Shown here one piece after another: positions 1 to 40,195 of a stretch of DNA of 40,195 bases. A model generated the notes under the pieces. The model did not search any database, had not been told where the DNA came from, and saw only the letters and a list, made by a program, of their open reading frames with translations. The DNA lies in contig SMYD01000054.1 in the NCBI GenBank assembly GCA_004356015.1, positions 1 through 40,195 on the forward strand. The letters are read 5' to 3'. The DNA is from Acidobacteriota bacterium (GTDB lineage: Bacteria; Acidobacteriota; Polarisedimenticolia; SMYD01). The first letter of the stretch is position 1, and each line of letters starts with the position of its first letter. A program made the position numbers and the translations under genes.

Positions 1-183
1 GACGCGAGCCGCATGTTCTCACGGAATCTCACCAACCTGATGAAGCACCTGGCCCCCAAGGGAGAGATGGCCACCCTGGCGGAGGATGAGATCGCCAGGG
101 CCTGCCTGGTGGCCCATGACGGCCAGGTCTGGTCGGGTGGCAGCCCCGCAACCGAGGCGGGCGCCGCCGGAGGAAAATCATGA
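1..183 (+). CDS. pntAA: NAD(P) transhydrogenase subunit alpha part 1, C-terminal end (partial)
   Basis: The window opens inside this gene; 60 codons and the stop remain. The visible tail contains LTNLMKHLAPKG and a segment around EDEIARACLVAHDGQVW, which match the end of the soluble NAD(H)-binding domain I of proton-translocating transhydrogenase. The stop codon is shared with the next start as ATGA (180-183), so translation is probably coupled. The following two genes are the membrane subunit and the beta subunit, so identity rests on both sequence and context. The alpha subunit is split into two genes, as in Rhodospirillum-type enzymes, not fused as in E. coli. Confidence 0.88.
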   Translation, partial: DASRMFSRNLTNLMKHLAPKGEMATLAEDEIARACLVAHDGQVWSGGSPATEAGAAGGKS

Positions 184-488
184 CAGTCGAATTGGTGGGT
201 GCCCTGATGGTCTTCGTCCTTGCCGTGTTCGTGGGGTTTGAGATCGTCACGCGGGTTCCTCCCACCCTGCACACACCTCTCATGTCCGGGTCCAACGCCA
301 TTTCCGGCATCACCATCGTGGGGGCCATCGTCGTGGTGGCAGCCGGCTACACGGGCGCCGCACGCTGGCTGGGGGTGGTGGCCCTGGCCATGGCCACCAT
401 CAATGTGGTGGGCGGCTACGTGGTGACTCAGCGCATGCTCAACATGTTCACAACCCGCAAGAAGAGCAGGCGAAGAGGCCGGTCGTGA
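180..488 (+). CDS. pntAB: NAD(P) transhydrogenase subunit alpha part 2 (membrane)
   Basis: A 102-residue protein with three or four hydrophobic helices (about residues 4-24, 40-58 and 62-82) and a basic tail (TTRKKSRRRGRS). Motifs such as PLMSGSNAISGI and INVVGGYVVTQRML are typical of the small membrane subunit that forms part of the proton channel. It would couple hydride transfer from NADH to NADP+ to proton entry, together with pntAA and pntB. The start overlaps the pntAA stop by 4 bp (ATGA) and the end overlaps pntB by 4 bp (GTGA). Length is normal for the split form. Confidence 0.93.
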   Translation: MTVELVGALMVFVLAVFVGFEIVTRVPPTLHTPLMSGSNAISGITIVGAIVVVAAGYTGAARWLGVVALAMATINVVGGYVVTQRMLNMFTTRKKSRRRGRS

Positions 489-1873
489 TCAGCACCCCTC
501 TCCTGCACCTTGCCTACCTGGTGGCGGCGGTTCTCTTCATCATGGGGCTGCGGCAGCTCTCCTCGCCGCGCACGGCACCCAAGGGGAATGCCACCTCGGC
601 CCTGGGCATGCTCATCGCCGTGGCGGCCACCCTGCTGGCGTTCGAGATCATCCAGCCCGTGGATCTTCTCCTGGGAGTCGGTGCGGGGATCCTCATCGGC
701 GGCGTGCTGGCATGGCGCATCCAGATGACGGCCATGCCGCAACTGGTGGCTCTCTTCAACGGTCTGGGCGGTGCCGCTTCGGCTCTGGTGGTGCTGGCCG
801 AGTTGACCCGCCCCAAGGCGACGCCGCTGGAGAGCAGCAGCCTGGTGGCAGCCGGCGTGGGCATCCTCATCGGCAATATCACTCTCATGGGCAGCCTCAT
901 GGCCTTTGGCAAGCTGCAAGGGGTGATCCCCACCGGTGCCATCCGCAGCCGGATCTTGCCGTGGCTCAACCTGATGCTGCTGCTGGCCTGCCTGGGTTTC
1001 ACCGGCGCTCTCGTGGGCGCCCCTGACAGCATGGTGATCATGCTCACCCTGGTGGGACTCTCCCTGGTCCTGGGCGTGACCGGCGTCATGTCCATCGGTG
1101 GCGCCGACATGCCGGTCATGATCGCGTTTCTCAATGCCCTCTCGGGTCTGGCGGCGAGTGCCACGGGGTTTGCCCTTCATAATGAGGTCCTCATCGTGGC
1201 TGGCTCCCTGGTGGGCGCCAGCGGCATTATCCTGACCAACATCATGTGCAAGGGGATGAATCGCTCCCTGGGCAATGTCATGTTTGCCGGCGTGGGCGTC
1301 GCAGATGGCTCCGGTGGCGCTCTGGCGGCGCCCGGGGGCGGAACCGTCAAGCAGGCGAGCCCCGAAGAGGCGGCTCTCATGCTTGTCGAGTCGGAACTGG
1401 TCATCGTGGTGCCCGGCTATGGGCTGGCGGTAGCTCAGGCCCAGCACGCCGTGCGCCAGCTTGCCGATGAGCTGGAGAAGAAAGGGGTGGAGGTTGTCTA
1501 CGCCATTCACCCGGTGGCCGGCCGCATGCCCGGCCACATGAATGTCCTCCTGGCGGAGGCCGACGTGGATTACGAGAAGCTCAAGGACCTGGACGAGGCC
1601 AACCCCTTGTTCCCGCAGGCCGACACCGTTCTCGTCATCGGTGCCAACGATGTGGTGAACCCGGTGGCCAGGACCGATACGTCCAGCCCCATTTACGGCA
1701 TGCCCATTCTGGATGCCGACAAGGCGGCCTCGTGCCTCGTGCTCAAACGCAGCATGCGGCCCGGTTTTTCGGGAATCGAGAATCCGCTCTACAGCAGCGA
1801 TCGGACCATGATGGTGTTCGGCGATGCCAAGGACACTCTCCTGGAGCTGATCGCGCAGGTCAAGCAGAACTGA
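485..1873 (+). CDS. pntB: NAD(P) transhydrogenase subunit beta
   Basis: A 462-residue protein starting at a GTG inside the pntAB stop (GTGA overlap). The first ~270 residues form about eight or nine membrane helices. The C-terminal ~190 residues form the NADP(H)-binding domain III, with VPGYGLAVAQAQHAV (dinucleotide fold), HPVAGRMPGHMNVLL, GANDVVNP and GFSGIENPLYSSDRTMM, all strongly conserved in PntB. The length matches the family. With pntAA and pntAB it makes the complete membrane enzyme that uses the proton gradient to raise NADPH. The exodeoxyribonuclease gene follows after 4 bp. Confidence 0.96.
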   Translation: MISTPLLHLAYLVAAVLFIMGLRQLSSPRTAPKGNATSALGMLIAVAATLLAFEIIQPVDLLLGVGAGILIGGVLAWRIQMTAMPQLVALFNGLGGAASALVVLAELTRPKATPLESSSLVAAGVGILIGNITLMGSLMAFGKLQGVIPTGAIRSRILPWLNLMLLLACLGFTGALVGAPDSMVIMLTLVGLSLVLGVTGVMSIGGADMPVMIAFLNALSGLAASATGFALHNEVLIVAGSLVGASGIILTNIMCKGMNRSLGNVMFAGVGVADGSGGALAAPGGGTVKQASPEEAALMLVESELVIVVPGYGLAVAQAQHAVRQLADELEKKGVEVVYAIHPVAGRMPGHMNVLLAEADVDYEKLKDLDEANPLFPQADTVLVIGANDVVNPVARTDTSSPIYGMPILDADKAASCLVLKRSMRPGFSGIENPLYSSDRTMMVFGDAKDTLLELIAQVKQN

Positions 1874-1877
1874 TTCC

Positions 1878-2645
1878 ATGCGGATCGTCACCTGGAACGT
1901 CAATTCGGTACGCAGTCGTCTGGACCGTGTCTTGGCATGGCTCAAGCGCCATGAGCCCGACGTGGTGTGCCTGCAGGAAACCAAGACGGTGGATGAGACG
2001 TTCCCTGTGGAACCCTTCGAGGTTCTCGGCTACAGCCTGGCCCTGTTCGGCCAGAAGACGTACAACGGTGTCGCCATCCTGTCGCGCCTGAAGATGACCG
2101 GCATCCGCAGAGGGCTGTCCGGCGACGGGCCCGAGGATCAGAAGCGCCTCATCGCCGCCGAGATAGACGGTGTCACGGTGATCAACGTTTATGTGCCCAA
2201 CGGCTCGGAAGTCGGCTCCGAAAAATTTGCCTACAAGCTCGCCTGGCTGGCACGTCTGAGGGATGACCTGGAGGCCTCCTTCGACCCTCAGGTGCCCCTG
2301 GTCCTGTGTGGCGATTTCAATATCGCTCCGGAAGACCGGGATGTGCATGACCCTGAGGAGTGGCGCGGCAAGATTCTTTTTCATCCCGACGAACATGCCG
2401 CCCTTCTGCGCCTGCGGGAATGGGGCCTGGTGGATGCCCTGCGCCTTCACCATGTCCAGGAGGGTCTGTATACCTGGTGGGATTACCGGGCTGCGTCCTT
2501 CCGCCGCAACCGGGGCCTGTGTATCGACCACCTTCTGTTGACCCGGCCGCTGGCGGAACGATGCCGGGATGTGACCATCCATAAGGAAGAGCGTGCCGGC
2601 GAAAAGCCCTCGGATCACGCCCCTGTCATGGCCACTTTCAAGTAA
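1878..2645 (+). CDS. xth: Exodeoxyribonuclease III (AP endonuclease family)
   Basis: A 255-residue EEP-fold nuclease for base-excision repair, cutting at abasic sites with 3'-5' exonuclease activity on duplex DNA. Visible motifs in order are TWNVNS (Asn7), CLQETK (metal ligand Glu34), VYVPNG, GDFNIAPEDRDVHDP, IDHLLLT and the C-terminal SDHAPV catalytic Asp-His. Length is close to the usual 255-268 residues. The ATG lies 4 bp after the pntB stop and has no clear Shine-Dalgarno sequence, so it is probably cotranscribed and translated by coupling. Housekeeping gene with no unusual features. Confidence 0.95.
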   Translation: MRIVTWNVNSVRSRLDRVLAWLKRHEPDVVCLQETKTVDETFPVEPFEVLGYSLALFGQKTYNGVAILSRLKMTGIRRGLSGDGPEDQKRLIAAEIDGVTVINVYVPNGSEVGSEKFAYKLAWLARLRDDLEASFDPQVPLVLCGDFNIAPEDRDVHDPEEWRGKILFHPDEHAALLRLREWGLVDALRLHHVQEGLYTWWDYRAASFRRNRGLCIDHLLLTRPLAERCRDVTIHKEERAGEKPSDHAPVMATFK

Positions 2646-2654
2646 ACTCCGCGT

Positions 2655-3338
2655 ATGAACGAGAGAGGTGAACCAGATTGGCGGCACGCCGGGGAGACGG
2701 CGACTGGGCCGCCACGTCCGACATCTTCATGGTGGCAAAGGATGGGCCAGCACCTGCGCCGGCGGCTCCTGGCGGGCCTTTTTGTCATCTTCCCGGTTGG
2801 TTTCACCATCTGGATTCTCTACATCCTGTTCAGGGTCCTTGACGGATTCCTGAGCCCGGCCATCGATCCTCTGATCGGATTCCATATCCCGGGCCTGGGG
2901 CTCCTGGGGGTGGCGGTGCTTCTGTACCTGGTGGGCCTCCTGGCGGCCAATGTGTTCGGGCGGGAATTCCTCAAGGGATTCGACTCGCTGCTCAAACGCA
3001 TGCCGGTGGTACGCGCCATCTATGTGGCCTGCAAGCAACTCATGGATACCCTGCGCCTGCCGGGGAAGACCGTCTTTCAGCGCGTTGTCCTGCTGGAGTA
3101 TCCGCGCCGGGGGATCTGGGCACTGGCGTTCGTCACAGGGACGGCGCACAGGGAGTCGGACCAGGCGCCTCTCCTGCATCTCTTCCTGCCCACCTCGCCC
3201 AATCCCACCAGCGGCATGATGCTGATCTTGCTGGAGGGCGAGGTGCGGGAACTGGACATGAGCGTGGAAGACGGCGTGCGCCTTGTGGTCTCCGGCGGCA
3301 TCCTCTCACCCGATTCATATCCCCTGCCAGATAAGTAG
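2655..3338 (+). CDS. DUF502 family membrane protein
   Basis: A 227-residue protein with a hydrophilic N-terminal ~30 residues, two hydrophobic helices (about 40-62 and 76-100), then a soluble C-terminal half. Segments such as GLFVIFPVGFTIWILY, PGLGLLGVAVLLYLVGLLA, PVVRAIYVACKQLMDT and LPTSPNPTSGMMLIL are characteristic of DUF502, a widespread bacterial and plant membrane family of unknown molecular role. It starts 9 bp after xth and may be cotranscribed. No Shine-Dalgarno sequence is seen; TAAACT (2643-2648) lies 6 nt before the ATG, a weak candidate for a leaderless promoter. Confidence 0.88.
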   Translation: MNERGEPDWRHAGETATGPPRPTSSWWQRMGQHLRRRLLAGLFVIFPVGFTIWILYILFRVLDGFLSPAIDPLIGFHIPGLGLLGVAVLLYLVGLLAANVFGREFLKGFDSLLKRMPVVRAIYVACKQLMDTLRLPGKTVFQRVVLLEYPRRGIWALAFVTGTAHRESDQAPLLHLFLPTSPNPTSGMMLILLEGEVRELDMSVEDGVRLVVSGGILSPDSYPLPDK

Positions 3339-3520
3339 CCGGCGCCAGGGGGGGCAAGATGCTGCTGCAACCCCGTGCCGGGGAGTGACGGACGCGCGGC
3401 TGAATTTCTTTTCTTAACTGTTCCCTGCGTCACTGATCGAGCGGCCGGCGCGGGCCTGGCCGCGGGGGACCGCGTCGCGGTGAAGATTTCGCTTATGGTA
3501 CACGGTGAGCAGCGACTGAT
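3339..3520. other. Gene-free stretch before HNH remnant
   Basis: Together with the HNH remnant this makes the only gene-free gap above 300 bases in the window (3339-3754). This part has no convincing reading frame. It holds a short hairpin-capable CCCCG-TGC-CGGGG (about 3373-3385) not followed by a T run, so it is not called as a terminator. It may be the further eroded upstream part of the HNH gene, but I cannot show that. Confidence 0.5.
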
Positions 3521-3756
3521 TGCCAGTTTTCCTTTCTAATTTCCAGAAGTCGTCCTCATCGCTTCACCTTCACGTTGTGTATCGCTCGCGGGGCGGCCAT
3601 GACCAGCCCCAAAATCTCATCTGCCTCTGCCGCTTCCATCATCAGATGGGTGAGCACGGGATGCTGGCACGGGTACGGGGCGAAGCACCGCTGGGATTGG
3701 TGTGGCGGCTGGGGCGGGAGGGTAGAGGGGGCGCCTACCGGAATGAACTGAGGCTC
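3521..3756 (+). pseudogene. HNH endonuclease C-terminal remnant (frameshifted)
   Basis: In the frame of 3520 the translation contains HVVYRSRGGHDQPQNL, then LCRFHHQMGEHG, ARVRGEAPLGLVWRLG and finally YRNELRL. This is the layout of the HNH nuclease core and tail common in deltaproteobacterial and acidobacterial HNH proteins: the first His, the central Asn of the NL segment, the FHH and a closing GxAPLxLxWRLG block. The upstream zinc knuckle is broken. A CQ... start and an RSRPHR segment lie in the +1 frame (from 3521), with a stop just upstream, so at least one frameshift separates them from the HNH core. No start codon or N-terminal domain is left. The frame runs on past YRNELRL into the 3' end of the opposite-strand phosphatase gene, so the original stop is lost. 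I read this as a dead relic of a mobile or repeat-family HNH gene. Confidence 0.72.
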
Positions 3757-4996
3757 AGGTCACATCGGGATCGGTCAGGCGCTTCACTATCACCACGGTG
3801 CGATCATCCCGCAGTGGGTCATCGGGAGCGAACCGCTCCACCGCCGCGAAAATGATCTCCACCATTTCCCTGGCGCCAACATTGCGATTCTCCCGCACCA
3901 CCTGCATGAGGCGCTCGCGGCCGAATTCCTCTTCTTGGCCGTCATGAGCTTCGGTGATGCCGTCGGTATAGAAGACCAGGAAGTCGTCCCGCTGCATGAG
4001 CACATAGCCACGGGCGTAACGAACGTCGGGACTGGGGCCCAGGACCGGCCCGCCCTTGCGCAGCACCGTGAACGTGTCATCGTGGAGGTGAAGTGTGGGC
4101 ACATGTCCGGCGTTGCAGTAAAGGAAGTTCCCGTTGCGCTCCGCTTCCCCGTAGAAGAGAGAGACGAACTTGGACGACAGGGACGTCTCGTGAAACACCC
4201 GGTTGAGTTTTTCCACGGTGCGGACGAGCTTGAATTCGTCGGCGAGACCCATACGCATGCCGGTGACCACATCCCGCGCCTGCAGAGCCGCCGGCAGGCC
4301 ATGCCCCGAACTGTCGGCCACCAGGATACCCAGGGTGGTGTGGGCCAGGGGAATGAAGCTGAAGACATCCCCGCCCACGGCCTCCATGGGTTTGGAGCGG
4401 CCGAATATGTCGTAGCCCTCCAGACGGGGCACCTTGCGCGGAAAGAGATTGCTCTGGATCGCGCGCACCTGGGCGATGTCCATCTCCGCGCCGATAAGTC
4501 GCAACTGGCTGTTGATGACGTGGCGCACGGTACTGAGGGAATAGAGGACGGTCTCCCGGTTGGCGTCGGGAGCCAGGGTGAAGGAGATGATCCAGTCGTC
4601 ATCGGCGCCGACGACGATGGCGGCAAAGGTCTCCACCTTGAGCGGTCCTTCGATAGCGGGATCGAAGTGGGGGTTGGAGCGGTCCGAGATCAGCAGGCGC
4701 CGCTCTCGCAGGTCGCGAATCATCGGATAGGACGAGGGGATCCTGTACCCGGGACCTGCGCGCTCCGCACCGTCCTGGCAGCGACCGACCATGGTTTCCA
4801 GCTCGTAATAGCCTGCTTCCCGGCGATAGATGCGGCCCCCTTGGATGCCCAGGGACTCGTGATACTGGTTGACCAGGGATTCCAGAAAGATCGACAGGGC
4901 TCTCCCGGTCTGGGTGCTCTCCTCGATCTCCCGGATGGTCTTTTCCAGTTGACGGTAGAGGCCCCAGTAATCATTCTTTCTCCGTTGCTTTACCAT
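3755..4996 (-). CDS. GAF plus PP2C-type (RsbU/SpoIIE-like) serine phosphatase
   Basis: About 413 residues. An N-terminal coiled/GAF-like region (about 1-180, including GGRIYRREAGYYELE and ISDRSNPHFDP) is followed by a SpoIIE/RsbU PP2C domain. Its motifs are AVGGDVFSF (first metal Asp), GILVADSSGHGLPAAL, FYTDGITEA and DDRTVVIVKR (last metal Asp). Such proteins dephosphorylate anti-sigma-factor antagonists or similar regulators; GAF input suggests a small-molecule or redox signal. No anti-sigma or STAS gene lies next to it, so the partner is unknown. The start is uncertain: ATG at 4996 (MVKQRRKNDY) looks more natural than the in-frame ATG at 5029, but neither has a clear ribosome binding site. 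It runs opposite to the HNH remnant and to the cohesin-like gene. Confidence 0.9.
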   Translation of the reverse strand: MVKQRRKNDYWGLYRQLEKTIREIEESTQTGRALSIFLESLVNQYHESLGIQGGRIYRREAGYYELETMVGRCQDGAERAGPGYRIPSSYPMIRDLRERRLLISDRSNPHFDPAIEGPLKVETFAAIVVGADDDWIISFTLAPDANRETVLYSLSTVRHVINSQLRLIGAEMDIAQVRAIQSNLFPRKVPRLEGYDIFGRSKPMEAVGGDVFSFIPLAHTTLGILVADSSGHGLPAALQARDVVTGMRMGLADEFKLVRTVEKLNRVFHETSLSSKFVSLFYGEAERNGNFLYCNAGHVPTLHLHDDTFTVLRKGGPVLGPSPDVRYARGYVLMQRDDFLVFYTDGITEAHDGQEEEFGRERLMQVVRENRNVGAREMVEIIFAAVERFAPDDPLRDDRTVVIVKRLTDPDVT

Positions 4997-5133
4997 GGAG
5001 ATGCCTGCGGGTGGCCTGTGAAGAACCATGAAAGGGTTGACATGAGTGGACCTCGGGGACAGGAGAATGGGGTGGCTTGGCAGTCGCCAGGAGACGTTAT
5101 GCCCGTCTCCGGGGAAGTGTCAATCCTGTGGGC

Positions 5134-5139
5134 TATAAT
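5134..5139 (+). promoter_or_regulatory. Candidate -10 element TATAAT upstream of 5191
   Basis: A perfect TATAAT in the divergent gap between the phosphatase and the cohesin-like gene. No good -35 hexamer is seen at 16-18 bp and no TGn precedes it. A start about 7 nt downstream would give a leader of about 45 nt before the ATG at 5191. It would drive the packed run 5191-10801. Confidence 0.5.
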
Positions 5140-5190
5140 CGCCCTCTGCCGCCGTCCGGGGCGGGCGGCGCAAGGGAGCAGGCAGGTGCC

Positions 5191-5820
5191 ATGACACGTG
5201 TGAAATTCATGTTCGCAGCCATGCAGGCAGTGCTCATTCTGGCTGGGCCCTCTGTACCGGGCCTTGCCGGCAGCAACAGCTCTGCGACCCGGGAGCCCTA
5301 TTTGACCCACTCGGCTCAGGATACCGGCGGGGGCACGGTGCGCCTGGAACTGGTGCCGTCCCTGGCGTCGGATCCGGCCGGCAGCCTGCGCCTGCGGGCG
5401 GTCCTGCAGGGACCTCTCAGCGGTGAGGGGGCGACGGATCTCTATGCCTTCAACGCTGTCCTCCGCCTGCCGGGAGAGCTGGTGCGGTACGTGCCCGGCT
5501 CGGCGCGCAAGGGTGACCTCCTGGGTCAGGATGGAAGGGACTGGATGGTCACCGCCGCGGTCTCTCCCGGTCACGAGGATGTCCTCACCGTGGGCGGCTC
5601 CCGCCTCGGAGCAGTGCCGGGGGTGGCGGTGCCGGCCGGTTCCTGGGAGCTGTTTTCGCTGGCCTTCAAGGTCAAGGGGCCGGGAGCGGCGCCATTTACC
5701 TGGGAAGAGGCGACCTTTATCGACGCCAGGATACGTTCTGTGGACGTGGCCCGTTTTGTGGGTGCGACGCTGCACCTGGACGCCGAGGAAGACACATCTT
5801 TGTCGGAGGACCCTCAATGA
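5191..5820 (+). CDS. Secreted cohesin-like beta-sandwich protein
   Basis: 209 residues. The ATG at 5191 is chosen because it begins a clear Sec signal peptide (basic start, hydrophobic segment AVLILAGPSVPGLAG); the open frame extends upstream to 5077 but that part looks non-coding. The mature region has features of a cohesin-like or bacterial Ig-like sandwich: GGGTVRLELVPSL, LYAFNAVLRLPGELVRYVPGS and a closing SWELFSLAFKVKG strand. Cohesin-like folds outside cellulosomes usually act in protein-protein or surface attachment. The stop overlaps the next start as ATGA (5817-5820), so it is probably translated together with the DUF4932-like protein and may work with it. The domain call is by fold pattern only. 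Confidence 0.68.
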   Translation: MTRVKFMFAAMQAVLILAGPSVPGLAGSNSSATREPYLTHSAQDTGGGTVRLELVPSLASDPAGSLRLRAVLQGPLSGEGATDLYAFNAVLRLPGELVRYVPGSARKGDLLGQDGRDWMVTAAVSPGHEDVLTVGGSRLGAVPGVAVPAGSWELFSLAFKVKGPGAAPFTWEEATFIDARIRSVDVARFVGATLHLDAEEDTSLSEDPQ

Positions 5821-7484
5821 GACGTTTCCCAATCCGGATGTGCATCGGTGTCTTGACCCTCCTGGGGGCTATCGCCGGACCTCTGGCGGCCGAGTTGCCG
5901 TACATCACACAGGCCCGCCATGGCAGGGATCCAGGTGGCGAGCCGCGCATGATCATCACGGCCTCGGCCCAGGTTGAACTGGTGACCCTGGTGGCCGCGC
6001 GCGCTGATTATCAGCGGAGTGTCAATCCGCCGCAGGCCGATAATCCCCTGGGTACCTTCTGGAATCAACGCTCCAGGCCGTTCGGTATCCATGATGCCCC
6101 ACGTCATCTGCGTGAGTTGCGCAATCACGGCCTGTGGGGAGATCGACTCCTGGAATTCGCCCTCCACCTTTCCAGTCCGCCGGCCCTGGAGCGCGTCATC
6201 CCCTGGTCCTCCGATCTTCTCGACGCGGCACGGGGTGAATCCATGGAGGACCCGGCAGGAGTTCTGGACCAGTTGCGGCTGGAGATAAAAGATTTTGGCG
6301 AGAAAGTGCGTTTCAATGATCACTTCTCCGCCAAGGAGGCTGATTACGGCGCCATGGTGGCGGGCCTGGAATCGATGCTCGAAGGACAGGATCCCATGGC
6401 GCAGAACGCCGCGTTCTGGGGGGTGAAGCCCGGTGGAGACCTCTATCTGATCCCCTCGCCTCTCATGGCGGGCGGATACCTGGCGAGTATCAAGGTCGGC
6501 AGCAGGACCCACCAGTTCCTGGCGTTCGGGCCGGCCCTGGCCGTGAGGGTTGTGGATGCCAACTTCCTGGACCATCTGCTCAATCATGAGCTCAGCCATC
6601 TCATCGTCGATCCGATCCTGCGTGCCCACGTGGACGGCCTGGACGCATCATCGGCCCTGTGGCGTCCTCTGGCGCAGAGACTCAGGTCTGCAACCCATGT
6701 GGTGACCTGGACCGACGGCATCGGTGAGCATCTCCTGCGGGCCTACAATATCTATCTCGTGCAGCAAGAAGACCCGGTTCAAGCTGATCTGTATGTAAGC
6801 ACCGAGGAGGCCGGAGGCTACATCTACACGCGTCCGTTCCTGGGTATTCTGTCGGAGTATGCCGGTGACAGGGAACGCTGGCCGTCTCTGGAAGCCTACA
6901 TGCCGACACTCGTGGAGCGCCTGGCTGCCATGGCCGAAAAGGTCCGCGACCTGGATCCCTCCACCCGCGTTCCGGATTTCCAGCTGTCCAATGCCGGGTT
7001 CGAGGAGGGTGGCGGCGCCTGGATCGCGCGCGACTGGATGCTGGTCCGGGCGGGAGATCTGCCTGGCAAGGCCGCAGGGTCGTTCACCGAGGTCCGGCGG
7101 GATACCCAGGTCGCCCACGAGGGCACGGCGTCGCTGCGCCTGCGCATCGGTCCGGACACAACCGGTCTGGTGGCGGTGGAGCAGGGGCCCCTGGCTGTAC
7201 GCTCGGGCGGCACGGTGCGGGCTTCGGCGTGGGTCAAGACCGAGGAGGTCCAGAGGGAAGGAATCCAACAAAAAGTCTGCGGCCTCTATGTGATCTTTTT
7301 CAACAGATCTGGTGAGGTCATCAGCCGGGGCGAAAGCGATTCGGCGGTGGGTACCCTGGACTGGACCCTCCTGTCAGCCGAGTTCGTTGCGCCGGCCGAT
7401 ACGGTCCGGGCCGGATTCGGCATCCTGCTGGGCATGAGTGGCACGGCCTGGTTCGACGACGTGGACTTTGAACGGGTCGACTAG
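5817..7484 (+). CDS. Secreted DUF4932-like putative metallopeptidase with C-terminal carbohydrate-binding-like domain
   Basis: 555 residues. A signal peptide (about 1-25, ending GPLAA) is followed by an all-alpha/beta region with HELSH at 257-261, an HExxH zinc motif embedded in LNHELSHLIVDP, as in DUF4932 proteins. The last ~170 residues (from DFQLSNAGFEEGG) resemble a galactose-binding or CBM-type jelly roll: HEGTASLRLRI, VRASAWVKTEEV and a final TAWFDDVDFERVD strand, the usual end of such domains. It overlaps the cohesin-like gene by 4 bp and is followed by rpoH. A secreted or periplasmic protease acting on a bound substrate is a reasonable inference; the substrate is unknown. Confidence 0.75.
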   Translation: MRRFPIRMCIGVLTLLGAIAGPLAAELPYITQARHGRDPGGEPRMIITASAQVELVTLVAARADYQRSVNPPQADNPLGTFWNQRSRPFGIHDAPRHLRELRNHGLWGDRLLEFALHLSSPPALERVIPWSSDLLDAARGESMEDPAGVLDQLRLEIKDFGEKVRFNDHFSAKEADYGAMVAGLESMLEGQDPMAQNAAFWGVKPGGDLYLIPSPLMAGGYLASIKVGSRTHQFLAFGPALAVRVVDANFLDHLLNHELSHLIVDPILRAHVDGLDASSALWRPLAQRLRSATHVVTWTDGIGEHLLRAYNIYLVQQEDPVQADLYVSTEEAGGYIYTRPFLGILSEYAGDRERWPSLEAYMPTLVERLAAMAEKVRDLDPSTRVPDFQLSNAGFEEGGGAWIARDWMLVRAGDLPGKAAGSFTEVRRDTQVAHEGTASLRLRIGPDTTGLVAVEQGPLAVRSGGTVRASAWVKTEEVQREGIQQKVCGLYVIFFNRSGEVISRGESDSAVGTLDWTLLSAEFVAPADTVRAGFGILLGMSGTAWFDDVDFERVD

Positions 7485-7536
7485 GCCGGGGGCGTCTCGC
7501 CGGAAGGCTGCACCGCGGTCCACGAGCCTGGTCCCC

Positions 7537-8433
7537 GTGCCGGTGATTGCCGCGGACACAAGCCTCGCCCGCCTGGATCCGCTCAGCCGCTACCTGCGTG
7601 AGGTCTCGGCCTATTCTCTGCTCACGGCGGAAGAGGAGCGGGAACTGGCTCTCAGTTACCGCCGGGATGGAGATGTGCAATCGGCAGTGCGTCTGGCCAC
7701 CGGCAATCTTCGCCTGGTGGTGAGTATCGCCTTCCAGTACCGCAGCACCTGGCAAAATGTTCTCGACCTGATCCAGGAAGGCAACGTGGGGCTCATGAAG
7801 GCCATCGAGAGGTTCGATCCTCATCGTGGCCTCAGGTTCTCGACCTATGCCACCTGGTGGGTGAAGGCCTACATGCTCAAGTACCTGCTGGACAACTGGT
7901 CGCTGGTGAAGTTCGGCACCAGTAATGCCCGGCGGAAGGTTTTCTTCAACCTGCGGCGGGAGCAGGAGAGGCTGCGGCTCAAGGGCGCGGATGCCCGCCC
8001 GGCGGATCTGGCGCGTCAACTGGAGGTTTCGGAGAAGGACGTGGTGGAAGTCGGCCAGGCGCTGGATTTCAAGGACGCTTCCCTGGACGCCCCGCTGGGG
8101 GAGGGCGCGACGGACACCCACGCGTCCCTGCTGCCGGCGGTGCAGCCGGCGCCGGATGAGGTGGTGGCCGAAGAGGAGTCACGCCGTATTCTTCGCGAGC
8201 AGTTCGCGCGCTTTGCCGCCGAGCTTGCTCCCCGGGAAAAGGCCGTGTTCCAGGACCGGCTGGCGGCGGAAGATCCGTTGACGCTGCAGGAACTGGCGGA
8301 CCGCTTCAAGATGACCCGCGAGGGGATGCGACAGGTGGAGAAGCGTCTGGTGAAGTCATTCAAGACCTTCGTGGAGCATGAAATGACCGGATACGATCTG
8401 AGGTGGCAGGGCATCGCCAGGGAGAAGGCATGA
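7537..8433 (+). CDS. rpoH: RNA polymerase sigma-32 (heat-shock) factor
   Basis: About 298 residues. Region 1.2 is LDPLSRYLREV with LTAEEERELA. Region 2 is NLRLVVSIAFQYR through FSTYATWWVKAYM. The RpoH box is recognisable as SNARRKVFFNLRREQERL, which separates sigma-32 from RpoD and RpoS. Region 4 is LAPREKAVFQDRL through TREGMRQVEKRLVKSF. It would direct core RNA polymerase to heat-shock promoters. The start is unsure: the frame is open from GTG 7438, inside the previous gene, but the family-like sequence begins near the GTG codons at 7537 and 7543, and none has a Shine-Dalgarno sequence. The stop overlaps the amidohydrolase start (ATGA). Its place in an operon of exported proteins is unusual for rpoH. 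Confidence 0.9.
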   Translation: MPVIAADTSLARLDPLSRYLREVSAYSLLTAEEERELALSYRRDGDVQSAVRLATGNLRLVVSIAFQYRSTWQNVLDLIQEGNVGLMKAIERFDPHRGLRFSTYATWWVKAYMLKYLLDNWSLVKFGTSNARRKVFFNLRREQERLRLKGADARPADLARQLEVSEKDVVEVGQALDFKDASLDAPLGEGATDTHASLLPAVQPAPDEVVAEEESRRILREQFARFAAELAPREKAVFQDRLAAEDPLTLQELADRFKMTREGMRQVEKRLVKSFKTFVEHEMTGYDLRWQGIAREKA

Positions 8434-10163
8434 AGACCCGGGCGTGGGTCGCCACCAGCCTGGCCTGGCTGCTCCTGGCATCAGCCTGCGGCGGAGGAGG
8501 CGGGGACGAGCCGGACTGGATTCTGGTGGGTGGTGTGGTGCTCACCGGTGAGGACGATGCACCACGGGCCGAGGCCCTGGCCGTGAAGGACGGCCGCATT
8601 GTCGGGGTGGGCCCTCGATCCCTGATCGAGGCCATGGCCGGGCCGGCCACACGCCTGGAGGATCTGCGCGGCCATGTGGTGGTCCCGGGCCTGGTGGATG
8701 CTCACGGGCATGTTCTGGGGCTGGGTTTTTCCCTCCGCCGGGTCGAATTGCGCGGTGCCGGGACCTATGCCGAATTGATCCGGCGAGCCGCAGACCGGGC
8801 AGCGGAGCAGGAGCCTGGCTCCTGGATCCTGGGTCGCGGCTGGGACCAGACTCTGTGGGAGGGAGGTGAGTTCCCTCACCACTGGGAGCTCTCGGCGGCT
8901 GTGCCCCATCACCCTGTGCTTCTGGATCGGGTGGATGGGCATGCCGCGCTGGCCAATGAAGCGGCACTGGTCCTCGCCGGTATCAACCGGGACACGCCGG
9001 ATCCTCCCGGGGGGCGCATTTTCCATGATGCGGAGGGCTTGCCCACCGGGGTCCTCATCGACAACGCCATCGGCCTGGTCGAACCTCATGTGACCCCTCC
9101 CTCCCGCGCCGAGCAACTGGAAGCCCTGGACCTGGCCGTTCACCATCTGGCGGCCCTGGGTCTCACCGGCGTTCATGATGCCGGCGTGGGTTACAACCCG
9201 ACTCTGGGGCTGGCTGACCCGCAGGACCCAGGCTGGGGCATGGTGGATCTCTACCGGGAACTCCTTGCCGCCGGGCGATTGCCCATCAGGGTCTACGTGA
9301 TGCTGGGTGGCAATGGTGCTTCTCCCGGGCAGGAAGCGTATTTCGCCCGGCCGCCGGTTCTGGGTGAGGGGGATGGCATGATCACGGTCCGCGCCATCAA
9401 GGTGGGCGTGGATGGGGCTCTCGGTTCCCGTGGCGCCGCCCTTGTCGAGCCCTACACGGATCGACCTGGGACCCGCGGGCTCCTCCTCCGGGATCAGGCG
9501 ACCCTGGATCGGCTCATGAGCCGTGCCTTCGCCGACGGCTGGCAGGTGGCGGTGCATGCCATCGGTGACCGGGCGAATCGGATGGTTCTGGATGCCGTGG
9601 AAAAGGCTCGCCGCGATCACCCGGACGTCGCCGATCCGCGCCCGCGGGTGGAGCATGCCCAGGTGTTGCGCCCGGTTGATATCCCGCGCTTCGCCCGGCT
9701 GGGTGTCATCGCATCCGTCCAGCCAACCCACGCCACATCGGATCGACGCTGGGCCGCGACCCGGCTTGGCGAGGAAAGGCTGCAGGGCGCCTATGCCTAT
9801 GGTTCCCTGGCGGGTGCCGGAGCCGTGCTCGCCTGCGGGTCGGATTTCCCCGTTGAGAACGCCGATCCTCTCGCCGGACTGCAGGCGGCCGTGGCCCGGA
9901 CCGATGCCCGGGGTGAGCCCGAGGGAGGATGGCGCCTCCAGGAAGCCCTGTCACCGGCCGCTGCCCTGGCCTGCTTCACAAGAGGGCCTGCCTACGCCGC
10001 TTTCATGGAGGACGAAACCGGGCGCCTGGCGGTGGGTCTGCGCGCCGACTTCACCGTGCTTGACGGAGATCCCCTGACCGTGGACGTGGGGACTCTGTCC
10101 GCCCTCAAGGTGGTGCGTACCGTGGTGGGTGGCCGTACGACCTACCAGGCTTCCTCTCCCTGA
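8430..10163 (+). CDS. Amidohydrolase family lipoprotein (YtcJ/AmdH3-like)
   Basis: 577 residues from the ATG that overlaps the rpoH stop. The signal peptide ends in a lipobox LASAC (Cys20), followed by a Gly-rich linker, so the mature enzyme should be lipid-anchored in the envelope. The catalytic domain is the amidohydrolase-3 type. It has VVPGLVDAHGHVLGLG (His92, His94 metal ligands), DRVDGHAALANEAAL, IKVGVDGALGSRGA, VHAIGDRANRMVLDAV, RVEHAQVLRP and ACGSDFPVENADPL, and ends with the LRADFTVLDGDPL strand of the composite beta domain. These enzymes hydrolyse C-N bonds of amides or related compounds; the substrate cannot be read from sequence. The next gene begins 5 bp after the stop. Confidence 0.9.
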   Translation: MKTRAWVATSLAWLLLASACGGGGGDEPDWILVGGVVLTGEDDAPRAEALAVKDGRIVGVGPRSLIEAMAGPATRLEDLRGHVVVPGLVDAHGHVLGLGFSLRRVELRGAGTYAELIRRAADRAAEQEPGSWILGRGWDQTLWEGGEFPHHWELSAAVPHHPVLLDRVDGHAALANEAALVLAGINRDTPDPPGGRIFHDAEGLPTGVLIDNAIGLVEPHVTPPSRAEQLEALDLAVHHLAALGLTGVHDAGVGYNPTLGLADPQDPGWGMVDLYRELLAAGRLPIRVYVMLGGNGASPGQEAYFARPPVLGEGDGMITVRAIKVGVDGALGSRGAALVEPYTDRPGTRGLLLRDQATLDRLMSRAFADGWQVAVHAIGDRANRMVLDAVEKARRDHPDVADPRPRVEHAQVLRPVDIPRFARLGVIASVQPTHATSDRRWAATRLGEERLQGAYAYGSLAGAGAVLACGSDFPVENADPLAGLQAAVARTDARGEPEGGWRLQEALSPAAALACFTRGPAYAAFMEDETGRLAVGLRADFTVLDGDPLTVDVGTLSALKVVRTVVGGRTTYQASSP

Positions 10164-10168
10164 GCCTC

Positions 10169-10801
10169 GTGACGTCCCGAAATAATCCGCCGCCGATCGC
10201 CGAGGCCTGGCGTACACCCCGCCGCCTGCAGGCGCTGGTGGAACTGTGGCGTGAGGCGGGCCGGCGAACGGAGATCCCCGTGCAGGGGCGCAGCATGTTC
10301 CCTCTCCTCCGGGATGGGTGGCGCCTGGAACTGGATCACGGCATGGTGGAGCATCCCCGTGGGAGCATCATCGTGTTTCTCCAGGGGCGTGTTCTTGTGG
10401 CTCATCGGGTGGTGGGACGCCGGCGCAACGGGGCCTACCTGACCAAGGGTGATGCCCTGCTCCATTATGACCGGCGCCCGGTTCTGCCGGTCAAGGTTCT
10501 GGGTCGGGTTGTGGCGGTGCATCATGAGGGCGGCGTGATCCGGCTCACCGGCAGGCGGCAGCGCCTGCTGGGGCGCACCGTAGCCATGGTTTCCGTGCTG
10601 GTGGCCGAATTGCACCGGGCCGCGGCGCCCCTGCGTCGCTGGACCACCGCCGCCGGGCGTCTTCCCGGCGCCCTTCCCGGTCCCACCCGATCCCTGGGAG
10701 CCGTCAATCGCCGGGTCATGGCGGTGGCAGGGCGCCTGCTGGGGAGGGCTCAGCCGCCCCCCGGCCATCCAGACAATCCCGGTGGCGATGGCGGCGCGTA
10801 G
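10169..10801 (+). CDS. S24/S26-type (signal-peptidase-like) protein
   Basis: 210 residues from a GTG start. The core has the S24/S26 fold signature: VQGRSMFPLLRDG with the presumed nucleophile Ser42, RGSIIVFLQGRVLVAHRVV with His79 where bacterial type I signal peptidases have Lys, then LTKGDALLHYD and VLGRVVAVHHEGG. The His in HRVV resembles the Ser/His arrangement of archaeal, eukaryotic and SipW-type enzymes. There is no transmembrane anchor; the C-terminal ~80 residues are Arg/Ala/Pro-rich and not conserved-looking. It is the last gene of the run from 5191. Its 3' end overlaps the opposite-strand glycosyltransferase gene by 52 bp. Whether it is an active peptidase is unproven. Confidence 0.72.
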   Translation: MTSRNNPPPIAEAWRTPRRLQALVELWREAGRRTEIPVQGRSMFPLLRDGWRLELDHGMVEHPRGSIIVFLQGRVLVAHRVVGRRRNGAYLTKGDALLHYDRRPVLPVKVLGRVVAVHHEGGVIRLTGRRQRLLGRTVAMVSVLVAELHRAAAPLRRWTTAAGRLPGALPGPTRSLGAVNRRVMAVAGRLLGRAQPPPGHPDNPGGDGGA

Positions 10802-12102
10802 AGGTCCGGCACGCGCGCGCCCCAGCAGACGAGCAGGATGGCCAGGATCACCGTGGCCCATATCATCTGCCGGTGGCGGCGGGGCCGCCGCGGGGTCGTG
10901 GCACGCCATGGGAGAACGGCCATCACAGCGCCCACCACCAGTACCGGCATCAGGGGCAGGCGGAAGCGGGACATGCCGAACGTCACCACATGTACCGCCA
11001 GGGTGTAGAGCACCATGATGACGGTGAGTTGCCACCACGCACCGCCGTGGCGTGTCCAGCCCCATACCGCCAGAGCCATGAGGGCCATGTTGAACAAGGC
11101 GATGACCGTGACCGCCCCGTGGGCCAGAGGCGGCGGCCAGTCCCCGTAGAGACCACGGCGGATGTGACGGACCAGAAACGAGGTCGGGTTGACCAGGTCG
11201 GCAACCTTCGTACCGGCGCGGGTCACGAAACGGAGAGGATGCTGGATGATCTGTTCCACGCCGTAACGGGTCAGGCAGGCGTCGAGATCCACCAGGTCGG
11301 CATCTTGGCATCCCGCCTGCAGGACAACGCCGCGGGTTGAGCGTCCCGTGCCCCAGTCCCAGTTGCTGGGGGCGACGGGGTTGTTGCCCCGCACCAGGTT
11401 CTTGCCGGTTGTGGTCTCGATGAGAACCAGGCGGCCGTAGGCCGCATAATTACGCGCCGTCCACGGCAGGATCACCGCCATGGTTCCGGCCATGAGCAGC
11501 ACCGCCACCCGGACTCCACGGCGCGTGGGTGTGCCCGCGATGACCCAGACGGCCAGGAGAGGGACCAGGTACAGGGGCAGCACCTTCACCAGGCAGGATG
11601 CCCCCATGGCCAGGCCGGCGGCCAGGGCCAGAGGGCCGGAAGCGCGCATGCGGGCGGTATGGATCAGAAGCAGGGCGCCTGTGAAGAGAGTGAGGAACAG
11701 GGTCTCGCTCCACAGGTAGTGGGCGTAGGCGACGAGAGTGGGGTGGAACGCCACCAGGAGGGCGGCGGCCATGCCCACGCGCTCGCCATCCGGCCGGCCC
11801 GCGTCCCTGGCCGCCTGCCGGCCCAGGAGAAAGATCATGGGGACCAGGAGAGTGGAGAGGAAAGCCTGGGTGACGCGGGCGCCACCCAGCCCCAGGCCCA
11901 GCTTCAGGTGGCCGGCCAGGTAGGCGATGTATCCCGGCGGCCAGTAGTGGCGGGCATGGGGTTGAAAGCCTTCGCCGTCGGCAAGCTGGTGAGCCAGGTT
12001 GCCGTAGAAACATTCATCGTAGGCACAATCGATATCCCAGGCCGCGGCCACCCCGGCCAGGCGGACGGCCAGGGCCGCCAGGATCAGGAGCCACAGTCTC
12101 AC
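10750..12102 (-). CDS. GT-C family glycosyltransferase (ArnT/PMT-like), membrane
   Basis: 450 residues with about ten hydrophobic helices. The N-terminal helix is followed by an outer loop with YDECFYG (Asp29-Glu30), then HYWPPGYIAYLAG. This order is typical of dolichol- or undecaprenyl-phosphate-sugar-dependent GT-C transferases (PMT/ArnT, GT39/GT83-like). Such enzymes move a sugar from a polyprenyl carrier onto a lipid, glycan or protein outside the cytoplasm. Its start overlaps the upstream sulfatase-like gene by 4 bp. It is the fourth and last gene of the leftward run from 17484. Acceptor and sugar are unknown. Confidence 0.85.
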   Translation of the reverse strand: MRLWLLILAALAVRLAGVAAAWDIDCAYDECFYGNLAHQLADGEGFQPHARHYWPPGYIAYLAGHLKLGLGLGGARVTQAFLSTLLVPMIFLLGRQAARDAGRPDGERVGMAAALLVAFHPTLVAYAHYLWSETLFLTLFTGALLLIHTARMRASGPLALAAGLAMGASCLVKVLPLYLVPLLAVWVIAGTPTRRGVRVAVLLMAGTMAVILPWTARNYAAYGRLVLIETTTGKNLVRGNNPVAPSNWDWGTGRSTRGVVLQAGCQDADLVDLDACLTRYGVEQIIQHPLRFVTRAGTKVADLVNPTSFLVRHIRRGLYGDWPPPLAHGAVTVIALFNMALMALAVWGWTRHGGAWWQLTVIMVLYTLAVHVVTFGMSRFRLPLMPVLVVGAVMAVLPWRATTPRRPRRHRQMIWATVILAILLVCWGARVPDLYAPPSPPGLSGWPGGG

Positions 12103-13571
12103 GAGCCGGGGGGGCAGTGGTCGGTGAGGCGAGACATGGTCTCGGGCATGTCATCTTCTCCCTGGAGATATCCCAGGGACTTGAGGCGCTCCTGGGCCTC
12201 GGGAGAGAGAAGTCGCGGCGCTTGCAGGTGGAAGTCCTTCTCCCTGACGAACTCGCAGGCTCTGGCTCTGAGGGCGGCCGTTCTCTCGGGATAAGCGGCG
12301 GCCACGTTCTCCTGCTGCAGGGGATCGGCGGCCAGATCGTAGAGTTCTTCCGGGGCGATGCTGAACCCCAGGTCCGAGCCCGGTTTGAACGGGGCGCCGT
12401 AGGGGACCACAGCATCAGGATTCCAGATGTAGCGCCAGTTTCCCTGCCCCACAATGACCATCTTGTCCCCCCACTCGGCAAAGGTCGTCTCGGCGCCTGT
12501 GGCACCTGCCTCCCGGCGGGCCAGGCCGGCCCGGCTCCCCCCCTCCATGCCCAGGTTCTCGGAGGCCAGCCCCAGAAGATCCAGCACCGTGGGGGCAATG
12601 TCCACGGAGGCGATGGGCATCTCCGCGACCTGGCCGGCAGGCAGATGGCCCGGCCATCTCAGGATCAAGGGGATGGAGAGAACCTGCTGGTAGACCGAAC
12701 TGAGGTGGTAGTAGTAGGCATTGTGGTCGCCCAGTTCCTCGCCGTGGTCGGCGGTGAACACCACCAGCGTGTCGTCGGCGAGTCCTGCCGCTTCCAGGGC
12801 GGTGAGCAGATCGCCGATATGGGCATCGGTGGAACTGACCTGGCTGTCATAGATGGCAAGGAGTTGCCGCCGCTGGGCCGGTGTGGGAGGTGTCCGGGCC
12901 AGGGTGAGCTGGGCCAGGGAATCGTCATTCACCGCGAAGGAACCATCGTACTCATCCCTGGCGAACTCCGGCACCAGGTCGAACGGCTTATGAGGATCGA
13001 TGTAGTGAACCCAGGCGAAGAATGGCGGGTCTCGATCCTTCGTCATGAAGGTGATGGCTTCCCTGGTGATGGCCGTATCCCATTCAGGCTGGTCATGGCT
13101 CATCCACTGCCGTCGCATCCCCGGGGCCGGGGGACCTGCGTCTCCCCACCAGGAACAGAAGAGCACCGCCAGGCCCCTGTTGGGGGCGTCACACATGTTG
13201 GACAGGAAGGCACCGGTCTCGTAACCGGCCGCGGTCAGCCGCTGGGGCAGGGTGACGAACTGTTCATCCAGCTTGGCCCCGTTATTGCGGATCTGGTGTG
13301 TGCGGGGATGGAGGCCTGTCATCAGGGTCGTGACGGATGGCCAGGTCAATCCCCTGGGAGCCTGCACCGAAGCAAACCGCACTCCTTGCCGGGCCAGGCC
13401 GTCAATGTGAGGCGTGTTCCCCTCGGGACCGCCGTAGCAGGTGACTCGATCCAGGCGCAATGTGTCGACCGAGATGAGGAGGACGTTGGGGGCCCGGGGT
13501 TCCTGGAGTCCGCAGGCCGCGGCTGCCAGAGCCACCACGCAGGCCGTGGTTCCCAGAAGGTACCGGCTCAT
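12099..13571 (-). CDS. Sulfatase-superfamily lipoprotein (Thr at nucleophile site)
   Basis: 490 residues. The signal peptide ends with lipobox AAAC (Cys20). The catalytic domain belongs to the alkaline phosphatase/sulfatase superfamily: [15 protein letters not shown] (metal Asp36), then [15 protein letters not shown], and [13 protein letters not shown] (Asp275-His276). Where true sulfatases have C/S-x-P-x-R, this protein has T76-W-P-S-V, with Thr in place of Cys/Ser and no Arg. Maturation to formylglycine is therefore not expected. A Thr nucleophile is known in LtaS and phosphoethanolamine transferases. It ends with the LKSLGYLQ segment common in lipoprotein sulfatases. It overlaps both neighbours by 4 bp and lies between two GT-C genes. 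Confidence 0.86.
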
Positions 13572-15142
13572 GAATCGGTTTCTCCGCCTTCTCTTCTCTG
13601 GTAAAAATTCATCATGGTGTCTGCCAGGGGTACCGAGCGCCAGCGATAACGATCATGGAACCCGGGCAGTTCCAGGAGCTCGCGCTCCGACACGTAAAGA
13701 TATCCCCTGGCGAGATTCCTTTCCGGCAAGGGCATCCTGCTGAATCGCGCTTCCGTGAACAGGATCACATGGGGAAGGCCGGCCAGGACCAGCGCGCCAT
13801 CGCCCTTCTCGTGTCCGGCGGGACCACGGCCCATGCTCGGCATCTCACGGTGGCCGATGGCCGCATGATTGATTCCCCACATATCCAGCGTGCGCCGACC
13901 CGTGTAATAAGGAATTGCTCCTGCCGGTCCCGTGGCGATGAGGGCGTCCGCCGGCAGGTTCGCGTCGAACCAGGCTGCCGCCTGGCGCAGAATCTTCAGA
14001 TCCGTCTGGCGCCACGCGGCAAAGTAACGCGCCTGACCGGAGCCCATGGCCGCCCAGATCAGCAGGCCGGCGGCCAGGATCAGGACCAGAGCCTGACCTC
14101 GGCGGGGCTGGACTCTGCTCAGACCGGCAAGAAGACCCGCCAGCCCGCTGCAGGCCAGGACGGCCAGGAGCGGCAGGCTCCAGACCAGGAAGCGGAAGGT
14201 GGGTTTGAAATCGCCACCTTCCAGCGCCACACCCGCCGTGGCGGCAAGCCAGACCACGCCGGTGAGGACGATGGCACGCTGTCGGGGTCTCTCCTGCCGC
14301 AGGGTTCCCGATGCCAGCAGGGCCAGGATCGCCAGCAGGACCCACGGCAGGAAATGCAGCCAGCCGGAACCCACGTAGAGCAGCCCGCGGAGAACCTGGT
14401 CCCAGCCGCCACCGGTCTTGGCGTGAAACGTATGGGGCAGCCAGGCATGGTAGGTGAGCAGACGGAAGACGAGATGGGGGACCACAGGCACGGCGAACAG
14501 GATGAGGGACATCACCTGAAGGCGCCCCGGGCGGCGGCGCAGCCGGGCCAGACCCAGCCAGTCGGCCAGGATGACCACGGCGAAGACCAGGTACCCCTCC
14601 GGCCGGGTGAGAGCGCTCAATCCCAGGAGCAGGGCGGAGTAAGGAACGGCCTTGTGTCCCTCCCCGGTGGCGACGATCTCGGTGGCACGGCGCGCCAGGG
14701 CCGCGGTGACCAGAGCGGCCATGAAGGTGGTCTCGAGGCCCTGGATGGCCTCCACCACGAAGAAGGAATTCGCTGCCAGCATGCCGGCGGGAAGGGCCCA
14801 CAGGAGCGGGTAGCGGGGCATGAGAGTCCGGGCCAGGAAATACGTTGCCATCTGCGCGCCCATGGCGGCCAGCAGGCCCAGGGTGCGCGCGGCACTCTCC
14901 GCATTCAGGCCGAGAGCCGTGGTACCGGCCAGCAGCAAAGTCCAGAGGAAATTGGTGTAGCCCTCCACCGGTTGCGGGTCGCCTGCATTGAAGACCAGGC
15001 CGTGCCCCGTGGCCAGGTTACGGGCGTAGCGGAACGAGATGAAGGCGTCGTCGGAGAGGCAGTCGGGGGCGAGCATGCCCAGAAGGGGGACAGCCGCCAT
15101 AGCTGTGGCCAGAAGGAGGAGAGCCCAGGTGGCGGGTCGCAC
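13568..15142 (-). CDS. GT-C glycosyltransferase, AftB/Rv3805c-like membrane protein
   Basis: 524 residues from a GTG start, with about ten to twelve hydrophobic helices. The first outer loop carries [15 protein letters not shown] (Asp31-Asp32), GHGLVFN and [10 protein letters not shown]. This arrangement is seen in the terminal arabinofuranosyltransferase family (AftB, Rv3805c) and related GT-C proteins in many diderm bacteria. The C-terminal ~150 residues after the last helices form a soluble periplasmic domain (from about [13 protein letters not shown]). It begins 20 bp after the sulfatase-TPR gene and ends in a 4-bp overlap with the next sulfatase-like gene. It likely uses a decaprenyl/undecaprenyl-phosphate-linked sugar; which sugar cannot be told. 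Confidence 0.82.
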
Positions 15143-15162
15143 AGCGAGAGTCGAACTGCCTG

Positions 15163-17484
15163 TCAGGGTGTCGCCTTATCTGCGGCAGGGGTGGGGGCCG
15201 CAGGTGGGGCTGCGCCGGCCAGATATCTTTCCACGGCGGCTCTTACGGCCGGGAATTCGTGTCCCGCGGTCAGGAAGAGCTGGGCCTGCAGGGCGCTGCG
15301 CAGGGCCGGTTCGTTGGCAGCGAAGACTTTTTCCAGGTATGCCAGCGCTCCGGCCTCATCGTCCTTCATCAGCGAGGACTGGGCAAGGCCGTAATAGATC
15401 GCAGGTTGCTCACCCCCGGTACGCAGCGCCGCCAGGAGCTCTTCATCGGCGTGCTCAGGGTCGCTTCGAGCCAGGGCCACCTGCCCCATGATGTAGTACG
15501 CTTGGGGGTCGTCGGGAACGCTGACCCGGACGTTGTCCACTTCCAGGGCGGCCTCATCATAGAGACCCAGGTGCAGAAACTGTTCTGCGATGGTCAGGGT
15601 CGCCCCGGGTTCCCTCACCTTGTCAGGCAGGGACTTGCGCCAGGCGGCCCGCGCTTCAGGCAGTCGTCCTGCCTGGGCATGCAGATCCCCCATTTCTTTT
15701 TCCACAAGACGATCCTGGGGGTCGATGCGCTGGGCCTCTTCCAGGAGAATCAGAGCGCCCTCGGGTGAGTCGGTGGCCAGGGCAGCCCGGGCGAGAGTGC
15801 GGTAGGTCGCGCTGGATCCGGGTGAAAGTGTGGCGGCCGACGCCAGCAGGCGTTGTGCTTCCTCCGGCTGGCCGGAGTCGAGGAAGATCTGGCCCAGGGC
15901 GAAATCCAGGGTCGCCGAGGCCGCTTGCCCCGATGCCGCGGCGCGGGCGGCGGGAATGGCTGCATCAGGATGGCCTTCCATGAGCAGGTGGCGGGCCAGC
16001 TTGAGTTTGAAATCGATGCGTGTGCCCGCATTGCTGGCGGCATGTTGCCACGCGTCGGCCGATGGCCGCCCCAGTTCATCTTCCAGGGTCGCCAGGGAGC
16101 TCCACAGATCGGCGCAGGGGCCGGCCGCAATGGCGAGGCGCCGAAGAGCCACGACGGCCTCGTCGGGTCGGCCCTGGCCACGCCGGATGGCGGCTTCCAT
16201 GCGGCCGGCCATGGGTGTCATCCGTGCCGCCGCAGGCCACCGGGACATGCTTGTCAGAGCTTCACCGAAACGCTGAGCCGTCAGCAGCGCCGAGGTGTCG
16301 CTGGCTGCGGCCATGAGCGCAGCACGTTCCTGCTCGTCCAGGACCAGGTACGGTTCAGGTCCCAGGTCGGGAGCGGCAGGTACGCCATCTTCTCCGGCGA
16401 TGGCGGTCCGGGAGACACCACCCCTGCGTATCTGCCGCAGAGGCGGAAGGTGATAGCTGAAGAAGGGGATGTACGACTCGGAATAGAGAGGACGATCCGG
16501 ATCTTCCGACCCCTCGCCGGTGCGCAGCAGGGCAGCCTGGGAACGGCCGTCAAGGGGCCCACCCATGGTTGCGGGCGCCAGGCCGGCGAGATCCGCGAGA
16601 GTCGGTGCCAGGTCCAGAAGGCTGACAGGTTGATCCAGTCTGCGTGCTTTCCCGTTGCCGGGAGCCTGGACCACCAGGGGCACATGCAGGACCGAGGGTG
16701 AGAGGGTCTGTCCATGTGTCCTCTCGCCCTGGTCACCCAGCGCCTCACCGTGATCGGCGGTCACCACGATCCACGCGTCGGTCATGAGGCCGTGGTCGGA
16801 CAGCCCGTCCAGAAAGTCGGCCAGGGCTCCGTCGGCGGTGGCGAGAGCCGCGTCATACCTCTCTTCGACCGTCCCGGGCTCACCGCCGCCCAGGTACGGG
16901 TAATGGGTGTCGTGGAGATGAATCCAGGCGAACGTCGGCACCTTCCGATGCAGTTCCAGAAACTCCAGAGCCTCTGCAAACAGCGCCGGAGCGGCCAGGG
17001 AGCGCGTCTGTGAAGCCGCGGCCGGGTTGACCACCCGTCGAAAGCCCTCGTACAGGCCACTGTTCTCGTCGATGAAGGGAGCATTGACGAACATTCCCGT
17101 GGCCCACCCTCCTGCCAGGAGCCGGGTCGCCAGACGGGGCGTGTCACCTGAGAGGATGGACCCCTCGTCGTCAACAACGCCGGCAGCGGAGGGCACCCGG
17201 CCGGTCAGCATGCCCGTCAGGGCGGGCATGCTCAGAGGAGCGGGTGTCCATGCCTCGGTGAGAACGATGCCACCGGCGGCCATCTGGTCCAGCCTGGGCA
17301 TGACGGAGGTGCTGGCGCCGTAGGCCACAAGACGATCCGTGCGCATGCTGTCGATGGTGATGAGAATCATGCGCCGGTCGGAATCGGCGGGAGCACAGGC
17401 CACGATGATGCACAAGAACATCGCCAGGAACAGGACGAGTCCTCCTTCACACCTGTGGAATCGTGGACTGCGGGTGTTCTCCAT
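15163..17484 (-). CDS. Sulfatase-superfamily lipoprotein with C-terminal TPR repeats
   Basis: 773 residues from ATG 17484. This start is chosen because it begins a lipoprotein signal peptide (lipobox IVAC, Cys30); the frame is open to 17718, but that part is the shadow of the divergent gene. The N-terminal ~470 residues are a sulfatase/phosphodiesterase domain: [19 protein letters not shown] (Asp45), [15 protein letters not shown] and [14 protein letters not shown]. The nucleophile position is S85-M-P-A-L, lacking the Arg of C/S-x-P-x-R. The last ~280 residues are helical TPR-like repeats (for example [19 protein letters not shown] and [15 protein letters not shown]), probably a protein-docking arm. 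It heads the four-gene leftward run. Confidence 0.87.
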
Positions 17485-17493
17485 GGGGCGAGA

Positions 17494-17501
17494 ACTATAA
17501 C
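17494..17501. promoter_or_regulatory. Overlapping divergent -10 elements (bidirectional promoter)
   Basis: On the minus strand TGTTATAGT (extended -10; TATAGT at 17499-17494) ends 9 nt before the ATG at 17484. On the plus strand TATAAC (17496-17501) ends 9 nt before the GTG at 17511. The two hexamers share the central TATA, so one melting site could serve both directions and both starts sit equally far from it. Neither start has a useful Shine-Dalgarno sequence; an AAGGA on the plus strand is only 2-3 nt from the GTG. Both transcripts would be nearly leaderless. Confidence 0.6.
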
Positions 17502-17510
17502 ATAAGGATT

Positions 17511-18980
17511 GTGACTCCATACACGCGATCCGGGCGCGGTTCAGGCTCTCTGGGACTCCTGATTCTCCTGCTGGCGGCGGCCGCCTGCGGGCCGGGGGAG
17601 CAGCTCCCATCGGTGGTGATCGTGACGATCGATTCCCTGCGGGCGGATCATCTTCATCACGCCGGCGACCCGCGGGATCTGAGTCCGCGCCTGGATGCTC
17701 TGGCGGCGCAGGCGACACGCTTCAGCCAGGCCGGTGCCTCGGCCCCATGGACCACGCCGTCGGTCATGACCCTCTTCACCGGTCTCACGCCGGGGACCCA
17801 CCATGTGGATCTCAACGACAGGGCCCTGGCTGCCACCGTCCCGACGCTGGCAGAGCTGTTCCGGGGGGCGGGATATCGCACAGCAGCCATCATGCCGGCC
17901 CTGACCCTGGCGGATCACTTCGGCTTCGACCGGGGCTTCGACGATTTCATCTTCGCCACCCAGGGACACAGCAATGTGTCCGGCCCCTGGTCCATCAATC
18001 ATGCCATCGAATTTCTGCGCGACCACAGGGACGAGCCGATCTTTCTCTATGTGCACCTCTGGGATGTCCACTACAATTACAATCCTCCCGTTCCGCACTC
18101 AATCCGTTTTCAGGCCGGGCGCCCGGCAGGACCGGGCGAGACCGACGACATCACCGTCCTCGCAGGACCGGGTCATGACGCCGCCTCCCTGTCCCCGGAG
18201 CGGGTTGCCTGGCTGGAGGGGCAGTATGCCGGCGAGATCCTGTTCACCGATGAGCAGGTGGGGCGTCTGCTGGACGAGCTGGATCGCCTGGGCCGCACAG
18301 ATGACACCGTCGTGGTGGTGACCGCCGATCATGGAGAAGCCTTCCTGGAGCACCGGGTCATGGGGCACACGGTTCACCTGTACGATGAAATGACTCATGT
18401 GCCCCTGCTGGTGCGCTGGCCGGGGCAGGTCATGGCGGGGCGGATCGTGGATGAGCAGGTGGGGTTGGTGGACATGATGCCGACCCTGCTCGATCTGGTC
18501 GGCATTCCCTTCGCTTCCCAGTGGTTCGAAGGCCGCAATCTGGCACCTCTCCTGCGCTCCAAGCGCCCCGAAGAAGAGGGACCTCCCCTCCTGCTGGGGA
18601 CCTCACGGCAGGCCATGAAACGCGGCCTGCGCACGCCGTCCTGGTCGTACCAGGTGGACCTGGTCACCGGGGAGGACGAGCTGTACGACCTGGTTGCCGA
18701 CCCTGGTCAGCAGGAGAATCTGGCCATCGCCCTTCCCCGCGAAGCCTCCATCTGGCACCGGCGCCTCTGTAAACGGCTGGCGCACCGTCTTCCGGGAGGT
18801 GAGGTCGGCATCGACCCGTTGCCCGCTGATCTGCAGGAGATTCTGGCGGCCGGCCTGCGGACGCTGGGATATGTCAGTCCTGCCGGCTCAAAGGGCGGCC
18901 GCCAGGGTGATCCGGCGGTGGAGCGGCAGAGGATCTTGAAGGCGACAGGCTGTCCCGTGGAGCTTCTTCCCGGCCCTTGA
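17511..18980 (+). CDS. Sulfatase-superfamily lipoprotein (Thr at nucleophile site)
   Basis: 489 residues from GTG 17511, chosen because it directly precedes the lipoprotein signal peptide (LLILLLAAAAC, Cys26); the frame is open to 17463. Motifs are SVVIVTIDSLRADHL (Asp41), PWTTPSVMTLFTGL (T81-T-P-S-V at the nucleophile position, no Arg) and [13 protein letters not shown] (Asp273-His274). The end (ILAAGLRTLGYV) is like that of the 12099-13571 protein, so the two are probably paralogues. It is divergent from the operon headed by the third sulfatase-like gene, 26 bp away. The nature of the ester it cleaves or transfers is unknown. Its stop lies 3 bp from the stop of the convergent PHP gene. Confidence 0.86.
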   Translation: MTPYTRSGRGSGSLGLLILLLAAAACGPGEQLPSVVIVTIDSLRADHLHHAGDPRDLSPRLDALAAQATRFSQAGASAPWTTPSVMTLFTGLTPGTHHVDLNDRALAATVPTLAELFRGAGYRTAAIMPALTLADHFGFDRGFDDFIFATQGHSNVSGPWSINHAIEFLRDHRDEPIFLYVHLWDVHYNYNPPVPHSIRFQAGRPAGPGETDDITVLAGPGHDAASLSPERVAWLEGQYAGEILFTDEQVGRLLDELDRLGRTDDTVVVVTADHGEAFLEHRVMGHTVHLYDEMTHVPLLVRWPGQVMAGRIVDEQVGLVDMMPTLLDLVGIPFASQWFEGRNLAPLLRSKRPEEEGPPLLLGTSRQAMKRGLRTPSWSYQVDLVTGEDELYDLVADPGQQENLAIALPREASIWHRRLCKRLAHRLPGGEVGIDPLPADLQEILAAGLRTLGYVSPAGSKGGRQGDPAVERQRILKATGCPVELLPGP

Positions 18981-18983
18981 GCA

Positions 18984-21950
18984 TCAGGAGCGGCGGGTCC
19001 GGGGGCGGAAGAGCAGCCACAGGATCAGGCCCAGCGCGGCAACGGTCAACGCCAGGAGAGACCAGGGCGATCGTGCCAGACTCAGCGCCGGTGAAGACCA
19101 CCTCAGGTTCAGGCCGGAACCCTGCAGCGGCAAGGTCAAGACATCGGTGGCGGCATCATAGGTCCAGCGCACCGGTGCGCCGGAGTCGATGGCCGTGACC
19201 ACGGCCGGCTCGCCGCCGACTCTTTCCATGCGCAGCTCACCGCTCCGGCCGCTGCCCCGCAGGGTCAGTCCATGGGCGTCAACCCGCAGCCGTTCAACCC
19301 TGTACCGGCCGTTCCCGGTGAGGAAGCCACGTTCGGTTTCCGCCCGCAAGCGTGCGGCCGGGATGCCCTCGGGTGGCAGGTCGCGCAGGAGAAGGATGGC
19401 GTTGGTGAACACCACCGGCTCACCGCGGGAATCCCAGATCTCGGCCCGCACAGCCTGTGCGGTGGCGGGAAGATCGGCTTCGAGCTGAACCCGTCCCGCC
19501 GCATCAATGGGTACCGTCTTGTGCACGCGTCCGTCCAGGACCAGGTCCGCCCGGCCACCTGCAGGCAACTTCTCGCCATGAACAACGACGGTGTGGACCC
19601 GGGCCGGGCCTATGACGACTGCACCCGGGCCGTGGATCTGATCCATGTCCAGGCGCAGGGAGCCGTGAAAGAGAAGAGGGTCGCCGAAGACGAGACGACC
19701 GGCAAGCAGAGCGTCGATGAGGCTGTCCCGGGATGCAGGGTCGACAGCAGGGCTGTCGTTGATGCCACCGAACCACCCCAGCCAGGTGGCGAAGTTGTTC
19801 TCGTCACGGGTGAAGCCGTTGCCCCGGCCCGAGCCGTGGGCATCGGTGACGCCGATGCCGCTGACCGGGATTCCCTCGGCCAGGGCCCGGTCCCAGAACG
19901 CCAGGTGCTGACGCAGATCACTGCCGCTGCGGAAGCGATAGCCGGCCTCCAGAAGGTCGGCGCCGAAGAGGCGGTGCTGGATCTCGTCCTCCAGGTACTC
20001 GGGAGGATAAGGGATGAAGCCGAACCCCAGGGGGTGATTCAGTGAGAGAGCCCCCTGTCGGCGATGGGTTTCATCCAGGGCGTCGGCCACGTAGTTGTCC
20101 TCTGTCACGGTGGTGTAATCCAGCAGGAAGCGCTGAGGTGTGTAGCTGTTGAAATGAGGGACGTAATAGGAGATTTCAGCGCTGACATGGCTTGCCAGGG
20201 CGGGGTAGAAATCGGTCCACGATTCCTGGAGCGCCAGCAGGGGGTCGCCGCTGACGGCCACCTCGAGCTGCAGGTTGTCCATGTTCCAGCGGGCGGCCCC
20301 CTCATGGACCGTGATACCGAACTGAATTCCCGTCAGGGCATTGTCCAGTCCTTCGGGGAGCAGGGCGCGGGCATGTGAGGACACAGGGATGACCAGCCGG
20401 GTCCAGCGGCCGGGCTCGATGGTGACCACTGAGGTCGCGCCGGGAGACAGGGGGGAGGGCATGACGACCTGGCGAGGAGCGCCCGAGCCGGGCAGGGTCT
20501 CGACGCGATACAGGAGCCGGCGATGCACCCTGGGCTGGTCCGAGAGTTCAAGCTCGATGGTGAATTCCGAGCCGAACGGATTCTCCAGGTCGGGAAAGAG
20601 GTCCAGGGCCAGAGAGAGGTCCTGGGCCAGCGATCGGACGTGCAGCGCGCGGTAGTGGCGAAAGCCCCAGGCGGCGGAGGGCGGACGGCCGCCGCCTGGG
20701 CCGCTGCGCCGGGCGCTGATCTCAAGACTGCGGGCGCCCTCGGTGGCGCGCTGGTCCGACGGGACGGCCTGTGCCTGCAACCCGGGGTCCAGGCGACGTG
20801 GATCCATCACCCAGCCGGGCATACCCGGGTCCTCTTCGAAGCTGAAGGTCGGAGGAAAGTCCAGTCCAATGATGCGCCAGTCGTGCTCCGTCCAGAAGAC
20901 AGCGTCATAACCTGAGCGGGACATGAGATCCATCTGGGTGTCGACGCTGGCTGTCCCCTCCGAGAGGGAAGCATGGGTGTGCAGCGCCACCATGACGGGC
21001 CGCGGCACCCGGCGGTGGACAGCCGTGTTGTTGCCCTCACGGATCTCCCGCACGTCATCGCGGGGGTCGATTTCCACGAAATACTCGTTGACAGGGGATT
21101 CAAGTTGAAACACCAGCTCCGCCCGGCCACCCGGGTCCAGGGGCGGCAGCTCCAGCTCGAGCATCAGCCCGTCGCTCCGGGCCGGGATGTCCACGTGGGC
21201 CAGGCGCGGGTCATCCAGTGAGATGGTGACCTGGGCGGGTCCTGAGGGTTCGTCGGGTGGTGTGCCGGTGTCGCTGCTGCGGAAATAGCGTGTGACCCAC
21301 CAGTTGCCGATGAAGACCTGGCGGACGTGGGCGACGCCGGAGAGAAGCGGGTCTGCCAGGGTGAAGGAGTGCGGGGTCACGCCCGCCGGCACGGTCAGAT
21401 CAAACCCCCCGCCGGTTTGCCCGGTGGCGGCGTGCCAGCGAATCCAGTCCTGGTCGCGAACCAGCATGCCGGGAAGCGTCGCGCCCACGGGGGTGACGGC
21501 AAGGCCGCTCAGCGGCAGGCCGTCGCCATCCTCCAGGCGCAGGCGCCCTGAGAAGAAATCGCTGCCGGTGTTCCCGCGCCAGCGCACGCGCAGGCGCCAG
21601 CCCGAGGATGCGGGCTCGGGCCAGATCACCAGGGCCCGTTCTCCAGGCAGGATCTCATGGCGAGGGAAGGCGGAAGCCGTGGTCCCTGGAACCTGCAGGG
21701 GTGGTCGGTCCGTCAGGCGCACCGAGGTGGCAACCGAGGGACGCGATCCGCGATTGCTGATCACGACCCGGACCTGGAGGCCATCGCTGGTGCTCTGGAA
21801 CCCGGCCGGATCGGCGACCAGGTCCGGCGCGCCGGGGGGAAGGTCGGGACCACGCTCGCCGGCTGTTGCCCATGGAAGGGCCAGGAGCAGGAGACCGCAT
21901 ATCCAGCCGGCACCTAGCCGGGTGGCACTCCCTGGGTATCGTTTGACCAC
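18984..21950 (-). CDS. Secreted CehA/McbA-like PHP-domain metallohydrolase with C-terminal membrane anchor
   Basis: 988 residues from GTG 21950; the frame is open to a TTG at 22019. The GTG is preferred because it precedes a signal peptide (WICGLLLLALPWATAG) and lies 8 nt after an extended -10. The N-terminal ~310 residues hold CARDB/Ig-like strands such as GLQVRVVISNRGSRPSVATSVRL. The PHP-type metal site follows: HTHASLSEG (His324, His326), FWTEHDWR (His356-Asp357), NHPLGFGF (His639) and VTDAHGSG (Asp703, His705), interrupted by a beta-rich insert of about 250 residues. The protein ends with one hydrophobic helix and a basic tail (LFRPRTRRS). The reaction is probably phosphoester or related hydrolysis at the cell surface; the substrate is unknown. 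Confidence 0.82.
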   Translation of the reverse strand: MVKRYPGSATRLGAGWICGLLLLALPWATAGERGPDLPPGAPDLVADPAGFQSTSDGLQVRVVISNRGSRPSVATSVRLTDRPPLQVPGTTASAFPRHEILPGERALVIWPEPASSGWRLRVRWRGNTGSDFFSGRLRLEDGDGLPLSGLAVTPVGATLPGMLVRDQDWIRWHAATGQTGGGFDLTVPAGVTPHSFTLADPLLSGVAHVRQVFIGNWWVTRYFRSSDTGTPPDEPSGPAQVTISLDDPRLAHVDIPARSDGLMLELELPPLDPGGRAELVFQLESPVNEYFVEIDPRDDVREIREGNNTAVHRRVPRPVMVALHTHASLSEGTASVDTQMDLMSRSGYDAVFWTEHDWRIIGLDFPPTFSFEEDPGMPGWVMDPRRLDPGLQAQAVPSDQRATEGARSLEISARRSGPGGGRPPSAAWGFRHYRALHVRSLAQDLSLALDLFPDLENPFGSEFTIELELSDQPRVHRRLLYRVETLPGSGAPRQVVMPSPLSPGATSVVTIEPGRWTRLVIPVSSHARALLPEGLDNALTGIQFGITVHEGAARWNMDNLQLEVAVSGDPLLALQESWTDFYPALASHVSAEISYYVPHFNSYTPQRFLLDYTTVTEDNYVADALDETHRRQGALSLNHPLGFGFIPYPPEYLEDEIQHRLFGADLLEAGYRFRSGSDLRQHLAFWDRALAEGIPVSGIGVTDAHGSGRGNGFTRDENNFATWLGWFGGINDSPAVDPASRDSLIDALLAGRLVFGDPLLFHGSLRLDMDQIHGPGAVVIGPARVHTVVVHGEKLPAGGRADLVLDGRVHKTVPIDAAGRVQLEADLPATAQAVRAEIWDSRGEPVVFTNAILLLRDLPPEGIPAARLRAETERGFLTGNGRYRVERLRVDAHGLTLRGSGRSGELRMERVGGEPAVVTAIDSGAPVRWTYDAATDVLTLPLQGSGLNLRWSSPALSLARSPWSLLALTVAALGLILWLLFRPRTRRS

Positions 21951-21958
21951 GGCGCGGG

Positions 21959-21967
21959 ATCTTACCA
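21959..21967 (-). promoter_or_regulatory. Extended -10 TGGTAAGAT, 8 nt before GTG 21950
   Basis: On the minus strand TGG TAAGAT is followed by 8 nt and then the GTG start of the PHP gene. No Shine-Dalgarno sequence is present. The spacing would place the transcription start at or 1-2 nt before the GTG, giving a leaderless message. It supports 21950 as the true start. Confidence 0.5.
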
Positions 21968-22033
21968 GAAACCTGATATTTGCCGGTCTGCGGCGCAGAA
22001 ACCGCAAGGCAATCCGCAAACCTCGGTTTTCTA

Positions 22034-22062
22034 TTGACTGCTTTTCCCCTTCGCCTTATATG
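22034..22062 (+). promoter_or_regulatory. Sigma-70-like promoter of the giant protease gene
   Basis: TTGACT (22034-22039), a 17-bp spacer and TATATG (22057-22062). Spacing is ideal and the -35 is 5/6 to consensus. Transcription from about 22069 would leave a ~100-nt leader before the ATG at 22168, which has a strong purine-rich Shine-Dalgarno sequence (GAGGGGGAG). Confidence 0.6.
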
Positions 22063-22167
22063 TTAGGCCCTTCTGTCGGCAATAGGTGAGGCAGATATTC
22101 CCGGGTTGCGCCTTGAAAAGGGTTCGGGTCCGGCAGTAAGGAACGTCATGGGTGAGGGGGAGAATCT

Positions 22168-25100
22168 ATGATCCACCGTGAGGTGAGGGATCGGCGGCCT
22201 GTAAAAGGTCATTTTTTCAAGGGAATTCTGGTCGTCATGGCCCTCTCGACCCTGGCCGGCAGCACAGGCTGGGCCGGTCGGGCCGAGGTGAGAGGGAGGC
22301 GGGGAGGGACTGAGGATCTCCTCAGTACCAACCTCATGCCGGCCCCGCGCCAACCTGGCCTCTCCGATGGCGGGGTGGACCTCCCGGTTCTGTACGAGCG
22401 TGGCCTGACGCCTCTTTTCCCGGCCTGGCCGGCGGTCAACCGCCGGGCACTGTTTTCCTCCCCGGAACATCTGCCCACCGTGAACGGAGTGATCGACCTG
22501 CGCCGTCCGCTCCCGGGCGGCCTTGGAGTCGACCTCGGCCGGACTTTCGGGGACCGTGGGGCGACCCTTCTGGTGGTGACCGACGGTCTCTCGGGCGAGA
22601 GAGTAGGCCAGGCTCTGAGAAACGGGGGCGGCCATCTGGTGGCCCCCTTCGGGCCCAATGCCTGGATCATCCAGGCCAACGAGGTGCATGTCCTGAGTGG
22701 GCTGGCGCGGCATCCCGGTGTTCTGAGTGTGTTGCCGTTCGGGCCGGAATTGATCGTGGACCGGAGGATCGGCCAGATTCCGGTGGTCAGCAAGGAGGAA
22801 TCCCAGCGTTCCGACCTGCCCCTGCGGGCCGGTGTCCTGCCCGGGGCCGATCCCCAGGCCGTGGCTGCTGATCTGTCGGCCTTCGGGGCCAGTGTGACCG
22901 GGATCCAGAAGTCGCCCAGTGCCTTCCCGGTGATCCGTTTTCGCATGCCTTATGACCTTATTCTCACGGCGGCCGAGCAAGTCCCCGGGCTCTTCCGCAT
23001 CGAGGAGGACACGGCTGTCATGGTGGCCGGCGAGGAAATGGCCGCCTCCATGCAGAGCGGTGGCTTTCTCAACGGCCGCGTCCCCCTCTGGGACGCCGGA
23101 GTTGATGGAGGGGGTGGCAGTTTCAGTACGCCGCAGATCGTGGCGGTGACCGATACCGGACTGTCGTATGACGCCACCCATTTCGCCGATACCATCGCGA
23201 CGGCCGGCATCCCCGGACCGCTCCACAGCAAGCTCGAGTCGTACCTGGCGGTGGGTGGAGGCGATCTCCTGAGTTGCGACAGCCCGGCGAATGGCGGCTC
23301 CACGCATGGCAATATCGTTGCCGGGGTCATGGCCGGCAATGTGACGCGCTTCGGCATCGACCTGCGCAACAACCCCGGCTGGGAGTCGGCGTTCACCGAG
23401 TTCGCCGCCGATGGTGTGGCTCGCGGCGCCCGGATGGTTTTTCAGGATGCCCAGAATGCTGCCGCCTGCACCAGCGATTTCGATCTGGTGACTCCCGGAA
23501 ATCTCTTCGATCGCCTGACGGAGGCCCGCGCCCTGGGAGCCCGTGTCCACAACCTTTCATTCAGCGAATCGGGAAGTGAAGGGGTCTACAGCCTCGAATC
23601 CATGAACGTGGATGCATTCCTGCGCTCCAATCACGAATATCTGGCGGTGGTGGCCGCCGGGAACAGCGGTTCCGACGCCGATGGTGACGGGAACTATGAA
23701 TTCGGTTCCATCACCGCGCCGGGTACCGCCAAGAATGCGCTGACCGTGGGCGCATCCAATTTCCCCAACGAGCCCATCAATCCGTTCGACCCGGTCCTGT
23801 CGTTGACCCCGGGAGTTCCCAACGAGGGCATCAACTTGCTGGCGGTCTTTGCCACTGGCAGCACCGGCCGTGGCCCGGCAAAGTTCCCCAACCGGGTCAA
23901 GCCCGATGTCATGGCGCCGGGGCAGGACATCTTTCCCAACCTGCGGGTCGACGGCGCGGCCGCCTGCGCTTCTTCGGATAACGACAACGATGAAGCCACC
24001 GGCGGCATTGAATGCATTCTGGATGACGACAACGATGGCACGTCGTTCGCCGCCGCCGGGGTGGCCGGAGCAGCAGCCCTGGTGCGCGATTATTTTGCCC
24101 AGGGGTTCGGCGATGACGGCGGCCCCGGCGGGCCGGAAGTCGGCCTGTCCGTGTCCGGTGCGGCGGTGAAGGCCGTGCTCCTGGGGTCGGCTGAAATGAT
24201 GGAAGTTTCGCCGGCTTTCAGGCTGGACCTGGTGCAGCCGAGATTTGATATCCCCGATCTCCGCGGCCGTTTCAACTTCGAGCAGGGCTACGGCCGGGTG
24301 AACCTGTCCAAGATTCTCCCGTTGAATACCAGCGTGGAGACTCCCCGCGGCCTCTTCCTCGAGGACCAGGGAATCAACGGGGGCTTGCTCCAGGGGGAGA
24401 CCTACTCACGCACGTTCACGGTCCTGAATCCCGACGAGGAGTTGCGCATTTCCCTGGCCTGGATGGACGTCCCGGATCTCTCCGGCAACGGTTCCCTGCT
24501 CAATGATCTGGACCTTCGAGTGATCGATCACGGGTCCGACAACATTCTTGGAACCAGCGACGATGTTCTCTATCACGGCAACTTCTTCACCGAGGATCAG
24601 GGTAATTTCGATGGTCGCCTGCAGCTTTTTGACCCCAACTTTCCGGGCATCGAGGGGGAGGACAGTGATGGTGATGGCGTCCTGGATGAGAGTGCATTTT
24701 CTCTGCCGGTGGATGTTTCCCTGCGCGATTATCGCGACGATCAGAACCCCAACGAGGTGGTGATGCTTTCACCGGACCCCAATCGGGATGGTGATGATCT
24801 GGATCGGCAGGTCTTCCCGGGCCGCCAGTACACTGTCAAGGTTCTGGCCCGGCGTATCCTCGCGCCTTTTGAGACCATTATCACCGCCGGCAGCAACCTT
24901 TCCCTGGATTCGACGCCCGGCGGTGACGACCAGATCAGTGGTGACACCATCGATGCCGGCCCCGACGGCGTGGCCCAGACCACGGCTGCCGGGGATGATG
25001 TCCAGGTGGTGAACGTGGGCGAGTCGTCCCCCCAGCGTTTTGCCCTGGTGGTGAGCGGTGGCATCGTGAACACCGCCAGCGTGCGTCTCAACGCCTCCCG

Positions 25101-28100
25101 TTTTGTCTGTAATGCGCTGGTGACCCCCGAGATCCTCGACCCCAGCGGCGGGCTCCTGGCAAGTGATGTGTCCCTGGCCCTGTCCATCCAGGTGCTGGAT
25201 CCGGCCATGGGAATCCTGGATACGGAATCCGTGGTCAGCTTCAGCCAGCCTGATGCCGGCAACGGCCGCTTCGTGGGAGAGCCGCTGGCGGCTATTGACG
25301 GGCTCACGCCGGTGGCCAACGATGGCGTTCTCTCGGTGGTGGATGGGGCGACGATCATCGTCACCTACAGCGATGCCGATGGCCCGGTCGTGGACTTTCG
25401 TGCCCAGGTTTCCTGTGAACCAAATCTGGATGTTGCGACCATCTCAGTCCCGGGTGCCAATCAGAATTACCGGGTCCAGGGAGGTTGCGATCCTCCCCTG
25501 AGGCGGGATCCTCGCGGCTTCCTGGTGGGTTCGGATCAGAACCCGGTGGGAGATATGTTCCTTGACGCCGGTGAACGGTTGAGTTATAGCGTGGCCATTC
25601 TCAACCAGGAACTGAGCCAGGATCTGATTGACGCGGTGGGGACCCTCCGGGCTGTGCTGCCCGACGGCGACAACGCCACCGACCCCGCACGCCTGAACAA
25701 TCCCTCGGCGGACAATCTTGTGACCATTTATAACCCGCAACGTGACGTGGGGTTGATCCCCCGCGGCAGCCTGCAGTCGGTATCGTTCGATATCCGGGTG
25801 TCGGACAACGCCACCTTCCCGAATCAGATTGAGATGGTCTTCGGTCTCAGTGCCCGGCGCAACGGTCTGCCCGTACAATCGACCATTGTCTTTCTCCACA
25901 CTCTCAACATGGACATGGAGAGTTTCCGCTATTCCAGTGATTTCCCCACTGGCGGCAGCGAGACGCGAGTCTATGCCGGGGAACTGTTTGACGTATTGAA
26001 TCCTCAGCTGGCCGCAGAGACATTCATCTTTGCCGATGCCTCGGACACGTCATTTGGCGGCGGCAATCCCCAGTGGGATGTGGGGGCCGCCGAACCCAAG
26101 GCGCCGTGGACCTTCGATCTGGATAACGAGAACTTCCTTTCCCGGCGCCGATTCGACTCCAATCCGGGGTTGAATCTGCAGCTCAACCTGAATCTCTGGC
26201 ACTGGATGAACACCGGTGAGTGCGGATTCCAGTCCAATGATGTGACTCAGACCGATGGTGATTACAGTTCCCCACAGCATTTTGTATCCGGGACGGGCGG
26301 CATCTGGCACACTGGAACCATCGGCGTGGATCCGCCGGAACCCGCGCGCAAGGCCGTCAACGGACGCACCGGCTTCGACCTGGGTTGCGAGGATTATGAT
26401 ATTCCCAACGATGCCAGTACACCCATCAATGAACAGGTGCTCGACGTCCTCAGCAGTCCGGTCTTCCACCGGGTGCACCAGGTTCCAGATGCCAACGGCT
26501 TCAATTACACCCTGCAATTCTCTCGTCTCGCCTTCAATACCCAGATCGATATCGCCGATGCCAACGTCATCCTCGGCTGGGAACTCGACCCGGATACCAC
26601 CACAGTCGACCCGGTGGATGCCCTGGACTTCGCCTGGTTGAACATCGTCAACTCGGCCCGTGGTTTCCTGACCGGTGTCTCCCAGATTCCGTATGCGACC
26701 TTCGATCCCAACAATCCCCATGAGCCGGGCACAGAATTCAACGTCGGGCCCCACGGTCCGGGCGGCCTGGGTTCGTACTATGACCCGGATGATCCCAACA
26801 AGGCTCCGGATCGCGCACTGGGTGCAGTGGGTGGCACCGGCTTCGGCACCATCCAGCTCCGGGGAGCAGGCGGTCTGCCTCTGCGCAACGTGGAAGAGAT
26901 TCTCGACGGTTTCTACGGCGGGAATACGGCTTTCGAGGACATCTTCGGGCCCAATGAGAACGAGCTGGCCGTGCCGCCCATCCGGCGTGATGACTTTCAG
27001 GTGAACTTCGGCATCTTCGTGAAAGAGAACGCCAACCCCTCCATCCAGACCCTCCCCAGTTATGGGATGGGGATTGACGACGTGGTGGTGGAGTGGGTGG
27101 AGAGTCACCCTGTGGCCGACACCTCGCCCTGTGTCAGCCTGGATCCTGGGAATCCTCTGGCCCTCGGGTCCTGTGCGCGCATTCTCTGGGACCGGTCGGT
27201 GGTGTATGAAGCCGAGGATTCGGCGGTCCTGAGCATCCTGGATCCGGACGCCGCCTTCGGCAGTGACCAGATTGCCGGCACCGGCGATGAACAGGCCGTG
27301 GACAGTGATGGGGACGGCTTCCTGGAACTGACCGCGAGGGTATTTTCCGACGTGGACATCGCCGGCGAGACCATCACCCTGGTGCAAACCGAGTTCCTGT
27401 CGCCTCTCTACACCGCCACGGTCCAGTTGTCCGCCAGCGTCGGCGCCAACTCCGCCACCGATGGCATCGTCTTCATGCAGCAGAACGGCGACGGCACCGT
27501 GCCGGTGGTCATCACGGCGCAATTTAACGATTTGGATGATGGCAGCGGTTCGGCCTGTGGGGATAATCCTCTCAAGGCCACCATGCAGACCCAGTTCGTG
27601 GGGGGTAACGTTCTCTTCGTGTCGGCCCGGGTGGAAGATCTCAACGGCGACCTGGACGATCTGCCCGATGCCGGAGAAACCATCCGGCTGAACATCACCG
27701 TGGTGTCCAACATGATCGACTCGGCGGACAACCCCGTGATCCTGGAGAACACGCGCATCTTCCTGACCTCCACCGACCCGGATATTGCGTGTATCACCGA
27801 CAACGTGGCCAACTATGGGGACCTGATCCCAGGTGAGGCGGCCAGCAATCCGCCAGGCGATATCTTCGAATTCGTTGTGGGCGAGGGTGTGGACCGTGTC
27901 TCCCTGAGCCAGATCATTCGGGGCACGTTCTCTCTGGGCATCTCCGGGTCCTTTGTCGATGTCAACGGCGTACGGCGCACCATCAGCAGTTTCGCCACAC
28001 CACAGATATTTGAACTGAACCTTGATCTGGACCTGACCGGGACCACGATCTCGGCGCCGGACTTTGTGGAGAACTGGGATTCGGTCTCCGAAGGTGGCGA

Positions 28101-30030
28101 CGGCATCAACAGCTTCACCTCGGGGCCGCTTTTCCCCGTGAATGATGCCCTCACCGTGGACGGTTCACGCTGCCAGTTCAACGATCCGGACGGGCCCAAT
28201 TCCAACGGTGGTGGTCGTTCGCTGGCGTTCTGCTTACCATGGCAGGGCAGCGACTGGCACCAGGAGAGCGCCCTCGTGGCGCCGTCTCTCAAGACGTTCT
28301 CAGGTGACGGGTCACTCCACATGGGCACCCATGAGATTGACAAGGATTTCTCGTTCGATACCTACTCCACGGGCCAGCTTTCCGAGTCCTTATCGCCGAT
28401 TCTGAACATCGGCCTCTCAGGAGGATCGTTCGTGGAATTCCGGCATATCGTCGCCATGGCCGATGACCGGACCTTCAATGTTCCCTCAGGTGAAGCTGCG
28501 GACCGGGCGGTGGTCCAGGTGGCTCAAGTGGACTCGGTGTCCGGCGTTGTTGTGTCGGCATGGCAGACTATCCCGGCGTTTCAGAATAACTATGCCAACC
28601 AGGGGACCGGAGCCTTTATCAATTGCAAATTCGATCCGGTGGATGATTTCTACGACACCTTCACGTCCATCCCCAATGCCGACCCCGGTCTGTTGATCAA
28701 CTCGGACGGAGTATCCACCGAAGATGACTATTTCGATCCCAACGACCCGGAGCGGCGCCTGGGGCCGTCCAGTACCTGTTTCCCGGAATTTGTCTTCGCC
28801 TTCATGGGGGACTGGACTTCCACCAAGCCCATCAACTCGGGCCGGGCCTTCGTCAAGGGTGAAACGGGAGCTCAGGGGAACGGGATCTGGGTGAAGTCGA
28901 TTTTCAGCCTGGATAAGTTCGCCGGGCAATCCATCCGTGTCCGCCTGTTGTTCAGCGGCCTCGAACTCAATGGGCCCACGGGGAATCGCTGGGCCCAGTT
29001 CTTCGGCAATCAACTGGGCAACGGCGTACGGGGCTGGATGGTGGATGACTTCGTGGTCAAGGGCTTGATCACGGCGCCCGCAGAGCTGCTGCCTGACAGC
29101 AAGACGCCGCCCTCCTCCAGCTGTCCGGTGGATCCGGACCCGTCCACACCAGCCAACGAAGCTGCTTGTGGCATCGCCACGGCCGTTGCCGGCCTTGATT
29201 TCGTCAGTCCGGCGCCGGGCTTCCTGGTGACCCTGGATGGCAGCGCCTCCAGCCTCGATGCCTGTGTCAACGGCTTCATCGAGTACCGGTTCGCCAGTGA
29301 TAGCCAGATTCTGCAGGACTGGTCCAGTGACTTCATCTACAGGGACAACCCGGTTTTCTCCACTTCCTATCACATGTCCGTGCGCTGTTCCGTGGATCCC
29401 ATGTGTGCCGACACAACCATGGTGCATGTCAGCGTCGCAGGCCTTCTGCGCGAGGTCGGCCAGGGTGGACCTGACGGAATCCTCACCGTGAGCCAGTTGC
29501 CGGCGGTGATTGTCGAAGGTGCTGGTGGCAATGGTCTGGCGGATACCACGGCCGATCCTCTCAGCGACGATGTCCAGGTCGTGGCGGTTGGCGGCGTGGT
29601 GGCGGCCGGCGCCACGGTGGTCGCGGCCGGTCCCGATAGTGTTCTGCAGACACTGCCGGCCGGGGATGACGTGATCCAGCAGGACACCCTCACGGCCATC
29701 CTTGACTGGCAGCCCACCGAAGCTGGCCTCAGCTACGACATCCAGCAGGTTGACATCGAGTTTGTGGCGCCGTTATCGTTGCGGGAGGATCCGGGAGCCA
29801 CGCCCCAGTCAACTCTGCCCATCAGCCGTATCTGTCGCCTGGCTCAGGTGGGGGATGGTGTCGGCACCTATACCGAGTCAGTCCTGGATCTGCAACCGGG
29901 CCAGATCGTTGGCTACCTGCTGAACAGCAGGCGACTCAGTGACAGCGTACCCGGCAATCTCGGTGCGGGGCTGGCCCTGGGGGGTACCCGCCGCCCACGG
30001 CCCGTACCGCCTGCGACGTCCTGTCCATAA
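22168..30030 (+). CDS. Giant secreted S8 (subtilisin/Kp43-like) serine protease, multidomain
   Basis: 2620 residues with a signal peptide near 20-37. The S8 domain is complete: Asp329 in VAVTDTGLSYD, His380 in GSTHGNIVAG, oxyanion Asn499 in VVAAGNSGSD and Ser626 in DGTSFAAAGVAGAAALV. This is a Kp43-like layout with a long gap between Asn and Ser. A P/PPC-like beta domain follows (RISLAWMDVPD). Acidic Ca-binding loops occur repeatedly (DSDGDGVLDES, DADGDGNYEF, VDSDGDGFLELTA). Two jelly-roll regions end as MVDDFVVKG or IDDVVVEW, and a PKD-like domain (FLVTLDGSASSLDACVNGFIEYRF) lies near residues 2340-2430. Two copies of a GPDxVxQTxxAGDDV repeat flank much of the tail. It ends in Pro-rich RPRPVPPATSCP with no obvious sorting helix. 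Probable role: extracellular degradation of proteins. Confidence 0.9.
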   Translation: MIHREVRDRRPVKGHFFKGILVVMALSTLAGSTGWAGRAEVRGRRGGTEDLLSTNLMPAPRQPGLSDGGVDLPVLYERGLTPLFPAWPAVNRRALFSSPEHLPTVNGVIDLRRPLPGGLGVDLGRTFGDRGATLLVVTDGLSGERVGQALRNGGGHLVAPFGPNAWIIQANEVHVLSGLARHPGVLSVLPFGPELIVDRRIGQIPVVSKEESQRSDLPLRAGVLPGADPQAVAADLSAFGASVTGIQKSPSAFPVIRFRMPYDLILTAAEQVPGLFRIEEDTAVMVAGEEMAASMQSGGFLNGRVPLWDAGVDGGGGSFSTPQIVAVTDTGLSYDATHFADTIATAGIPGPLHSKLESYLAVGGGDLLSCDSPANGGSTHGNIVAGVMAGNVTRFGIDLRNNPGWESAFTEFAADGVARGARMVFQDAQNAAACTSDFDLVTPGNLFDRLTEARALGARVHNLSFSESGSEGVYSLESMNVDAFLRSNHEYLAVVAAGNSGSDADGDGNYEFGSITAPGTAKNALTVGASNFPNEPINPFDPVLSLTPGVPNEGINLLAVFATGSTGRGPAKFPNRVKPDVMAPGQDIFPNLRVDGAAACASSDNDNDEATGGIECILDDDNDGTSFAAAGVAGAAALVRDYFAQGFGDDGGPGGPEVGLSVSGAAVKAVLLGSAEMMEVSPAFRLDLVQPRFDIPDLRGRFNFEQGYGRVNLSKILPLNTSVETPRGLFLEDQGINGGLLQGETYSRTFTVLNPDEELRISLAWMDVPDLSGNGSLLNDLDLRVIDHGSDNILGTSDDVLYHGNFFTEDQGNFDGRLQLFDPNFPGIEGEDSDGDGVLDESAFSLPVDVSLRDYRDDQNPNEVVMLSPDPNRDGDDLDRQVFPGRQYTVKVLARRILAPFETIITAGSNLSLDSTPGGDDQISGDTIDAGPDGVAQTTAAGDDVQVVNVGESSPQRFALVVSGGIVNTASVRLNASRFVCNALVTPEILDPSGGLLASDVSLALSIQVLDPAMGILDTESVVSFSQPDAGNGRFVGEPLAAIDGLTPVANDGVLSVVDGATIIVTYSDADGPVVDFRAQVSCEPNLDVATISVPGANQNYRVQGGCDPPLRRDPRGFLVGSDQNPVGDMFLDAGERLSYSVAILNQELSQDLIDAVGTLRAVLPDGDNATDPARLNNPSADNLVTIYNPQRDVGLIPRGSLQSVSFDIRVSDNATFPNQIEMVFGLSARRNGLPVQSTIVFLHTLNMDMESFRYSSDFPTGGSETRVYAGELFDVLNPQLAAETFIFADASDTSFGGGNPQWDVGAAEPKAPWTFDLDNENFLSRRRFDSNPGLNLQLNLNLWHWMNTGECGFQSNDVTQTDGDYSSPQHFVSGTGGIWHTGTIGVDPPEPARKAVNGRTGFDLGCEDYDIPNDASTPINEQVLDVLSSPVFHRVHQVPDANGFNYTLQFSRLAFNTQIDIADANVILGWELDPDTTTVDPVDALDFAWLNIVNSARGFLTGVSQIPYATFDPNNPHEPGTEFNVGPHGPGGLGSYYDPDDPNKAPDRALGAVGGTGFGTIQLRGAGGLPLRNVEEILDGFYGGNTAFEDIFGPNENELAVPPIRRDDFQVNFGIFVKENANPSIQTLPSYGMGIDDVVVEWVESHPVADTSPCVSLDPGNPLALGSCARILWDRSVVYEAEDSAVLSILDPDAAFGSDQIAGTGDEQAVDSDGDGFLELTARVFSDVDIAGETITLVQTEFLSPLYTATVQLSASVGANSATDGIVFMQQNGDGTVPVVITAQFNDLDDGSGSACGDNPLKATMQTQFVGGNVLFVSARVEDLNGDLDDLPDAGETIRLNITVVSNMIDSADNPVILENTRIFLTSTDPDIACITDNVANYGDLIPGEAASNPPGDIFEFVVGEGVDRVSLSQIIRGTFSLGISGSFVDVNGVRRTISSFATPQIFELNLDLDLTGTTISAPDFVENWDSVSEGGDGINSFTSGPLFPVNDALTVDGSRCQFNDPDGPNSNGGGRSLAFCLPWQGSDWHQESALVAPSLKTFSGDGSLHMGTHEIDKDFSFDTYSTGQLSESLSPILNIGLSGGSFVEFRHIVAMADDRTFNVPSGEAADRAVVQVAQVDSVSGVVVSAWQTIPAFQNNYANQGTGAFINCKFDPVDDFYDTFTSIPNADPGLLINSDGVSTEDDYFDPNDPERRLGPSSTCFPEFVFAFMGDWTSTKPINSGRAFVKGETGAQGNGIWVKSIFSLDKFAGQSIRVRLLFSGLELNGPTGNRWAQFFGNQLGNGVRGWMVDDFVVKGLITAPAELLPDSKTPPSSSCPVDPDPSTPANEAACGIATAVAGLDFVSPAPGFLVTLDGSASSLDACVNGFIEYRFASDSQILQDWSSDFIYRDNPVFSTSYHMSVRCSVDPMCADTTMVHVSVAGLLREVGQGGPDGILTVSQLPAVIVEGAGGNGLADTTADPLSDDVQVVAVGGVVAAGATVVAAGPDSVLQTLPAGDDVIQQDTLTAILDWQPTEAGLSYDIQQVDIEFVAPLSLREDPGATPQSTLPISRICRLAQVGDGVGTYTESVLDLQPGQIVGYLLNSRRLSDSVPGNLGAGLALGGTRRPRPVPPATSCP

Positions 30031-30037
30031 GGCCACA

Positions 30038-30076
30038 GCCGTCATGGCCGCCTGTTAGAATGGCGGCCATGACGGC
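30038..30076. repeat. Perfect 15-bp inverted repeat across the lolA start
   Basis: Left arm 30038-30052, 9-nt loop 30053-30061, right arm 30062-30076; the arms are exact reverse complements. It lies 7 bp after the protease stop and contains the lolA -10 element exactly in the loop and the lolA start codon in the right arm. No T run follows, so it is not a standard intrinsic terminator. It could end protease mRNA in a Rho-assisted way, act as an operator, or fold in a read-through mRNA to hide the lolA start. Confidence 0.85.
30053..30061 (+). promoter_or_regulatory. Extended -10 TGTTAGAAT, 7 nt before ATG 30069
   Basis: TG-T-TAGAAT fills the loop of the inverted repeat. The hexamer (30056-30061) overlaps an upstream ATG at 30060, which therefore could not be on a transcript started here. 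The ATG at 30069 would be at or next to the transcription start, a leaderless arrangement. Confidence 0.5.
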
Positions 30077-30734
30077 CTCCCTGCCCAGGCTGGTCCTGGC
30101 AGTCTTTCTGGTCACAGCGGTCTCCGTACCGGAAGCCCGGGCCGCGGACGATCCCGCATCCCTGGTTCAGCGTTGGCTTGACTCCTGGACCCGCCTTGCC
30201 GGGCGGTTCCAGCAAGTGGTCTCGTCACCGACCCTGCCCCGGGAACAGGTTGAGAGCGGGCAGTTCGAGATCGCGCGACCGGACCGCATGCGCTGGGATT
30301 ATGAGGTTCCGGAAACCAAGCTGGCGGTGACCGACGGCCACTCCACCTGGCTCTATCTGCCCGAGGACCGCCAGGTGATCCGGGGAAATATGGAAGCCTT
30401 GCGACGCGAAGGCGCCATGGCCCTGCTTCTCGGCGGCACCCGCACGCTCACGGAAGCCTTCCGGATCATGGAATCAGGCCAGGTTGACGGCCGCCTGGAA
30501 CTGATTCTCGAGCCGCGCGCGCCCTCCCAGGCCATGGTCCGGCTCGACCTGGTGGCAACATTGGCGGGGCGCATCCTGATGTTCACGGTCCACGACGCGG
30601 CCGGGAATCAGGTGCGCTGGAGCTTCACCGAGCTCCGCCTGGATCCGCCACTGGATGACCGGCGGTTCAGTTTTACAATTCCTCCCGGTGTGGAAGTCCA
30701 GGATCTTGAGGAATTGAGCGTCGAATCACCTTGA
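30069..30734 (+). CDS. lolA: Outer membrane lipoprotein carrier LolA
   Basis: About 221 residues. The signal peptide ends at ARAADDP. The mature region shows LolA hallmarks: WTRLAGRFQQVV, SGQFEIARPDRMRWDYEVPE, TDGHSTWLYLPEDRQVI and a C-terminal RWSFTELRLDPPLDDRRFSFTIPPGVEV. LolA carries lipoproteins through the periplasm from LolCDE to the outer membrane, which fits the several lipobox proteins in this window. The ATG at 30060 is also in frame, but 30069 is chosen because the -10 element overlaps 30060. No Shine-Dalgarno sequence is present. The start lies inside the right arm of a 15-bp inverted repeat. Confidence 0.93.
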   Translation: MTASLPRLVLAVFLVTAVSVPEARAADDPASLVQRWLDSWTRLAGRFQQVVSSPTLPREQVESGQFEIARPDRMRWDYEVPETKLAVTDGHSTWLYLPEDRQVIRGNMEALRREGAMALLLGGTRTLTEAFRIMESGQVDGRLELILEPRAPSQAMVRLDLVATLAGRILMFTVHDAAGNQVRWSFTELRLDPPLDDRRFSFTIPPGVEVQDLEELSVESP

Positions 30735-30760
30735 GGGTCGAGACGGTGAGGTGTTAGAAT
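30731..30760 (+). promoter_or_regulatory. Promoter upstream of 30840: TTGAGG-18-TAGAAT, extended -10
   Basis: TTGAGG (30731-30736) overlaps the lolA stop; TGTTAGAAT (30752-30760) is the same extended -10 as at lolA. The start would lie about 73 nt upstream of the ATG at 30840, leaving room for the strong ribosome binding site AGGAGGAA. Confidence 0.55.
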
Positions 30761-30839
30761 CCGCCCCGCCTGAAGCCGGTTCATCTCAACGGGCGTAGCG
30801 CCGACCTGGTGCTGCGGTGAGCAGGCAAGGAGGAAGTCC

Positions 30840-31502
30840 ATGCGTCACGGTCTGGCCGCCATCGTTCTGATTCTGTCTGCGTCTTCCTTTCTGCCATCGG
30901 CGGCCCAGGGTGCCTGGGGCAAGCCCACGGAACTCACCGTGCGCGGTCGCGTGACCGATTCCCAGGGGCAAGGCGTTTCCGGCGTGCCCGTCCGCGTTCT
31001 GGCGACTCGTCGCGTGGTCCGGTTCCTCACCGTGGAAAGTCGTCCCGCCGAAGCCGAGATGAATGCCACCGTCACGGATGTCAACGGCTTCTATGAGATG
31101 GTGGTGAGCAAGGACAGGGAATACGATTTCTATTTTCTGCGTTTCTACGATCCTGTGAAGTTCGACGGTATCCGGTATGCACGACCCGCCGACGTGGAAA
31201 TCACCGCTCGCATCGACAAGCGCAGGCCCGTCGTGGAGGACCTGATTCTTCAGGATTCTCCGGAGTGGGCGGCGGTTCAGCGCCTGGTGACACTCTACGG
31301 GAGCGACTCGACCCGCGGCCGGATCATCCGTGATCTGGGTGTACCTGACCGTACCGAGCGTCGCCCAGGGGCCAATAGCATCGAGCGCGAAACCTGGTGG
31401 TACGAAGCGGTGGGTGTGGTTTACGTCATTGAGGATGGCAAGGTGGTGGAACGCAAGACCTTCCAGTCCGAGCCGGAGTCTCATGCCATTGCCCGCCAAT
31501 AA
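30840..31502 (+). CDS. Secreted carboxypeptidase-regulatory-like protein with BamE/SmpA-like C-terminus
   Basis: 220 residues with a strong Shine-Dalgarno sequence (AGGAGGAA, 5 nt spacing) and a signal peptide (ending SAAQGAW). Residues ~32-125 are a CarboxypepD_reg-type beta-sandwich: LTVRGRVTDSQGQGVSGVPVRV, TVTDVNGFYEMVV and a YDFYFLRFYDP strand. The C-terminal ~80 residues contain LVTLYGSDSTRGRIIRDLGVPD and ETWWYEAVGVVYVIEDGKV. These resemble the helix plus strand pair of BamE/SmpA-like proteins, in which a G-x-P turn is followed by a W-Y strand. Such folds often work in envelope assembly. The combination is unusual and the role is unknown. The last 20 bp overlap the prenyl synthase gene. 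Confidence 0.7.
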   Translation: MRHGLAAIVLILSASSFLPSAAQGAWGKPTELTVRGRVTDSQGQGVSGVPVRVLATRRVVRFLTVESRPAEAEMNATVTDVNGFYEMVVSKDREYDFYFLRFYDPVKFDGIRYARPADVEITARIDKRRPVVEDLILQDSPEWAAVQRLVTLYGSDSTRGRIIRDLGVPDRTERRPGANSIERETWWYEAVGVVYVIEDGKVVERKTFQSEPESHAIARQ

Positions 31503-32547
31503 TACCGGGGACGCCCAGGTTGAGCCCGGGTCCGTGCGCCGCAGCGCTCTGGAAGCTGCGGTGGAGGTCGAGATCCAGTTGACGCCGCAGGATGTCCTGG
31601 CACTGGTGTCCGAACCTCTCCAGGAGGTCGAGAAAGTATTCCGGCGCAATCTGGAATCCGAGGTACCGGTCATTGCCGAGATCGGACGCTACATCGCGGA
31701 AAGCGGCGGCAAGCGCATCCGGCCCGGTCTCCTGCTCCTCGCCTCCCGTGCTTGCGGGTATGAGGGCCGCAGGGACATCCTCTACGGAGCGGTGTTCGAG
31801 TTCATTCACACCGCCACCCTGGTGCATGACGACGTCATTGATGAAGCCGATTGCCGTCGCGGACGTCTCTCGGTCAACTCCCGCTGGGGCAACACCCTGA
31901 CCATTCTCATGGGGGATTACCTCTACATCCGCTCCCTGGGTATGGCGCTTGTCGGTGAGGACCTGGGGATTCTCAATCTGATCTCGGATATCACCCTCAA
32001 AATGATCGAGGGTGAGTTGATGCAGACCCATGCTATCGGGCGTCTCGACGTCACCGAGGAACAGTACATGGAGATCGTCACGCGCAAGACGGCACGCCTG
32101 TTCTCAGGCTGTTGTGAGACGGCCTCGGTGCTGGTGGAGCGAGACGACTGGCGCCAGCCCCTCAAAGCCTACGGCCATGCCATCGGCGTGGCTTACCAGA
32201 TGGTGGATGACATGCTGGATTTCACCAGCGAACAGGAAGTACTGGGCAAGCCGGTTGCTTCCGACCTGAAGGAGGGGAAGCTGACCCTCCCGGTCATCGA
32301 TCTCCTGGCCCGCCGCGCCGACCTGAGACCTGTGGTGCGTCATATCATCGAGCAACCTGAGGATTGTGCCGATGCGTATGCTCTCCTGGTGGAGGCCCTC
32401 CACCGGGAAGGTTCCCTGAGCAGGGCCAGAACCATGGCGCGGGAGCACGCCGACGCGGCCCGGGCGGCGGCCTCCATGTTGCCGCCATCTGTCTACCGTG
32501 ATGCCCTGGTCTCCCTCCCCGACCTGCTGGTCTCCCGCCAGTCCTGA
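31483..32547 (+). CDS. Polyprenyl diphosphate synthase (octaprenyl/IspB-like)
   Basis: 354 residues from ATG 31483 (GGAG 4 nt upstream), 20 bp inside the preceding gene; the open frame to 31330 is not expected to be translated. Both aspartate-rich motifs are present: DDVID at 116-120 within ATLVHDDVIDEADCRRG, and DDMLD at 242-246 within YQMVDDMLDFTSE. SGGKRIRPGLLLLAS, GDYLY and GKPVASDLKEGKLTLPVI are also there. It condenses isopentenyl diphosphate into a long trans-polyprenyl chain, most likely for the quinone side chain. The N-terminal ~35 residues are extra compared with many homologues. The chain length cannot be fixed from sequence. Confidence 0.93.
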   Translation: MPLPANNTGDAQVEPGSVRRSALEAAVEVEIQLTPQDVLALVSEPLQEVEKVFRRNLESEVPVIAEIGRYIAESGGKRIRPGLLLLASRACGYEGRRDILYGAVFEFIHTATLVHDDVIDEADCRRGRLSVNSRWGNTLTILMGDYLYIRSLGMALVGEDLGILNLISDITLKMIEGELMQTHAIGRLDVTEEQYMEIVTRKTARLFSGCCETASVLVERDDWRQPLKAYGHAIGVAYQMVDDMLDFTSEQEVLGKPVASDLKEGKLTLPVIDLLARRADLRPVVRHIIEQPEDCADAYALLVEALHREGSLSRARTMAREHADAARAAASMLPPSVYRDALVSLPDLLVSRQS

Positions 32548-32635
32548 CCCCTCCCGGTACCGCCACATGTAGTGCCGGTCATGGTCTCATTCCCCCATGG
32601 AGTGTAGCTTCCGCTTGCCCTGCCGGCGGCGTCTC

Positions 32636-32644
32636 TGGTATTCT
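32636..32644 (+). promoter_or_regulatory. Extended -10 TGGTATTCT upstream of smc
   Basis: TG-G-TATTCT at 32636-32644, with TTGCCC at 32615-32620 as a weak -35 (18-bp spacing). The leader would be ~35 nt and carries a strong GGAGGAG ribosome binding site (32669-32675) 10 nt before the GTG at 32686. Confidence 0.45.
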
Positions 32645-32685
32645 ACGCGCCGGTCGTTCCGGCCACCTGGAGGAGCGGTAACCTC

Positions 32686-35600
32686 GTGTTCAAGCTGACC
32701 CGCCTCAATCTCTTGGGCTTCAAATCGTTCTACACCCGCACTGAAATCGAATTTCCCGGTGGTATTACCGCGGTGGTCGGCCCCAATGGCTGTGGCAAGA
32801 GCAACATCAGTGATGCCATCTCCTGGGTCCTCGGTGAACAATCCTCCAAGTCCTTGCGCGGCAGCAAGATGGAGGATGTTATTTTCAATGGCTCCGAGCG
32901 GCGTGGACCTCTGCCCATGGCCGAGGTCGCTCTGACTCTGGCCTGGGTCGGGAGCAACGGGAATAGCAAAGGCAACGGCCATGGCCGAAACGTGGAGCCC
33001 ATCGAATCGGAGACATTTCACCCGCGCCCGGAGATCTTCGCCGCCGCCATGGCTGCCCCTGAGATAGGGAGCGACACCGGCACCCTCGCCGCCACCGCCG
33101 GCGAGGGTGCCCCCCCCGACGAGCCGGGGCAGGCCGGGGACGAGGACAGCCTGGAGGCCCCGGCCCAGGCCAAGCCGTCGCGCCCGCCCTTTGTCCTCCC
33201 CACCGAGATTGGCGCTGAGATCTCGGTGACCCGCCGGCTTTACCGCAGTGGCGAGAGCGAATACCGCATCGACGACCGGCGAGTGCGCCTGCGGGATGTG
33301 CAGGATCTGATGCAGGCGGCGGGCATTGGGACGGGCACCTACTCCGTCATCGAACAGGACCGAATCAGTGCTCTCCTCTCTGCGCGACCCAAGGAGCGCA
33401 AGGAAATGATCGAGGAGGCAGCCGGAATCCTGGGGATCAAGGGACGCCGGCGTGCCGCCATGCTCAAGCTCGACCATACGGAGACCAACCTGTCCCGCCT
33501 CCGGGACCTGGTGGCTGAAGTGACCCGCCAGGTCAATTCTCTGAAGCGCCAGGCGGCCAAGGCGCGCCGCTACAGACGGAATACCGAGGAGATCCGCCAT
33601 CAGCGCCGCCTGCTCTTCGCCCTGGATCACAATCTTCTGGCTGGGCGTCTGGGCAGCCTGGAAGAGGATCTGCGCCGGCTTCGCGAGGACGAATCCCGGC
33701 TTGCCGCTGATGCTTCACGGCATGATGCCGCGGTTGCAGGGCTGCGCCAGAGGATCGATGAGGACGGTCAGAATGCCGGCACGCGCAGGGACGAGCTGCA
33801 TGCCGGTGAGCGTGATCTGGAGCGCCTGGACGGAGATACCCGGGCTCTTGCTGAGAGACTGCGTGAAGCCACCGAGATGTCCGCTCGTTGTGCGCGGCAG
33901 GCTGAGGACCTGCGCCGGCGGGCTGCCGAGTCACTGGCTGCCGCCGAAAAGAGGGAGGGAGAACGGACCCATGCTGCCCTGGAGGTCCAGTCCCTGGAGA
34001 CGAAGGTGGTTGCCACCGAAGAGGCCTACACGGCGCGCCTGGCCAGGGCCGATGAGGCCGCTCGCGAGGCTGAGGCCGAGCGCAGCGGTCTGCTGGCGAC
34101 TGTGAGTCGTCTGGGTGAGGCGCGCAACCGGGGTCACAAGCTCGAAGAACGGGGCCATCGCCTTGGCAAGCAACGCCAGCGTCTGGAACGGGAGATGGAA
34201 GAATGCCGGCGTGAGCTGGAAGAGGATCAGGAACGCCTGGTGGCGGTGGCGGGGGAGCTGGCCGGCAGCAACCGGACCGTGATCGAGGCCGAGGAGGAAT
34301 GCCGGCGTCATACGGTGGAGATGGAAGAGGCCAGCGCACGGTCCCAGGAAGCACGGGAAGCCCTGGCGACCGCCCGGCGCCAGGTGGAGTCCTGTGAGGA
34401 GCGGGCGGCGGCCCTGGGGGCTCTCTGGCATGCCGCGCATGAAGATGAGAGCAGCGTGGCCGATGGTGTTGCTCTGGGTGACGGGATTGAAGTCCAGGGC
34501 GATTGGGAGGATGCCGCCGGTGCCTGGGGAGAAAGCCTGCTGCAGGCGCGGGTCGTGCCCGATGTGGCCGCAGCTCTCGCTGCCGTGGCCAGGGCCAGGG
34601 AGCACGGAGAGGGGCGCGTGCGGCTGGCCGTGAGCGAACTCATGGGGCGGCGGGCCATGGCACCGGGTCGTCTGTCAAGTGTTCTCAAGGGGAATGAGGA
34701 GCGGGCCGCGCTGCTGGCGGCGGCGCTCCAGGATCCTGTTCTGGTGAAAGATCTGGATGCTGCGGTGCAGGGCTGGCGGCAGGTGCCGGGACGTCCCTAC
34801 CTCACCCGGGAAGGGGATGGGATCACAGCAGCCGGAATTGTCGTGGGTGGTTCCCGCGGTGAGGGTGCCCGCCTTCTGGCTTGCAACCGGCAGCGGCGGG
34901 AAGCGGGTGAGGAGGCGGCTTCCCTGCGCGAGGCACTGCCGGCCATGGAAGCGACCAGCACGGCGGCTGAGGCTTCTCTGGTGACGGCAAGCAGGCTGGC
35001 TGAAGAGAGGCGGGGGGATCTGGAACGGATTCGCCATGACCTGGTGGAGCAGAAGACACTCCACGAGAGGTTTCAGGAAGCCACCAGCCGGCACCTTCGC
35101 CGGCGTGATGTCTTGCAGGAAGAAGAGACCATCCTGGCCGGTGAGGAGGGAGACCAGCGCCGGGAAACAGCTCAGGCCGTAGCCGCTGCGCAGGAAGCCG
35201 ACGCCCGGCGCCGCGCCGCCGAGGAGGTCGTGCAGGATTCCCAGCAGCGCCTGGACGCGTTGCGCCGGGAGATCCATACCCTGGCTGGAGAGCGCACCGA
35301 GGAGCGCGCCACGGCAGCAGCTCGCCGGGAAGCTCTCGCGGCCCTCGCTCAGGAAGTGGAGCGCCTGCGGTGCGAGGTCACCGAGTTTCTCGAGGGCGCC
35401 GGCGCCGACGAGGAAGAGAGTCGCACACGCCAGCACTCTGCCACGACCCTCGAAGAAGAGATTGCGATCCTGGCCGGCCGCCGCCAGGACATGGTGGCCC
35501 GGGTAGTCGCTCTCAGGGAGCGCTGCCGGGCCGATGAGATGAGCCTGCAGGAGAGTCGTGGTGCCCTCAGCGAGGTGGAGCAGGCTTCACGCCAGGCGCG

Positions 35601-36408
35601 CAACCTCCTGGATACGGCGCGGGACGCGACCCGTCAGCGCGAGCTGGACATGGCTCGGGCGGAGGCGGACAGCGATCACATGGTCCAGGAGTGCCGCGAC
35701 GAGTTTGGTTGCCTGCCAGCGGAGCTGGCCTCCGGTCTCAGCGATGAAGATCGCCAGGTCCATGCCGAGTCAGTGCGCGAGGAGATGACCCGCCTGGAGG
35801 GGATTCGCGAGCGTATGGGGCAGGTGAACATGGTGGCCATCGATCAATTTGGCGAGGAGGAGGAGCGACAGGTCTACCTGTTGTCCCAGCAGGAGGATAT
35901 GGAGGCATCCATCCGCTCCCTGCGCGCCACAATCCAGAAGATCGACCGGACGTCACGGGAGCGGTTCCTGACCGCCCTGGAGGCAATCCGGGCCGACTTC
36001 ACCCTCATCTTCCAGGAGTTGTTCGGGGGCGGTGTCGCCGATATCGAACTGCAGGAACCTGACAACGTTCTCGAGAGCGGGATTGAAATCATCGCCCAGC
36101 CGCCAGGAAAACGGACCCGGAATATCAATCTGCTTTCAGGCGGGGAAAAGGCCCTTTCGGCCATTGCCCTGCTCTTCGCCATCTTCAAGTACCGACCTTC
36201 GCCGTTCTGCCTCCTGGACGAGGCGGATGCCGCGCTGGACGAGGCGAATGTGGAGCGCTTTGCCCGCCTGTTGAAGTCTTATAGTGGCGAGACCCAGTTC
36301 ATTCTCATCACCCATAACCGGACGTCCATGGAAGTGGCCGACAGGATGTACGGGGTGACCATGGAAGAGCCGGGAATCTCGCAGACAGTGAGCCTGGAAC
36401 TGTCCTGA
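32686..36408 (+). CDS. smc: Chromosome segregation ATPase SMC
   Basis: 1240 residues from a GTG with a GGAGGAG ribosome binding site. The N-terminal head has KLTRLNLLGFKSF and Walker A GPNGCGKS (32-39, Lys38). Long coiled coils rich in Glu/Arg/Ala flank a hinge near 585-720. The C-terminal head has signature LLSGGEKALSAIAL (1150-1155) and Walker B CLLDEADAALDE (Asp1178, Glu1179). SMC dimers, with ScpA and ScpB, extrude DNA loops and separate sister chromosomes. Oddity: between beta strand VALTL (81-85) and EISVTRRLYRSGE (178 onward) there is a low-complexity Gly/Asn then Pro/Ala/Glu-rich stretch of about 88 residues, where most SMC heads have 10-20. No scpA or scpB gene is nearby. Confidence 0.96.
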   Translation: MFKLTRLNLLGFKSFYTRTEIEFPGGITAVVGPNGCGKSNISDAISWVLGEQSSKSLRGSKMEDVIFNGSERRGPLPMAEVALTLAWVGSNGNSKGNGHGRNVEPIESETFHPRPEIFAAAMAAPEIGSDTGTLAATAGEGAPPDEPGQAGDEDSLEAPAQAKPSRPPFVLPTEIGAEISVTRRLYRSGESEYRIDDRRVRLRDVQDLMQAAGIGTGTYSVIEQDRISALLSARPKERKEMIEEAAGILGIKGRRRAAMLKLDHTETNLSRLRDLVAEVTRQVNSLKRQAAKARRYRRNTEEIRHQRRLLFALDHNLLAGRLGSLEEDLRRLREDESRLAADASRHDAAVAGLRQRIDEDGQNAGTRRDELHAGERDLERLDGDTRALAERLREATEMSARCARQAEDLRRRAAESLAAAEKREGERTHAALEVQSLETKVVATEEAYTARLARADEAAREAEAERSGLLATVSRLGEARNRGHKLEERGHRLGKQRQRLEREMEECRRELEEDQERLVAVAGELAGSNRTVIEAEEECRRHTVEMEEASARSQEAREALATARRQVESCEERAAALGALWHAAHEDESSVADGVALGDGIEVQGDWEDAAGAWGESLLQARVVPDVAAALAAVARAREHGEGRVRLAVSELMGRRAMAPGRLSSVLKGNEERAALLAAALQDPVLVKDLDAAVQGWRQVPGRPYLTREGDGITAAGIVVGGSRGEGARLLACNRQRREAGEEAASLREALPAMEATSTAAEASLVTASRLAEERRGDLERIRHDLVEQKTLHERFQEATSRHLRRRDVLQEEETILAGEEGDQRRETAQAVAAAQEADARRRAAEEVVQDSQQRLDALRREIHTLAGERTEERATAAARREALAALAQEVERLRCEVTEFLEGAGADEEESRTRQHSATTLEEEIAILAGRRQDMVARVVALRERCRADEMSLQESRGALSEVEQASRQARNLLDTARDATRQRELDMARAEADSDHMVQECRDEFGCLPAELASGLSDEDRQVHAESVREEMTRLEGIRERMGQVNMVAIDQFGEEEERQVYLLSQQEDMEASIRSLRATIQKIDRTSRERFLTALEAIRADFTLIFQELFGGGVADIELQEPDNVLESGIEIIAQPPGKRTRNINLLSGGEKALSAIALLFAIFKYRPSPFCLLDEADAALDEANVERFARLLKSYSGETQFILITHNRTSMEVADRMYGVTMEEPGISQTVSLELS

Positions 36409-36453
36409 CCTTTTTTCTGCGCCCTCATCGCCGGGCCTGGGGGGAGGTGGAGC

Positions 36454-37659
36454 ATGGAGGTTCTCGTATATGGCTTCGCCCGGGGACCAGGTCAACTCCC
36501 CGAGGTGATGAATGTGGCCTGCGGCCACCTGCACCTGAAGTTGCGGGCCCTGAGTGAAACACCGTCCTTTGATGGTTTTGATGCCGTGGTTCTGCCGTTC
36601 GACACGTACCATCCCTGGGACCGGGATGGAGCCGCCGCGGATCGCCTGACCGAACTTCATGTCCGTGCTGGTGTGGCGGTCCACCGCGCAGTGGCCGCCG
36701 GCGCGGCGGTGGTGTTCATCTATCAGGATTGCTTCGCTCATTACACAGAGCCCGGGGAACTGGCGGCCCGCTCACTGGGAGGGATGGTGCTGGCGGAGCT
36801 CGGTCTCTCAGCCTGCCCGCTGCCCGGGCCCGAGGACGGCCTGCAGGTCCTGGCGCCCGCGTTTGAGCCGTTTCTGCGGCGCTTCGGGATCAGCGAGTCG
36901 TACCTGGAAGTGCAGGACAGCCGTCGTGAACTGCAGCCTCTCTGCCGCACCCGGGATCGCCTGCTCACGGGAGTGGCAGCCCGGGAAGGGCGGGGCGCGC
37001 TGTTACTGTTGCCGGGTGAGCCGCGGCGCCGTTCCCTGGCCTTCTTCTCCTCTCTCGGTGAGGGGCTGGCTCATTTCCGCGCCGGCGTCGAGTGCGCCAC
37101 CGGGTATCTCTTTGCCGAGGAACGCACGCTCCTGCAGGAGAGGGAGGAGGCCAGGAAGCGGTTGGGGCGGCTGGAGGATCGCCTGGAGCGATTTCGCCGC
37201 TGCCGGGATCTTCTGGCCGCGTCAACGGCCAACCCGGGTCGTCGTCTGCCCGAGTGGTTCGCCACCTTCCTGGGCATGAAACTCTCGCCGGCCGGCGAAG
37301 AGGAGGTGTTCGTTTTCGAGAGCGGCGTGGGTGGAGTCGCCGGCCGGCTCTCTCTCGGTGGAGACAATCCCGCCCATGCTCTCCTGGCTCTGTCGGAAGG
37401 TCGCCAGGAGCCGTCCTCGCCGCCGTGTTTCCCGGGCGAGCTACCGGTGCTGCTCTTTCTGCATGACGGCATGCCCCAGGGGAGGGCGGGAGAGTGCCTG
37501 CGTGCCGCGGCCCGGGACGCGGGGGTTGGTCTCCTGGAGCCCGTGGACCTCCTCAAGCTGGTGGAAGAGAACGATCTCGCCGGGACCGGGAGCCGGCTGA
37601 GCCCACAGGCTCTGGTGCGCGTGGCCGTCAGGCGGTCGGCGGATCCGCCAGGGCTTTGA
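36454..37659 (+). CDS. Unrecognised 401-residue protein after smc
   Basis: The ATG has a strong ribosome binding site (GGGGGAGGTGGAG), and codon use looks like its neighbours, so the gene is real. I do not recognise a family. The N-terminal ~220 residues look like an alpha/beta (Rossmann-like) domain: EVLVYGFARGPGQL, DAVVLPFDTYHPW, AAVVFIYQDCF and GALLLLPGEPRRRSLAFFSS. This is the pattern of a glutamine-amidotransferase-like or similar flavodoxin-type fold without a visible nucleophile. A short coiled coil follows (REEARKRLGRLEDRLERFR). The last ~130 residues form a second alpha/beta domain (EEVFVFESGVGG, LPVLLFLHDGMPQGRAGE, GVGLLEPVDLLKLVEE) that recalls restriction-endonuclease-like folds but lacks an evident catalytic triad. 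It is 45 bp after smc, so possibly cotranscribed, and overlaps the next gene's 3' end by 32 bp. Confidence 0.6.
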   Translation: MEVLVYGFARGPGQLPEVMNVACGHLHLKLRALSETPSFDGFDAVVLPFDTYHPWDRDGAAADRLTELHVRAGVAVHRAVAAGAAVVFIYQDCFAHYTEPGELAARSLGGMVLAELGLSACPLPGPEDGLQVLAPAFEPFLRRFGISESYLEVQDSRRELQPLCRTRDRLLTGVAAREGRGALLLLPGEPRRRSLAFFSSLGEGLAHFRAGVECATGYLFAEERTLLQEREEARKRLGRLEDRLERFRRCRDLLAASTANPGRRLPEWFATFLGMKLSPAGEEEVFVFESGVGGVAGRLSLGGDNPAHALLALSEGRQEPSSPPCFPGELPVLLFLHDGMPQGRAGECLRAAARDAGVGLLEPVDLLKLVEENDLAGTGSRLSPQALVRVAVRRSADPPGL

Positions 37660-38737
37660 GTCCCAGCCCGGTGAGAATCACCACCACGGTCTCATCGCCA
37701 TGCTGCGCCTCCCGACCATAGCGGAGGGCCGCCGCCGCCGCCACGGCCGAGGTGGGTTCCACCAGGAGGCCGCTGCGGGCCAGCATTGCGTGGGCCGTGG
37801 CAATCTCCTCCTCCGAGATGGCGAGGGCCGTGCCGTTGGTCGAACGCAGGGCCTCCAGGATCTCTCCATACCGGACCGGCCGGGGTGTGCGGATGGCGTC
37901 CGCCAGGGTCGGTCCCACCTCCACGGGTGGAACTTGGTCGGCCTGGGTCAGCCAGCCGCGGACCACCGGTGCACACGCCGCGGCCTGCGCCGCCACCAGA
38001 CGGGGCAGGCCGGAGATACGGCCGGCGCCATGAAGGGCGTTGAACCCATGGAACAGCCCCAGGAGGATGCCACCCTGGCCCACGGGCATCACCACCGCGT
38101 CGGGGATGCGGCCATCCAGGTCTTCGACGATCTCCCAGGCCAGGGTGCATGGGCCCCAACGAAACCAGGGGTTCCAGGCGTGCCCCGCGTAAAACCCGTC
38201 CCGGGCCGCTTCCACGCAGGCGGCGGCCACCGCATCCCGGCCGCCGCTGATGGGGATGACCTCGCCGCCATAGGCGGCGATCTGGCGGCGTTTGGGGCTG
38301 GGAATGTCGGCAGGGACGAAGACCGAGACCTTCATCCCCGCCCGCCCGCCATAGGCCGCCAGGGAGGCACCTGCGTTGCCCGATGAGTCCTCGTAGAGGT
38401 GGCTGATGCCCATGGCCTTGAGATGGCTGACGGCCAGCGTCCAGCCGCGATCCTTCCAGGACCCGGTGGGGTTGCAGAAATCACATTTCATGAGGAACTG
38501 GCGGCCATCCAGGCGGGTTGGCACCAGGGGCGTGTCGCCCTCCCCCAGGCTGACGATGGCCGCTTCAGGAACGCCGGGGAGGGAGCGTCGCCATCGCCAC
38601 AGCCCGCGCTGCCCGGGAATGGAGTCAGGGGGAGGGACCTGGAGTTGCAGGTGCCAGGGGCCTCCACACGGGCATCGCCACGCAAGGGTGCTTGCGGCAG
38701 CCTCCTGGCGGCCGCAGCGGTTGCACATCAGGTTCAC
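37628..38737 (-). CDS. Threonine synthase-like PLP-dependent enzyme
   Basis: 369 residues. An N-terminal zinc ribbon (Cys5, Cys8, Cys22, Cys24) is followed by a fold-type II PLP domain. The Schiff-base lysine is Lys95 in NPTGSWKDRG, and SLGEGDTPLVPT, DSSGNAGASLAAYGGRAG, VPADIPSPKRRQIAAYGGEVI and a Gly-rich GQGGILLG phosphate loop are present. This matches archaeal-type threonine synthase and relatives (O-phosphohomoserine to threonine), but cysteate synthase and other paralogues share the same frame. The start overlaps the pyrF stop by 4 bp, so the two are cotranscribed. The 3' end overlaps the convergent 36454 gene by 32 bp. Confidence 0.85.
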   Translation of the reverse strand: MNLMCNRCGRQEAAASTLAWRCPCGGPWHLQLQVPPPDSIPGQRGLWRWRRSLPGVPEAAIVSLGEGDTPLVPTRLDGRQFLMKCDFCNPTGSWKDRGWTLAVSHLKAMGISHLYEDSSGNAGASLAAYGGRAGMKVSVFVPADIPSPKRRQIAAYGGEVIPISGGRDAVAAACVEAARDGFYAGHAWNPWFRWGPCTLAWEIVEDLDGRIPDAVVMPVGQGGILLGLFHGFNALHGAGRISGLPRLVAAQAAACAPVVRGWLTQADQVPPVEVGPTLADAIRTPRPVRYGEILEALRSTNGTALAISEEEIATAHAMLARSGLLVEPTSAVAAAAALRYGREAQHGDETVVVILTGLGLKALADPPTA

Positions 38738-39444
38738 GAGATCTCGGCGAGTATTCGTCGCGCAGCGTCCAGGGGGGATGGCGCCGCGGTGATGGGTCGG
38801 CCGACGACCAGGTGGGAAGCGCCGGCCGCCAGGGCGGCGGAGGGCGTGGCGACGCGGCGCTGATCGTCTGTCCCGGCCCCGGCGGGGCGGATACCGGGGG
38901 TGACAAGAATGGCTTCCGGACCCAGGGCCCGGCGCAATGATGCGACCTCCAGGGGAGAACAGACCAGGCCGTCCAGACCGGCCGCCCGGGCCAGGGCGGC
39001 CAGATTTTTCACCTGATCGGCAGGTGCCGCAGGCACGCCGACTTCGTGGAGATCGGCGTCGGCCATGCTGGTGAGCACCGTCACGCCCAGCAGCGCAGGG
39101 TGGTCAGGCGAGGGCTCACCCTCTTCGGTCGTGTGGCAGGCCGTCGCTGCGGCGTGCATCATACGGCGGCCACCGGCGGTGTGAAGGGTCATGAACTTGA
39201 CCTTCGGGAGCCTGCCGGCGGAATAGATGGCCCCGGCCACGGTGTTGGGAATATCATGGAATTTGAGATCCAGGAAGACGACGGCGCCGGCAGCGGCAAT
39301 CTCCTTGACCATGGCCGGTCCCTGGGCCGTGAACAGCTGCAATCCGACCTTGAAGGTATCCACCACGGGCAGGAGTTTCTCGACCAGGCTCAGAGCTTGT
39401 CGGCGATCCGCTGTATCCAGAGCCACGATCAGGCGGGGATCCAC
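38734..39444 (-). CDS. pyrF: Orotidine 5'-phosphate decarboxylase
   Basis: 236 residues from a GTG start. The catalytic cluster is FLDLKFHDIPNTV (Asp59, Lys61, Asp64), with LIVALDTADR at the N-terminus, FMTLHTAGGRRMM, LGVTVLTSM and the phosphate-binding end LVTPGIRPAGAG followed by LVVGRPITAAP. It makes UMP in the last step of pyrimidine synthesis and fits the nearby pyrD end. There is no Shine-Dalgarno sequence; an extended -10 (TGTTAGACT) ends 6 nt before the GTG, predicting a leaderless mRNA. The stop overlaps the threonine synthase-like gene by 4 bp. Confidence 0.95.
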   Translation of the reverse strand: MDPRLIVALDTADRRQALSLVEKLLPVVDTFKVGLQLFTAQGPAMVKEIAAAGAVVFLDLKFHDIPNTVAGAIYSAGRLPKVKFMTLHTAGGRRMMHAAATACHTTEEGEPSPDHPALLGVTVLTSMADADLHEVGVPAAPADQVKNLAALARAAGLDGLVCSPLEVASLRRALGPEAILVTPGIRPAGAGTDDQRRVATPSAALAAGASHLVVGRPITAAPSPLDAARRILAEIS

Positions 39445-39450
39445 GTCTTC

Positions 39451-39459
39451 AGTCTAACA
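39451..39459 (-). promoter_or_regulatory. Extended -10 TGTTAGACT, 6 nt before pyrF GTG
   Basis: On the minus strand TG-T-TAGACT is followed by GAAGAC and then the GTG of pyrF. The element has the same form as those at lolA, the PHP gene and the thioredoxin gene. A start about 7 nt downstream of the hexamer falls on the start codon itself. Confidence 0.5.
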
Positions 39460-39487
39460 CAGGGTCAGCGAGGGGCGGCAGAGAGAA

Positions 39488-39496
39488 TGGTATACT
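39488..39496 (+). promoter_or_regulatory. Extended -10 TGGTATACT, 7 nt before ATG 39504
   Basis: TG-G-TATACT (5/6 to TATAAT) is followed by 7 nt and the ATG of the thioredoxin-like gene. No Shine-Dalgarno sequence or -35 is visible. With the pyrF element on the other strand it fills the 59-bp divergent gap. Confidence 0.55.
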
Positions 39497-39503
39497 CAAC
39501 ATC

Positions 39504-39995
39504 ATGATGACGGTCACGCATGCTGAACAGAGGCCTTCGCCGCCGGTGCCGCCGGCGCGCAGATCCCGCGCCGTGGCGGTGATGTTCGGTGTGGCGGCGG
39601 CGGCCGTGCTGATCTTCGGTCTGTCGTTCATGGTGTCCCATGAGCAGGCAGGTGCCAGTTCCAGCGGGGATGTGAAATTGATCTCCATGATGGGTGAGCG
39701 CGTGGAGATCAGCCGCAACCTGGCAGCGGGCAAATACACCATCATCGATTTCTACGCCGACTGGTGCGTGAACTGCGCGGAGATTGCTCCCGTACTCGAC
39801 GAGTACACGCGCACCCACACCGACATCGCCCTGCGGAAGATCAACATCGTCAACTGGGATACGCCGGTGGTGGGCCAGTATGAGCTCACTTACCTGCCCT
39901 TCCTGCAGATGTACGGGCCATCGGGTGCCCTCCTGGTGGAAGGGGCCGACGCCGTCCTTGCCGAACTCAAGCGTCGCTTTCCATCGTCGATCTGA
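39504..39995 (+). CDS. Membrane-anchored thioredoxin-like protein
   Basis: 163 residues. An N-terminal cytoplasmic stretch rich in Pro/Arg is followed by one hydrophobic helix (about 25-45) and then a thioredoxin domain outside the membrane. The active site is DWCVNCAEIAP (Cys88, Cys91); IIDFYADWC and LTYLPFLQMYGPSG supply the neighbouring strand and the cis-Pro loop. The CVNC motif and a single anchor resemble the C-terminal domain of DsbD and related periplasmic thiol reductants. It may keep cysteines of envelope proteins reduced, or serve cytochrome c maturation. The start could be 39504 or the adjacent ATG at 39507; the -10 spacing favours 39504. Confidence 0.87.
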   Translation: MMTVTHAEQRPSPPVPPARRSRAVAVMFGVAAAAVLIFGLSFMVSHEQAGASSSGDVKLISMMGERVEISRNLAAGKYTIIDFYADWCVNCAEIAPVLDEYTRTHTDIALRKINIVNWDTPVVGQYELTYLPFLQMYGPSGALLVEGADAVLAELKRRFPSSI

Positions 39996-40003
39996 ACCCC
40001 GCC

Positions 40004-40195
40004 TCAGGTCCGCAGACCACCTGTCAGGTCCCGGACTTTTTCCACTTGGTGACGAGAACACCATTGTTCCAGGTCCCGCACCATGGTGGCGGCGCCTCCG
40101 GGGTTCAGGAAATTGCTGGTGCCTATCTGCACGGCAGCAGCCCCGGCGAGGAAGAACTCAACTGCGTCCACCGCGTTCATGATTCCGCCCATGCC
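40004..40195 (-). CDS. pyrD: Dihydroorotate dehydrogenase, C-terminal end (partial)
   Basis: The gene runs off the right edge; 63 codons plus the stop are visible. GMGGIMNAVDAVEFFLAGAA, VQIGTSNFLNPGG and a closing EQWCSRHQVEKVRDLTGGL match the end of class 1B-type PyrD, with the FMN-phosphate-binding GGI and GT(S/A)NF segments. It oxidises dihydroorotate to orotate, two steps before PyrF. The thioredoxin-like gene, on the other strand, lies between pyrD and pyrF. The stops of the two convergent genes are 8 bp apart. Confidence 0.9.
   Translation of the reverse strand, partial: GMGGIMNAVDAVEFFLAGAAAVQIGTSNFLNPGGAATMVRDLEQWCSRHQVEKVRDLTGGLRT

Follow-up and report, generated by a model that had tools for sequence, protein, structure and literature searches.

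A probable bidirectional core promoter for two near-leaderless genes in a 26-bp gap of an Acidobacteriota genome

How can two divergent genes be transcribed and translated when only 26 bp lie between their start codons? The question is raised by a stretch of 40,195 nucleotides from an uncultured Acidobacteriota MAG (contig SMYD01000054.1; 'the window' hereafter means this whole stretch), in which a divergent intergenic gap at 17485-17510, of sequence GGGGCGAGAACTATAACATAAGGATT, is bordered by an ATG at 17484 on the minus strand and a GTG at 17511 on the plus strand. An initial annotation had noted two hexamers, TATAGT (minus) and TATAAC (plus), that overlap at TATA, each 9 nt from its own start codon, and had proposed a shared, symmetric -10 element driving divergent, nearly leaderless transcription that locks the two genes together. 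On re-reading the sequence, the anatomy proved to be exactly as described, in gap length and in the start codon, hexamer and spacing on each strand. In our view, the gap probably holds one sigma70-type core promoter that works in both directions and yields two near-leaderless mRNAs. The shared -10 is thus retained as the best-supported reading, on the basis of conservation in one relative and of a genome-wide positional signal, while the locking of expression is not. The features discussed are the following.

15163..17484, minus strand: predicted lipoprotein of 773 aa, sulfatase-fold domain and TPR repeats (Pfam: PF00884, E = 2.5e-33; TPR families)
17485..17510, no strand: proposed bidirectional core promoter, whole gap; length kept and 23/26 positions identical in the sister species
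17494..17499 (read 17499..17494), minus strand: -10 element TATAGT, 9 nt before the ATG at 17484; identical in the sister locus
17494..17502, minus strand: extended -10 element TGTTATAGT (TGT before TATAGT), matching the TGN habit of the near-leaderless starts of the genome
17496..17501, plus strand: -10 element of the initial annotation, TATAAC, 9 nt before the GTG, without a T at -7
17498..17503, plus strand: preferred -10 element TAACAT (TANNNT), 7 nt before the GTG at 17511; identical in the sister locus
17498..17499, no strand: TA dinucleotide common to both predicted promoters, -12T/-11A of each, reciprocally base-paired, as read from the sequence
17511..18980, plus strand: predicted lipoprotein of 489 aa, sulfatase fold (Pfam: PF00884, E = 2.5e-47)

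Anatomy of the gap

The ATG at 17484 and the GTG at 17511 are the only plausible start codons. Each directly precedes the codons of a conserved lipoprotein signal peptide. The plus strand has an alternative GTG upstream, at 17463, but the sister species does not share it and it would place the -10 element within the gene; it was therefore rejected as a start. Our home-made gene caller set the plus start at 17613, because of the low scores of signal-peptide codons; we preferred the GTG at 17511, which is conserved and is the only start that yields the signal peptide.

On the plus strand, TAACAT fits the TANNNT rule better than TATAAC, since it keeps both A-11 and T-7, while TATAAC ends in C and lacks T-7. 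If the plus -10 is read as TAACAT, the self-complementary TA at 17498-17499 belongs to both -10 elements, with positions -12 and -11 pairing across strands. Elements on opposite strands then overlap and share key bases within ACTATAACAT (17494-17503), which is the arrangement described as -10 symmetry. At the optimal 7-bp distance from the -10 element, transcription would start at 17510 on the plus strand and at 17487 on the minus strand, 23 bp apart. Extended -10 promoters have the form TGnTATAAT; the minus strand resembles them, with TGTTATAGT and no -35, whereas the plus strand has no extended -10. No -35 was recognisable on either strand, by eye at 16-18 bp spacing or by scan, and the scan of 17300-17700 returned no -10/-35 promoter-like site.

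No Shine-Dalgarno (SD) sequence was found for the minus gene. The plus gene has an SD-like AAGGA 2 nt before the GTG, which is too close, and which reads AAGAC in the sister species. Neither gene thus has a usable SD, as would be expected of leaderless genes. A 26-bp gap would have TANNNT 6-9 nt from each of its ends by chance with a probability of about 2% (shuffles of the gap) or 0.3% (genome composition), and by itself the anatomy is therefore only a moderate surprise.

Gene starts across the genome

The start signals of the genome (G000, 2.73 Mb) were analysed over 1.09 Mb, using gene starts from a simple codon-model caller that makes no use of upstream signals. SD-like motifs peak 9-13 nt before the called starts, which indicates that SD-led initiation is the main mode here. 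TANNNT is also enriched close to the starts, about 12 bp upstream: at spacers of 6-9 nt, divergent genes had 27 occurrences for 7.8 expected (Poisson P = 7e-8), and co-directional genes had 24 for 14. We conclude from the peak at divergent genes that near-leaderless genes are a general feature of this genome; in a published survey, Acidobacteria had on average 13% leaderless genes (PMC3160421). Of the 55 starts classed as putatively leaderless, just 6 have an SD-like motif within 20 nt. The hexamer was preceded by TGN at 24/55 of the near-leaderless starts, compared to 14/108 of the TANNNT sites further upstream (P = 2.5e-5). Classical -35/-10 promoters exist as well, since a TTG accompanies about one-quarter of upstream TANNNT sites, at a spacing of 17-18 bp.

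Both starts at the gap fall in the putative leaderless class, with a plus spacer of 7 nt and a minus spacer of 9 nt, the latter at the long edge of the 6-9 nt range, the peak proper of the genome being at 6-7 nt.

Elsewhere in the window, a divergent gap of 59 bp (39445-39503) has TAGACT 6 nt before a minus-strand GTG and TATACT 7 nt before a plus-strand ATG; these look like two separate leaderless-type starts, with no common -10. The minus-strand gene at 18984-21950, which encodes a CehA/McbA-type metallohydrolase-like protein, has TAAGAT 8 nt before its GTG (21950) and is probably another leaderless start.

Conservation of the gap in a sister species

Conservation was assessed in one close relative of the same genus (G001, contig C43, JAPUKF010000137.1; locus L068). 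There the gap is again 26 bp long, with no indel and 23/26 identical positions, and both hexamers and both spacings are unchanged; the alignment proposed in the initial annotation thus gave the expected outcome, in this one relative. The core GAACTATAACATAAG is identical at 15/15 positions, while identity in the first 50-100 coding bases is 68-76% on each side, and at third codon positions 74-81%. At a local identity of 0.75-0.76, an unchanged 15-bp core has a probability of about 0.013-0.016, and 23/26 over the gap one of about 0.08-0.10. The excess of conservation over the flanks is therefore modest and suggestive. The change of AAGGA to AAGAC argues that the SD-like motif is not what is being kept. 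Taken together, the genome-wide TANNNT peak and the unchanged elements of the sister gap carry more weight than the anatomy.

An orthologous divergent pair was sought in 100 relatives and in the genome contigs, and was found in the sister species alone. Among the more distant homologues examined in other genera (about 40% identity), none had a divergent sulfatase neighbour; the arrangement is therefore known in this genus only.

A model for the gap, and its alternatives

In the proposed mechanism, the TA-rich element ACTATAACAT would supply one TANNNT -10 element per strand around the central TA, and a single RNA polymerase at a time would bind it, facing either way. From the extended -10, the minus transcript would start at about 17484-17487, and from TAACAT the plus transcript at about 17509-17511, so that both mRNA leaders would be 0-3 nt long. 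Both mRNAs would be translated without an SD, like the other near-leaderless genes of the genome, and the common site would link the two genes only in that the same DNA has to open for both and that they may compete. The observations that support this model are the anatomy, the genome-wide positional signal, the absence of both a conserved SD and a -35, and the conservation in one sister; promoter activity, start positions, leaderless translation and mutual exclusion we infer. The predicted 23-bp start spacing and a paralogous locus of the sister (L200, below) also speak for it. Against it count the minus spacer at the long edge of the peak, the plus side without an extended -10 or a -35, the modest excess of conservation in the one relative that retains the pair, the chance of about 2% for the two-sided motif at this composition, and the simple caller behind the gene starts of the genome-wide analysis.

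Could the minus direction be the only true promoter? The extended -10 would then serve the longer minus operon, the plus gene would depend on an unseen promoter within the minus gene, and the symmetric, AT-rich core would have given rise to the plus hexamers as by-products. The minus site does fit the extended -10 habit of the genome, and on the plus strand TATAAC lacks T-7, while TAACAT lacks both TGN and a -35. However, the sister species has the same TAACAT, again 7 nt from the start, no promoter-like plus-strand site was seen upstream within the scanned 17300-17700, and a longer plus leader would have no SD to serve it, since AAGGA is too close to the GTG and is not conserved. We regard this alternative as unlikely, though it is the one to be taken most seriously. 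It is quite improbable that each gene has its promoter at some distance from the gap, within the opposing gene, yielding overlapping leadered mRNAs, with the TATA being just an AT-rich break between genes. The genome does possess promoters of the classical type, but none was found between 17300 and 17700, both genes lack a usable SD, and the gap core is well conserved beside fast-evolving signal peptides.

The gap might also be mainly an operator, its resemblance to a promoter being secondary: an inverted repeat, GTTCTC-N8-GAGAAC (17476-17495), overlaps the minus start and the minus -10. This repeat is not conserved in the sister species (GTCTTC-N8-GGGAAC), on which ground the operator was rejected, and its hairpin energy is no better than that of shuffled sequences; we judge such a role very improbable. 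The single bidirectional core promoter remains the preferred reading.

Recurrence of the arrangement

Among 96 divergent gene pairs, TANNNT was present on both sides in 5 at spacers of 5-10, compared to 1 at control spacers of 11-16. Two of these 5 pairs have a gap of more than 50 bp and no common -10, and the numbers are too few for a firm claim.

Individual loci were also found. In the sister genome, a sulfatase paralogue (57% identical) lies beside the same ACTATAA core as here, placed between divergent starts (L200; G001:C113, 3801-3850), with a different partner, a transglutaminase-like predicted lipoprotein. TATAGT lies 8 nt upstream of the minus GTG, and only this start fits a leaderless gene; the plus start is uncertain, since TATAAT is merely 2 nt from the first in-frame ATG. 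In the genome under study, the divergent gap L135 (G000:C182, 9405-9433) has overlapping TATACT (minus) and TAAAGT (plus). Here too the -10 seems to be shared, although an SD-led ATG at 9459 may be the start of the plus gene. The minus gene of L135 encodes a phosphodiesterase-fold and TPR protein, whose domain layout resembles that of the minus gene at 15163..17484. L094 (G000:C6) is perhaps a weaker, doubtful case, where the called gene starts overlap. Tentatively, the genus may repeatedly pack a divergent control region into about 25 bp by combining leaderless translation with -10 symmetry, at the present gap, L200, L135 and perhaps L094.

The flanking genes

Both flanking proteins have lipoprotein-type N-termini (IIVAC in the 773-aa protein, AAAAC in the 489-aa protein) and are 30% identical over the catalytic domain. 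The initial annotation had called them sulfatases. The fold was confirmed, with matches to PF00884 (sulfatase/alkaline phosphatase fold) of 116 and 162 bits for a cut-off of 25, but the enzyme name was not. The C/S-X-P-X-R motif of formylglycine (FGly) sulfatases is broken in both, reading SMPAL (minus) and TTPSV (plus) where 7oz8 has STPAR, and its Arg is missing from both. Naming these proteins sulfatases is thus unsafe; the alkaline phosphatase superfamily has other hydrolases and transferases, to which they may belong.

The 773-aa gene leads an apparent minus-strand operon (10750-17484), which continues towards 10750 with a membrane protein without a Pfam match, a second sulfatase-fold protein and a PMT_2-like protein; the last three genes overlap by 4 bases. 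The window also encodes a subtilase-family protein of 2620 aa (22168-30030; PF00082).

Relation to known systems, and significance

The gap is best described as joining two known phenomena, -10 symmetry and leaderless starts, in one site, rather than as a new kind of system. It resembles the symmetric -10 bidirectional promoters described by Warman, Grainger and colleagues (PMC12825309, PMC10268837) in that TANNNT motifs of both strands overlap in one -10 element. The start spacings favoured by such promoters are 18, 10 and 23 bp (PMC12825309), and the 23 bp predicted here, from sequence alone, is among these three. In contrast to them, both RNAs are here predicted to be mRNAs with almost no leader, and the gap is not of the commonest, 18-bp form. 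It resembles leaderless genes with a TANNNT by the start codon (PMC3160421; the -10 motif of Deinococcus, PMC12340547), with TANNNT about 12-15 nt upstream and no SD. Those were described one direction at a time, whereas here one core would serve two divergent genes. We found no study, by title or abstract, that combines leaderless genes with a divergent bidirectional promoter in bacteria.

Would the shared site couple the two genes? In E. coli bidirectional promoters, opposite polymerase binding is mutually exclusive, the basal outputs of the two directions are nearly independent, and one direction, when strongly activated, can repress the other (PMC12825309). The proposal that expression is locked together is therefore unsupported, since a shared -10 takes a single polymerase at a time. 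Likewise, the gap itself leaves no room for a regulator, as had been proposed, but regulators can bind within the flanking genes.

If our reading is correct, the gap also tests how SD-free starts work in Acidobacteriota, a phylum for which we found no start-site data. Repeated use of the arrangement, if true, would define a class of minimal promoters that work both ways, each a single binding site that selects one of two SD-free mRNAs. The gap would itself be a natural divergent promoter of very small size, at 26 bp with both leaders counted, and most of its bases would have a promoter or start role. It would therefore be well suited to show cleanly whether two genes with a shared -10 are coupled or opposed.
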